Source of the DNA: Lotus japonicus
Taxonomy: Eukaryota > Streptophyta > Magnoliopsida > Fabales > Fabaceae
DNA length: 64,000 bases
Assembly: GCF_012489685.1 (NCBI RefSeq)
Contig: NC_080043.1
Coordinates: 67,201,920-67,265,919 of the forward strand
Reading direction: 5' to 3'
Made by a program: the position numbers and the translations under genes. This document shows, piece by piece, positions 1-64,000 of the stretch. The notes under the pieces were generated by a model that worked only from the letters and a program-made list of their open reading frames with translations, was not told where the DNA came from and did no database searches. Within the stretch, counting starts at the first letter, position 1, and each line of letters opens with the position of its first letter.

Positions 1-418
1 GTGTTTACTATTAGCTTTTTAGAAGCAAATCTCTTGTAAACAATTCTTTGATAAACAGTTTGTTTAGTTCCTTTAGGAGATCAAGGTTGATCGGATCCTA
101 GAGAAGACTAAGAGAGTGAATCTTAGTGTGAGCTAAGTCAGTGTAATTGTTAGTCACTTGTAGGTTTCAAGTGCAGTTGTAACTCTTACCTGATTAGTGG
201 ATTGCCTTCATTCTAAGAAGGAAGAAATCACCTTAACGGGTGGACTGGAGTAGCTTGAGTGATTTATCAAGTGAACCAGGATAAAATCCTTGTGTGCTTT
301 TCTATCTCTTATCTTTAGCACTTAAGTTCTCGAAAGATTTGTCAAAATCTTTAAGGTGGAAGTTTTGTTCTGAAAACGTTATTCAAACCCCCCCTTTCTA
401 CCGTTTTTCATACCTTCA
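1..418 (+). repeat. 5' LTR of element 1, 3'-terminal part
   Basis: The window opens inside this LTR. Its first base corresponds to 10877 in the 3' LTR. It ends in CA at 417-418, just before the primer-binding site. Adding the 790 bases present only in the 3' copy gives a full LTR of about 1.2 kb. Confidence 0.93.
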
Positions 419-420
419 AT

Positions 421-432
421 TGGTATCAGAGC
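421..432 (+). other. Primer-binding site of element 1
   Basis: TGGTATCAGAGC, complementary to the 3' end of initiator tRNA-Met, is the usual minus-strand primer site of plant Ty1/copia elements. It begins two bases after the LTR end. The same site recurs at 23080 in element 2. Confidence 0.92.
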
Positions 433-490
433 GCAAGTTCTGATTACCACACCTAACAGTGTTCAGTGATCCGGGCCGGTGTGAAAAACA

Positions 491-2401
491 ATGGCTGCCA
501 CCACCAGTGAAACTCAAAGAGATGGTTACAACGCAAAGCCTCCTATGTTCGATGGTCAAAGGTTCGAATATTGGAAAGATAGACTGGAAAGTTTCTTTCT
601 GGGTTTCGATGCAGATCTCTGGGATATTATTGTGGATGGCTATGAGCGTCCAGTTGATGCAGATGGCAAGAAGATCCCAAGGTCAGAGATGACTGCAGAT
701 CAAAAGAAGCTGTACTCACAACATCACAAAGCAAGAGCAATTCTTCTAAGTGCTATTTCCTATGAGGAGTACCAGAAGATTACAGATCGTGAGTTTGCTA
801 AAGGCATTTTTGAATCTCTGAAGATGTCTCATGAAGGAAACAAGAAAGTCAAAGAATCAAAGGCTTTGTCTTTGATCCAAAAGTATGAATCCTTCATCAT
901 GGAGCCAAATGAGTCAATTGAAGAAATGTTCTCCAGATTTCAATTGCTTGTAGCTGGCATACGACCTCTCAACAAGAGCTACACAACAAAAGATCATGTC
1001 ATAAGGGTCATCAGGTGTCTTCCTGAAAGTTGGATGCCTTTGGTGACTTCAATAGAGCTCACAAGAGACGTTGAGAATATGAGTTTAGAAGAACTCATCA
1101 GCATTTTGAAATGCCATGAGCTGAAGCGCTCAGAGATGCAAGATCTGAGGAAAAAGTCCATAGCCTTGAAATCCAAATCTGAAAAGGCTAAGGTTGAGAA
1201 GTCAAAAGCTCTTCAAGCTGAAGAAGAAGAATCTGAAGAAGCATCAGAAGATTCTGATGAAGATGAGCTGACTCTGATCTCCAAGAGACTCAACCGCATC
1301 TGGAAGCACAGGCAGAGCAAGTTCAAAGGCTCTGGAAAGGCAAAAGGAAAGTATGAGTCCTCAGGCCAGAAGAAGTCTTCAATCAAGGAAGTCACATGTT
1401 TTGAGTGCAAAGAATCTGGGCACTACAAAAGTGATTGTCCAAAGTTGAAGAAAGACAAGAAGCCAAAGAAGCACTTCAAGACGAAGAAGAGTCTGATGGT
1501 GACATTTGATGAATCAGAGTCAGAGGATGTTGACTCTGATGGTGAAGTCCAAGGACTCATGGCCATTGTCAAAGACAAAGGAGCAGAGTCAAAGGAAGCT
1601 GTTGACTCTGACTCAGAATCAGAAGGAGATCCTAACTCAGACGATGAAAATGAGGTATTCTCTTCTTTCTCTACCTCTGAACTGAAACATGCTTTGTCTG
1701 ATATCATGGATAAGTATAACTCTTTATTGTCTAAGCATAAAAAGTTGAAAAAGAACTTATCTGCTGTTTCCAAGACTCCTTCTGAACATGAGAAAATTAT
1801 TTCTGATTTGAAAAATGAAAATCATGCTTTGGTAAATTCTAACTCTGTGCTTAAGAACCAGATTGCTAAGTTAGAAGAAATTGTTGCCTGTGATGCCTCT
1901 GATTGTAGAAATGAATCTAAGTATGAAAAGTCTTTTCAAAGATTCCTAGCTAAAAGCGTGGATAGAAGCTTAATGGCTTCAATGATCTATGGCGTAAGCA
2001 GAAATGGAATGCATGGCATTGGCTATTCTAAACCAATTAGAAATGAGCCCTCTGTGTCTAAAGCTAAATCTTTATATGAATGCTTTGTTCCCTCTGGTAC
2101 CATATTGCCTGATCTTGTACCTGCTAAAGTTGCTAAAAACCCTCTTAAAAAGGGATCTTTCTCTATGACTAAATATCATGCAAACATTCCTTTAAAATAT
2201 TATGTTGAGACACCCAAGGTGATCAGAACCTCTGGGGTAACTAACAAAAGAGGACCCAGAAAGTGGGTACCTAAGGACAAGATTATCTATGTTGCAGATA
2301 TCCTTGATAGCTCCACTGAAACACCAATCATGGTATCTGGACAGTGGATGCTCGCGTCACATGACGGGAGAAAAGCGTATGTTCCGAGAGCTGAAACTTA
2401 A
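491..2401 (+). CDS. gag: Gag polyprotein of SIRE element 1
   Basis: This 636-residue capsid/nucleocapsid polyprotein starts at the first ATG after the PBS leader. The N-terminal half matches the copia gag domain (retrotran_gag/UBN2 type), beginning with a [12 protein letters not shown] segment. Around residues 308-321 it carries a zinc knuckle, [14 protein letters not shown] (CX2CX4HX4C), which packages RNA. Lysine- and Ser/Glu/Asp-rich stretches flank the knuckle, and a coiled-coil-like segment lies near residues 400-480. The last 30 or so codons overlap pol in another frame. The family normally joins gag to pol as a fusion, so this junction needs recoding. Element 2 has the same frame relation but with several gag stops. 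Confidence 0.93.
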
Positions 2402-5393
2402 GCCTGGAGGCGAAGTTGGCTTCGGAGGAAATGAAAAGGGTAAAATTATTGGTACTGGCACTATTTGTGTAGATAGTAGTCCATGCATTGATAATGTTTT
2501 ATTGGTAGACGGCTTAACACATAACTTATTGTCTATAAGTCAATTAGCTGACAAGGGTTATGATGTTATATTCAATCAAAAGTCCTGCCGGGCTGTAAGT
2601 CAGATCGATGGCTCTGTTCTGTTTAACAGCAAGAGGAAGAACAACATTTATAAGATCAGATTATCTGAGTTGGAGGCTCAGAATGTGAAGTGCCTTCTGT
2701 CTGTTAATGAAGAGCAGTGGGTATGGCATAGACGGTTAGGGCATGCCAGTATGAGAAAGATTTCTCAGCTGAGCAAGCTAAACCTTGTCAGGGGCTTACC
2801 CAATCTGAAGTTCGCTTCAGACGCTCTTTGTGAAGCATGTCAGAAAGGCAAATTCACAAAAGTCCCTTTCAAGGCAAAGAATGTTGTCTCAACCTCAAGG
2901 CCGTTGGAACTTCTGCATATAGACCTTTTTGGACCAGTGAAAACTGAGTCTATAGGTGGCAAGAGATATGGGATGGTTATCGTTGATGACTATAGCCGCT
3001 GGACATGGGTAAAGTTTCTAACCCGCAAGGATGAGTCTCATGCTGTGTTCTCTACCTTCATTGCTCAAGTGCAAAACGAGAAGGCTTGTAGGATTGTGCG
3101 TGTCAGAAGTGACCATGGTGGAGAGTTTGAGAATGACAAGTTTGAGAGTCTGTTTGATTCCTATGGAATTGCACATGATTTCTCTTGTCCCAGAACTCCT
3201 CAACAAAATGGTGTTGTTGAGAGGAAGAACAGAACTCTTCAGGAGATGGCTAGAACCATGCTCCAAGAAACTGGCATGGCTAAGCACTTTTGGGCAGAGG
3301 CAGTAAATACAGCATGTTACATTCAGAACAGAATCTCTGTGAGACCAATTCTGAATAAGACTCCTTATGAATTGTGGAAGAACATAAAACCCAACATTTC
3401 TTATTTTCATCCTTTTGGCTGTGTTTGTTATGTTCTCAATACTAAGGATAGATTGCATAAATTTGATGCTAAGTCTTCTAAGTGTCTATTACTTGGTTAT
3501 TCTGATAGATCTAAAGGTTTTAGATTTTATAATACTGATGCCAAGACTATTGAAGAATCTATTCATGTTAGATTTGATGATAAGCTTGACTCTGACCAGT
3601 CAAAACTAGTTGAAAAGTTTGCAGATTTAAGCATTAATGTTTCTGACAAAGGCAAAGCTCCAGAGGAAGTTGAGCCAGAGGAAGATGAACCAGAGGAAGA
3701 AGCTGGTCCCTCTAACTCACAAACTCTGAAGAAGAGCAGAATCACTGCAGCTCACCCTAAGGAATTGATTCTGGGCAACAAAGATGAACCAGTCAGAACC
3801 AGATCTGCCTTCAGACCCTCTGAAGAGACCTTGCTGAGTCTGAAAGGATTGGTGTCCTTAATTGAACCCAAGTCCATAGATGAAGCTCTTCAGGACAAGG
3901 ATTGGATTCTGGCCATGGAAGAAGAATTAAATCAATTCTCCAAGAACGATGTTTGGAGCTTAGTGAAGAAGCCTGAGAATGTCCATGTTATTGGAACGAA
4001 ATGGGTATTCAGAAACAAGCTAAATGAGAAAGGAGATGTAGTCAGAAACAAGGCAAGGCTAGTTGCTCAAGGCTACAGCCAGCAGGAAGGAATAGACTAC
4101 ACTGAAACATTTGCTCCGGTAGCAAGACTGGAGGCAATCAGACTGTTGATCTCCTTCTCAGTAAATCACAACATAGTTCTACATCAGATGGACGTAAAGA
4201 GTGCCTTCCTAAATGGTTATATTTCAGAGGAAGTCTATGTTCATCAACCCCCAAGTTTTGAAGATGAGAAGAAACCAGACCATGTGTTCAAATTGAAGAA
4301 ATCACTCTATGGTCTGAAGCAAGCTCCCAGAGCATGGTATGAGAGACTTAGCTCATTCCTTCTGGAGAATGAGTTTGTAAGGGGTAAAGTAGATACAACT
4401 CTTTTTTGCAAGACTTATAAAGATGATATCTTAATTGTGCAAATTTATGTTGATGATATTATATTTGGTTCTGCTAATCAATCTCTACGCAAAGAATTTT
4501 CTGAGATGATGCAGGCTGAATTTGAGATGAGTATGATGGGAGAATTAAAGTACTTTCTGGGAATACAAGTTGATCAAACACCAGAAGGAACATATATCCA
4601 TCAGAGCAAGTACACTAAAGAACTTCTGAAGAAGTTCAATATGCTGGAATCTACAGTGGCCAAGACTCCAATGCATCCTACATGCATTTTGGAGAAAGAA
4701 GATAAAAGTGGTAAAGTATGTCAGAAGCTCTATCGTGGAATGATAGGTTCACTTCTATACTTAACTGCATCTAGGCCAGACATATTATTTAGTGTTCACT
4801 TATGTGCTCGTTTCCAATCAGATCCAAGGGAAACCCACTTAACTGCTGTTAAGAGGATCCTAAGGTATCTGAAAGGCACCACTAACCTTGGCTTGATGTA
4901 TAAGAAAACATCAGAGTATAAGCTTTCAGGTTATTGTGATGCTGATTATGCTGGAGATAGAACAGAGAGAAAAAGTACTTCTGGAAATTGTCAATTTCTG
5001 GGAAGCAATCTAGTCTCATGGGCAAGCAAGAGGCAATCAACCATTGCACTATCAACTGCAGAGGCAGAATATATCTCAGCAGCAATATGCAGCACTCAGA
5101 TGCTCTGGATGAAACATCAGCTGGAGGATTATCAGATCCTTGAGAGCAATATCCCAATCTATTGTGATAACACTGCTGCAATCTCATTGAGTAAGAATCC
5201 TATCTTGCATTCAAGGGCAAAGCACATTGAGGTAAAGTATCACTTTATTAGAGATTATGTACAGAAGGGCGTACTTCTTCTGAAGTTTGTTGATACTGAC
5301 CATCAATGGGCAGATATCTTTACAAAGCCCTTAGCAGAGGATAAATTTAATTTTATTCTGAAAAATCTAAACATGGACTTTTGTCCAGAGTGA
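2289..5393 (+). CDS. pol: Pol polyprotein (protease, integrase, RT, RNase H) of SIRE element 1
   Basis: An intact open frame of 1034 codons counted from an internal ATG. The frame is open back to 2241, and pol is probably made as a gag-pol fusion. Aspartic protease: DSG near residue 18 inside [16 protein letters not shown]-pre-integrase/zinc region: about 145-190. Integrase acidic residues: D in HIDLFGP (about 211), D in RSDHGGEF (about 275), E in QNGVVERKN (about 310). Reverse transcriptase: from about 540, with [24 protein letters not shown] and the catalytic YVDD near 721. RNase H: from about 880 with CDADYAGD and STAEAEY. Order and motifs are typical of Ty1/copia. No stop or frameshift is visible. 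It lies +1 relative to gag. Confidence 0.95.
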
Positions 5394-5836
5394 AGATGGA
5401 TCAGAACCTCTGACTATGATACTTCTTGATCAGAAGATGTCTAGTCCAGAAGGTAACTCAATCAGAGTGTGTGTGCCCACTGGTACTGACTCTGAAGCTG
5501 AGACAACAACACGTGTGTCAGAATTTCTGATGCATAATTCCTTGTGCCCGTGTGACAGTCTGTTATGATTGCGTGTAGATATGCTTATCTCCTGTGTGTG
5601 ATTGTGTATTTTACTGTTACTATCTATCTTTAATTTTCAACCGTTGATCTTAAAGTGCTTTTTGAATCAACAACGGTTATTTGATAAAACCCACTATACA
5701 CACACGTTCTCGTTCACTTCCGGTTTTCACTCTCGCACTCTCTGCTTTTCAAAACCGCCTCTTTCTTGATTTCTCTCTCGATCTCTCTTCATCCTTCAAA
5801 CTTCATCTTCTACCTCAAACCTTCAACCTCTTCAAA
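5394..5836 (+). other. Pol-ORF3 spacer of element 1
   Basis: This 443-bp stretch separates pol from ORF3 and holds no gene. It is pyrimidine-rich towards its end. The equivalent spacer in element 2 is about the same length. The spacer could hold a splice acceptor for an ORF3 mRNA, but none can be proven from sequence. Confidence 0.5.
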
Positions 5837-8695
5837 ATGGTGAGACAAACCAGAAGATCTACTGCAGATGCACCTCAGTTCCCTCACATGGTAGTTGGTC
5901 TAGCAACGGGTCAAAGGGGCTCTGAGAATCCGACACAAGAACAAGTTCAAGCTCAAGAGCAGATCGTTCCAATTGCAGAACGGGGCTGTGCCGTTCACTG
6001 CGTATTTGCTCCTGAGGAACTTCAAGTCCTGGCAGAATGGAGATTCGACCTCGACAACCTGGCTGCAAATGGGTATGATCTTCGTCCTGAAGTCCAAGCT
6101 CAAGGTTGGGGAAACTACTTCAACCGACTTCGAGGACCGGCGTATGAGAAGTTGGTCAAGGAATTCTGGAAGCACGCCGACTGCGATGATACTCAAGTGG
6201 TATCTCATATTCTTGGCAGGAAGATCATCATCACGGAGAAGTCATTCGTGAATCTGCTAGGTGCAGACACTGCTTATGGGTTTCGATTCCAATTCACTGA
6301 GTCGAAGCTGAAACCCAACACCAAAGACAAAACCAACCAGGCCCTGTACACCACTTTCAAACCGGGCAAGACAAGTTACAAGGTGATGGACCTTCACCCC
6401 AAACTCAGGATTTGGCACAAGATCCTGCTCAACTGCATCAATCAGAGACCGAAGGGCAGTTCCCCAGATTACATCAACTTCAACCAGAAGGCGATGCTGT
6501 TTTTCATTCAAGACAAGAGGAAGATCTGCCTTCCCTACTTCCTGTTCTCCTACTTGAAGGAGTGTATCCGGAAGTCTAGGACTACTGCCTCAATCAAGTC
6601 AGCAATCAAGTATATCCCCTTTGGGAGACTGCTGTCTGATCTCTTCATTGAGAGTGGCCTCATTCAAGACCTGATCAATGCTGGTTGCACAGAGGACTTG
6701 AGCACAATTGTCAGCGATGTCTTCACTGCCAACTCTCTGAAGAAGATGGGTTTGGTCCAGAAGAAGATTGCTCCTGCTCGTGAAGACACATCCTCTGAGA
6801 TCAGAAGCAGACGGATGCCTCTGAATGACTACCCACTGTGGACTCAGGCAGACAATCCTGAAGCCATCCGGTGCTATGTCGAAGACCTAAGGGCTCAAGG
6901 CTTCGAAATTGATCTTGATGATTTCTTCAGCAGACTGCCGCCAGCTCCAGAGTTTCCTTCTCCTCCCAAGAAGAAAGCTCAGAGGAAGATGGTTCTGGAA
7001 GAATCCTCTGAAGAATCTGATGTCCCTCTGGTCAAGAAGACGAAGAGAAAGCCTGATGATGGTGATGATAGTGATAGTGAGGATGGTCCTCCTAAGAAGA
7101 AGCAGAAGAAGGTCAGAATCGTGGTGAAGCCTACTCGGGTGGAACCAGCTGCTGAAGTAGTCAGAAGGACTGAACCTCCTGCCAGAGTGACTAGATCATC
7201 AGCACATTCAAGTAAGCCTGCACTTGCTTCTGATGATGATTTGAATTTATTTGATGCACTCCCTATTTCTGCTATGCTCAAACACTCCTCAAATCCCCTC
7301 ACTCCTATTCCTGAATCCCAGCCAGCCGCACAAACCACCACTCCACCACATTCCCCAAGATCTTCCTTCTTTCAACCTTCCCCTACTGAAGCACCTCTCT
7401 GGAATTTGCTTCAGAACCAACCCTCTAGGTCAGAAGATCCAACCTCTCTCATTACCATTCCATACGACCCATTATCTTCTGAACCCATCATCCATGACCA
7501 ACCCGAGCCAAACCAAACAGAACCACAACCCAGAACGTCTGATCACTCTGTTCCCAGAGCATCAGAACGTCCTGCTGTCAGAACCACGGATACAGGCTCT
7601 TCAACAGCCTTTACACCTGTATCCTTCCCAATCAATGTTGTTGATTCTTCTCCCTCCAATAACTCTGAATCTATTAGAAAATTCATGGAGGTTAGAAAAG
7701 AAAAGGTGTCTACCTTAGAGGAATATTACCTTACCTGTCCAAGCCCTAGGAGATATCCTGGCCCTAGACCTGAACGTCTAGTTGACCCAGATGAACCTAT
7801 CTTGGCCAATCCTATCCAAGAGGCAGACCCCTTAGTTCAACAAGCTCACCCTGTCCCTGACCAACAAGAGCCCATTCAACCAGACCCTGAACCCGAACAA
7901 TCAGTGTCTAACCAATCCTCGGTTAGATCACCTCACCCTCTGGTTGAAACTTCAGACCCTCACCGTGGAACCTCTGAACCCAATGCTCCCATGATTAACA
8001 TTGGTTCTCCACAAGGTGCCTCTGAAGCTCATAGCAGCAATCACCCAGCCTCTCCTGAAACCAACCTCTCCATCATTCCCTATACTCACCTCCAACCCAC
8101 ATCTCTCTCTGAGTGCATCAATATTTTCTATCATGAAGCCTCCTTGAGGCTCCGCAATGTGCACGGTCAGACTGACCTCAGTGAGAATGCTGAAAGTGTG
8201 GCTGATGAGTGGAACAATCTGAGCACTTGGCTAGTGGCTCAGTTTCCAATTATGATGCAGCTCCTGCATGCAGAGGGAAGTCAGAGGATTGAGGCTGCCA
8301 AGCAAAGGTTTGCTAGAAGGGTGGCTCTTCATGAACTAGAACAGAGAAATAAGCTTCTTGAAGCTATTGAAGAAGCCAAGAGAAAGAAAGAACAAGCAGA
8401 AGAAGCTGCACGTCAAGCAGCAGCTCAAGCTGAACAAGCCAGACTTGAGGCAGAGCGACTTGAAGCTGAGGCTGAAGCTCTTAGATGCCAAGCACTTGCA
8501 CCAGTTGTGTTTACTCCTGCTGCTTCTGCTTCCATTCCAGATCCTCAAGCTGCTCAGAATGTTCCTTCCAGTTCTACTCAGACAAGCTCATCCAGACTCG
8601 ACATCATGGAACAACGTCTTGACACTCATGAATCCATGCTGATTGAGATGAAGCACATGATGATGGAACTTCTGCGACGCACTGACAAACCTTAG
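5837..8695 (+). CDS. Sirevirus ORF3 ('env-like') protein of element 1
   Basis: A 952-residue protein. I chose the ATG at 5837 because element 2 has the matching ATG (30550) and similarity is strongest from here, although the frame is open back to 5681. Residues about 55-320 form a conserved globular region (LHPKLRIWHKILL, KAMLFFIQDKRKIC) resembling the 'plant transposon protein' domain. Lysine clusters near residues 377 and 417 alternate with acidic runs and look like nuclear-localisation signals. A Pro/Ser/Thr-rich middle follows, then an Ala/Glu/Lys/Arg coiled coil at about 815-885. I see no convincing signal peptide or membrane span, although this ORF is usually called env-like in SIRE elements. 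Function is unknown. Confidence 0.85.
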   Translation: MVRQTRRSTADAPQFPHMVVGLATGQRGSENPTQEQVQAQEQIVPIAERGCAVHCVFAPEELQVLAEWRFDLDNLAANGYDLRPEVQAQGWGNYFNRLRGPAYEKLVKEFWKHADCDDTQVVSHILGRKIIITEKSFVNLLGADTAYGFRFQFTESKLKPNTKDKTNQALYTTFKPGKTSYKVMDLHPKLRIWHKILLNCINQRPKGSSPDYINFNQKAMLFFIQDKRKICLPYFLFSYLKECIRKSRTTASIKSAIKYIPFGRLLSDLFIESGLIQDLINAGCTEDLSTIVSDVFTANSLKKMGLVQKKIAPAREDTSSEIRSRRMPLNDYPLWTQADNPEAIRCYVEDLRAQGFEIDLDDFFSRLPPAPEFPSPPKKKAQRKMVLEESSEESDVPLVKKTKRKPDDGDDSDSEDGPPKKKQKKVRIVVKPTRVEPAAEVVRRTEPPARVTRSSAHSSKPALASDDDLNLFDALPISAMLKHSSNPLTPIPESQPAAQTTTPPHSPRSSFFQPSPTEAPLWNLLQNQPSRSEDPTSLITIPYDPLSSEPIIHDQPEPNQTEPQPRTSDHSVPRASERPAVRTTDTGSSTAFTPVSFPINVVDSSPSNNSESIRKFMEVRKEKVSTLEEYYLTCPSPRRYPGPRPERLVDPDEPILANPIQEADPLVQQAHPVPDQQEPIQPDPEPEQSVSNQSSVRSPHPLVETSDPHRGTSEPNAPMINIGSPQGASEAHSSNHPASPETNLSIIPYTHLQPTSLSECINIFYHEASLRLRNVHGQTDLSENAESVADEWNNLSTWLVAQFPIMMQLLHAEGSQRIEAAKQRFARRVALHELEQRNKLLEAIEEAKRKKEQAEEAARQAAAQAEQARLEAERLEAEAEALRCQALAPVVFTPAASASIPDPQAAQNVPSSSTQTSSSRLDIMEQRLDTHESMLIEMKHMMMELLRRTDKP

Positions 8696-8844
8696 TTTTA
8701 GGATCTCTTCTTTTTCTTCTTTTTCGTTACCTTTGTTTTCCTTTGTTAAACTCTGTTTCTTTTTATTTATTTATTCTCTTTTGTCCGTTTGTGATTATAT
8801 ATGCATAACTATATACTTATGTCACATATGTTTGCTAAACTCAT

Positions 8845-8850
8845 TTTATT
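8845..8850 (-). terminator. Possible poly(A) signal for the antisense ORF
   Basis: AATAAA on the minus strand, about 46 bases past the antisense stop codon. The site is not conserved as an exact hexamer in element 2, which has only AT-rich sequence there. Confidence 0.35.
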
Positions 8851-8895
8851 CATAATTGTTTTGTGTTTACATCATATTTCTTTCCATCATATAAT

Positions 8896-9288
8896 CTAGA
8901 ATGGAGGATCTCTCCTCATTCTTCTGCACTCCTGGCGCTGCTCTGACCTATCCTTCTCCAGACGCTCCAGTACATGCTGGATGTTGCTGAGCCTGATCTT
9001 TAGCTCATCCCTCTCCAGAATCTCTTCTGAAGTCTTGAGCTTCTCTTCCAAACTCTCTTTCTCTTCCAGCAGCTTGAGTTCAAGCCGGCTGAGTTCTTGC
9101 ACCTCCTCCACGAAGGCAAGAAATTCCTTCAGGTCTCTCTCCAACTCTGGACGCAGGTCCTCTTCCAGCAGTGTCTGTGTCAGCTCCGCGATGGTAGTTG
9201 CATCCTCTGGATGCCTGATGTTCAGGAACAAGTCCTCTTCAAAGGCCTTCTTCCTCAGCTCTTCTAGTGCTACGTTGTATGATGCCAT
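8896..9288 (-). CDS. Conserved antisense coiled-coil ORF in SIRE element 1
   Basis: I recognise no family for this 130-residue protein. It lies antisense between ORF3 and the 3' LTR. It starts MASYNVALEELRKKAF and ends in an Arg-rich tail, QRQECRRMRRDPPF. Most of it is Glu/Lys/Leu-rich with heptad-like spacing, so a coiled coil is likely from about residue 40 to 115. Element 2 has a same-length counterpart at 33674-34066. By hand, 93 of 130 residues match with no indel, and in the first 36 codons 13 of 23 base differences fall at third positions of this frame. A TATATAAA box lies 51 bases upstream of its ATG, and AATAAA lies just downstream of its stop. This supports a real antisense gene. 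Transcription is not shown. Confidence 0.72.
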   Translation of the reverse strand: MASYNVALEELRKKAFEEDLFLNIRHPEDATTIAELTQTLLEEDLRPELERDLKEFLAFVEEVQELSRLELKLLEEKESLEEKLKTSEEILERDELKIRLSNIQHVLERLEKDRSEQRQECRRMRRDPPF

Positions 9289-9338
9289 TTTTCACTACAA
9301 ATTGTTCACGGTGTGAAGCTTACCTTTCTCTCCAACGC

Positions 9339-9346
9339 TTTATATA
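9339..9346 (-). promoter_or_regulatory. TATA box for the antisense ORF of element 1
   Basis: On the minus strand this reads TATATAAA, 51 bases upstream of the antisense ATG at 9288. This is normal spacing for a plant TATA box with a short leader. Element 2 has the identical octamer at 34120-34127, 54 bases from its ATG, although the surrounding sequence has diverged. Confidence 0.6.
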
Positions 9347-10072
9347 GGCTTCACTTTCTCTCTGAAAGTTAATGCTCTTACAGTTTCTCGAGGTTAAGTT
9401 CTTGGTAACTGACCCTTCTATTTACTCCCTTGACCGGTGGTAAACGTACTTCTCTTGCATTAACTCCTTTATCTATTTCGCCTACCTCTGATTCTTACAT
9501 CGTTTTCATTTTCTTTAAACTTAGACCTTCTCTAAGGGGAGTACCTTGTACTTCAAGCTAAGTTTTTCACACCCCAAGCTTTTTGCTTATGACAAAAAGG
9601 GGGAGTAAACCCAGTTTTTGATGTGTAAGATGTGTTAGTGTGATTTATTTTTCTTTTGGAGATTTTAAGAGTTCCACCTTCATGACCATAGATGTGTCAC
9701 TGGGCAAATACAAGGAATACATTTCACTTATTCTGAAGTGATTCTAAGTTGACTCTGATACCCAAGACTCTGATACCTTGTCCATGACTCTGATTACTTA
9801 TGCGCTCTGATTATTCGTTTTTCATCTATGTCATAAGTTTTTCACTCTGAACTCTTATATCATTTAGCTCAGAATCTAGACTTTACTAACGTTTTCATCA
9901 AGTATTAGATTCAGGGGGAGCTAAGCTCAGAATTAAGCAGTGACTTGAATTCAGAATGAGCAAGATAAACTATTCACATCAGGATAAGTCTTATTATATA
10001 TCTCTAAACTCTGAGTGAATTCAGTTTAATGTTTAAGAATTGTTCATCAAAAATCTTAGTTTTGTCATCATC
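9347..10072 (+). other. Non-coding pre-LTR region with extra polypurine tracts
   Basis: There is no gene here. It contains a full second copy of the polypurine tract (9594-9605, identical to the one abutting the LTR) and partial copies near 9533 and 9912-9920 (CAGGGGGAG). It also has a cluster of CTCTGA hexamers at about 9735-10015. Element 2 shows the same arrangement, which fits the multi-PPT organisation reported for Sireviruses. Confidence 0.7.
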
Positions 10073-10085
10073 AAAAAGGGGGAGA
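10073..10085 (+). other. Polypurine tract of element 1
   Basis: AAAAAGGGGGAGA lies immediately before the 3' LTR and primes plus-strand DNA synthesis in LTR retrotransposons. The same tract sits at 34837-34849 in element 2. Confidence 0.9.
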
Positions 10086-10086
10086 T

Positions 10087-11165
10087 TGTAAGATCAAGTT
10101 TTGATCTAGTAGTACAACTCTATGTTTTGATGATTACAAGTTAACCTTTTGATATGAACAATTGTGGTACTCTAACGTGTTTTTCTGAGTGTGCTATTTA
10201 CAGGCTCTGAACTCAACTCAATCTCACACAAATCAGAAGCACTGTGTATAAAGGGTAACCCAAGCAACGCTTTCGCATTCACCATGTTCAGTATGAACAG
10301 TGGAAAAGCTTCAGAAGTTCTGAAGCAATACAAACTCTGATGTGGACTCAGTCGCTAGAAGCTCTGAAGATCCAGAAGTTCTGATAACCAAGAAACACTG
10401 AAGGTTCAGATGTTCTGATGGTGTAGAAGACTCTGAAGATCCAGAAGCTGAATAGTGGAAACTCTGAAGTCCAGAAGCAAGAAACTCTGAAGGCCATGTT
10501 CTTCCCTCTGAGTTCAGAATCAGAAGATACAATGGTCAGAGGATCTGTGCTTTCCCTCTGACTCTGATCAACCGGCTTCACAAGTTCCAATATGAAGTAT
10601 TCCCCTGATCAGAAGTCTCCTAGGTTAAAAGGTCAAGTCGCTATCCAAGTACAAAAGCAAGTGTACCTTCCTGACGACCTACCTAACGTTCTCAGCCACA
10701 GCAGAAGCTGGATTTTCCAGAACTGCCCTCCAACGGTAGCATTTCCCATGCAACGCTCAACCCTATCCTTGGAGTATATATAGAGGCTGAAGATTGAAAG
10801 AAGCGGCTAGAAAGAACACATATACGCGCAAGACATATTCAAAATATTCTAAGCTTTCTTTCATCTGAAATTCATTGTGTTTACTATTAGCTTTTTAGAA
10901 GCAAATCTCTTGTAAACAATTCTTTGATAAACAGTTTGTTTAGTTCCTTTAGGAGATCAAGGTTGATCGGATCCTAGAGAAGACTAAGAGAGTGAATCTT
11001 AGTGTGAGCTAAGTCAGTGTAATTGTTAGTCACTTGTAGGTTTCAAGTGCAGTTGTAACTCTTACCTGATTAGTGGATTGCCTTCATTCTAAGAAGGAAG
11101 AAATCACCTTAACGGGTGACTGGAGTAGCTTGAGTGATTTATCAAGTGAACCAGGATAAAATCCT
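10087..11165 (+). repeat. 3' LTR of element 1, truncated by assembly gap
   Basis: It starts TGTAAGATCAAG right after the polypurine tract and matches the window's first 290 bases from 10877 onward. The last roughly 130 bases are lost in the N gap. U3 carries many CTCTGA-type hexamers and short direct repeats. Confidence 0.93.
10775..10782 (+). promoter_or_regulatory. LTR promoter TATA box, element 1
   Basis: TATATATA within U3. The aligned position in element 2 (35542-35549) reads TATAAATA. It probably sets the retrotransposon transcript start some 30 bases downstream. Confidence 0.55.
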
Positions 11166-11265
11166 NNNNNNNNNNNNNNNNNNNNNNNNNNNNNNNNNNN
11201 NNNNNNNNNNNNNNNNNNNNNNNNNNNNNNNNNNNNNNNNNNNNNNNNNNNNNNNNNNNNNNNNN
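11166..11265. other. Assembly gap (100 N)
   Basis: Exactly 100 undetermined bases, the conventional size for a gap of unknown length. It removes the end of the element 1 3' LTR and its target-site duplication. Confidence 0.99.
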
Positions 11266-12055
11266 GCCACGTAGGTGAAACAATAATATTTAAACTCATT
11301 TACAATGACATTGCACATATTTTTAATTCGGATAAAAGTGCATTTAATCCATACCCGTACCTCTTTTATCTTACCCAACTCCACTACATTAGTACATTAC
11401 ACTTCTTTTCTTTGATTATTGATATTTTCTAGCGCGAATTATTTTTTTCCTGAATGATGAATCATTCACGTTTTTGTTTTTGTTTGATAGAGGTGTCATC
11501 CTTTGAAGACAATCTTATTCGAGCTGGGAACATCCAGATCATGGTGGGACCAACTCTCCCAGTAAGGGTTTCTCCATCCACAAGACTCGAACCCGAGACT
11601 TTATCAAAGAAAATCAAACATGTACCACTTGAATCAACCACCCGTCTGTATTCACGTTTTTCTTTTACTCACACTAAGATTGGGATGTAATAATGTAATA
11701 AGAAATGTAAGATAGATATGAAAAAAATGGATAAAAATGAGAAGGAAAAAATAAGAGAAGTGTAAATGAATCATCATTATTTTTCTCATCCTTTTAATTT
11801 TTTCAAAAGAAGCTAGAGGCTAGGAATAAATGTAAAAAATAGTAATATGAGGTGTAAATGAAAATAGAAGAACTTTAACTATAATATTAAAAAAATATTT
11901 TATAGTATTGGGTGTAGATATATAGAGAAAAAGAAGATAGAAATAAATAATAAATGTAATATATGATATCATAAGATAAAAAGTGAGAAATTGAAAGGAA
12001 AATAATGTTTGAAGGTTGTATTTACGGTTCATGGTTCAGGTATCATAACCCATAA
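11266..12055. other. AT-rich intergenic DNA with a SINE-like trace
   Basis: No gene is seen. On the minus strand at about 11500-11645 there are tRNA-like RNA polymerase III promoter boxes. The A-box-like stretch is at 11619-11635 (GATTCAAGTGGTACATG). A B box, GGTTCGAGTC, is at 11584-11593. The spacing and following GGTTGGTCCCACC-type body resemble plant tRNA-derived SINEs. Ends were not resolved. Confidence 0.5.
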
Positions 12056-12064
12056 TATTACATG

Positions 12065-13378
12065 GGCTTAATTGCACTTTTCATCCCTGATGTATTATGT
12101 ATGTGCGATTTGGATCCCTGAATTTTAAAACGAGCAATTTGAATACTTAAATTATTTTTTCGTGCCAATTAGGACCCTCCGTCAATTGACCGTCAAATTC
12201 AAAACGGAAATTGGTGAGTTGGCACATCTATTATTATTATTACCACTTAAGCACTAATTTTCCTTTTTTCTTTACCATAGCACCTTCTTCCATTCCCATC
12301 CCTCTTCATCTTTAATCCCCATCAAAACATAACGAACCGACCCCAAACATAAAAACAATTTCCCAGAAGTTAAGAGAAAAAATGCTTAAACCATTTTCTT
12401 CTTCATCATTGGTGAAACTATTTGCTGTATTCTTGATAGAATTGCCAACAAAATTTTGAGCTCTTTTTTCTTGAATCAAATTTCCTTGTAGTTTCATCTG
12501 ATCTATCATAATCCAAATCCTCCAACATTAACTCCTTTCCCCCAAAAATAAAAAATAAAAATCCCAGAAAATTGATTCTGTACAACACTTTCACAGTTCC
12601 TGCACCTACGCACCACATACTCAATCAAACACACAAGAATCAAAAAATAAATTTTCAAATTAATAACAAAAAGAACCCATATACAGATAAAAAACACAAG
12701 AATCAAAAACTGAATATTCAGATGAAATCTCTAGATCTGCCATTTACAGATCTCCAAATCAAAAAATAAACAGATCTGGTGCATGGTGACTGCGAACACG
12801 ATCTGCGACAGCCCTCGCCGGATCTCCTCAAACGACCGCGTACAACACAGGACCCTAATGGATCGGAGAGGAGAGAGGTGAGACTGGAATGAGAGAGGGA
12901 GAACCCATGGTGGTTGTAGTGAAGGTAGACCGAGGGAAGAGAGAGTAGTGGTCTGTGTTCTTTGGAGTTGTGCTTTGGGTTTTGTTGCTGGAGAAAGGTA
13001 GCTGATAGAGTGGCGGTTTGGGTGGATCATGTTAAAGAGAGGGGCTGGGGAAGAAGATGAAGAGAGAGGGGATGGGGATTCCAGATTTTTTTTTTTTTAG
13101 GTTTAGATTCCAGATCTTTTTTCAGTATGAATTAGTTTAATTTAATTTTTTATTAAGTGAGTTGGCAGTCCCAGTGGCATTCCATTGGCGAAAGTGTAAA
13201 AGCCACATCATTAAATGGCGCCACATATGCAAACTCCGTTATTAATTGGACGGTCAATTGACGGAGGGATCTGATTGGCACAAAAGAATTATTTAAGGAC
13301 CCAAATTGCTCGTTTTAAAAATGAGGGACCCAAATCGCACATACATGATACATCAGAGACGAAAAGTGCAATTAAGCC
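12065..13378. mobile_element. Non-autonomous Mutator-like element (MULE) 1
   Basis: This 1314-bp element has long terminal inverted repeats of roughly 130 bp. It starts GGCTTAATTGCACTTTTC and ends with the complement. The two flanks are the perfect 9-bp target duplication TATTACATG (12056-12064 and 13379-13387). A 9-bp duplication with long TIRs is the Mutator signature. No transposase is present. The interior has Pro/Ser-rich minus-strand open stretches that could be captured host sequence, but nothing is recognisable. Confidence 0.9.
13077..13114 (-). mobile_element. Micro-retroposon tail a (inside MULE 1)
   Basis: GATTCCAGAT occurs at 13077-13086 and 13105-13114. It flanks 18 bases made of 11 T followed by AGGTTTA. 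On the minus strand this is a short 3' end plus oligo(A) with a 10-bp target duplication, as expected of an almost completely 5'-truncated LINE insertion. Confidence 0.5.
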
Positions 13379-13387
13379 TATTACATG

Positions 13388-14111
13388 TAAAGTATTTAAA
13401 ACACAAAAAAATCCAACAATTATCATTCACAATGGTTAAATGAGTCCAATTGAACTATGAGATCAGAATTTCAATTCTTATTTGCCGCACTCTTTCCTTT
13501 GACCTTCATCGTATCGTCATCCATCTATCGAGTTAGAACAAAATCAATGTGAATGTTTTAGATTGAGAGGCTTTAGTAGCACGTATTGGAATGATTATTA
13601 AGGATGCAAATGCAATTCAATTTGGATGAAAGAGATTCCTTCGCTTTGTTGCCTTTTCTCATTCTAATGTATCCGCTTCTAGTCCCGCTTTTTTTCTTTA
13701 TGTATAAATATCCAGTATTAGGTAATCATTTGGATGCCGTCAGATTCAGGATTTAGTCACAGTTAAGACTCATCATCCCTCCTTCAGAGTGTATTGTGTG
13801 AGGATCGAACTCGAAAGTTCTTCTCACACACTCAACCTATATTGCCAACTCAGTTTTCCCTCTTGCGTTTCTAAGCCCGCTTTGATTTAATTGAGTACAT
13901 ATTTCCTTTTAAAAACAATCCAAATCAGTACACGAAAAAACAATTCAATTCAGTACACAACAAAGAAAAAAAACAATAAAACTTTATAAAACTATCATGC
14001 CCACTCATAGTTTCTCTGGTTCAAGTGTTCAACATTTGCAGATAGATAGTCATCGCGAATATGACCACCGCCACCACTACCTGATTTCAAATTGTCCACT
14101 TGACGCACCAC
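13388..14111. other. Upstream region of the transporter gene
   Basis: About 720 bp without a gene. It is AT-rich with a C-rich segment just before the TATA box. I see no further regulatory element that I could defend. Confidence 0.5.
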
Positions 14112-14118
14112 TATATAA
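14112..14118 (+). promoter_or_regulatory. TATA box of the transporter gene
   Basis: TATATAA, 66 bases before the ATG at 14184. An earlier in-frame ATG at 14100 lies upstream of this box and so is unlikely to be in the mRNA. The box therefore decides the start. Confidence 0.65.
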
Positions 14119-14183
14119 CCACTCTAACCCTTCACCTTTCTCTCCATCAGTATCCCAACCAAGACACACATAAACTCACTCAA

Positions 14184-15809
14184 ATGGAGCCTGCAGCTTC
14201 AGTTCAAACAACAGCACCTTCCCAATCTCCCTCCTCAGCAGCAGAGCATGAGAGAAAACTGATGCAGTCATGGGATGACATGGTTGAAAAAAGCTTAGGA
14301 AACTTCGGCTGGATGGAGTTCCTGCAAGCAGTGCTTGTTGCTGTTGCAATGTTCTTCGATGCACAACAATCTTTCATCAGTATCTACACAGATAACTACC
14401 CAACATGGCACTGTAACACAAACTCAAACTCAAACACCACCACATGTTCCTCTACCTCTGACATCTGCAAAATCCCAAGATCTTCTTGGTCATGGGACTC
14501 ACACCCTTCCATGACCATTATTTCCCACTGGGGGCTTGAATGTGCAAGCACCTTCATCACTGGTTTACCCCAATCTGCTTTTTTCATAGGTTGCCTTCTA
14601 GGCTCCTCTGTTCTCGCAGCTTTAGCTGATTCCGCTCTAGGCAGAAAAAACATGCTTGTTTTCTCTTGTGTGTCTATGTCAATCACTTCAATCCTCATTA
14701 TTTTCTCCCCCAACATCTGGGTCTACTCTGCTTTGAAATTCCTAATCGGTTTCTGGCGTTCCTCCATTGGAACCTGTGTTCTAGTCCTTCTCACAGAAAA
14801 TGTGAGTGCAGAGTGGAGGTTCAGGGTGGGGATTGTGGAGTATTTCACCTTTACAATGGGGTATATGTCTCTACCAGGCATAGCCTATGTCAACAGAAGC
14901 CTCTCATGGAGATCTCTGTACCTCTGTACTTCAGTCCCTGCTCTGTTTTACTCTGTTCTCGCTTACTTCTTCATCACAGAATCACCCAGATGGCTTCTGA
15001 TGCAGGGTAGAGTCAAAGAAGCCATGAAAATCCTCAAAGGGGTTACCTTATCAGAACACAACGCTAACTTCATAGAAACCTTGAAACCCAAAGAAAAGGT
15101 TTCAATCTTTCAACTCTACTCTTCAGTAGGTGAGCTTTTCAAGAAACGCTGGGCACTGACAAGAATGGTGGCGGTGATGGTGCTAGGAATCGGTGTCGGC
15201 ATGGTGTATTTTGGGATGCCATTAGCGGTGGGGAACTTGGGGTTCAACATTTACTTGGCTGTTGTGTTCAGTGCATTGATGGAGTTTCCTTCTTGCATAG
15301 CCACCTATTTCTTGGAAAACTACAGAAGAAAGCCATCGATTTTTGTTTTCTCCTTGATGGGTGGGATTTGCTGTGTGATGTGTGCTGTTGTTGGTGATAA
15401 ATCACCGGGTGCCAAAGTGGGGCTAGCAATGGTGTCGTTTTTTGGTGCTTGCACGGCTTACAATGTTTTCCTCATCTACATTATTGAGTTGTTCCCCACA
15501 TGTGTGAGGAACACCACAACCTCATTGGTGAGACAAGCTATCACATTTGGTTGCATTTTCAGTCCTTTTTTGATATCTGCTGGGAGGAGAAACAACATCT
15601 TTTCTTATGGGGTGTTTGGGATTGTGATAATGTTATCCAATTTGACTTTGTTTGGGTTGCCTGAGACTATGGGGATTGTGCTTTGTGATACTATGAATCA
15701 GCAGGAGAAGAAGGAAACGTATTTGAGTAAATCTGAGACAAAGCAAGTTGCTATGTGTGAGAGTGAGACAATGGATCAACAAGAGAAGATTGGAGACTTG
15801 CCCGTGTGA
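14184..15809 (+). CDS. Organic cation/carnitine transporter (OCT family, MFS)
   Basis: An intact 541-residue intronless gene. It belongs to the plant OCT branch of the major facilitator superfamily (SLC22-like), which moves carnitine, polyamines or other organic cations across plasma or vacuolar membranes. The substrate here is inferred. A soluble N-tail precedes TM1 (about 41-60) and a Cys/Ser/Thr-rich first loop. The MFS motif ALADSALGRKNM lies at about 143-154, TESPRWLL near 266, and ELFPTCVRNTTTS near 434-446. Length and intronless structure suit Arabidopsis OCT genes. The closing tail (QQEKKETYLSKSE) also marks the decayed copies at 16158 and 19167. Which OCT number it corresponds to cannot be said. 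Confidence 0.92.
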   Translation: MEPAASVQTTAPSQSPSSAAEHERKLMQSWDDMVEKSLGNFGWMEFLQAVLVAVAMFFDAQQSFISIYTDNYPTWHCNTNSNSNTTTCSSTSDICKIPRSSWSWDSHPSMTIISHWGLECASTFITGLPQSAFFIGCLLGSSVLAALADSALGRKNMLVFSCVSMSITSILIIFSPNIWVYSALKFLIGFWRSSIGTCVLVLLTENVSAEWRFRVGIVEYFTFTMGYMSLPGIAYVNRSLSWRSLYLCTSVPALFYSVLAYFFITESPRWLLMQGRVKEAMKILKGVTLSEHNANFIETLKPKEKVSIFQLYSSVGELFKKRWALTRMVAVMVLGIGVGMVYFGMPLAVGNLGFNIYLAVVFSALMEFPSCIATYFLENYRRKPSIFVFSLMGGICCVMCAVVGDKSPGAKVGLAMVSFFGACTAYNVFLIYIIELFPTCVRNTTTSLVRQAITFGCIFSPFLISAGRRNNIFSYGVFGIVIMLSNLTLFGLPETMGIVLCDTMNQQEKKETYLSKSETKQVAMCESETMDQQEKIGDLPV

Positions 15810-16157
15810 ACAAACCAGCTGAGACAGTTTCATCCCAACTCAATTTGATAGATTTTATCATAAATCAATGTGATAGATTTTAGTAGTGCTCATTTGATGT
15901 ATCTTGTGTCGGTTACCTACTAATAATGTTAATTGTTGATTCCAGATTAATTTTTGGAGTAACTCTTGCATCAATGTTTACTTTTTTTTCACTCGCCAAA
16001 GATTGATCAATAGACCTCCCCCACCAAACCTACATGTTCCCTAACTCATACTTCTTGAGCTATGATTTAGGGACACTATCAATATCAATGTTCCCGAACT
16101 GAGCCTATGTTAAAAAAAAACGTTAACTGAGCCAGAAAAAGGAAAGCGTATGACACA
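15810..16157 (+). other. 3' flank of the transporter gene
   Basis: Mostly 3' UTR-type AT-rich sequence that recurs after both pseudogene copies. At 16097-16133 the 9-bp repeat AACTGAGCC flanks a 19-base A-rich insert, a further possible micro-retroposon. No gene. Confidence 0.6.
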
Positions 16158-16523
16158 ATACACGGTGTTCCTCGTCTACATTATTGAGTCCCCACATGTG
16201 TGAGGAACACCAAAACCTCATTGGTGAAGCAAGCTATCACATTTGGTTGCATTTTCAGTCTTTTTTGATATCTGCTGGGAGGAAAAACAACATATTTTCT
16301 TATGGGGTGTTTGAGATTGGGATAATGTTATCCAATTTGACTTTGTTTGGGTTGCCTGAGACTATGGGGATTGTGCTATGAGACTATGGGGATTGTGCTA
16401 TGTGATACCATGGATCTGCAGAAGAAGGAAACATATTTGAGTAAATCAGAGACCAAACAGGTTGCTATGTGTGAGAGTGAGACCGTGGATGAACAACAGA
16501 AGATTGGAGGCTTGCCTGTGTGA
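16158..16523 (+). pseudogene. Transporter pseudogene, partial copy 2
   Basis: Aligns to the last roughly 340 bases of the intact transporter (from about 15467), starting abruptly inside the gene. Against the intact copy it lacks a few bases after ATTGAGT, has a one-base loss in the T-run near 16263, and carries a 22-base tandem duplication at about 16378. It therefore cannot encode the protein. The final codons (IGGLPV) and 3' flank are still recognisable. It is a tandem, 3'-only duplicate rather than a retrocopy, because downstream flanking DNA is included. Confidence 0.85.
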
Positions 16524-16671
16524 TCAAACTGGAGACAGTTTCATCCAAACTCAATTTGATAGATTTTAGTAATGCTCATTTGATGTAGTATCTGGTGTCT
16601 ATTACCTCCCAATAATGTTAATTGTTGATTCCACATTAATTTTTGGAGTACTCTTGTATCAATGTTTACTT

Positions 16672-16725
16672 AAATAGAAGCAAACATTTCCTCATGTAAC
16701 CCAATAAAAAAAATAGAAGCAAACA
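16672..16725 (+). mobile_element. Micro-retroposon tail f (copy 2 flank)
   Basis: The 15-bp repeat AAATAGAAGCAAACA (16672-16686 and 16711-16725) flanks a 24-base insert ending in an A-run. Copy 3 has the same insert at about 19854-19906, so it predates the split of the two pseudogene copies. Confidence 0.45.
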
Positions 16726-17451
16726 ATTTTATTATAATTGATCTTCAGTTCTTTTTTCACCTTTATTTATCTCTTCTTTTTTTTAATTAAATCATTTATT
16801 ACATCTTTACCTTTACTCTCTTTTCTTCATATTTCTTGTCTCTCCAACTCATAACGGTGTTTGACGATGTGAAATGGCGTCAGAGATTACCTATTTAAAA
16901 TGAAAGAAGGGAAGGAGAGAGATCTGAGAAGATTTCACAGATGAGTGTTTATGTACTTGCAAGATTTCATTGTTGATTTTAAGATGAGCAAATTGATATG
17001 TGTTGACCCGAGGATATAAGGGTATTTTTTGTGGGTCTTTTATTATATTTCTAATTTATTTTCTGAGTTTTAATTAGTTTTTATGATATTTTTATATAAT
17101 TTTCGGATTTTTAATTAATTTAGAATTTTATAAATTTTTATTTTGATTTGTTAGATTTTAGTAGTTTTTATCTATCATTAATTAGTATTTTTTTAAATTA
17201 TAGATTTTCTAGGATTTAGGTGGTTTATTTCTGAATTTTATCCTATTTTATCTTATTTTTATTTAATGTTAATTTCAGGAAAATCAGGAAAAAGGGATCT
17301 GATCCGGCGCTGTTGGTCCACGGAGCTACCATGCACCCACAGGCATTGAATATTCACTTAAACTTGGACAAATGGTGACGCGACACGTGGCAGCAGTAAA
17401 AGGCAAATTTTTGGCTTATTTGATGAGGAGATCACGTGATTGAATGGGAAG

Positions 17452-17490
17452 AAGAAACGGAACTTTTTTTTTAAACGTAAGAAACGGAAC
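17452..17490 (-). mobile_element. Micro-retroposon tail c (inside solo LTR)
   Basis: AAGAAACGGAAC at 17452-17463 and 17479-17490 flanks 15 bases (nine T then AAACGT). On the minus strand this is ACGTTT plus oligo(A) with a 12-bp target duplication. Confidence 0.5.
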
Positions 17491-17510
17491 CTGATTGGAA
17501 GGATTTAATA

Positions 17511-17814
17511 CTCCCTTCGGTCCTATTTATAAGCAACAAAAAAAAATTCACACAGTTTAAGAAATGTAGTTAAATTAGATAAAATGCATTAAATTTGTCT
17601 TAAATTAAAATGAACTTCCAAAATTATCCTTTGTTATTAGTGTTGGAAAGTGGAAAAGAGAGAGAATAATTAATGAGACACATTTTACAAGTTAGAATTA
17701 ATAAGGGTATCATTGGAAAAAATTAATTAATATAGCTCAAACTTTCATTTGGTTCTTATAAAAAGGACCAAGATTTTTCTTCTCTTTCATGCTTATAAAT
17801 AGGACCGGAGGGAG
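17511..17814. mobile_element. Stowaway-like MITE inside the solo LTR
   Basis: 304 bp with terminal inverted repeats of about 23 bp (CTCCCTTCGGTCCTATTTAT and its complement) and a TA duplication on both sides. The ends resemble the CTCCCTCCGT consensus of plant Tc1/mariner Stowaway MITEs. The element is AT-rich, non-coding and inserted after the LTR did. Confidence 0.85.
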
Positions 17815-18654
17815 TATTATTATAATATAGTAGGTTTTGGTTAATTTTTGGTGTATATATATTGACGGTACCAGACAGAACGAGGGGGAGGTTTTTTTTT
17901 GACGAAAAACGGTGTTGAGCGTGAACGACGTTGATCATTAACTTCATAGGTTCTTCCTTTATTTCTTGGTAATTTTTATGGCCATGATTGGCTAAATTTC
18001 TTTTAATACTTGGAATGTGGATTTTTTTAGGATTATGTTTTGATTCGAACTTCATATGAATTATATTTATCAATCTACGTACTTGTTTCAATTTATCTTG
18101 ATTATACTTGAATGCATGTGAGTAATTTACTGATTCTTATGAGAACAGAAGTTGATTATGAATTAGAGAAATAAGGAAACAATTAGATTAGACGTACCTT
18201 ACTGCTTGATTCAAGAGTAGAACCTAATTGAGTTGGCTAGTTTAAATAGGACTTAATATTTAATTCTCTGGTCTAGGTGCTCGTAAAACAGACTTAGTAA
18301 TTGAATTGAAAGTCTAGGGCGTGTGAGTTATCAATATCTTAGAACATAGACTAAATCGTCGTAGAAAAGTTTATTGGATTCATATGAACATTGTTAGAAT
18401 GAAGGCATAAGCCGAATAAGTGAAACAAGACCCAAGTACTATTTTTTTCTCATCTGATTTCTTAAACTATTTGATTTTCTCTTTTACTTTTTATGAGTGA
18501 TTGCTACAATATTTGAAATCCTTAAAATTGGTTTTTATTTTCATAATCTGAATATTAGAAGTTAAGAGAATTAGTATTGAATCACAATCCTCGAGGGATC
18601 GATAATTTATCACTACGGGGAACTTTGTACACTTGCAAAGGAGCTATCAATATG

Positions 18655-18853
18655 GCCTCAAATGGAGGGGTGTTTGCAAGGTTGGATGCGGGTGAAAATG
18701 AGAAGGAAAGAGAACAAGGATACAGTACAAGACGTAATGGGGGAGATGAGTCACGTCAAAGGTTGCAAATATTTATCAGAGTCATTATTTTAAGATAAAC
18801 ATACACACACGCACGCACGCACACACACACACACCATTTGTAACCTAATATTC
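18655..18853 (+). repeat. Continuation of copy 2 flank with CA repeat
   Basis: Matches 20184-20425 after copy 3. It includes a CA/CG-type microsatellite at about 18800-18832, whose partner is at about 20351-20402, so the array already existed before the duplication. Confidence 0.75.
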
Positions 18854-18855
18854 TA

Positions 18856-19111
18856 CTACCTTCGTTCCTATTTAACTGTCAAGGGAGAGAAGAAACACAC
18901 ATGTTGAGGAGCTCAATTAATGTTGTTAATTTTCATAAAAGTATTACATGTTTTTATATTTTACTCTCTTAAATGTGTTTTATTTTTCTTCATCTATTAC
19001 TCTCACAAGGGTATTATTTGGAAAAACATCATTTAAGACTCTTGAAAAGCTAAGTGGACAGATATATAGTAACAAATATTTTTTTTTCAAATGGAAAGGG
19101 AACGAAGGTAG
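18856..19111. mobile_element. Stowaway-like MITE between pseudogene copies
   Basis: 256 bp with inverted ends (CTACCTTCGTTCC and GGAACGAAGGTAG) and TA duplications at 18854-18855 and 19112-19113. The empty site is visible in the other duplicate near 20415-20430 (ATATTCTATTATATTC), which confirms the boundaries. Confidence 0.85.
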
Positions 19112-19127
19112 TATTATATTCTATTAT

Positions 19128-19704
19128 ATTTGAGTCAATCAGAGACTAAGCAAGTTGCTATGTGTGAGAGTGATGGAGTTCACTTCTGGCATAGCCACCT
19201 ATTTCTTGGAAAACTACAGAAGAAAGCCATCGATTATTGTTTTCTCCTTGTTGGGTGGGATTTGCTGTGTGAAGTGTGTTGTTGTTGGTGATAAATCATC
19301 GGGTGCTAAAGTGGGGCTAGCAATGGTGTCGTTTTTTGGTGCTTGCACGGCTTACAATGTGTTCTTGATTTACATTATTAAGTTGTTCTCCACATGTGTG
19401 AGGAACACCACAACCTCATTGGTGAGGCAAGCAATCACATTTGGTTGCATTTTCAGTCCTTTTTTTTATATCTGCTGGGAGGAAAAACTACATCTTTTCT
19501 TATCGGGTGTTTGAGATAGTGAGAATGTTATCCAATTTGACTTTGTTTGGGTTGCCTGAGATTATGGGGACTGTGCTATGTGATACCATGGATCAGCAAG
19601 AGAAGAAGGAAACATATTTGAGTAAATCAGAGACCAAACATGTTGCTATGTGTGAGAGTGAGGCCATGGATGAACAACAGAAGATTGGAGACTTGCCTGT
19701 GTGA
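19128..19704 (+). pseudogene. Transporter pseudogene, partial copy 3
   Basis: From 19167 it aligns to the intact gene from about 15278 (the MEFPSC segment) to the stop. An expanded T-run near 19461 shifts the frame, so the C-terminal tail continues in another frame to 19704. Just before it, 19128-19166 is a stray piece of the gene's extreme 3' end (TTTGAGTCAATCAGAGAC) fused directly to the mid-gene start. This marks a duplication junction. The 3' flank matches that of copy 2. Confidence 0.85.
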
Positions 19705-20434
19705 TCAAACCCGAGACAGTTTCATCCAAACTCAATTTGATAGATTTTAGTAGTACTCATTTGATGTAGTATCTTGTGTCTGTTACCTGCTAATAATGTT
19801 AATGGGTGATTCCACATTAATTTTTGGAGTAACTCTTGTATCAATGTTCACTTAAATAAAAGTAAACATTTCCTCATGTAATAAAAAAAAATAGATGCAA
19901 ACAATTTTATTATAATTGATCTTCCGTTATTTTTTCACCTTTATTTATCTCTTCTTTTTTAATCAAATCATTTATTACATCTTTACTTTTACTCTCTTTT
20001 CTTCATATTTCTTGTCTCTCCAACTCATAACGGCGTTTGACGGATGTGAAATGGCGTCAGAGATTGCATGTTTATAAGGAAAGAAGGGAAGGGGAGAGAT
20101 CTGAGAAGATTTCTAGGTCACAGATGTGTGTTTATGTACTTGCAGGATTTCATTGTTGATTTTATGATGAGCAAATTGATATGGCTTCAGATGGAGGGGG
20201 TGTTTGCAAGGTTGGATGAGGGTGGAAAATGAGAAGGGAAGAGAACAAGGATACTATGCAAGATGCAATGGGGGAGATTAATCACGCCAGAGGTTGCAAA
20301 TATTTATCAGAGCCATTATTTTAAGATAAACACCATTAAAATAAAAAGATAAATACACACACACACAAACACGCACACGCACGCACACACACACACACAC
20401 ACCATTTGTAACCTAATATTCTATTATATTCTCA

Positions 20435-21801
20435 TGTAAGACCCTAGTGTTTAGTTATCGATTAAATAATTTGATTCCTATTCACGCTTAGGTTTCAATA
20501 TATCGTGAAAGAAACTTGAACAAGTGTCTGCTGAATTGGAAGACTTTATGAAGAAGAAAGTTCAGGAAATGACTAATGATGGTACTATAGTCATTTTAAG
20601 TTATAGTTCAAGTCATTTCTACACCCGGCTAAGGTTGAGAGCGTCTGAAAAAGGCTATTTCCGCTCCTAGAGCTTTAAGCGAAATTCAAAATCGTTAGAA
20701 AAATAAGAACCTCCGAGTATTTTTCCCATGACCAGTGTTTCGCTACAGAACTCTAGACTATTCACACGATAGGTTTGGCTTTCCGGAAGTCCGTCGAAGC
20801 TAGGCTTTATCTTCTCGGGAACTTTAATTAAGACCCTGAATGAAGAGTTTTCCATTCGGAGCTTTTAACGAAGTTTCCATCTACAGTCACAATTCTTTCA
20901 ACAATTGCGATCTTTCTTCAGAAGAAAGTTTCTTCATCCGATGTCAACTGCAAAAAGTAAATTTCCGGCGTATTTTGATCCATACTGCGTTTATATCGTT
21001 TTCTTCAATTCATAGAACCTCATTTTGAGGTTTGGCATTCTATCGCCAAATATTCACTTCTTATCAGTAGATGAAAGTACCAGGAAGACCGGATTCGAGA
21101 AACCTCGAATTTTACTTTTTCGACCTCCGCTATAAAAGGCAGGAAATGAGAAAATATCTCATTTCCCACCCAATAGAGAGAGAGAGCTGTGAGTTTAGAG
21201 AAAGAGAGGGAGAGGATTTTCTTCGCGAGTTCTTGTATGATTAACCCGATTTTAGTTTCTTTGGATTCACAGCGAGGTAATCTTGTTATGTCATACCTTT
21301 GTTTCTACTTTCTGTTGATCTTAACTATGTCTTTCTGTGCTCAAAGTTTTGAGCATTTTTCAAAAACATCTTTTTAATTCGATTTCTTCTTTCAATCCTC
21401 TTCTATGCCTTTCCTGCGTTCCATATTCACCGCTGATGCGCTCAGATTTTCTCTGAGTCGCCGTGGATATGAAAAATAGTGGAAATTACCATTTTAATCA
21501 AAGTTTTACTTTTTGAACCAAAAATTCACGACTTAACCTAGTGCCTTTAGAATTAGTTGCTATAAACGACATTCTCTACGACCTTATCAAATTATTTTTA
21601 AAAAACTTCAACTTTGAGTTTTTGAGCCTAAAGTCTTGACCCAAATACCCCTATTTTCATTTCAATTCCTAAAGTTTTTCCGAGCATTGTTTTACCCTAG
21701 TTATACCCTTAGATCACATAGGAATTAAATTAGATCGAAGAAAAAAGCGACGAAATGCTAAAATTGCGGGGGAGTGGGCCGAGAGCATGTTTTGAGGGTG
21801 T
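20435..21801 (+). repeat. Gypsy-type LTR fragment A, left part
   Basis: Begins TGTAAGACCCTAG exactly where similarity to the transporter duplicates ends. It has a TATA-like TATAAAA at about 21132 followed by an AG-rich leader, as in a U3-R boundary. No coding region. I infer a Ty3/gypsy LTR whose remainder lies at 36060-39969. The outer flanks do not show a clear duplication, so the pairing is tentative. Confidence 0.45.
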
Positions 21802-22789
21802 GATGACCCGGGATTTAAGGCTATTTTCCTGGTTTATTTGCATGTAGTTTAATATAGTTTTTAGGATATTTCGGTCATTTTAGGACACTTTAGGCTTAGT
21901 TCATGCATTTTAATGTTTTCATTTAGTTTTAGTATTTTTCTATAGTTTTTATGTTATTTTTATAGATTTCATTAGGATTTAATCAAGTTATTTGAATGTG
22001 GTATCTTACTCTATCTTCTAGTTAATCTCTATTATTGGTTTTTAATTATTTTCCTTTATTAGTATTGTTATTTTAGGAGAAGATGTGGAATCAAGGAGCA
22101 AATCAAGGGAGAAAGCCAAGAATCTCGAAGTCTGGAGCAATCTGGATTTCTTTGCGTCGGTTTTGCGCCAATTTCCTCTTGCATCTCGCGCATTTACGCG
22201 AAGGAATTAGCTTCTGAAATATTTGCGCATTTGCGCGAAATAACAACCAGACTCTATTTAAGTGTTTTTTAACCTATTTTATGGATCTTTTCACGTTGAA
22301 ACATTTGGGGAGACCTTTGGAGGCAGAGCTCTGAGTTCTTTAGGATTCCTTACAGGTTTCTATTGTAATTTTGATGTTTTGCTACCTTTTTCTTGAATTG
22401 TTTCCTATGACTATGAGGAACTAATCCTCTCTTGTACTGGGGACATGGTGTAGTTTTCTCTAAACTATGTTTTGATACGTTTCAGTTATATATGAATGGT
22501 TATTTTAGTTCATGAATTTCTTCTTTACTTCTATTGAATCCAATCGCGAAAGGGTTTCATGCTATCGTTTGCACAATTGAGAAATTGGTAGATGATAGGG
22601 ATCTAGGAAGAAATTGAATAAGGGTCTCTACGCCTTAGGGATAAGGGTAGCAATTTATTTGTGTTTTCCTGAACATGAAATTGAATATCTAGTTAATTAG
22701 GATTAGGTACTAAGGAATTAGCTATCACTAATTAACTAGAAGGGGTGCTTGACTAAAGGATTAGCAAGTAAACATATAGGAAGAAAGAA
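21802..22789 (+). repeat. Gypsy-type LTR fragment B
   Basis: Starts TGATGACCCGGGATTTAAGG, close to the start of the solo LTR at 17001, and has the same layout of AT-rich U3 then a GC-richer leader. It is therefore probably a related Athila/Tat-type LTR. Its right end is missing, replaced by the truncated LTR of element 2. No gene. Confidence 0.5.
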
Positions 22790-23077
22790 ATCAAGTGAAC
22801 CAGGATAAAATCCTTGTGTGCTTTTCAAGTACAGTTGTAACAATTATCTGATTAGTGGATTGCCTTCATTCTAAGAAGGAAGAAATCACCTTCACGGGTG
22901 GACTGGACTAGCTTGAGTGATCATCAAGTGAACCAGGATAAAATCCTTGTGTGCTTTTCTATTCTCTTATCTTAAGCACTTTATTTGTTCTCGAAAGATT
23001 TGTCAAAATCTTAAGGTGGAAGTTTTATTCTGAAAACGCTATTCAAACCCCTCTTTCTACCGTTTTTCATACCTTCA
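22790..23077 (+). repeat. Truncated, rearranged 5' LTR of element 2
   Basis: Only the last part of the LTR remains. The block from TCAAGTGAACCAGG to GTGTGCTTTT occurs twice, at about 22791-22827 and 22925-22960, out of order with the sequence between. This indicates a local duplication joined at a short TTTC overlap. It ends in CA before the PBS at 23080-23091. Confidence 0.85.
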
Positions 23078-23135
23078 ATTGGTATCAGAGCGCAAGTTAT
23101 GATTACCACACCTAACAATGTTCAGTGATCCGGGC

Positions 23136-25253
23136 TGTAACACCCTCTAAACCCCGCATAATAATATATCATAAATCAGAGTAAAATGCATAACACAGAG
23201 GGTGTCACACTTATTCTCCAGAAACATAAATCAAAACACCTGTCATGCTCATAATAAATATATAAATTTTCCAACTTTAATGTCGCAACATCATATGCAT
23301 AGCACAGCGGATTTATTTCAACTCCAAAATTTAACATAAAGAGAGTTCATAGGTAACTCTTAACATCAAGGTACAAAACTAAACGTTTCCCGGTGTTACA
23401 TAACAGAGCATGACTCCCCTAACTAAACCGTAAATGAAAGACTAGCTCCTCCAACTAACCCTCGCGAGAAGCTCCACTATCTTCGGTACCTGAGCGATGT
23501 CGCATAGAACATCATTCCAACAGAAGGGTGAGAACTCATATCATATGGATAAGCATAATAATAAATAATGTAAAAGCTTATCTATGCTCCACATAAATTA
23601 CTCACATTCACTAACAAATAATAAATTATGTAATTTTAACATAATTAATCAAGTTCACAGTTATGGCAAATACTCCATAAATTATAGCTCAATTAGAACA
23701 TATATAATAGTCTCTAATTACCACCACATCAAATCTCTCCAAAAAATATCACCATAACACATATGACTCAAGTGAGACCCGTGCAAACGCCTTTGGTACC
23801 AAAGTTGTTATCCTTAGCGGTATCACCGCGTCCACTCCAGACAGATAACCACCAATAAAGCCCTCGCTCTAGGCTTCAAAACCACTCCAGTTTTGGGACA
23901 AGTCACTAGCCTCCACGAGAACTAGCAAACATTGCCTCTTGACAACTATGTAGTGTATTGTGCAAAACTCAACTAACATATGCATATTCAGACCATCTCC
24001 AAGTCCTAATTATTTTAGCATATTCATCACCAGTTGCACAAAACACATATTACATGTTATCAATTATACAACTTGCAATCACAACAACTTAGCATCTCAA
24101 ACATAACATCAATTCAGAAACAACATCATATAATGATTATTAAAAATAGATGTAAATTAAATATAATTCATATATAACAGGTTCTGCAACTATTTCCTAA
24201 AGACTGGATTTCTCTCTAAATTTTCCCAAAAACTCGCGACATGCTCATGCTCGCCATCTCGCGACATCTCACTGCACAACTCGCCATGTCGCGACATCTC
24301 ACGACATCTCCCTACGCAACTCGCCATGTCGCTGAATAACTCGCCATGTCGCGACATCTCACGACATCTCCCTACGCAACTCGCCATGTCGCGACATCTT
24401 GCGACATCTTCCTGCGCAACTCGCCATGTGCGCGCACCACACATCTAATGAACTATTAAACAGATGTAAATTATCAAATATACTCAGAAAATTAATATTT
24501 TTATCATGTTTCCGTATACACGTTTTGTAAACCTCTATAAATTTTCAAGTCACAATTCAAAGTACAAAAATCAGGAAAAATCGTACACTAACCGCAGTTC
24601 GTAAGAAACTGGACAGCTTAACCTATACTCACTAAAATACACATAACTCGAGCTACAGACGTCGAAATGACGTGAAACCAGTGGCAAAAGTTTCGTAACA
24701 GAAAACCCTACAACTTTTATGAAGACTACTTCTTCAAATTCGGCCATTAACATAGCACGAAAAAGGGTACAAGAGAACGTAAATTTCTGCGCATCATGCA
24801 AGCCTATCATCTACCCCCAAAATCATCTAAAAACCAAACCCTAACTATTTCAATTTGGGAATTTTTGCAACCTAGGGTTCCTAAATCATGCTTTCTATCA
24901 TTATCCACTATCATACCAATCCATAAAACATGAATTCAAACCCTTACCTCTTGTAGATCAGTTCTAAGTTTTCTCCTCTTTTCTCCTCTCCTTCTCTGCT
25001 TTCACGTGTTTCTTGTTCTGCTTCTCTTCTAATCCTTATTTTTTTTCTTTTCTTTCTTTCTATTTCACTCCTAACCCTTAAATAGCCATACAATGGGCCC
25101 CACTCTCAATTACTCACACTAAACCCTAAAACCTTATTTATCTATATCACATAATCACTTAATTATCTAATAAAATCACTTAATTACCATACACCATAAT
25201 ACTAATTAAAATAAAATAATAAATAACCTAATAACAGAAAATGGGGTGTTACA
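23136..25253 (-). mobile_element. Solo LTR inserted in the leader of element 2
   Basis: 2118 bp with inverted ends TGTAACACCC and GGGTGTTACA. It is flanked by CGGGC (23131-23135) and CGGGT (25254-25258), a 5-bp duplication with one C-to-T change. The uninterrupted site is in element 1 at about 472-483 (CCGGGCCGGTGTG). Ends of this kind are typical of Ty3/gypsy LTRs. A minus-strand TATTTAAG at 25077-25084 suggests leftward orientation. No internal genes remain. Confidence 0.88.
24236..24432. repeat. Tandem repeat of GTCGCGAC palindromes in the solo LTR
   Basis: Irregular copies of ACTCGCCATGTCGCGACATC with ACGACATCTCCCTACGCA spacers, about four to five units. Each unit carries the self-complementary GTCGCGAC or a variant. 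Confidence 0.7.
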
Positions 25254-25273
25254 CGGGTCGGTGTGAAAAACAA

Positions 25274-27163
25274 ATGGCTACCACCAGTGAGATGTAAAAA
25301 GATGGTTACAATGCAAAGCCTCCCATGTTCGATGGTCAAAGGTTCGAATATTGGAAAGACAGAATTGAAAGTTTCTTTCTGGGCTTCAATGCAGATCTCT
25401 GGGATATTATTGTGGATGGCTATGAGCGTCCAGTTGATGCAGATGAAAAGAAGATCTCCAGATCAGAGATGACTGCTGAGCAAAAGAAGCTTTACTCACA
25501 ACACCACAAAGCTAGGGCTATTCTTCTTAGTGCTATTTCCTATGAAGAGTACCAGAAGATTACAGATCGTGAGTTTGCCAAGGGCATCTTTGAATCCTAG
25601 AAGATGTCTCATGAAGGAAACAAGAAAGTGAAAGAGTCAAAGGCGCTGTCTTTGATCTAGAAGTATGAATCCTTCATCATGGAACCTAACGAGTCCATTG
25701 AGGATATGTTTTCCAGATTTTAGTTGCTTGTAGCTGGAATAAGACCTCTCAACAAAAGCTACACTACAAAAGATCATGTCATAATGGTCATCAGAAGTCT
25801 TCCTGAAAGCTGGATGCCTTTAGTGACTTCAATAGAGCTTACTAGAGATGTTGAGCGTATGAGTTTAGAAGAACTCATCAGCATACTAAAATGTCATGAG
25901 CTGAAGCGCTTAGAAATGCAAGATCTGAGGAAGAAATCTATAGCCTTGAAATCCAAATCTGAGAAGGCTAAATTTGAGAAGTCAAAAGCTCTCCAAGCTG
26001 AAGCAGAAGACTCTGATGAAGATGAGCTGACTCTGATCTCAAAAAGGCTCAACCGCATCTGGAAGCACAGGCAGAGCAAGTACAGAGGCTCTGGAAGGGC
26101 CAAAGGAAAGTCTGAATCCTCATCAGGCCAGAAGAAGTCCTCAATCAAGGAAGTCACATGTTTCGAGTGCAAAGAATTAGGGCACTACAAAAGTGACTGT
26201 CCAAAGCTGAAAAAGGGCAAGAAGCCAAAGAAGCACTTCAAGACAAAGAAAAGTCTGATGGTGACTTTTGACGAATCAGAGTCAGAGGATGTTGACTCTG
26301 ATGGTGAAGTTCAAGGACTCATGGCTTTTGTCAAAGACAAAGAAGCAGAGTCAAAAGATTCAACTGACTCTGACTCAGCATCAGAACAAGATCCTAACTC
26401 AGACGATGAAAATGAGGTATTCGCTTCTTTCTCAACCTCTGAACTAAAACATGCTTTGTCTGATATTATGGATAAGTATAACTCTTTATTGACTAAGCAT
26501 AAAAAGTTGAAAAAGGATTTCTCTGCTGCTTCTAAGACTCCTTCTGAACATGAGAAAATTATTTCTGAGTTGAAAAATGATAATCATGCTTTAGTGAACA
26601 CTAACTCTGTGCTTAAGAACCAGATTGCCAAGTTAGAAGAAGTAGTTGCTTGTGATGCCTCTGATAGTAAAAATGAATCTAAATATGAAAAATCCTTTCA
26701 AAGATTCCTGGCAAAAAGCGTAGACAGAAGCTTAATGGCTTCAATGATCTATGGCGTAAGCAGAAATGGAATGCATGGCATTGGCTATTCTAGACCCAAT
26801 AGAAATGAGCCTCCTATACCCAAGGCTAAATCCTTATATGAATGCTTTGTACCCTCTGGTACTATATTGCCTGAACCATTACCTGTTAAAGTTGCTAACC
26901 TCCCTCTAAAAAAGGGAACCTTCTCCATGTCTAAATATCATGCTAAAATTCCTTTACACTATCATGTTGAGAAACCCAAGGTGATCAGAACCTCTGAGGT
27001 AACTAACAAGAGAGGACCCAGAAAGTGGGTACCTAAAGATAAGATTATCTATGTTGCAGATATCCTTGATAGCTCCACTGAAACACCAATCATGGTATCT
27101 GGACAGTGGATGCTCGCGTCACATGACGGGAGAAAGGCGTATGTTCTAAGAGCTAAAACTTAA
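25274..27163 (+). pseudogene. gag pseudogene of element 2
   Basis: Aligned to element 1 gag from the same start, but with in-frame stops at 25295, 25598, 25658 and 25721. After the last stop the frame is open for 480 codons and keeps the zinc knuckle (CFECKELGHYKSDC). It ends at the same overlap with pol. At two of the stops (25658 and 25721) element 1 has CAA. A CAG-to-TAG change by deamination of methylated cytosine would explain these. Confidence 0.9.
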
Positions 27164-30107
27164 GCCTGGAGGCGAAGTTGACTTTGGTGGCAACGAAAAG
27201 GGTAAAATTGTTGGTACTTGTACTATTTGTGTTGATAGTAGTCTATGCATTGATAATGTTTTATTGGTAGACATTTATGAGATCAGATTATCTGAGTTGG
27301 AATCTCAGAATGTGAAGTGCCTTCTTTCTGTTAATGAGGAGCAATGGGTATGTCATAGAACAACATTTATAAGATCAGATTATCTGAGTTGGAATCTCAG
27401 AATGTGAAGTGCCTTCTTTCTGTTAATGAGGAGCAATGGGTATGTCATAGACGGTTAGGGCATGCCAGTATGAGAAAGATTTCTCAGGTGAGTAAGCTCA
27501 ACCTTGTCAGGGGCTTACCCACTCTGAAGTTCTCTTCAGATGCTCTTTGTGAAGCATGTCAGTAAGGCAAATTCACAAAAGTCCCTTTCAAGGCAAAGAA
27601 TGTTGTCTCTACCTCAAGGCCGTTGGAACTTCTGCATATCGACCTGTTTGGACCAGTGAAAACTGAGTCTATAGGTGGCAAGAGATATGGGATGATCATT
27701 GTTGACGACTATAGCCACTGGACATGGGTAAAATTTCTATCCCGCAAGGATGAGTCTCATTCTGTGTTCTCTACCTTCATAGCCCAAGTGCAAAACGAGA
27801 AGGCTTGTAGGATTGTGCGTGTCAGAAGTGACCATGGTGGAGAGTTTGAGAATGACAAGTTTGAGAGTCTGTTTGATTCCTATGGAATTGCACATGATTT
27901 CTCTTGTCCCATAACTCCTCAACAAAATGGAGTTGTTGAGAGGAAGAACAGAACTCTTCAGGAGATGGCTAGAACCATGCTCCAAGAAACTGGCATGGCT
28001 AAGCACTTTTGGGCAGAGGTAGTAAACACAACATGTTACATTCAGAACAGAATCTCTGTGAGACCAATTCTGAATAAGACTCGTTATGAATTGTGGAAGA
28101 AAATAAAACCCAACATTTCTTATTTTCATCCTTTTGGTTGTGTTTGTTATGTTCTAAACACTAAGGATAGATTGTATAAATTTGATGCTAAGTCTTCTAA
28201 ATGTCTATTACTTGGTTACTCTGATCGATCTAAAGGTTTCAGATTTTATAATACTGATGCTAAAACTATTGAAGAATCTATTAATGTTAGATTTGATGAT
28301 AAGCTTGACTCTGATCAGTCAAAGCTAGTTGAGAAGTTTGCAGATTTAAGCATAAATGTTCCTGACAAAGGCAAAGCTCCAGAGGAAGCTGAGCCAGAGG
28401 AAGATGAACCAGAAGAAGCTGGTCCCTCTGATTCACAGTCTCAGAAGAAAAGCAGAATCACTGTAGCTCATCCTAAGAAATTGATTCTGGGTAAGAAAGA
28501 TGAACCAGTCAGAACCAGATCAGCCTTCAGACCATCTGAAGAGACCTTGCTCAGTTTGAAATCATTGGTGTCCTTAATTGAACCCAAGTCAATTGATGAA
28601 GCTCTTCAAGACAAGGACTGAATTCTGGCTATGGAAGAAGAACTGAATCAATTTTCCAAAAATGATGTTTGGAGCCTAGTGAAGAAACCTCAAAGCGTTC
28701 ATGTGATTGGAACCAAATGGGTGTTCAGAAACAAGCTGAATGAGAAAGGAGATGTAGTCAGAAACAAGGCAAGGCTAGTTGCTCAAGGCTACAGTCAGCA
28801 GGAAGGAATAGACTATACTGAAACATGTGCTCCAGTAGCAAGACTAGAAGCAATCAGACTGCTGATCTCTTTCTCAGAGAATCACAACATAATTCTTCAT
28901 CAGATGGATGTTAATAGTACCTTCCTAAATGGTTACATCTCAGAGGAAGTATATGTTCATCAACCACCAGGTTTTGAAGATGAGAAGAACCCTGACCATG
29001 TTTTCAAATTGAAGAAATCTCTCTATGGTCTGAAGCAAGCTCCCAGAGCATGGTATGAGAGACTCAGCTCATTCCTTCTGGAAAATGAGTTTGTAAGGGG
29101 TAAAGTAGATACAAATCTCTTTTGCAAATCTTACAAAGATGATATCTTAATTTTGCAAATTTATGTTGATGATATTATATTTGGTTCTGCTAATCAATCT
29201 CTATGCAAAGAATTTTTTGAGATGATGCAGGCTGAATTTGAAATGTGTATGATGGGAGAACTCAAGTACTTTCTGGGTATACAAGTTGATCAAACACCAG
29301 AAGGAACGTACATCCATCAGAGCAAGTACACGAAAGAACTTCTGAAGAAGTTCAACATGACAGAATCTACAATTGCTAAGACTCCAATGCATCCTACATG
29401 CATCCTGGAGAAAGAAGATGCAAGTGGTAAAGTTTGTCAGAAGCTCTATCTGGTATGATAGGATCACTTCTATACTTAACTGCATCTATGCCAGATATTC
29501 TGTTTAGTGTTCATCTATGTGCTTGTTTCCAATCAGATTCGAGGGAAACCCATTTAACTCCTGTTAAGAGGATCCTGAGATATCTGAAAGGCACCACTAA
29601 CCTTGGCTTGATGTATAAGAAAACATCAGAGTATAAGCTTTCAGGTTACTGTGATGCTGATTATGCTGGAGATAGAACAGAGAGAAAAAGCACTTCTGGA
29701 AATTGTCAATTTCTGGGAAGTAACTTAGTCTCATGGGCAAGAAAGAGGCAATCAACCATTGCACTAACCACTGCAGAGGCAGAATATATTTCAGCAGCAA
29801 TTTGCAGCACTCAGATGCTCTGGATGAAACATCAGCTGGAGGATTATCAAATCCTTGAGAGCAACATCCCAATCTATTGTGAGACACTGCTGCAATCTCA
29901 CTGAGTAAGAATCCTATCTTACACTCAAGGGCAAAACACATTGAGGTAAAGTATCATTTTATTAGAGATTATGTTCAAAAGGGCGTACTTCTTCTGAAGT
30001 TTGTTGATACTGACCATCAATGGGCAGATATCTTTACAAAGCCCTTAGCAGAAGATAGATTTAATTTCATTCTGAAAAATTTGAATATGGACTTTTGTCC
30101 AGCATGA
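27051..30107 (+). pseudogene. pol pseudogene of element 2
   Basis: Clear homology to element 1 pol throughout, but disabled. The segment between protease and integrase is partly deleted and contains a 92-bp tandem duplication (27271 and 27363). Stops lie at about 27563 and 28619-28621 (TGG to TGA). Small deletions near 29450 and 29882 shift the frame in RT and RNase H. Catalytic motifs such as RSDHGGEF and YVDD can still be read in separate open pieces. Confidence 0.92.
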
Positions 30108-30549
30108 AGATGGATCAGAACCTCTGACTATGATGCTTCTTTATCAGAATATGTCTAGTTCAGAAGGTAACTCCATCAGAGTTTAAGTACCCATTGGTGC
30201 TCACTCTGAAGCTGAGACAGTAAACGTGTGTCAGTAGCTATGATACATCGTTCCTTGTGCCCGTGCTGACCGTCTGTCGTAATGAGTGTTGATATGCTTC
30301 TCTCCATCGTATAATATGTGTATTAACTGTTGCTATGAAGTCTTTAATTTTTAACCGTTGATTTTACTTTGCTTTTTAATAAACAACGATTATTTTCAAC
30401 AAAAAAAACCCACTATACACACACGTTCTCCATCACTTACTGCTTTACTCTCTCTCTCTCTTCGGTTTGCAAAATCCCTTAATCCCCACGATCTCTCTCT
30501 CTCTTCATTCATCCACTCTCTTCTACCCAAACCTTCAACCGCTTCAGAG

Positions 30550-33455
30550 ATGGTGAAATCTAACAGAGGTGAAACTGCGGATGGAAGAAGATTTCCAGTC
30601 ATGGAAGTAGGTCAGATTACCGGCCAATCGAGCTCTGCAACACAACGAAATCAATCAGAAGCTCAAGCTACAGGGCAGATGATTCCTCTTGCACAAAGGG
30701 GTTGTGCCGTTACGTGTGTCTACTCTCCTGATGAACTCCAGGTTCTTGCTGAATGGAGATTCGACCTTGACAACATTGCTGCAAATGGGTTTGATCTTCG
30801 TCCTGAAGTTAAAGCTCAAGGCTGGGAAGAATACTTCAACAAGCTTCGTGGTCCGGTCTACATCAAGTTGGTAAAGGAATTCTGGAAATATGCCGACTGT
30901 GATGACAATCAAGTAGTCTCATACATTGCTGGCAGAAGAATCATCATCACAGAGAAATCAATTGTTGATCTTCTGGGTGAGCACACTGGCACAAGCTACA
31001 GATTCCAACTGACGGAATCAAAGGTGAAACCCAAGACCAAAGAAGGTACCAACAAAGCTCTCTACACAAACTATAAGCCAGGCAAGAGTGACTACAAAGT
31101 AGTAGAACTTCATCCTAAGCTGAGGATCTGGCACAAGATTCTTCTTCATTGCATCAATCAGAGACCAAAGGGAAGCTCTCCAGACTACATCAACTTTTGT
31201 CAGAAAGTGATGCTCTTCTTCATTCAGGATCGCAAGAAGATCTGCATTCCCTTCTTCCTGTTCTCTTACCTCAAAGAATGCATCATAAAGTCCAGAACAT
31301 CTACTTCTCTAAAGTCTGCTATCAGATACATTCCTTTTGGAAGATTGCTCTCAGGCCTCTTCATTGAAAGCAAGTTGATAGAAGATCTGACTAAGGCAGG
31401 CTGCACAGAGGATCTGACAACTGTTGTTGGTGATGTCTTCACCTCCACATCCATGAAGAAGATGGGATTGATCAAGATAAAGGTTGCACCTGATCATGAA
31501 GATACCTCTGATGAAGTCAGACAGAGAAGAGTCCCTCTGATCAATTACCCTCTGTGGTCCCAAGCTGATGATCCAGTTGCTATATTGCACTATCTAGATG
31601 ACTTGAGGCAACAAGGTTATGAAATAGATGTGGACGAGTTCTTCAGAACCCTGCCACCAGCTCCAGAGTTTGATTCTCCTCCCAAGAAGAAGAAGAAGAG
31701 AAAAATAATTATTGAGGAATCCTCTGAAGAGTCTGATCCCTCTGACGGTGTTGATCAGAAGAAGAAGAAGAATGACAAGCTTAAGAGGAAGCATGAGGAA
31801 CCCACCAAACCAGATGCTTCATCTGATGGTGATGATGATGATGCTCCTCCACCAAAGAAGAAAAAGAAGCAAGTGAGAATAATGGAGAAGCCAACCCGTG
31901 TGGAACCAGCTGTTGAAGTAACCAGTACTGAGGCTTCTGCTAGGGTTACTCGGTCTGCAGTGAGATCATCAAGTAAGTCTGTTGTTACATTTATTGGTGA
32001 TGATTTAAGCGCATTTGATGCACTCTCAATCTCTTCACTTCTTAACCGTACTGCTACCCCACTCTCTCCCGTTCAAGAGTCTCAACCAGCTGAACAAACC
32101 ACTTCTCCACCCACTTCACCTAGATCTTCATTTTTCCAACCTTCTCATGAAGAAGCACCTCTTTGGAACATGCTTCAGACTCCTAGACCCTCTGAACCTA
32201 CCTCACCTATAACCATTCAATATAACCCACAAGCTTCTGAACCCATTATTTCAGATTCATCTCACCATGAACCCAGAACCTCTGATCACTCTGTCCTCAA
32301 AGCATCAAATCATCAGGTTCGCAAAACAACCGATACAGAAAATACAACTCGTTTTCCCTCTGTATCTTTTCCCACAAATGTTGCTAACTCCTCACCCTCA
32401 AATAACTCTGAATCCATTCGCAAATTTGATCAAATTGCGAAAGAAAAAAAGTCTGCAATTCCTGAGTACTACCATACTGTACCTAGCCCAAGGAGATACC
32501 CTGGACCTAGACCAGAACCTCTAGTTGATCCAGACCATCCAATTCCAGTAGTCCCTCTGAATGCAGCATCTCCTTCATCTCAACTCATCCAACCAGCACT
32601 TCCCTCACAACCAGAACTTGTTCAACCAGAACCTGTTCAACCAGAAAACTCCGTATCTAACCATTCCTCGGTTAGATCTCCAAAACCTGAGGTTGAAACC
32701 TCTCAGCCTAACCTTGAGATCAACACTTCAAATGTCCAAACTTTAGATGTTGGTTCTCCTCAAGGTGTTTCTGAGGCCAATAGCAGTAACCGCCCCACTT
32801 CTCCTGAAACCAATCTCTCCATGTTCCCTATACATATCTCAAACCAAACTCCCTTCTGGAGTGCATCAGCGTGTTTAATTATGAAGCATCATTAATGATT
32901 CTCAATGTGCAAGGTCACACTGACCTTAATGAGAATCCTGACTCTGTTGCTGAAGAATGGGATCATCTGAGTAATTGGATGATTGCTCAAGTTCCTATTA
33001 TGATGAGTCATCTCACAGCTGAAAGGGATCAAAGAATTGAAGCTGTCAGGCAGCGTTTCAACAGAAGAGTGGCTATGCATGAACAACAGCTAAGGGTTGA
33101 GTTACTTGAAGCTATTGAGGAAGCAAGAAAGAAGAAAGAACAAGCAGAAGAAGCTGCACTCCTAGAAGCTGAACAAATTGAAAATGCAAAGTTAGCAGCT
33201 CTGAAAGAAGCTGAAAGGCTACAGGCTGAAGCTGAAGCTCTCAGAGGTCAAGTTCTTGCACCAATGCCTTTCACAAGTGATGCTTCACAATCCAGTCAAG
33301 CTCCTCACCCTGCTCAGGATGTTCCATCTACTTCTACTCAGCCAAGTTCTTCCATACTTGATATTTTGGAACAACGTCTCAACACTCATGAGACTCTCCT
33401 GGTCAACATGAATCAAGCACTTCAAGAGCTCCTGCGTCGCACTGCCAAACCTTAG
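30550..33455 (+). pseudogene. ORF3 (env-like) pseudogene of element 2
   Basis: Homologous to 5837-8695. The first roughly 770 codons are open, with the conserved globular region, Lys-rich clusters and Pro/Ser-rich middle. A frameshift near 32850-32870 separates the coiled-coil C-terminus, which runs in another frame to 33455. Several length differences from element 1 lie in the low-complexity middle, in contrast to the indel-free antisense ORF next door. Confidence 0.88.
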
Positions 33456-33673
33456 TTTTAGGATCTCTATCGTTTTTCTTCTTTAAGTTGATAATATTTT
33501 AGCTTTTTGTTCTCTTACCTTCAAGATATTTGCTTCTATGTTTTATATCTATTTATTTCCTTAAGTGATTGTTTATTTCCTGTTTCTTATTGCATTTATC
33601 ATAACATATGTTTGAAAACTTTTTCTTTATATATATATAATCATTACATATTACATCATACATCTACATTACT

Positions 33674-34066
33674 CTAGAATGGAGGATCCTTCCTCATTCT
33701 TCTACATTCCTGGCGCTGCTCCACTCTTTCCCTCTCCAGACGATCCAATGTGTATTCTATGTTGCCGAACCTGTTGCTCAGCTCATCCTTCTCCAGACTC
33801 TCCTCCATCGTCTCCAGTTTCTTCTCCACTGCTTCCTTTTCTTCCAGCAGATTCAGCTCCAGCTGGCACAGCTCTTGAATCTCCTCCACGAAGCAGAGGA
33901 ACTCCTTCAGATCTTTCTCCAACTCTGGACTAAGATCCTCTTCTAGCAGTGTTGTGGTAAGCTCATGTATGGTTCTTGAACCATCTGGATGCCTAACATT
34001 CATGAACAAATCGTCTTCAAAGGCCTTCCTTCTGAGCTCTTCTAATGCAACCATGTATGATGCCAT
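33674..34066 (-). CDS. Conserved antisense coiled-coil ORF in element 2
   Basis: Counterpart of the antisense ORF at 8896-9288. It is again exactly 130 codons, starts MASYMVALEELRRKAF and ends QRQECRRMRKDPPF. Its body is Glu/Lys/Leu-rich with likely coiled-coil heptads. Differences include many conservative swaps (K/R, E/D, I/V, L/M), which is expected under protein-level constraint. It stays open although every sense-strand gene of element 2 is broken. A TATATAAA box lies 54 bases upstream. No known family is recognised and expression is not shown. Confidence 0.68.
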   Translation of the reverse strand: MASYMVALEELRRKAFEDDLFMNVRHPDGSRTIHELTTTLLEEDLSPELEKDLKEFLCFVEEIQELCQLELNLLEEKEAVEKKLETMEESLEKDELSNRFGNIEYTLDRLERERVEQRQECRRMRKDPPF

Positions 34067-34119
34067 TTTCTTATATTTGAAATTGATCTTGTTGTGAAGC
34101 TTATTGTGTTCCTAATCTC

Positions 34120-34127
34120 TTTATATA
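34120..34127 (-). promoter_or_regulatory. TATA box for the antisense ORF of element 2
   Basis: TATATAAA on the minus strand, matching 9339-9346 in element 1 in sequence and nearly in distance to the ATG. Confidence 0.58.
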
Positions 34128-34836
34128 AGCAGCATTTCCCTCCGGAAGTTATTGCCCTTGCAGTTTCTCGAGGATAAAATATTGGTAACTGAAGCTTCTA
34201 TTTACTCCCGTGGCCGGTGGTAAACGTTCTACACATGCATTAATTCTTTTCATTAATTCGCTATTTTTTTTTTCACTTATTCCTTCTCCATCTTTTTGAA
34301 ACTTAGACCTTCTTTAAGGGGGAGTACCTTGTACTTCAAGCTAAGTTTTTCACACCCCAAGCTTTTTGCTTATGACAAAAAGGGGGAGTACAACCCAGTT
34401 TTTGATGTGTAAGCTGTGTTTGTGATTTCCTTTTATTTTTGGAGAATTTAAGAGTTCCACCTTTATGACCATAGATGTGTCACTGGGCAAATACAAGGAA
34501 TACATTTCACTTCTTCTGAAGTGATTTTAGTTGACTCTAATACCCTCTCGTGACTCTGAATACTTATGCGCTCTGATTATTTCATTTCATCTATGTCATG
34601 CGTTTTCACTCCGAACTCTTATATTATTTAGCTCAGAATCTAGATATTACTAATGTTTCCATTAAGTCTTAGATTCAGGGGGAGCTAAGCTCAGAATCAA
34701 GCTGTGACTTGGATTCAGAATGAGCAGAGTAAACCATTCACATCAGGATAAGTCTAATTCTATATCTCTAAACTCTGAGTGAATTCAGTTTACTGTTTAA
34801 GAATTGTTCATCAAAATACTTGGTTTTGTCATCATC
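34128..34836 (+). other. Pre-LTR non-coding region of element 2
   Basis: No gene. It has the same multi-PPT layout as element 1: AAAAAGGGGGAG at 34377-34388, partial tracts near 34316 and 34677, and CTCTGA hexamers. Confidence 0.7.
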
Positions 34837-34849
34837 AAAAAGGGGGAGA
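34837..34849 (+). other. Polypurine tract of element 2
   Basis: AAAAAGGGGGAGA directly before the 3' LTR, identical to that of element 1. Confidence 0.9.
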
Positions 34850-34850
34850 T

Positions 34851-36059
34851 TGTAAGATCAAGTTTTGATCGAGTAGTACAACTCTATGTTTTGATGATTA
34901 CAAGTTCACATTTTAGTATGAACAATTATGGTACTCTAACGTGTTTTCTGAGTGTGCTCTTTACAGGCTCTGACCTTATCTTAATCTCACACAAATCAGA
35001 AGCACTTTGCTTAAAGAGTGACCCTAGCAACGCTTTCGCAATCTCTATGTTCAATCTGAACAGTAGAAAAGCTTCAGAAGATTTGAAGCCAATCAAGCTC
35101 TGATAAGGACTCAGCTCACTTGAAGTTCTGAAGATCCAGACGTTCTGACAACCCAGACACTCTGAAGGTTCAGATGTTCTGATGGTGTAGAAGACTCTGA
35201 AGATCCAGAAGCTGATAAGTGGAGACTCTGAAGTCCAGAAGCAAAATGGCTTTGAAGACCAAGTACTTCTCCTCTGAGTTCAGAATCAGAAGGTACAACG
35301 ATCAGAGGATCCAAGCCTCCCTCTGACTCTGATCAACAAGCTTCACAAGTTCCAACACGAAGCATTCCTCTGATCAGAAGTGTACAAGGTTAAAGGTCAA
35401 GTCACTATCCAAAGTACAAAAGCAAATGTACTATCCTGACGACCTAACCTAACATTCTCAGCCACAGCAGAAGCTAGAAATTCCAGATCTGCCCTCCAAC
35501 TGTTGCATTCCCATGCAGTGTTCAAACCCTAATCCTTGGAGTATAAATAAAGGCTGAAGATTGAAAGATGCAGTTGGAAGAATCTCATACGCGCAAGCTA
35601 TACTCAAATCTTCTAAGCATTCTTTCTTCATTGAATTCATTGTGTTTACTACAAGCTTTTAAGAAGCAATTTCTTTGTAAACAATATTTCTTAAACAGTT
35701 GTTTAGTTTACCTTTAGGAGATCAAGGTTGATCGGATCCTAGAGAAGACTAAGAGAGTGAATCTTAGTGTGAGCTAAGTCAGTGTATTGTTAGTCCCTTG
35801 TAGGTTTCAAGTGCAGTTGTAACAATTATCTGATTAGTGGATTGCCTTCATTCTAAGAAGGAAGAAATCACCTTCACGGGTGGACTGGACTAGCTTGAGT
35901 GATTCATCAAGTGAACCAGGATAAAATCCTTGTGTGCTTTTCTATTCTCTTATCTTAAGCACTTTATTTGTTCTCGAAAGATTTGTCAAAATCTTAAGTT
36001 GGAAGTTTTATTCTGAAAACGCTATTCAAACCCCCCTTTCTACGTTTTTCATACCTTCA
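34851..36059 (+). repeat. 3' LTR of element 2
   Basis: Complete 1209-bp LTR, TG to CA, aligned along its length to the element 1 LTR with many substitutions and small indels. A TATA-like TATAAATA lies at 35542-35549. Confidence 0.93.
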
Positions 36060-38319
36060 TCGATAACTTCGACTTTCTTATTTGATTGTTTTGATATTGA
36101 TTGAGCTGAATTGGAAAATGTTTTCTGAGACTTCGGTCGTTGTTAAACTTGAGACTTGTGTCTCCAAATTCTGGGGGTTCTTCCGACATATGTGTTTATG
36201 GCTTTATGCTTTGATTGTTCTATGATTGATGTTGATTGAATCACATGCTTTATGTGCTAAGTGGCTAATCGTAGGGTTTGTTGATATCTGTGAATATGCT
36301 TTAATGGATTGTACTAACTGATTGTGCAATTATCTATATGTATATTGTGGAATCGTCGGAGTGTGGGTAACGAGAGTTTCTACCATGCTAATGACGGAAA
36401 CTTTTAAGGGAATGATTACCAAGTCGAACCAAGGTCTAAAATTTTGTTGTTTTAGGAGATCGAGACCTTCTCAGGGAATTACACGGGTTTAAGGGAAACC
36501 TTAGAACTTATAGAGTTGGAGATAAAATGGATTAAAAATCGTTTTATAAATGAAATTCATAATACGCTAAACAACATTTGAACACTTTAAAGTATTGATA
36601 ACTTAGTGAAGAGGGCTTAGAGCTTGAGTAAGAGTTTGGGAATATGAGAAGTGTCGATGATCCTAGTTTAGGGGAAACCCTGAGTGCTTTTGCACCTTTG
36701 TCCAACCGACAGTTTAATGTTTAGGCTACCTAAGGGATAAGTCTGAGAAACCAATAAGTTTCTAAGTACGATGTACTCTCTTGCTCTCAGAGCAATTCGA
36801 CCATCCAAAAGATGAGTCAGATGACTCGAACAGTAAACAAGGGTGTTTGCGCTCTTTGTTATGGGAATTCGAGGTCGATAATTCGACAATTACCTTAGGA
36901 GATTTTAGAGATAATATTCTTAGCTAGACACTTACGTTTGTGAGGACGATATGATGTTTGACTAACCATATTGCATCATTCATTCATGTCTGAGGATACA
37001 CGACGGAATGTCGGACCTCGGTGGAGCTAGTGGGATCGAAAGATCGGGTTTCCACATAAGAACACCAAGAGTGTATCTTAAGTAGCAGACATAGGGTAAC
37101 CTATGTGTTACGTCTGATCTGACTACATTTTGGTTATAAGTGACACCGAGTCTTATGGTTAACACAAATGCTAGTGAAAAGAATGACTCGAAATACGTGC
37201 CCATCCTGTCCGGAGCATAATTTTAGCATGAGATTGCATTTCATACCATGCATTTGGTGATTTGATTTTGATAAACATCGTTATGTGTTTTGCTAAATTG
37301 ATGATTTATGTATGTTGATATAGTAACCTGAGGATATGATATTATATGCCATGATAAGATTTACCAAACTTATATATATTTATCCTTATGCTTTACTTGT
37401 TGTCTGTATTATCTAACCTATTCTGGGAGTTGACCATCGCGACTTACCTTGTTTGTATTGTTTGTGTTTGCGCAGTCGACAAACTACTAGATGTCGCTAG
37501 GGAGTGGTTCACATTGCTTCGCCCTTCCGGGGGAATCGTGTACGAAATGATTGATCGAGTTACCCCGCCGCATGGGAGTTGAACCCCGCCAACCACCGCG
37601 CGACCTATAAGGGGGGATTAATGGAGGACGTGATTGATGGAGGACGATATGGAGATTAATGGAGGACGATATGGAGATCTGATGCCTGAAGTTCTGCGGA
37701 AGTACACCGTAGCCTTTGAGCTGCCACCAATGGTTCGTTTCAGACCTGGTTGTGGATTGCGACCACCTACGCCATCGTCGTCGTCTGATTAGGAGGATCC
37801 TTTCGAGATCGATGTTGCTGCTGCTAAGACACATTCTTGACCACCACCTACTACTATGGACCTTACGGACGTTGCGTCTTCTTTGAGGCTCGTTGAGCTA
37901 AAGGAGGAGCTTGTCGCCATGCCTTCAACTCGTTTTGGAGCGTCTACTTCCTATCGTGGATACCACGTGCAACCCTTGGTTCGCGTGGTTGAGGAGGAGA
38001 TCGCTACCGACGTAGTCGACTTGGAGACCGGTTTGACTAGGGTGGAACATAAGACTGTGAGGAGGGAGGTTCTAGATCTGGATCTCGATGTGATTATTGT
38101 GGACTCAGACACTGAGGATGACTACACGAGTGAGGAGAAGAAGGTTTGGGAGACTCGCTTCTTTGCATGACTTGGGTTTTAGGTGTATATAGTCGTAGCT
38201 CTGGTTCGTCAGTTGTACATTGTGGGACAAGGTAGGTTCCCAACATTTTACTTTTTGTGTGGTTCTCTGTATGAGAATCAAAGGGAGTAGTCGAACGATA
38301 GGAGGTATGAGGAGGCTAT

Positions 38320-39639
38320 TTTTGCGTGAATTCACTGAGGGTTGGTGTGGGTACTGTGCAGAGCCAGGGGATTTCTGATTTGCAGAAGTTTTCCGGGAAG
38401 GTTATTTCCTCTTCCTCCTTCTCCTGGCGTGATGTTGTGGTTGGCCAATCTAGAGTGGGGCATGTTCGTGCCTTGCTGCCAGAGGATGAGTTGTTGTTCA
38501 TAGGGTTGTAAAGAGCGAGTGTGGAGGTTAAGAGGGTTCCAGCGGCAGTTCTTTTTCCTGAGGTGGAGTTTTTTCTTCGTCCTTTGGAGGTTCAGAGTTA
38601 TGGGTTTGAGGCTTTTAGGTTCCCAGGCGTTACACTATTCCCGGAAGCTGCATCTGAGAAGGTTTGGGTAGAGACCTCTGTCGTTCAATCCCGGCGTGGC
38701 GGTGGTAGATGTTGGAGTGGAGCTTCTATGTCATTCTTTTTTTTTAGGCATTTTTCCCCTTCTTCCAAGTCCTTCTGATCGCGCTCTGTGTCTATCTGGG
38801 TTCTGTTAATCTTCTTCTCCTCTGCGTGGGGTTTGCCAGTGGATTCAGGGTTCTGTCTCGTGGTTTCGCGATCAATGCCCTTTGCTTTTGGTCGCTGATT
38901 TGGGTGCTGCGCTGACTCTGCCATGGTTGTTGGAGGCACCTTCTTTGCGAGTTAGAGTGAAGGAGATTGTAGAGTCTTTGCGGGTTGGGGCAAGCTCTAC
39001 CTGTTTTTCTCTTTCTCAAGGGATGGCTTTGATCTTACTCCTTTGGATGAAGATGCCGGTAGGGTTCTTTTCAGGCGAGGTCGTGGTTGTCCTAGAAAGC
39101 TTGGTGGAGGTCTTTCTACTGCGGTTGTCGGGGCTGCCCCTAGGGAAGAGGTTGTGCCTCCTCGCTCTCGGGGGCGACCTAAGAAGTTGCAGAAATAAGG
39201 GTTAGTGGTGGAGCTTGGGAGTTTGTCGTCTGCGGGTATTGGGGAGGATACTTTGAGCCCTCAGTGTAACCAACTGATGGTTGTGGATTCTCCGCTTCCT
39301 AGGGGTCCTCGGGGGGTTATGATGAGGGCGAGGGCAGCTTTGGCCATTGGAAAACGTATGGGGATGGTCTATGATTGCTCTGATGAGCTTGCCCTCCATG
39401 GAATTGCTGATAACATAAGGTCCCGAAGGTTGAGCTGACTGTTTGATCCGTTCCGCCATGATCTGGGTCTTGTTATATGGTTTTGGACTAGGTGGGGTTT
39501 TCTTTTTGGGTTTGGGGTTGACTAATTTGTGTGTTGGTTAGCTTTCTGATGTAGTAACCTTAACTCCCCTTTTGTTTTCCTTCATGCTTGGCTCGCCAAG
39601 TTGCTTATAATATAATTACTTTTGCTGTCAAAAAAAAAA
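38320..39639 (+). mobile_element. LINE-like (L1) remnant with poly(A) tail
   Basis: Ends TTACTTTTGCTGTC followed by about ten A, a 3' end I associate with plant L1 elements. Before that, one frame near 39150-39195 encodes RSRGRPKKLQK, an AT-hook-like basic stretch of the sort seen at the end of LINE ORF1. I see no reverse transcriptase, so it is ORF1-only or internally deleted. The 5' limit is approximate and no target duplication was found. Confidence 0.45.
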
Positions 39640-39652
39640 TTGGGCTGACTCT

Positions 39653-39704
39653 CCCATATTTGGAGGATTTTTTTTTTTTTTGATAGGCCCATATTTGGAG
39701 GATT
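39653..39704 (-). mobile_element. Micro-retroposon tail d
   Basis: The 17-bp repeat CCCATATTTGGAGGATT (39653-39669 and 39688-39704) flanks 18 bases: twelve T then GATAGG. On the minus strand this is CCTATC plus oligo(A). The long perfect duplication makes it the clearest of the set. Confidence 0.6.
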
Positions 39705-39969
39705 GTAATTATGGCACTTACACTTGATCACTTTTGCGTACACTTGCCTTCGGGCGCACTTTCTGTCACTTACGGGTTCTGGTGACGTTATAGTACAACA
39801 TGGGTTGAACAAGTTATATATATATAGTTTATCGGGGTATGTTTTGAGTTTTAATTTAAATCCTCGTTGGACAAGACTTGTTTGAAATTAAAAAAAAAAA
39901 TACTTGCATTTTCTGCTCTTAGTTTATAATTGGTTACTAAAGCGACGTCCTGAAAGTCGGGGTGTTACA

Positions 39970-42457
39970 TAACACACCCCCTTAGACGAAACGAGAGGTT
40001 AGATGATGTTGAGACTGGAACGAAAATAATCAAAAAAGACTACAAATACGCCTTTCGTGAAAATAAAATACCCTTCAAACTCGAGAACAGCTAGTGGAAA
40101 CTCCGAGTGACCCGAAGATGAGGAACCAACATTTGGCGTCAGAGAGCCGGGATCGGAGCTGGAATCTTCCATAGGAGGGATCAGGAAAAAATAAAAAATA
40201 AAAATAAAAGCTTGTTTTTTTAGGTTGCCGGCTGGAGCAGTTTAATCGTTGGTCGAACCTAGGGCTGTCCAGCGGTCGGCTTCGGTCGGTTTCGGGCCGA
40301 AATGTCGGTTACGTTCGGTGAAATTCATCAAACCTTCAGGTCCGCCGCCGACCGTTCACCGGCGACGGGTGGTTCGGGTTCGGTTTCGTCGGACGGCGGT
40401 TTTGACGGTCGGTTAGCATTTTACCGTGAGATATAGCACCAGAAAAAAAAAATTGCAGAGGAAGGGGAAGAGAAGGAAAAGATGCAATTTTTTCACTAAT
40501 ATTTCATATTGCAATACAAAAATTGAACAATAATTTAAACGAGAACCAGATCCAAGAAGAAAAATAAAAACTTTAATCATCTAACAACACTAAAAAAACT
40601 GAAGAGATGAGCAAAGTAAGAAAAAAGGACAGAGAGCCAAAAAATAAATAGGAACACCGCAACTTCGATCTTTCAGAGAAGCACAAAAATCGTTGATGAT
40701 GCGAGTTGAAGCCATGAGAGGAGGGGCTTTCAGATCTCGACAAGAGAGAAGAAGTGGTGGTGGTAGCGACGGCTCGTCGGATCCATTTCGATGAGGGGAA
40801 AAGAGAAGTCATCGTGGTGGCTGTGGCTCATGGGAAGAGAGGAATGGTGGTCGGGGATGATTGGCCTTGTGAGAAATGGTGGCGGCGGCTGGGTGGTGGC
40901 GGAAGTGAGAGAGGAAGATGGAGTGGTGGCGGCTGCTGTGAGAGTGAGGAATATCAGAGTGATTTAGGGTTTGTAAGTTGAGGGAGGTTGTGTTATTAGG
41001 CTTAGGTTTTGGGCTGTTTTTGTTGGGCTGGACAGGGATGGGCTACGAATGTTTTTTTTTTTATAATTTAGACCTGGTTCGGTCGGTTAGCAGCCCAAAC
41101 CAAAACCGATCGAAAAAAACCACCTAAAACCGAAAATCCTCACCGGTTGAACCCATGGACGAACCGAACCGGCCCAATGGAGCAAAAAGGCCTTCGGGCC
41201 GGTCGGTTTGGGCCGGTTCTAATTTGTTTGGAACCAGTGGAGTCTGGTTCACCGAAAATGGAAAATAAAAAGATATGTTTGGCTAGGACCCGTATCTGGT
41301 GGCGGGTCAGGCACACGGATCTCCTTTGGATCTGGGCTGGTGAGCACAGGAAAGAGGAACAACAACGTCAAAGAGGGAGCGACGGGAAGGAGGAAGGCCA
41401 GGCGGCATCGGTGGAGCGCTGGCATGCCGGTGAGGAGATAGGGAGGCTCACGCGGAGTCGATGGTTCGGGTCTGGTGGGATGCGCGAGTATGTGGAAGGA
41501 AGAAAGCTTCACGCAGGTTGCACGGATATGGCCCTGCAGTTGTTGGAAGCACGACTTCGAAGAAAGAGGAGGGCGACCGGTTGTGCAGCGGCGTTAGGGG
41601 AGGTGGGTACGGCGGTGCACGAAGGATGTGGCGGCGCTGACCTTGGGTGGACGAAGAAGACTTGGATCTGTGGCTGAACGGGTCTAAGGCTATCGTGGGA
41701 GGGGGTGCGCGGTTGGAGGTGTATAGCGGCGCAGAGGTGCGCGCCTGGGCTCGTTTCCGGCGGCGGTGGCAGCGAAGAGATGCGCGGTGGCCGAAGCTCT
41801 GGTGCGGCCGCCGAAAAAGGGATAGTAAGAGGGGAAGAAGAAGGTAAGGGAGAGAGGAAGAAGGTAAGGGAGAGAGAACCGAGAGAAGGAAAAAGGAGAA
41901 GAAGGTGAGAGGAAGAAGGCGGCGACTTAATCATGACGAGGATCGCACCGAAGAGCGGTGGCGGGGGAGTTCTAAGTGTAGAGGGCGGCGGTTGTGTGTT
42001 GAAGGAAGAGAAAAAATAAAAATAAAGGTTAGATTAGAGGATCGGAACTAGCTCGTGATACTTGAAAGAATTGTATTCTGTGATTATTATTGATACTAGA
42101 CAACATATTTATACAATTGAGAGTTGACTGAACAATAAAATCTAAATAAATCTAAACTTGATTACATGTGTAATTACATTTTGTCCTTGAGATACCTTGG
42201 AGGTTCATTTTCTGGCTTTAGAAAATTTTGGGAATTACGTGCACTTAAAGACAAATAGTATGAAATGAAAGGACTAATTATTGTGTGTGCCATAAAAAGC
42301 TACAAAAACAATTTGAGATTGCGAATCAAACCAGAAAGTACTCGTGTTGCATGTAAAATGCCCACTTGTCAACCACAAACCCACCAAGGCACCAAAAATT
42401 TGATGCCAACTACTCCAGAAAAGTTTGTTCATGTGATTCACGTAAATGTCACTCTAA
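39970..42457. other. Repeat-derived, partly GC-rich region without a recognised gene
   Basis: 40258-40420 carries GGTCGGTT/CGGTTCGG-type short repeats, and the opposite orientation appears at about 41075-41230. Together they suggest a decayed DNA transposon of about 1 kb, though ends and target duplication were not found. 41150-41930 is GC-rich with chance open frames. At about 42045-42070 a degraded minus-strand copia PBS (AGCTCGTGATAC) next to AT-rich DNA hints at an old reverse-oriented copia LTR. Confidence 0.4.
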
Positions 42458-43471
42458 GAGCAACTCCAACGGGAGTTGCTTAGCATGGTTGCTTAGATTA
42501 AGGAACGTTTCTTATTTTTCTGCTCCATTGGAGCTTGCTGAGGTGGCGTTGCTTATAGCTCAAAGCTAAGCAACGTTGCTTAAATAAGCAACGCTCCTTA
42601 GCTTGCTGCAGGTAGTAAAATAGAGTTTTTTCTCTTTCCATTCATCAACAGAAAATCGTTAAAAGGGGAGGGAAGAAGAACCGATCAATGGAAGCAGAAG
42701 CAACAAACAGAGATAAAATACACAGATCAATTAACAAGCAGAGAGATTTTTTTTAATTAGCAGAGATGAACACAGATTAAACAACTAAAATACACATTTT
42801 TGAAACAAATCAAAAAAAATTACACAAAAATGGCTGGAGTCTTGCATTCGCTCTGAATCTTTGAGCCTTTGAGAATCTGATCTCCGATCTGGAACCTTGC
42901 ATGTTCTCTGAACCTTGCATGTCCTCCGATCTCCGATCTATAACACTGAGAGAACGCGATGGGCTTCGATTGAGAGTGAGAGAGACCGAGAGAGCAGCAT
43001 GGGCTTCGACTGAGAGTGAGAGAGAACGAGAGGGTTTCAGCAACATGGCAAAATGGGTGATCTGGGCTTCGATTGATCGGTTGGGAGCAAGAAAGAAAGC
43101 GGGTTTTGAGGGTTTCAGAGAGGCGGAGGCTTCGAGAGAGTGGGTGGAGACGGCGGTTGTGGTCTGAGAAGGGGCGGTTGTGAGTGGTCGAGAGAGCGAG
43201 AGAGTGAGAGAGAGGAAGAGGGTTTCAGAGGGTGAGGGTTCGAGAGACTTTGAGTGTTTCAGAGGATTCCAGAGACTTTGAGGGTTTCAAATGAATGAGT
43301 GTGTGAAGCAGAAGGAAGCTTCGAGAACCTAAAAAAGATAATCAGCTGTCGTTTTGGCCTTTTGGGTGAGATAGAGCTGGTGTCGTTTTGGGCATTAATG
43401 TTACCGTTGGGCCCAATATCAGGAGAAAAAAATCCACAAACCACAATTTCACTTGCATTTTTTTTACTTGG

Positions 43472-43479
43472 TATAAATA
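43472..43479 (+). promoter_or_regulatory. TATA box of the Harbinger ORF1
   Basis: TATAAATA, 72 bases upstream of the ORF1 ATG at 43551. Confidence 0.5.
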
Positions 43480-43550
43480 AGATATTTGTACCAGTTTTTT
43501 TTACTTGCATTTTTTCACTTTCACACAATTTCATTCTTCCCACATACTCC

Positions 43551-44812
43551 ATGGATCCTTCTTTTCAAGCTTACTTTGAGTTCTTGAAAAATCAATCTTC
43601 TACTACTCTTGAAAATTCTTCAAATCCACAAACCTCAAAGTATCAACCACCTTCAAACCAAGTCTCACAACAACCACCTTCAAACCAAGTCTCACAACAA
43701 CCACCTTCATACCAAGTCTCACAACAACCATCTTCATACCAAGTCTCACAACAACCACCTTCATACCAAGTCTCACAACAACCACCTTCAAACCAAGTCT
43801 CACAACAACCACCTCCACAATATGTAGTGTATCAACAACAACCATTCATTTACCAACCACATGCTGGAGATGGTTCCCAAAATCCAACTCATTTTGTGCA
43901 TCCATCACCACCACCACCAAACTCCTATAGCCCTCAAATTAGTAGCAGTAGTGAAAAAGTACCTGAAACACAATTTGAAGGTATGGTTGATGAGCTTGAT
44001 GAGACTACTTTCCCTGCTAAAGGAGATGGCCAGAAAACCAAAAAACAACGTTTGAAATGGTGCGAAAATGACGATATAATTCTTCTCCAGACATGGCTCA
44101 ACATTTCAAAGGATTCGGTAACAGGAACTGATCAAAAGGCTGAAACCTTTTGGCGGAGGATTGAACATCAATACAACAAGTACCGCAAAGTAGGTTCTCC
44201 TGAGAGGCAATGGTCTCAACTGAAGTCTCGCTTTCATACATTGAGTAAAGCGGTCTCAACTTTTGTCGGTTGCTACAAGAAAGTTACCAACCCTCCGAAG
44301 AGCGGCTACTCTGAGAGAGATATCATGGCTGATGCATGTTCATTGTATAATGCAATGGAAAAGACTAAAACATTCAATTTTGAGCATGCATGCGGGTGTT
44401 GAAAGATGAACCCAAGTGGAAAGGAGAAGCAATGCCAATCTATTCTCAGCAGTCACAACATTCTACTGATGGGGTGCACACATCAATCGATGGTTCAGAA
44501 CATGAGGTGGTACAAATATTTTCCCGTCCACCAGGTCAGAAAGATATGAAGGCAAAGGCAAAGGCTAAGGCAAAAGCAAAGGCTACAACAACTTCCAACG
44601 ATGAACAAAAGATGGCAGAGGCGGAATCTCTTGTCAAGGAAAAAGGGGAAAGGATGGCAAGACTTGAGCGTTTAAAGAAGAATGACCAGCTGAAGATGTT
44701 AAATGATATCCTTCTCCAAGACACATCTAACATGAATGAGGAACAATTAGCAGATTTTAAGAACATATGTGTGTACACTAGGCGCCAATTAGAGGACTTG
44801 TTTAAGGAATAA
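43551..44812 (+). pseudogene. PIF/Harbinger ORF1 (Myb/SANT-like DNA-binding protein), frameshifted
   Basis: In autonomous elements ORF1 binds DNA and helps the transposase enter the nucleus. Residues about 30-100 are a Gln/Pro-rich tandem repeat. A trihelix/Myb-like domain follows, with KWCENDDIILLQTWLNIS, ERQWSQLKSRFHTL and the GYSERDIMADA segment. The C-terminal part (residues about 290-420) is Lys-rich and ends in a coiled coil (KNDQLKMLNDILLQD). One base appears to be lost at about 44388, so the C-terminal third is in another frame and the upstream frame stops at 44402. Such proteins are often annotated as No-apical-meristem-associated or GST-T3-like. Confidence 0.82.
43647..43815 (+). 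repeat. 27-bp coding minisatellite in Harbinger ORF1
   Basis: Six copies of a 27-base unit encoding QPPSNQVSQ or QPPSYQVSQ. The unit length is a multiple of three, so copy-number change keeps the frame. Confidence 0.85.
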
Positions 44813-45249
44813 TTGTTATATTTATATTTCTTATTTTGTTTTAGTTAATATTATAATGTAATGTTTCTAATTCTTATTGAATTTTAGTTAATATTATAAT
44901 TATAATATAATGTTTTAGTTTTTATTCTAACGGTCCTCATGCTGGTGATAGTGTAATGTGTTTTTTGTTTTGTAATTTTCCAAAGAAAAAAGAAAGAAGG
45001 TTTTGAAAGTCCAGAATTCTTATTGTATTTTAATGTTTTAGTTTTTATTCTCACGAAAGAATGTTTTAGTTTTTATTCTAATTGAAAGTCCAGAATTCTT
45101 ATTGTGTTTTTTGTTTTGTAATTTTCCAAAGAAAAAAGAAAGAAAGAAGTGAATGAGCAATCGGTTTAATTGTGAATTTAATCATTCTACCTTTTTCATC
45201 ATAATCCTATACACATGCATATATAATTGCTGGCACCAGTTAACTTGCA

Positions 45250-45640
45250 CGCAGGAACCAATACTGATGGGAATGGAGCTATTGATTTTCATTAAATAGC
45301 ATTTGTTGGCCAACAAGAAAAATAAAAGTAGTAGTTGGTAGTTATTGATTTTTCTTGACCGCAGCAACCAATGTTGATAGGAATGGAGCTATTGATTTTC
45401 ATTAAAGAGCATTTGTTGGCCAACAAGAAAAATAAAAGTAGTAGTTGATAGTTATTGATTTTTCTTGACTGCAGCAACCAATGTTGAAGTGAATGGAGCT
45501 ATTGATTTTCATTAAAGAGCATTTTTTGGCCAACAAGAAAAATAAAAGTAGTAGTTGGTAGTTATTGATTTTTCTTGACTGCAGCAACCAATGTTGAAGT
45601 GAATGGAGCTATTGATTTTTCTTAACTTGCACGCAGGAAC
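45250..45640. repeat. 110-bp tandem repeat inside the Harbinger element
   Basis: About 3.5 units, with unit starts near 45254, 45364, 45474 and 45584, marked by AACCAATGTTGA and GGAGCTATTGATTTTCATTA. It lies between ORF1 and the transposase remnant. The units are very similar, so the expansion is recent or homogenised. Confidence 0.85.
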
Positions 45641-45965
45641 CAATGTGGAGGGAAATAAATGAGTGTGTAGGGGAAGTAGGAAAACAAGTCAAAAACTAAG
45701 AAATAGCCTTTAAATTTACATGTCTTTGGCAACATCACATTTAATGTGAAGCAAGAAAGGTAGCAGGAATGACAACATCATCATAATGTGAACCAAAGAC
45801 TTCACATGCCCATAACATCACATTATAAATTCCATCATCCATAAACACTTTTGCATCCTCCTTCAACCCAACAACATTTTCTCTCAATTATACACATTCA
45901 TATTTCTCTCTCAAAATCCTTCATTAGAACCAATCCCTTTACACATATATTTTCTCACCCTATTG

Positions 45966-46483
45966 ATGGATCCGAAAGATATACTCGACTTTGATGCCTT
46001 TTATGAAGAAATGGTAGAGGATTATATGAATGATACAAGTGCAGAAGATTACTTGAGGATGGTGCAAGAGAGCCAACAACAATTTGATGACACCGTTAGG
46101 CGAAGAAGAAAGGTGATAGAGCGATCCCGTGAAGAAAGGATGTTGAGCGCGCATTTGGAGTACTCCAATCTCGATTTACAATTATTCGTGGCCCATCACG
46201 CTTTTGGCATGTGAATACCATGAAACAAATAATGTATGCATGCATTATATTGCATAACATGATTGTTGAAGATGAACGTGAGGGGTATAATGGTAATTTT
46301 GTTTACGACCAAGTAGACAATGACATCATAACCGCTGAAGTATCTAATGGTCTTATCCCTTCATTTGCAACATTCTTAGAAAGAAGAGGTCATATGAGTC
46401 AAAGGGAAATCCATCGCCAACTTCAAGCAGACTTGGTGGAACATATTTGGGAGCTCTCCGAAAGTAGGAATAATGAAATTTAA
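45966..46483 (+). pseudogene. PIF/Harbinger transposase, internally deleted
   Basis: The N-terminal 55 or so codons (MDPKDILDFDAFYEE to RRRRKVIERSREE) resemble the start of plant Harbinger nucleases. They join directly, with a frame change near 46136, to the C-terminal part. That part has the VERAFGVLQSRF segment with the third catalytic acid, then GPSRFWHVNTMKQIMYACII and a tail to 46483. Roughly the central two thirds, including the first two catalytic aspartates, is missing, so it cannot cut DNA. Confidence 0.85.
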
Positions 46484-46851
46484 TCTTTGAGAGAGTTTTC
46501 ATTATTTTTTATTTTGCAATGAATTGTATCTTATTTCGAACTTAATTATATAATATAATGTAATGCATTTTGTTTGAATTTTTTTTTAAATACCATGTCC
46601 AATTTTAAATATATTTATATTGTTATAAATATTAATTAATATTTAAATTTAAGTCATGCTTAGTTGGAAATAAAAAATATAAACATATGAGGTACAGTGG
46701 GGTCCAACTAAAAGTAAAATAAGCAACCATGCACTCGAGTGAATTATGCATGGGTTGCTTATGAGTTGCTTAAATCCCATGTGGCAGTCTGGGCCCACCA
46801 GAATAGCATTTAAGCAACCCAATAAGCAACCATGCATTGGAGATACTCTAA

Positions 46852-48105
46852 CTGATTTCTGTATATTTAAAGATGAAATATATGACATGGAAATGGTCCC
46901 AAATTTAAAGCAAAGCTAAAAAGAAAGCTAAAATGATGATTTGTTTTACCATCACAAATAAAGGAGGCTACCATGCATGTCTAATCTCATCTTGACCAAA
47001 AATCTTTAATCAACACCCAAGTTGAGGACTTTTCCCCATAACTCATCATTGCACTGCGACATAATTTGTCTGCAACAATTTTGGTAAAGTTTTTTTTTCC
47101 AATTTAATTTGTCAAAGGTGAGCTCTTCCAAGCCACTCCGGATTTTTGAGGCAGCGATGCCACCCGTATGTGGCTCTATAGGAAACCGACCTGTGTAACT
47201 TCGTGCCTTGTCAGCGTTTGACCAAGGAAAGTATTCAGTTCTCTGACTTTAGTCCCTGAACTTTACATAATTTATAAAATTGTATTTACGTAATTTACCG
47301 AAAATGAAAATAAAAAACGAAAACAAATAAAATAAGAATAATTTGAAAACCTAAAACCGAAATCCCAAGAAATTTTATGAAACCCTAAAACCCAAATCTA
47401 ACCCCAATTCAAATTCAAAAATCACAATTCCATTTAAGAACCCTAATCGGCATCACACTCTGTAACAACGGTGGAAACTCATCTCTATCGTCAATCGCCG
47501 GCGCCGGCCATAACCTTTCCGCTGTTGCCCGAAGATCGAATTGAAAGCATTCGTGTACTCCTCCCTCTATCTGCACAGAACACGATTCAGCCATACACGC
47601 TCACCACGAAGGCCACCCTTTTGCAGCACCAAGGTATTCTCTGGTTGTTTTCACTCGCTTATTTAAGTGTCTGATTGGAATTAACTGACTTGTTGTGAGG
47701 TACATTGTTCATGCATGATCATAAGTCATAACTAGCTTCTGGGCATTCAAATTCCATTTTTATGTTGATCTGCTACTCCAACTCATGTCCAGTGTGGTTC
47801 CATACTGTCGTATTTTTTCTTAAAAGACTGCCTTTTGGCTAAGATCCAGTGTAGTATTAGTTGTTATTAGTTTAGTACTTTGATATTACAGCTTATGATG
47901 AAAACTTATGAAAGAAAACATAGGTCAACTTTATATGCATTTGTTGACAACCTTTTGTTTGATCTATTACTTGCTACGAAGTTGCTTATACTTAAACTGG
48001 CACCAATTTTGTGCTTGTGATAACGTTCTGAAGGGACCCTCTTGAATCAACACAGAGATCTCACCCCTCCCTGGAATTAATACTTTCTCATTTGTTGATT
48101 AGGCA
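46852..48105. other. Intergenic region, possible 5' exon of the GRF gene
   Basis: 46852-47400 shows nothing recognisable. At 47400-47631 is GC-richer sequence ending in a possible splice donor (CACCAAG/GTATTC). An acceptor-like TTGATTAG lies just before the GRF ATG, so 47400-47631 may be an untranslated or alternative first exon. No product is inferred. Confidence 0.35.
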
Positions 48106-48561
48106 ATGGAGAGTTCTTCATCTTCTTCCTGTACAAGAAGGTTATCATCATCGCTTGGGGGGGAGAACTTCCTACTGTGCTTTTGTGGAGTTCAAGCCAC
48201 TATCAAACATTCTAATACTGAAAAGAACCCTAGGAGGAAGTTTTGGGGTTGTGGAAGATATGGCTTACCTCCCATAATACCCTGCAATATTTTTGTGTGG
48301 TGTGATGAAATTAATCCAGGTTTGTATAGGATTTTCAATGGATTAGTAAAGATGAACAGAGACATGAAGGAAGAGGTGGAAGACCAAAAGGGGAAAATTT
48401 TATGCTTGGAGAAAGAGTTGGAGACAACTAATGAAACATTGGAAACAACAGTGCTGGAAGTTGCTTCTCTTGAGAAGAAATTTAAAATAACAATTAATTG
48501 TGCAGTTTTTATTATTATTGCTCTAATGTTGTTGCATTTTGTTGTGCCCAGTGTGACTTAG
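48106..48561 (+). CDS. GRF-type zinc finger protein with C-terminal membrane segment
   Basis: 151 residues. A Ser-rich start is followed by a GRF zinc finger at about residues 25-68: CFCG, then RRKFWGCGRYG, then PCNIFVWCDE, with Cys at about 25, 27, 49, 60 and 66. A coiled coil follows (about 80-125), then a hydrophobic segment at about 130-148 (AVFIIIALMLLHFVV). This small plant group has GRF finger, coiled coil and tail anchor. GRF fingers bind single-stranded nucleic acid in TopIII and APE2, but the role of these plant proteins is unknown. The ATG follows an acceptor-like AG, so an upstream exon is possible. Confidence 0.8.
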   Translation: MESSSSSSCTRRLSSSLGGENFLLCFCGVQATIKHSNTEKNPRRKFWGCGRYGLPPIIPCNIFVWCDEINPGLYRIFNGLVKMNRDMKEEVEDQKGKILCLEKELETTNETLETTVLEVASLEKKFKITINCAVFIIIALMLLHFVVPSVT

Positions 48562-50445
48562 TTAGTTTATATGTGTTCTTTCGACCCAAACGACTGTAGT
48601 TACTATGAAGCTGATTCTCTAACACGTCTGTATTTTGTACAATGAATGAATTCTAGTGTTCATCATGTTAATTGATTGATTAAAATTGTCATCACAACAT
48701 TACAACAAAGATGTCGGATACACTGTTACTTTGCACCCTACATTTGGTGGAAAACAGATCTTAAATGGTTTGAGTCCAGAATTTTAATCTAAAAAAATGT
48801 TAGTATGTTATTTTTTGTCAAGCCAATTTTAAACTTAATAAGAAGTCTTTGCTGCATGCTTATGCTGAAAACCCGAATTTTGATCAAACTTGTATGTGGT
48901 TTGCCTCAAGCTAATGTTAACACTTAACATAATGGGAAAGAACAAAATTAGAAGCTAATAAACGTAGTTTAAATAGAATCTTAAAGGTACAATTGGAAAT
49001 TCAGATCAATAAGATACTGGAACATTGTATCTTCCTTAGAGTTGCCCTCTACAAGCTATTTCTGTACAAGGTGACCGAAAGATGTTAGTGAGGAATCAGG
49101 TATTGAAACACGGTGAAACAACCTTCCATTGTTATTTGATGGAGTTAAAACACGGTGAAACAACCTGATTTGATCATAGTGGAGCTTGGTTACTAGCATA
49201 GACACATGAGTGGTGAGTTGGTTGTAGCTCAACAAGGAAGAAGGGTGCGAGAATGGTTGTAGGGTGGTGGTATGCGGTGGTGGAAACTACATAGAGTGTT
49301 GAGTTGAGGAGAGCGTGTAGTAGGGGTGGTGATGACAAGTGAGAAGAGTGTGAAGAAGGAGTGGTGTTGATAGTTGAGGAGGGTATGAAGAAGGTGTGGG
49401 GGTGTGAAGTGGGGTAAGAAGGACAAGGTGGAATTCAAGGAACTAGCAGACCTACAGGGGCTGATAAATAATTTATGCTACACCTAAGCAAGGTGCACTT
49501 GATAAGGGACCCAAGATTCGTAGCATCCTGGTCCGTTTCTTTCTCACGACCAAGGCTCGTCTTGTTCTGGTCCAGGTCGTTAAAATGAACCTCTGAGACA
49601 ACGTTCTCCGAGCTGCAGCAAGCTCCCTTTTATATTCAGCATCGATTTACTGCTGGTCCTCTTGTTCCTCATGACCAAGCCTCGTCCAATTCTGGTGAAG
49701 TGCACAGAATAAACACAGTGTGTGTTTGGTTTCAAATCTGGAGAGGCCAAACGTGGATCCAGAAATCCAAAAGCAACTTGCTTCTGTAAACGTGGATCGG
49801 GGCCAAACGTGGATCCTGAATGGGTTTTCCAAACACACTCACAAACGGCCTCCAAAGAGCATTTTCTACTGGAACAAGGTCCCATTCTATTTAGCTTCTT
49901 TGCGAATGCAGACTGATGAAGGATGGTTAGGGAATTGTGGATCTGAGTAGCCAAATCCTGAATGAGCAAATAAAACATTGGAGAGGAAAAACATCAAAAC
50001 TGAGAGAAATGTGAAAGGGGATTTGTGTGACAAGAAGGAGAAATGAAACCCTATTTTATCGAACCTGCACTCGCATAGAAATTAACGGACCAACATTGCA
50101 ATTGCATCGGAGTTAATGGTCAAAGTTTAGGACTTGGGTTTTTTTGGCAAAGAACAGTTTTGGGCCCGTTCCCAATGCTTAAGCACCGTCTGGAGATGGC
50201 ATCACATTAACCAAGTGAGAAAAAGAGAATTCAGAGCAACGAAAATTGTGTACAAGTCTTTATTGTTGTTTTTTTTTTATGCATCGAAAAATGTATTTAC
50301 AGTTGATGAAATAACAACACTATAAATAAATAAAATAAATAATTTATTATGACTAATATATCTGTTTAGTAAAATAAATAAAATTGGGCTTGAGACTTGT
50401 TTGTGTCCTTCTTTTTATCAAGTTACTTTCAACCAAACAATATAA
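48562..50445. other. Intergenic region without a recognised gene
   Basis: AT-rich to about 49200, then a G-rich plus strand (49230-49440) giving chance Pro/Thr-rich minus frames. 49500-49990 has several open stretches on both strands with no family resemblance and repeated AACGTGGATC motifs. I see nothing I can support as a gene. Confidence 0.4.
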
Positions 50446-50454
50446 TAAAACAAA

Positions 50455-52007
50455 GGCTTAATCCTCAAATTAGTCTCTATCTTTGTCTCGTCATCTGAAC
50501 TAGGTCCCTCACCGGAAAATTTTTAGTAAAAGGTCCTCTTATATGTAAAACGTCTGGAGCAAGACCTCGCCGGAGCCCGGAGCTCCGGCGAATGATGAAA
50601 TGGCATGCTGAGTGGATTAATGATGCTTATGTGGAATTTAAATTATTTTACACTTGGATAATTAAAATTAAATTAAAATTATTGATTTAAAAAAATCCAA
50701 AATTCAAAAACTAATCCAGAATCTAATTCAACCCTAAATCCAAAACACGTTCTTCCATCTATGCTTTCTTCATCCTTCTGCCTTCTTCATCTATCTCCTT
50801 CACGAAACCCTTATGGCTTCTTCATCTTTCTCCTTCACCAAAATCCGCACAATCGCCTAAGATGGGGAAGAAATAGAGCGAGGAAAACCCAGATTGGGAG
50901 GAAAAGTGCGAGAGAAAGGGAGAGAGATTGACGTTCTGGTTGCAGGTCGGGGTTGGGGTTCTGGTTCGGGGTTGGGGGTGGAGGTTTCGGTTGCAGGTGG
51001 TGGTGGGGTTGAGATTCCAGTTGCAGGTAAGGGTTGGGTTTTGGTTGAGGGTAGGGGTGGGGGTTAGAGGTGTTGGTGAGGTTTTCATGGGTCCTTTGTT
51101 GATGAAGAAGAAGAAGATGAAGTGATGAATTTCTGGGTTCAATCAACTTATAAAAAGGATTCGTTGAGGGGCTATGATTTCTGGGTTCAATCAGTTTCTG
51201 GGTTCATTCAATTTCTGGTTAGGCTGATACCATATCCCCAATTGTTATGTCCTCTGCAACTACTTGATGCTTGGTAGAAATTAAAAAGCTTATGCCCATA
51301 ACCCACTTTGCCTAGTTCCTCTCCCATTAATTCAATCCCAACTAACACTCCAATATCACCGCCTAGACCCCAACGTGCCAACAATTTCAACCTCCCACCA
51401 ATTCACTTGAACCTTCATCCAATTTTTCTGATTTTCTAGATTTTGGGGTTTTATTTTGTGGGTTGGATGCTGTTTTGGAAAAGATAAATTTGTGGGTAAA
51501 TTTTCTGAGTTTGGGGGAGGGGCTGATCTTGATTTTGGGGTTGGTTATTTGTTCAAGAACATGAAGAATGTGAGGAAGATGATTGGTTTTTCTGAGTTCA
51601 AATTTGGTTGAGGAAAAAAAATTCTGGGTTAAAAATATGAAAAGAAGAACATTGATGATACTCATTAATTTTTGTGTGTTTATTTAGGATTTGATATTTC
51701 TTTTTTTTTTTTTTGAAAGTAGGATTTGATATTTCTGAAATTACGAATTACGGATTTTTTTAATTAATAATTTTAATTTAATTTAATTAATAATTAAGTA
51801 TGTGTCATTCAAATTTAATTAAAAATGATGTGGATAAAGCCACATCAGCATTTACCTGCCACTCAGCTCACTCGCCGGAGTTCCGGGCTCCGGCGAGGAC
51901 TTCTCCAAACGCTTTACATATAAGAGGACCTTTTACTAAAAAAATTCCGACGAGGGACTTAATTCAGACGGCGAGACAAAGACAGAGACCAATTTGAGGA
52001 TTAAGCC
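50455..52007. mobile_element. Non-autonomous Mutator-like element (MULE) 2
   Basis: 1553 bp with terminal inverted repeats of roughly 190 bp, starting GGCTTAATCCTCAAATTAGT and ending in the complement. It is flanked by the perfect 9-bp duplication TAAAACAAA (50446-50454 and 52008-52016). No transposase. The interior has a G-rich plus strand (50935-51070) producing low-complexity frames only. Confidence 0.9.
51686..51736 (-). mobile_element. Micro-retroposon tail e (inside MULE 2)
   Basis: AGGATTTGATATTTCT at 51686-51701 and 51721-51736 flanks 19 bases: thirteen T then GAAAGT. On the minus strand this is ACTTTC plus oligo(A) with a 16-bp target duplication. Confidence 0.58.
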
Positions 52008-52160
52008 TAAAACAAAATAAATAAAGTGTGTTTCCTTTGTTCTAGGTGTTGCATTCCCCCTTCACTTCCTCTCACTAGTTTCTCTCTATACCCCACTCTC
52101 CCGATCACTCTGAATATTTTCAAGAATCTAACTACCATTACCATCAATTACAATTCAGAA

Positions 52161-52549
52161 ATGTTACATCCGAGTGAAAAGGATCACATGCTTAGAAGAA
52201 AACCTGCCACGATTGTGGCACCACCAAGACTCCTCTCTGGAGAGGCGGACCTATAGGACCCAGGTCGCTGTGCAATGCTTGCGGGATCAGGAGCATGAAG
52301 AAGAAGCGATCAATTTTAGTGATAAGCAAATGGGAACACTAACAACACCAACAGCAAGAACAAAGATGGAATCAAGCACGGAAAACGGAGCAAACTTATC
52401 GATCAAACGAGCTTCAAGCAGAAGCAATTGTCGTTGGGTAGGAAAGTTTTTATGCTGCAGTCACATTGGCAGAAAAGCAGAAATTGGGAGAAGAAGAACA
52501 AGTTGCACTTATTTAAATTGAACTCTCTTATAGCTTGGTCTATGCATAA
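52161..52549 (+). pseudogene. GATA transcription factor pseudogene (class B, GATA15/16-like)
   Basis: Pieces of one GATA protein lie in order but in different frames. The start is MLHPSEKDHML at 52161. A complete GATA zinc finger runs from 52205 to about 52284 (CHDC, 18 residues including [10 protein letters not shown], then CNAC). A distal part includes LGRKVFMLQ, and the C-terminal signature QKLGEEEQVALI and LSYSLVYA is near 52475-52549. A frameshift just before the finger, a stop at 52340-52342 and later shifts prevent a full product. GATA15/16-type factors act in nitrogen, light and greening responses, and the intact parent is not here. MULE 2 ends 153 bases before the start codon. Confidence 0.75.
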
Positions 52550-52961
52550 CAACATCATCAATAACAAGAATTTGTTTTAGGTTTTCCTATAAGTAACCCT
52601 TATCATTCCTAAGTGTAAATTTGTTAGGTGCTTATTGATGGGAAGAAGGCTTCTGAGTGAGAGAGTGTTGAAAGAAAACATTTAAATATGTAAGTCCAAA
52701 ATAAAAACACTAAAAAATAAAGATGATTCATTTGAGTCTTACAAACATGTTTTCATTACAAGTCATTTGCCTCAAAACCTGGATGGTTAAATAAACGTTA
52801 TACCTTCAGAAATGCAAAACGTAACCTATCGAATTTCATCAAATCATTTATTCTGTTTAGTAAATTTTGTCAAGGAAAAGTATTTGAAAATATAAAAACT
52901 TTTTAACACTTCAAACAATAAAGACCAGGTGCTTGTGAACAAGGCCATGTAGTAGAAAGAC
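52550..52961. other. AT-rich intergenic DNA
   Basis: Follows the GATA remnant. No gene or repeat recognised. Confidence 0.45.
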
Positions 52962-53582
52962 CAGTGACGGATCCAGAAATGTTTGGTTGTGGGGCAATAT
53001 GGCCAAAAAATAAAATCTTTGCAAAAGTTTTTATAAGAATCATTTTAATCAAAAAAAAAACAAGTGGTAAAAAATGACAATATGGTTTGTTGGTTTACTG
53101 CTAAATGGAAGGCCAATAAAAAAATGAAAACCAAGTGATGCATAATAGCTCTTACATATATAATGGGTAGCAGCAAATTCTTCGAAAAAATTAACGATTA
53201 ATGTCTTCCACCAAAGAAAAGATTTGGTGGGATATTGTGAGGGAAATTTGGAAAGGAGTAAGTTGGGGTCGGTTCATGTAATTTTCCAACTCATATGAGA
53301 AAAGACACAAATTGAACAAAAACAGAGAAATAAAAACTACAAAATGCTGGAATATTGTAACTCTCTAAAAAAGAAAAGTAAAAGAATGATCCAACATACA
53401 TTTTTACTAGAACATAAAACATAGAAAAGTAGATAACAATCACAGAATCTCTCGTAGTATGGGGGCACAACCAAATTCCTTGAACGGGGGAAATATTATA
53501 GTATCCATTATATGTTGATATATTGCTTAAGATTTTCGTGGGGTCATTTGCCCCCATACTGTTGTATGTGCGTCCGTCCCTG
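52962..53582. mobile_element. Small hAT-like non-autonomous transposon
   Basis: 621 bp with short imperfect inverted ends (CAGTGACGGATCC and, on the other strand, CAGGGACGGACGC). It is flanked by the perfect 8-bp duplication AGAAAGAC (52954-52961 and 53583-53590). CAGNG ends with an 8-bp duplication point to hAT. No transposase. Confidence 0.83.
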
Positions 53583-53590
53583 AGAAAGAC

Positions 53591-54143
53591 CACACAAGTT
53601 TCAAAGGACACAAAAAAAATAAGAATGGGTAAGTGCGAGATGAGAGAGTGATCCCTCAATTACATCTGCAAGTATAATAAGAAGGCTAAGCGATTAGCCA
53701 TGCAAAATAGGTAAGACAAGTAAAATATAGTTGCATGGCATAGTGTACTTATCTCTTAGTTATATAGCCTTGCACTGTCCCGACACCAACAATAGGACTT
53801 TCAGGGAGATGAGAACACTTACAAGCAAAAACATCACCATAACAGGAGCACTTCATTCCAATCAAGTGTCCATAATCACTAATGACAAACCATAGTTCAA
53901 AACCACAAATTACATACCAAATCTCAACTTTCCAAAAACAAACCATTGTCACCAAATTCCAAACCAAACTATTGTCCCGAAATCACAAATAACAGTCCAA
54001 ATCACAAATAACAGTCCAAATTACAGACCAAATCACAAATAACAGTCCAAACCACTGTCACAAATAACAGTCCAAACCATTGTCACAAATATTATAAACC
54101 ATTACCACAACACACACACTATTGTCCATAAACAGTCACAGAT
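53591..54143. other. Region downstream of the Ulp1-like gene
   Basis: Contains repeated short units around 53990-54080 (CACAAATAACAGTCCAAA and variants), a degenerate tandem array. It is probably 3' flank of the minus-strand gene. No coding region seen. Confidence 0.5.
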
Positions 54144-57100
54144 CAGATTGATTCCTTATTCTTTGGGTATTCGTTCCACCATTTGAAGGCATTTGCAATG
54201 ACCTCATTGAGGCATAGGTTGTGTGGCTTGATCACCAAGTCCACAGCAAGCCGCATCCTTGTCTCATCGGACACCTACGTAAACAAAAATACAAAATATA
54301 AGAAAAGAAATGGTCCAAAGGTAATACACACACACACATGGGAATATATGTATAAATTAAGCAAAAATAACAAAGGATTACAAAAATCCTATAGTTGTCA
54401 GCCCAAACACTATCCGTCATCCAAGTAGACACCCAAACCCCGCAATCGTTCCTGTCAAGTGTCAAGGAACGCTTTAGTAAATTGCAATTAAATTGAAAAA
54501 CAAAATTGACGTCTGCTTATTTCTTACGATCCAGGGTCCTGTTCTCCAATGTCCTCCGGCTCAATGACATCGAACTCAACTATGGCTGGAAAACCTGGGG
54601 GAGTGGAGAAACTTGGCAGCGCAAACAACTCGTCAAGGAAAATACCCTGCATGAGATTTTACATAAATAGAAGATCAACAAAGTGTCAAGCACATATAAA
54701 CATACGTAATCATGTTGATACTTACCAATCTAATACATTTTCTCCGCCTGATCTATCTACGGGCTGCATTTGGTAATGAGTCCAGCAAAATGATTTTCTT
54801 TGCAGTCACCTCAACCACAGCCATACACCAATGAGTGTTTTCATCATTAATAGGGATGAATATCTGCAAAAAAACATGAACCTAGACTTGAGCAACAAAC
54901 AATGGCATAAATTGAAAGAAAGTGTAAGTCTAAGCATGCTAGCAACAATGCAATTGTTTACCTTCCTCACTCTTGCCGGGTCTCCCATAAAGGTATCCTT
55001 GTACCATGCTGCAATGTCCTCCGTCTTGGTGTTAGACGGTTCCTGCAGTGCATATTGCTATAGGAAAAAAACATGACAAATAGTTAAACATAATTTAATC
55101 TTCAAGTGTAACTAGCTTTTAACATGAATAACTAAGACAAAGGCTTACCGAAAAAACTGTGGGCAAGAACAACTTGGTCCTCATGTGGGCGAAGTCCACA
55201 TCTTCGAAAGTCAGCATGTAGACAACCATGTTAATGACCTACAAATTAAAGGAAATTACGTTCGCATATCAACATACATATTGGAAGCTTAACATAGCAT
55301 TTCCATAAAGAAAAAAAAGAAAAAAAATAGGCAAGCCTCACATCCTGGTCCACCCAGCCTAGTGGACGGAGTGTTTTCAGTGTGTCTCTGGTGGCATAAT
55401 AGAATTTGGACCTCACCAGTGTTTCCTTGCTGCAACATGAACACATTTAACTCATTAACATTCACGTACTTATATAAGTTGTGAGATCAATGAAAAGTCA
55501 TAGTTAAATACCCATCTAATCCAGACAAGCCGCTATCCGCGAATATGTACGCAGCAACCGTAGCCTCAATTTGGTTCAGCTTCATTGTTTCTGGAGGCCT
55601 ATAAATAACTGGCAGATACTGCACAACGTTTATAAATAAGTTAGATTCAATATCTCAAATATGTAAAGTATAAGAAAATGTTTTCAATATAAAAATTTAA
55701 CATCCTATATGAGTGGTGTACCTGAGGTATTTCAATTCTAGAAACCGAACCAACATTAACACCATGAAGCGGGTCGAACTTAAAGTACTCTCGGGTATTA
55801 GCATCAAATTGAGTTAAAAACAGCTTCTTCCCTGTCATTTTGCACTTAAAGGGGGTTTGATCATCCAAGGCTTTCTCGCTTCGTGCAGATAGACCTGAAG
55901 GCTTGAGCTGATCCTCTACAGACCTTGGGAATGTTGATTCCCTTAGTCCAGGAGGTGTGACAAGGGGGCTCGGTGTAAACACTGTGGTCACAAGTTTGTT
56001 CACAGTGTTAGCAAGATCCATCAACGTTGACTTCAGGTCCAGAATCTCCCTTGACAGATTCTGCCCTCCCATCGTATCCTCTTTCATGGTCTGGAGGTGG
56101 ACACTCTCGTGGTAACTGAGAAAACAGTTATGATAATTCATGAGCATATGAACATCAAAAACATTTAATCAAGTTGATGAACATATGAGTGTGTGAATGA
56201 TCAAAAAAATATTTGATCCTATAATGCCTGTCTAACATCCAGGATCAAGTTCAATGTAGGAACTATGTATAACAAAGGAATAGCAAATTTGGATGTCCCC
56301 AAAGTGTTTTACCAGCAGCAACAAGTCAAGTTGGGGGATCTTCTCCTCGACATCTAACTTGATATGCTGCGTGTAACCCAACTTCAACTGCAGATGTTGG
56401 TAAACACTTTGGCGACAACGTGCTACCCAACATTCTCAGTTCCAAAGTAAAGTACTTGAAAATATAAAAACTAAGACCTCATACCGAAACAAGTATGACA
56501 ATTAAAATCACAGGTTCGTGCAGAGCAGGTATAAGAGCTTGTATATAGTCCAAAGAATAGTATTTGAAAATGTAAAAAACAAAGAGTTCATTCAAATAGC
56601 ATGTTCATCCAAAACACTGTATGCATGCAAGTCAAGGACCTTGTATATAGTTCACATGCTATTAAAACTGAAATATCAAGCTTATAACAAAAAGGATTCT
56701 GCATAATAAGATGTATTGCCATGACGTGCTACCCAATCGTCTCAGTTCCAAAGAAAAGTGTTTTAAATTTTAAAATAGGAAAAACAAAGAGTTCATTCAA
56801 ATAGCAAGTTCATCATCCAAAACACTGTGTGCATGCAAGTCAAGGAGCTTGTATAAAGTTCAAATGGTATTAAACCTGAGATATCACGCTTATAAAATAG
56901 TATAAAAGTTTCTTGTAATTAAAATATTTTTTACAGATCATTGCAAGTATCCATGAAAACATTTAAAAGTTGCCGTATGAATATGAAGGTTTGTTTCAAC
57001 TTTATATGTTAAACATTCAGAGAATATGGTAGCCTTAAATTTGACATATACCAATAGTGTTGACTTGTGAGTTTTTTTTAGATAAGCCAAATGATATTAA

Positions 57101-57237
57101 AAGGAAGTACAATGGGGTTGAGCTCACCTTGAAGATATGTCAATCACTTCATTTTTTGCGTTTCTGCTTGCTGGTGAAGGCTTTGCACGTTTCTTAGGGG
57201 TGCTTTTCTTGGCAGCAGATTTTGGACGACCAGCCAT
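54144..57237 (-). pseudogene. Ulp1/C48 cysteine protease-like gene, ten exons, premature stop
   Basis: Exons (minus): 57128-57237, 55722-56115, 55512-55618, 55342-55429, 55149-55238, 54962-55057, 54726-54863, 54528-54646, 54382-54451, 54144-54274. All have GT-AG borders, and the phases join without a shift. The product starts MAGRPKSAAKKSTPKKRAK, a basic nuclear-type N-terminus. The protease part has His in NDENTHWCMAV, Asp in LLDSLP and the nucleophile Cys in NDCGVWVSTWM, as in Ulp1-family deSUMOylating enzymes. Many plant members derive from Mutator-like transposons. Exon 7 has an in-frame TAG at 54753-54755, between the Asp and Cys, so the product would lack the catalytic cysteine unless this is a sequencing error. 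Confidence 0.78.
56400..56900. repeat. Direct duplication in intron 1 of the Ulp1-like gene
   Basis: Two diverged copies starting near 56416 and 56723 (ACGTGCTACCCAA). They share GTTCCAAAG, GAGTTCATTCAAATAGCA and GCATGCAAGTCAAGGA landmarks, about 170-300 bp each. Confidence 0.65.
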
Positions 57238-58610
57238 GAGTGTCTCTCGTTTGATGATTTGGAAGACCTTAACTTTAAATTAAGAAATGAGGATACTGGT
57301 GTCTGGTATAGCATGTACCCTAAGGTTATATATACGCAGATGGAGTAGCACAAAGATTAGTATGGCCACTCTCGTTCTCCCTTCCATGATGATGAACAAT
57401 TCAGATTGTTTGTGGTTCCACCAATCAATGAGGCCAACACTGGAGGACAATGTGACGGTTCAAGATAGAAAGTCCTCTTCAAGAAGCTACCACACGCAGC
57501 CGTCTTTGGTTCGAGAGCTTTTTTGGGCCACCAAAAAGGTGGTGTACTCGTGTAATGATGATAATGATTAGGGCATAGGGCATTATGAAGGGTAGCCCTA
57601 GCTTTTTACACAAGCGATTGAGACTATATAATGAACGGCTATGAACAAGCCTGTAGAGCAAGATCGAACGGACAAGAAATGGCCTACGGACTCAAGCTTC
57701 CAAAAATTAGAAAATAACAAAAATTAGCATAAAAAGGAGTATTTTTAGTATAGCATATTATGAGAAAAATCAACTAGTTTGTAGTTTCAAATTCTCAAAC
57801 AAACAACCCGGAAGAAAGTTAATTTTATTTTTATTTTGTCTTGTTACAAACTCCTGGATTTTTTTTCCAAAACGAAATGACTCACCCTTTTTACCAGTTT
57901 CTTATAATTTAGCTATGAATCATTTATCCATCGAAAAAAATATTTGAGGAATCAATTTTATGTGTAAAGTCCCATAAATAATTTTATTAATTTTTCTATT
58001 TACATACTCCTGATTTTTTTTGTCCCTAAACGAAATGACTCGCACTTTTTTTTGTAATTCTCTTCGAATTTAGGTAGAAATCAATTTCTTGTGTTGAGTC
58101 CCACAAATGATATTATATGATACAGTGTTTTTTTTAGGAAAATGAAATTTTTTTCAATAGATGAAAATAACAAGCAAATCAAGAGTCAAGAAAAGTTCAG
58201 AATGCCTCAAGCGAAAAAAAGCATACAGTTACAAATGTGAGTAACATTTGAACACTAAAAATACATGTTCTATGATTTCAATAAAATAATTAAAAATCAT
58301 GTACACAGAATAAGTACGTACCTAAATGATTATCAAACATATGTTTTGTATCTCAACACTTGAGTTATATAAGTTTGGACATTAAAAAAGGATAAAGCAT
58401 CTAAATGATTTTCAAACATGTATGTTTTTTGTCTCAACATCTCAGATTAAATAAGTCTGAAAACACAATCTGAAGATAACAAATACTGAGCCATAATATA
58501 ATTCAAGCATACATAATTGTCATTCCATGTTTCCAACAATACCAAGAGAAAAAAAATAACAATTTGAAGTTCATCAAAAACTTAAAAATATAGTCAGACA
58601 AATATCTCAC
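57238..58610. other. Upstream region of the Ulp1-like gene
   Basis: A minus-strand TATATAA at 57326-57332, about 90 bases before the ATG at 57237, is a fitting promoter. Beyond 57600 the DNA is AT-rich with no gene. Two copies of a block with TCAAACATATGTTTT and GTCTCAACAT lie at about 58320 and 58410. Confidence 0.5.
57326..57332 (-). promoter_or_regulatory. TATA box of the Ulp1-like gene
   Basis: TATATAA on the minus strand, about 90 bases upstream of the start codon at 57237. Confidence 0.5.
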
Positions 58611-59890
58611 TCAAACAGCAGGGGATCCTCTTGCATTCTTCGATCGCTCCGCTCGTTGTAGCACCTCAATGTGGATCACAGTACAATCCTTCAGCTCAAT
58701 GCCCATGCGGAGACGATCGCCCTGTGCCAAATCGTTGGTCTTCACAAATTCAGTCCAACCTCCAGATATAGAGCAGGTAGAACCGCTGCGTTTCGCCCGA
58801 TGCATATCACAATAATATCGTCTGCCAATTTCATCCCTTAAAACACAACGATCCGGCTTGTGTGGAAGAATGGCTTTTCTCACCAAAGCAACAGGTACAG
58901 ACTGTGACATTTAGTTACCATGAATTTGATCAGAACTTGGACAAAAAAAAAAATACAGTTGAATAAGTTATCCTCATTACATAATAAACTAGGCTAATAA
59001 ACTAACATAACATGTTAGGGTTTACCTTACGGTTGGATGTAAGATGTGACTTTTTTAGGTAAAAAGAATCCTCATTGATGAAATCTTCTGAGAGATCATC
59101 AGGGTCGCTATCATATTGGTTGGGTTCATAATGGAAATCATCCCAACCTACTTCCTGGACTACTTGTGGTAGTTTATGATAATCCACCTCTTTCATATCC
59201 CGATTGAATGCTTTCAAGTAGAACTCAGAATCACCAAGATAGTAGAGGTTCAGCCAACCCCCTCTTTGCAATCGATAATGGGCTCTCAATGAAACTATCC
59301 CATCAGTGAAGTTATCTGAGTCCATATCTCTCACCATCCGGATATTGAACAAACTGCCAGCGGGATCTATGAATAAACATGTTCGAGTTATCCTTGGACC
59401 AAAATCAGCCATGAACATGTCGGAGATGCGGGAATAACTCTGAAACGTAAATGAAACATGTTAGTCCACATCGGAGTATATATTAAATGAATAATAAAGC
59501 GTATGTGGCAGTTAAAAATTTTGGACAACCAAGCGTTACAACCTAATCACCCGTGATTTCGATAATGAAACCTCTGTGGGGGAAGTTTCCACAATTTTCC
59601 ATTTCCAGCCACAACTACTGCAACCATAAAAAATGTATTTCATCAGAGATGTTAATTCTTATAATATTAATATAAAATAAAAACAATGTCAGCTAAAAGG
59701 TTTTTCCTCATACAAGAAGAAATCACTCATGCATTATACAAGAATACACTGCTAAGAAGAAACTATTAATGCAGGAAGATGATTACCTGTTTAGTTCTTC
59801 AAATTCTTCCAATATTGGCAGAGAAAGTAAAGGGTTTGCTAAGCTCGTCAACTGCTTCAAATGTGAGAGTGTGTGGGGAAGTGTAGTCAT
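58611..59890 (-). CDS. B3-domain DNA-binding protein (REM-like), four exons
   Basis: Proposed exons (minus): 59787-59890, 59551-59617, 59026-59439, 58611-58901. They total 876 bases, giving 291 residues with phases that join exactly. Exon 3 carries a first B3-type domain (MFMADFGPRITRT, then LRAHYRLQRGGWLNLYYLG) and an acidic linker. Exon 4 carries a second (CVLRDEIGRRYYCD, SISGGWTEFVKTNDLAQGDRL). Two B3 domains suggest the REM group of plant DNA-binding proteins, mostly of unknown target. The first two exons are small and less certain. If wrong, an internal start at 59418 still gives a 227-residue protein. No stop interrupts the model. Confidence 0.68.
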
Positions 59891-60987
59891 TATGGGGTCT
59901 TGTATGAGTGGATGATCGGCATTTTCGAATTGATCGAGGAGCCTATCACGATGGTTCTTCTAATACACTCTTCTCTGGTGCACGCTTAGGATAGTAGTTG
60001 GGGGTAAGGGTTACTGACTACTGACCATGTTAATTACCGAGAAAAAGACTAATCATTGCCTGTTTCTCCATCTCACTCTACCTCTCGCTTGTTGTTTGTA
60101 TCACATGTGAAGAGGAGAAGGAATTTGGCCTTTTAATCTTCCTTCATTCATTTTATTTTATTTTATTTTTGACATTTCGCCGATTTAATTTATATTTTTG
60201 ATTATCTTCAATTCTTCATACATTTCCTCTCTCTAAATACTATTTTCACACTTGCATATTTTCTTTCATGTTTTATTTATATTTATATTTTAGATTAGAA
60301 TACTGAATATTATTAAATATTAATAAATTAGTACATGGAAATAGGCCTACTCTATTATTTACCAATTGCCACTTGATATTGATACATAAGTACATAGAAA
60401 TAGTCCTTTTCTTTCTTTGTTTTGGTACATGTTACATGAGTGGCACCCCTTGTGCCTTTATATTAATAATACAATGGCTTATCTAAAAAAAAACTTATAA
60501 CTAAGTTAAAAAAATTAAAAAATTACTTGGTGCTAAAAAATTTACTTGCTATTTCGATAGAAATGTAAAAAACAATACTTCCAAATCAATTTTTTTTTTG
60601 ATTCATCGGAAGACTATGCATCCGGTTTCTGACTATTTGATTTTAATTTATCATCAGTATTTTCATTTGAAACACGATGGGTTATAAGGCCTAGTTAATT
60701 TTGATGATAGTAACATTTAATACTATGCTCGTAAATGTGTATGACACTATTGCTTATAAAAATATAAATATAAAATTAAACATTCGAAATGGATAATTTA
60801 AGCATAGAAAATACCATAATTAAACTTAACATATTGATGGCTGATTAAAGCTACCTAGAGTCTCAAATAGTCAGATCACAAATCCAGAACAAATTAAACA
60901 TGCCAAATTGTTTTCAACACATAAACAAGCAGGAAAATTAAACAAGCAGTCTGGAAATCAAACAAGCAGGTAAACATTAAACATTCT
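59891..60987. other. AT-rich intergenic DNA
   Basis: Upstream of the B3 gene. No gene recognised. Low GC with homopolymer runs. Confidence 0.5.
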
Positions 60988-61994
60988 TCAAACAGCCGAT
61001 GTTGGGGTTTCTGCATCTGGGCCTCCTGCATCTGCACCTTCAGCATCTGCACCTTCTGCAATTGGACATTCTGCATCTGCACCTTCTGCAATTGGGCATT
61101 CTGCATCTGCACCTTCTGCTTCAGCTCTCTTCCTCTTCAATGAACCTACAAGGACAATAACATCACAGGGCCCAGAAGAGGAGGATCCAGAAGTGGCTGA
61201 AGAAGTGTCTGTTTCAAGTGATTTGGACATGTCGCCTAGGTCAGCATCCTCGTTGCCTTCATCATCCACAGAAACCACTTCATTATGGACAACAGTGCTA
61301 ACATGATGAGAGTCAAGAAACTTATCAGAAATAACTTTAGGGTGTATATGATCAAAATGGCTCCAGGCAACAAATTGGTCACCGCCCTTAACATCCAGCA
61401 GCTTGGTAATCAGAAATCCATAAGGAATACCAAAAGAGGTGTTTCCCACAGCTTACCTCAAGTGGTCATACACAAGGTACACAGGGTCTATCTCAAATTT
61501 CTTCAAGATGTGATACATAATGAACATATCCCGATCACGGATCACTGTGTGTTGGGATATCCTTGGACAGTACACGTTCACAATTAAAAGGTGAACAAGG
61601 CAGGCATCGTCCGTCAGATAGAGCACCTTAGAGGCTTCCTCAGCAGTTATGGATGCCCTACCATACAGAGTTAAATTTATATCAGCACGGTTGAAATGGG
61701 CATCCCAACCAGACATATATCTTCTTCCCTCCATTGGGGCTTTAAGTATCTCAGAAAGTGTTATCATGTTACATGACAACGTGAAGTCAAGAACCTCCCC
61801 AGTTATTCCTTGGCCTCCTTCAACCTTAGCACCCCCCAGAATTCTGAAACAAGTGTGGGATAGACAGATGCATGAGAAGCAACGTTGATGCACATCAACG
61901 AAGAGGATGCGATTCGTTTGCCACCCGGTATCTTCCACCCATGGAGCTTAGTCATGTGAAAACACCTAGGCTTGCATATAGCTCTGGACGCCAT
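60988..61994 (-). pseudogene. 'Plant transposon protein' domain gene, broken
   Basis: Starts MASRAICKPRCF at 61994. The first 45 or so codons end in SEFWG at a six-G run (about 61842-61847). A one-base loss there shifts the frame, and the homologous reading continues in the next frame as GITGEVLDFTLSC. It then has the conserved region with DACLVHLLIVNVYCPR and DRDMFIMYHILKKFEID. A TAA at 61453-61455 interrupts the frame just before AVGNTSFGIPYGFLITKLL. An acidic tail and repeats end at 60988. The domain (Transposase_32-like, as I recall it) is common in plant repeats. Its layout resembles the N-terminal half of SIRE ORF3. Function is unknown. Confidence 0.7.
61009..61125 (-). repeat. 30-bp coding repeat at the end of the plant-transposon-domain gene
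   Basis: Two full copies of a 30-base unit encoding AEGADAECPI, followed by shortened units (AEGADAEGADAGG). They give an Ala/Glu/Asp-rich C-terminus. Confidence 0.75.
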
Positions 61995-63290
61995 TTCAGA
62001 AACTGTGTTGTCGACAACTGTGAACAAATATGTGTGTTCTGAAAGTGAAACATGTTACAACAAGCAAGTGAGTCAGAACAACAATATATATAGGTCACGA
62101 AGGAGATAATCATTGCAGCGAAAATACAAATAAATTGCTTCCAGTCCTGCTGAATTAGAATGCCTAAAATAAATCAATAAAGTTTGATAGTGATGGAAAT
62201 TCGAAATTTACATAATCAGGGGAAAGATGATCAGGTACCATGGATTAAAAAAAAAATGGAGCCAGCCAATATTCCATGAAAAGATAAACAAGCAGACAAG
62301 CTATGAATACTACGCACACAGAGGGGAAAAAAAGAGGATAAAGTAAATAACTAAGCATGTTTTTCAATGTGGAAAAACTGAAGCATGAATATCAAGTGAA
62401 AAATATAAAAGTTCTATCATCAAACCCCTAAATCCCTACATTAAAAACACACTACTAATGACAAGAAGCCTCAGAAAGAATAAACCTAAAGCATGGTGAT
62501 AACGAACACAAAATTGAGTCTTAACGATAGAGATGTAGACGAGCATGAAGCATTTCTTTATAAACCCTATTTCAGGAAAATGTGAAATTCGTACCTTGAT
62601 TTCTCGCTGCCTTCCACAAACCCTAGCATAGTGTGTTGCATGCTTCATATTTAAGGGGGGGGAGGAGAGGGATCATCATAGATAAACGGCGTGTTTATCA
62701 CGTTAGATGGCTTCTGAGTACAGAGCTCACCTATCCGCAGCTGAAGCCCTTGGTCACTGTGCTCAAGGCACTATTCAATTGGTCGTGTGGGTTACCAACG
62801 CGGAGCTAATGATGACCCTGCAACAAAGCACGTGAATGAAAAGATGAAGGATAAATTAAGAGTGGGTAGCGTTGGGGTTTTGTTCCTGCAGGAAATTTTG
62901 AAATTTTACAAATAAAATAAAACAAATAATCTAACTTTTAATTAATTGGGTATATTTACCTGTAAAAAAAATTTAATAGGATCAATTAATTTAAGTTAAC
63001 AAAAATGGTTGAAAAACAAAATTTAGAAAGATATATGTATGTGAATATTTTTACATTCAGATTGATTTTATTTTCCCTCTTACCCTAACTTTCGACACAA
63101 GGAGTTGTTACGTTATATGGTCCCATCATGAATTACGGCTGATTCTTTAAATTCCTTATCATGTTCCAGTTCTTGGTTTTTACTTTTAGTATGAATGCTT
63201 TCGTTTCATTACCTCTTTGTTTTTAATAAAAGAAATGTTTTTGTCTTCTATATATAATGTTGTCTTCTTTTCTTTTCATTTTATGAATGC
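61995..63290. other. Upstream region of the plant-transposon-domain gene
   Basis: A minus-strand TATATATA at about 62084-62091 lies some 90 bases before the ATG at 61994 and may be its promoter. The remainder is AT-rich with no recognised gene. Confidence 0.45.
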
Positions 63291-63294
63291 TATG

Positions 63295-63400
63295 TAAATA
63301 AATCAATTTTACTGAGAATTGTGTAAATAAATCAATTTTACTGACGTTATAGAGTACCCATTTTCATGAGAAGATGTGTAAATAAATCAATTTTACTTTG
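63295..63400. repeat. Short AT-rich repeat
   Basis: Three copies of TGTAAATAAATCAATTTTAC, at about 63294, 63323 and 63378, with a fourth degenerate copy near 63465. Confidence 0.6.
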
Positions 63401-63694
63401 TTCAGGTTTAAATAAAATATGGCGTTTTTTGAGTAAACATTTTAATGAGAATAGATATCTTATGTGAAAATAAATCAATTTATCTATTAATGAAAAAATA
63501 AATTTGATATTGTTAATTTTAGTATTTTAACACTAGTTTCTAGAGAGAAACAAAGATGCAGACATTGTTGTTGGGGCTGCGAAGTGGATGAGATTGAACT
63601 TGATGAAGTGTGGGTTACAACACCGTGTAACAAAATATTTTAGAATATATTATATATTGTTGACTTAAATGACCAAATTATTGCCTTGTCTCAT

Positions 63695-63740
63695 TGGCCA
63701 AGTACTTTAGTTGGTTGTTTAACGTAGAGTGTTCGAATCC
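63695..63740 (+). repeat. tRNA-like polymerase III promoter module (SINE-like), plus strand
   Basis: A-box-like TGGCCAAGTACTTTAGTTGG at 63695-63714 and a B box GTTCGAATCC at 63731-63740. No cloverleaf of a real tRNA can be folded around it, so I treat it as a tRNA-derived repeat head. Confidence 0.4.
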
Positions 63741-63808
63741 TACTTTAGCCTTTTTTTCATAATATCAACCTTAATAAGGTCAACCTACTTAAAAAACTGC
63801 CAAAGTTT

Positions 63809-63861
63809 GGATTTGAACTAGGACCCATAGCTAAACTGGTGTGGCATTAACCACTTTGACA
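63809..63861 (-). repeat. tRNA-like polymerase III promoter module (SINE-like), minus strand
   Basis: On the minus strand, an A-box-like GTCAAAGTGGTTAATGCC (63843-63860) precedes a B box GTTCAAATCC (63809-63818). It faces the plus-strand module at 63695 head to head about 70 bases away. Confidence 0.4.
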
Positions 63862-64000
63862 GTTATCGATTTTTGTTATCTGTTCGATTAAATGTGTATA
63901 AGTCCAATAATTTAACACAGAAATCATAAAACAAGAAAGCAAAAGAAAGGAAAAAAAAACTGGGCATATTATCAAACTCATGAACATCTGCAAACCATGA

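What the first reader, a model, noticed from the sequence alone, without database searches (positions are those of the whole stretch)
8896..9288. A conserved antisense protein gene inside SIRE-type retrotransposons
Both SIRE elements carry, between ORF3 and the 3' LTR, a minus-strand ORF of exactly 130 codons. By hand count 93 of 130 residues agree with no indel. Conservative replacements are common, and third codon positions of this frame are enriched among differences (13 of 23 in the first 36 codons). ORF3 and the spacers beside it have several indels. I know of antisense extra ORFs in some plant gypsy elements (Ogre/Tat and relatives), but not of this Glu/Lys-rich coiled-coil protein in Sireviruses. 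It could regulate the element, act as an antisense silencer or counter-silencer, or be a captured host gene.
Basis: partly seen in the sequence, partly recalled or inferred. Interest (0 to 1): 0.88.

Follow-up and report, generated by a model that had tools for sequence, protein, structure and literature searches.

The report
Antisense gene shared by unrelated retrotransposons
Plant jumping genes of the SIRE type in this genome carry, on the opposite strand, a small conserved protein gene that appears to have its own promoter, and the same gene also sits in a different type of jumping gene, which points to a swappable accessory gene of unknown function.

Summary
Both SIRE elements carry a minus-strand 130-codon ORF (aORF) between ORF3 and the 3' LTR. 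It evolves as a protein gene: A/B dN/dS is 0.18, against 0.13 for gag and pol and 0.20 for ORF3; 51 of 92 differences are at third positions. Across 23 copies omega is 0.22, while four other frames give 1.2-1.4. Three protein searches, each capped at 150, found copies of near-constant length.

(2) ORF3, aORF and promoter form a cassette much more diverged than gag-pol and the 3' end: the elements are mosaics. (3) The same promoter and ORF occur in another LTR element family, without recognised pol and with a PF03732 gag, as one cluster inside SIRE diversity. The predicted protein is a helical hairpin without a known relative. Most likely it is an accessory protein made independently of the LTR; function is inferred, expression untested.

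The parts
8896..9288 (-). aORF of element A, 130 codons, predicted helical hairpin protein
9289..9450 (-). promoter and short 5' UTR of the aORF (conserved blocks: CGTTTACCACCGGYCAAGG, GTTACCAA, CCTCGAGAAACTG, TATA, TTCACA)
9339..9346 (-). TATA box (TATATAAA), 58 nt before the ATG
9311..9317 (-). TTCACA motif with its A at 9314, 32 nt from the first T of the TATA box; transcription start inferred
   Evidence: start site inferred
5681..8695 (+). ORF3 (env-like) of element A, PF20167; same cassette as the aORF
491..2401 (+). gag of element A, PF14223 copia-type plus zinc knuckle
2289..5393 (+). pol frame of element A
9598..10084 (+). Sirevirus AGGGGGAG octamers at 9598, 9913 and 10077
   Evidence: motif from PMC2829016
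10877..11118 (+). part of the 3' LTR of element A, 100% identical to window 1-242
33674..34066 (-). aORF of element B, 130 codons
34067..34230 (-). promoter of the aORF of element B, TATA 61 nt before the ATG (about 34120-34127)
30358..33455 (+). ORF3 of element B, in two frames (30358-32895 and 32871-33455)

Best explanation
The aORF is a real protein-coding gene of the retrotransposon, written on the strand opposite gag-pol. An RNA polymerase II promoter of about 160 bp inside the element (TATA box, start-like motif, conserved upstream blocks) is predicted to make a short antisense mRNA with a 23-37 nt leader, independently of the LTR. The product is a 129-130 residue all-helical protein (N-terminal helices, then a long antiparallel hairpin) with a conserved C-terminus (CR..R..P.F). 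Shown: the ORF, its constraint, the promoter sequence conservation, its position, the mosaic cassette, and its presence in a second LTR element family. Inferred: that the promoter works, and that the protein acts as an accessory factor of the element's life cycle (as proposed for Grande gene23 or antisense proteins of some retroviruses), perhaps together with ORF3, with which it travels. The gene behaves as a module: promoter plus ORF moved, most likely once, between SIRE (Ty1-copia) elements and an element family with a Ty3-gypsy-type gag and no recognised pol.
For: Constraint: omega 0.18 for A/B against 0.13 gag, 0.13 pol, 0.20 ORF3; 0.14-0.21 in four distance bins of 45 copies; among 24 copies, median about 0.2 for dS>=0.4 (244 pairs) against 0.5-0.6 for dS<0.4 (26 pairs; 6 pairs saturated), as expected for a transposon gene selected across lineages and drifting after insertion; six-frame control. 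Near-constant length 129-130 aa down to 41% identity. Promoter: TATA in 57 of 60 loci (the window's two copies included) and 16 of 20 divergent ones; TATA to TTCACA/TACACA spacing 31-33 nt in 74 of 82 rows, 68 distinct, shuffles 15 of 4100. Flanks: of 20 divergent copies, 17 share the SIRE 3' region. Cassette: dS about 0.3 in gag-pol against 0.95-1.2 in ORF3 and aORF, identity change at both borders, repeated in L081 (pol RT-RH dS 0.60, an ORF3 piece dS 3.0, aORF saturated). Second family: L082 with a direct-repeat pair like LTRs; 6 of 6 nearest relatives tested have the same flank; of 8 further copies 5 clear and 1 weak; gag PF03732; one cluster at 98/96. Fold: pLDDT 90.3, pTM 0.78.
Against: No expression data could be examined. 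Copies were found by protein similarity, which favours low dN; a DNA-based sample was asked for 15 times and never answered. The 20 divergent copies were picked by hand and mostly without stops, and L070, with a stop, was dropped from the six-frame control; in the full capped lists 1, 23, 33 and 40 of 150 have stops (my counts). The A/B pair and its gag/pol/ORF3 yardsticks do not depend on that sampling. The TATA pattern was widened for two variants seen in the alignment. No relative of known function exists in Pfam or PDB, so the role is open. Evidence in other species is weak: database hits are short contigs of uncertain origin. The tree cannot be rooted independently, so the direction of transfer is inferred; a strict one-sided grouping of the 13 second-family copies is rejected (p-AU 0.0026) because L122, with a weak SIRE label, falls among them.
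Confidence: 0.82

Rival explanations
1. The antisense RNA, not the protein, is the functional product: it pairs with the 3' part of the genomic RNA and feeds or blocks small-RNA silencing.
For: The promoter is conserved and the transcript would lie opposite the sense 3' region; the review PMC7264820 raises this option for other antisense ORFs (passages).
Against: An RNA-only role would not keep a frame at omega 0.2, near-constant length and a conserved C-terminus. Both roles can coexist.
Confidence: 0.07
2. The constraint belongs to the plus strand (an extension or relic of ORF3 or a plus frame), and the minus frame is a shadow of it.
For: The plus frame with third position opposite third position has low apparent dN/dS: 0.27 for A/B (dN 0.187, dS 0.702), 0.16-0.36, 0.44. 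In one distance bin (0.16 against 0.14) it is nearly as low as the aORF frame.
Against: That frame has no stop-free copy among 45 and 2 of 23; the minus frame has 40 of 45 and the lower omega in every bin except one near-tie. Promoter geometry fits the minus strand.
Confidence: 0.02
3. The gene arose in the PF03732-gag element family and moved into SIRE elements, rather than the reverse.
For: Those elements also carry a longer antisense coiled-coil ORF, and antisense ORFs between pol and the 3' LTR are typical of Tat-type gypsy elements (PMC7264820, PMC11963269, passages).
Against: In the midpoint-rooted tree the 13 copies of that family sit in one sub-cluster inside SIRE diversity (98/96), which is deeper. 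The root is not independently known.
Confidence: 0.25
4. A captured host gene that still exists in the plant genome as a normal gene.
For: Not excluded by an exhaustive genome search; unknown plant proteins are poorly covered in the libraries used.
Against: The copies whose flanks were classified lie in LTR elements; no Pfam or PDB relative.
Confidence: 0.08

Closest known systems
Antisense additional ORFs between pol and the 3' LTR (aORF-3R) of Ty3-gypsy Tat elements: Grande gene23, RIRE2, Retand ORF4 (Transposase_28), PvRetro13 ORF2 (PMC7264820, PMC4093653, PMC11963269; passages)
   Same: Position between pol and the 3' LTR, antisense orientation, conserved across copies, no known function; an upstream promoter is reported for Grande gene23.
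   Different: Here in Ty1-copia SIRE elements; 130 codons instead of 211-939 aa in the bean table; no Transposase_28 match; promoter plus ORF shared across two element types.
Sirevirus elements with an env-like gene (SIRE1, LjRetro3, MtRetro3; PMC4093653, PMC2829016, passages)
   Same: Copia-type gag, env-like ORF3, several AGGGGGAG octamers near the 3' LTR.
   Different: An antisense gene with its own predicted promoter between ORF3 and the octamers; the passages seen mention only a sense extra ORF.
Antisense genes of retroviruses such as HTLV-1 HBZ (recalled; an HTLV antisense promoter in the 3' LTR is mentioned in PMC7264820)
   Same: Logic: antisense accessory protein of a reverse-transcribing element.
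   Different: There the antisense promoter lies in the 3' LTR; here it is internal. No sequence relation claimed or tested.

Membership tests
SIRE/Sirevirus lineage (host element) | copia-type gag | tested here: met
   PF14223 at 5.9e-19 on 491-2401
SIRE/Sirevirus lineage (host element) | multiple AGGGGGAG octamers clustered near the 3' LTR | tested here: met
   3 in element A, 4 in element B; definition from PMC2829016
SIRE/Sirevirus lineage (host element) | placement in the SIRE clade by reverse transcriptase tree | not tested
   no RT tree was built
aORF-3R of Tat/Retand gypsy elements | antisense ORF between pol and 3' LTR | tested here: met
aORF-3R of Tat/Retand gypsy elements | Transposase_28 domain (PF04195) in the antisense protein | tested here: not met
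   0 of 23 members match PF04195 at E<=0.01
aORF-3R of Tat/Retand gypsy elements | carried by a Ty3-gypsy element | tested here: not met
   the window's element A has a copia-type gag; a second family with PF03732 gag does carry the gene
aORF-3R of Tat/Retand gypsy elements | antisense transcript from an internal promoter (reported for Grande) | tested here: inconclusive
   promoter sequence conserved; no transcript data
Ty3-gypsy (second carrier family, L082/L123/L124) | gypsy-type gag | tested here: met
   PF03732 at 5.7e-08 (L124) and 3e-08 (L123), above the cut-off; the broken L082 frames gave no Pfam match
Ty3-gypsy (second carrier family, L082/L123/L124) | RT-RNaseH-integrase order | tested here: inconclusive
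   no pol was recognised in the open frames looked at; in L124 only about 1.9 kb lie between the gag-pro frame and the aORF; not every frame was scanned

The most novel reading that the evidence does not exclude
A self-contained antisense gene (promoter plus 130-codon ORF) is a module that LTR retrotransposons of different superfamilies exchange: it is swapped among SIRE elements together with ORF3 and has jumped into a gypsy-type family without recognised pol, which now carries two antisense genes. Such a module would be a shared accessory factor, expressed outside LTR control, that works for unrelated elements in one genome.
Probability: 0.55. Interest if true: 0.82.

Novelty: new variant of a known kind. 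Interest (0 to 1): 0.74.

Why it matters
Antisense genes of plant retrotransposons have had no assigned function, and two surveys whose passages I read used length cut-offs (250 codons in PMC6317226; 600 bp for the main ORF census in PMC11963269) that would pass over this one. A short, abundant, clearly selected protein with a predicted start site makes the question testable: one promoter, one small folded protein, two different carriers. If the module works in both, it must act on something common to them, for example host silencing, nuclear entry or RNA handling, rather than on a lineage-specific gag or pol.

Tried and rejected
Other species: viral contigs, plasmids and genome contigs gave no relative. 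Protein hits P0002-P0008 come from short contigs; P0008 is 98% identical to copies in this genome, so at least that one is probably this plant itself and no evidence for other species. Papers naming Bradyrhizobium TM233, the source given for P0002 and P0005, are about isolates from sorghum roots (search listing only), so those two look like plant contamination of unknown origin (inference).

Pfam: one weak DGCcoil hit in 1 of 23 members rejected. The pieces of the longer antisense ORF in the second family gave no Pfam family above its cut-off; that it equals the Tat-type aORF-3R is recalled resemblance only.

Selection bias: a DNA search with window 9700-10200 was sent and never answered.

Labels: L118 has no context match and L122's SIRE label rests on 90 bp; L116's label in the second family rests on two short matches. 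In the tree the SIRE label was assumed, not checked by flank, for eight A- or B-type loci, and for L065 and L069, whose flank matched only near the promoter.

Rows dropped: duplicates, rows of wrong length and rows not above 80% identity to A or B (60 loci to 45), L070 (internal stop). Hence '23 of 23 stop-free' is 23 of 24 before the drop. One search counts the window's A and B twice (once as locus, once as window row); L102's upstream is not the promoter and counts as a miss.

Full report
What is there. Window 8896-9288 on the minus strand is an intact ORF of 130 codons inside a SIRE-type element whose gag (491-2401), pol frame (2289-5393) and env-like ORF3 (5681-8695) lie on the plus strand. 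A second element in the window carries its counterpart at 33674-34066 (-), also 130 codons, 72% identical, with no indel. The elements have Sirevirus marks: copia-type gag PF14223 in A and AGGGGGAG octamers downstream of ORF3, in sense direction (three in A, four in B; motif defined in PMC2829016, passages). The genome (G000) has 553.7 Mb with six large contigs. I take it for Lotus japonicus from size and chromosome number, which is recall; no tool names it.

It is a protein gene. Between A and B the 92 differences fall 22/19/51 on codon positions 1/2/3 and NG86 gives dN 0.175, dS 0.947. On the same pair gag gives omega 0.13, pol 0.13 and ORF3 0.20. Among 45 distinct copies kept from 60 loci, omega in the aORF frame is 0.14-0.21 in four distance bins and 40 of 45 are stop-free. 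Frames -1, -2, +0 and +2 give 0.61-2.44 with no stop-free copy; frame +1, where third position faces third position, gives 0.16-0.36, also with no stop-free copy. Among 24 copies (A, B, two B-type and 20 more divergent ones), median omega is about 0.2 for the 244 pairs with dS of 0.4 or more and 0.5-0.6 for the 26 pairs below (6 of 276 pairs saturated). In the six-frame control, on 23 of the 24 (L070, with a stop, dropped), the aORF frame gives omega 0.22 over 232 pairs; four others give 1.17-1.44, and frame +1 gives 0.44 with 2 of 23 stop-free. Selection between lineages with drift after insertion is the pattern of a working transposon gene. Caveat: the copies were found by protein similarity and the 20 divergent ones picked by hand; the A/B comparison was not.

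Copy number and spread. Each protein search scored only 150 of about 4200-4400 candidates, and all 150 scored matched each time, so the counts are lower bounds. With A as query identities are 96-100% and 1 of 150 has a stop in the match. With B they are 81-100%, 23 of 150 with stops. With P0008 they are 64-98%, 33 of 150. With L080 40 of 150 have stops (overlapping). Stop counts are mine from the tables; frameshifts are not counted there. The identity ranges make the first three lists practically disjoint, so 450 copies is a rough lower bound (inference). Of 20 divergent copies picked across the ranks, 19 have a full 129-aa ORF and one a stop at codon 106. The alignment of 23 proteins keeps length 129-130 down to 41% identity to P0001 and has invariant or nearly invariant R25-H26-P27, P47-E48, F56-L57, F59-V60-E61-E62, Q64 and C-terminal CR..R..P.F positions.

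Promoter. Among 60 loci, 57 have TATA[AT]A[AT] 55-69 nt before the start codon and 58 keep the ATG; 16 of 20 divergent copies have that TATA pattern too. An alignment of 22 upstream regions shows conserved blocks reading toward the gene: CGTTTACCACCGGCCAAGG, GTTACCAATAA, CCTCGAGAAACTG, GCATTAACTTC, CTTATAAATAGC and TTCACA (row L102 is not the promoter, and L093 lacks the outermost block). The distance from the TATA box to the A of the TTCACA/TACACA motif is 31, 32 or 33 nt in 74 of 82 rows (68 distinct; the window's A and B counted twice; TATA pattern widened for variants seen in the alignment). Shuffled rows, scored with the same patterns and a wider allowed spacing of 24-42 nt, give such an arrangement in 15 of 4100. 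That is the geometry of a TATA box and a transcription start (knowledge of plant promoters, recalled), leaving a leader of 23-37 nt.

Cassette. Along A versus B in 200-base bins, identity is 0.81-0.97 (mostly above 0.87) from 401 to 5400, falls through 0.83 and 0.81, is 0.68-0.80 from 5801 to 9400, and is 0.84-0.96 from 9401 on. dS shows that this is not merely relaxed selection: 0.36 in gag, 0.28 in pol, 1.22 in ORF3, 0.95 in the aORF. Element L081 repeats it: pol 89-92% identical to A at protein level, ORF3 pieces 36-62% and aORF 44%, with pol RT-RH dS 0.60 against 3.0 in a 123-codon ORF3 piece and saturation in the aORF. So ORF3, aORF and promoter have a deeper common history than the rest. 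Recombination between elements is the simplest account (inference).

A second carrier. L080, one of the 20 copies, lies in L082, which has no match to SIRE pol or ORF3 and no octamer and shares about 515-552 bp with SIRE copies L083 and L081: the ORF and its promoter. Around it lie direct repeats of 255 bp at 96%, 9 kb apart, which look like LTRs, gag and gag-pro frames in sense, and further antisense ORFs upstream of the aORF. The L080 search found close relatives. Of these, 6 of 6 nearest tested share the flank of L082 over about 550-930 bp, promoter included. Of 8 further copies, 5 match that flank clearly, 1 weakly, 1 has a 90-bp SIRE match and 1 none. Two were read further on the sense side: both have the L082-type gag and gag-pro (79-85% identity) and no match to SIRE gag, pol or ORF3, and their gag matches PF03732 above the cut-off, whereas SIRE gag matches PF14223. 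PF03732 is conventionally the gypsy-type gag (recalled); no RT was found to place the family, so the superfamily label is probable, not proven. In a maximum-likelihood tree of 43 proteins the 13 copies of this family lie in one supported sub-cluster (98/96) inside SIRE diversity, together with the unlabelled L118 and the weakly labelled L122; strict one-sidedness of the 13 is rejected (p-AU 0.0026). The SIRE label of ten other rows was assumed. The simplest reading is one transfer from SIRE; the root is by midpoint only, so the reverse is open.

How it most likely works. The element has a second gene outside LTR control: a short antisense mRNA for a small helical protein. It may serve either element type as an accessory factor. 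Binding to ORF3 is attractive because both travel as a cassette, but the second family keeps the gene with no ORF3 match in the stretches read, which speaks for a partner common to both carriers, host or element RNA. That last step is inference. An RNA-level effect of the antisense transcript may add to it.

Known context. [quoted passage not shown] PMC4093653, passages; PMC11963269, passages). The SIRE-related bean, Medicago and Lotus elements are described there with a sense env-like ORF (PMC4093653). The large survey required 250 codons (PMC6317226, passages), and the Retand study counted antisense ORFs of at least 600 bp, with shorter ones considered for the TRP28 domain. 'Antisense' does not occur in the main text of PMC2829016 or PMC3599292. 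Literature searches listed no paper whose title or abstract start reports an antisense gene in Sireviruses; subscription papers, such as the Laten and Gaston chapter cited in PMC7264820, were not available.

Noticed in passing
window 5800-9400 against 30500-34230: Elements A and B are mosaics: the ORF3-aORF stretch has a dS of about 1, gag-pol about 0.3.
   Followed up: partly
window 35642-35995: Behind the matched end of element B's 3' LTR, about 110 bp continue to match A's stretch 243-351 behind its 5' LTR, as if the LTR were shared with or joined to another element's leader.
   Followed up: no
L123 (C5:32135900-32140580), L124 (C6:16154400-16159000), L082-L085: An LTR element family with gag and gag-pro frames but no recognised pol carries two antisense genes: a longer coiled-coil-like ORF and the 130-codon one.
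   Followed up: partly
window 14100-15809 and 19155-19831: A 569-aa ORF, transporter-like by eye (recalled, no tool), with a truncated copy about 3.9 kb downstream, 90-94% identical.
   Followed up: no
window 45244-45625: Three tandem copies with a 110-bp period, 90-93% alike.
   Followed up: no
proteins P0002 and P0005: Two short contigs filed under Bradyrhizobium sp. TM233 encode this plant retrotransposon protein, so that assembly probably holds plant contamination (inference).
   Followed up: partly
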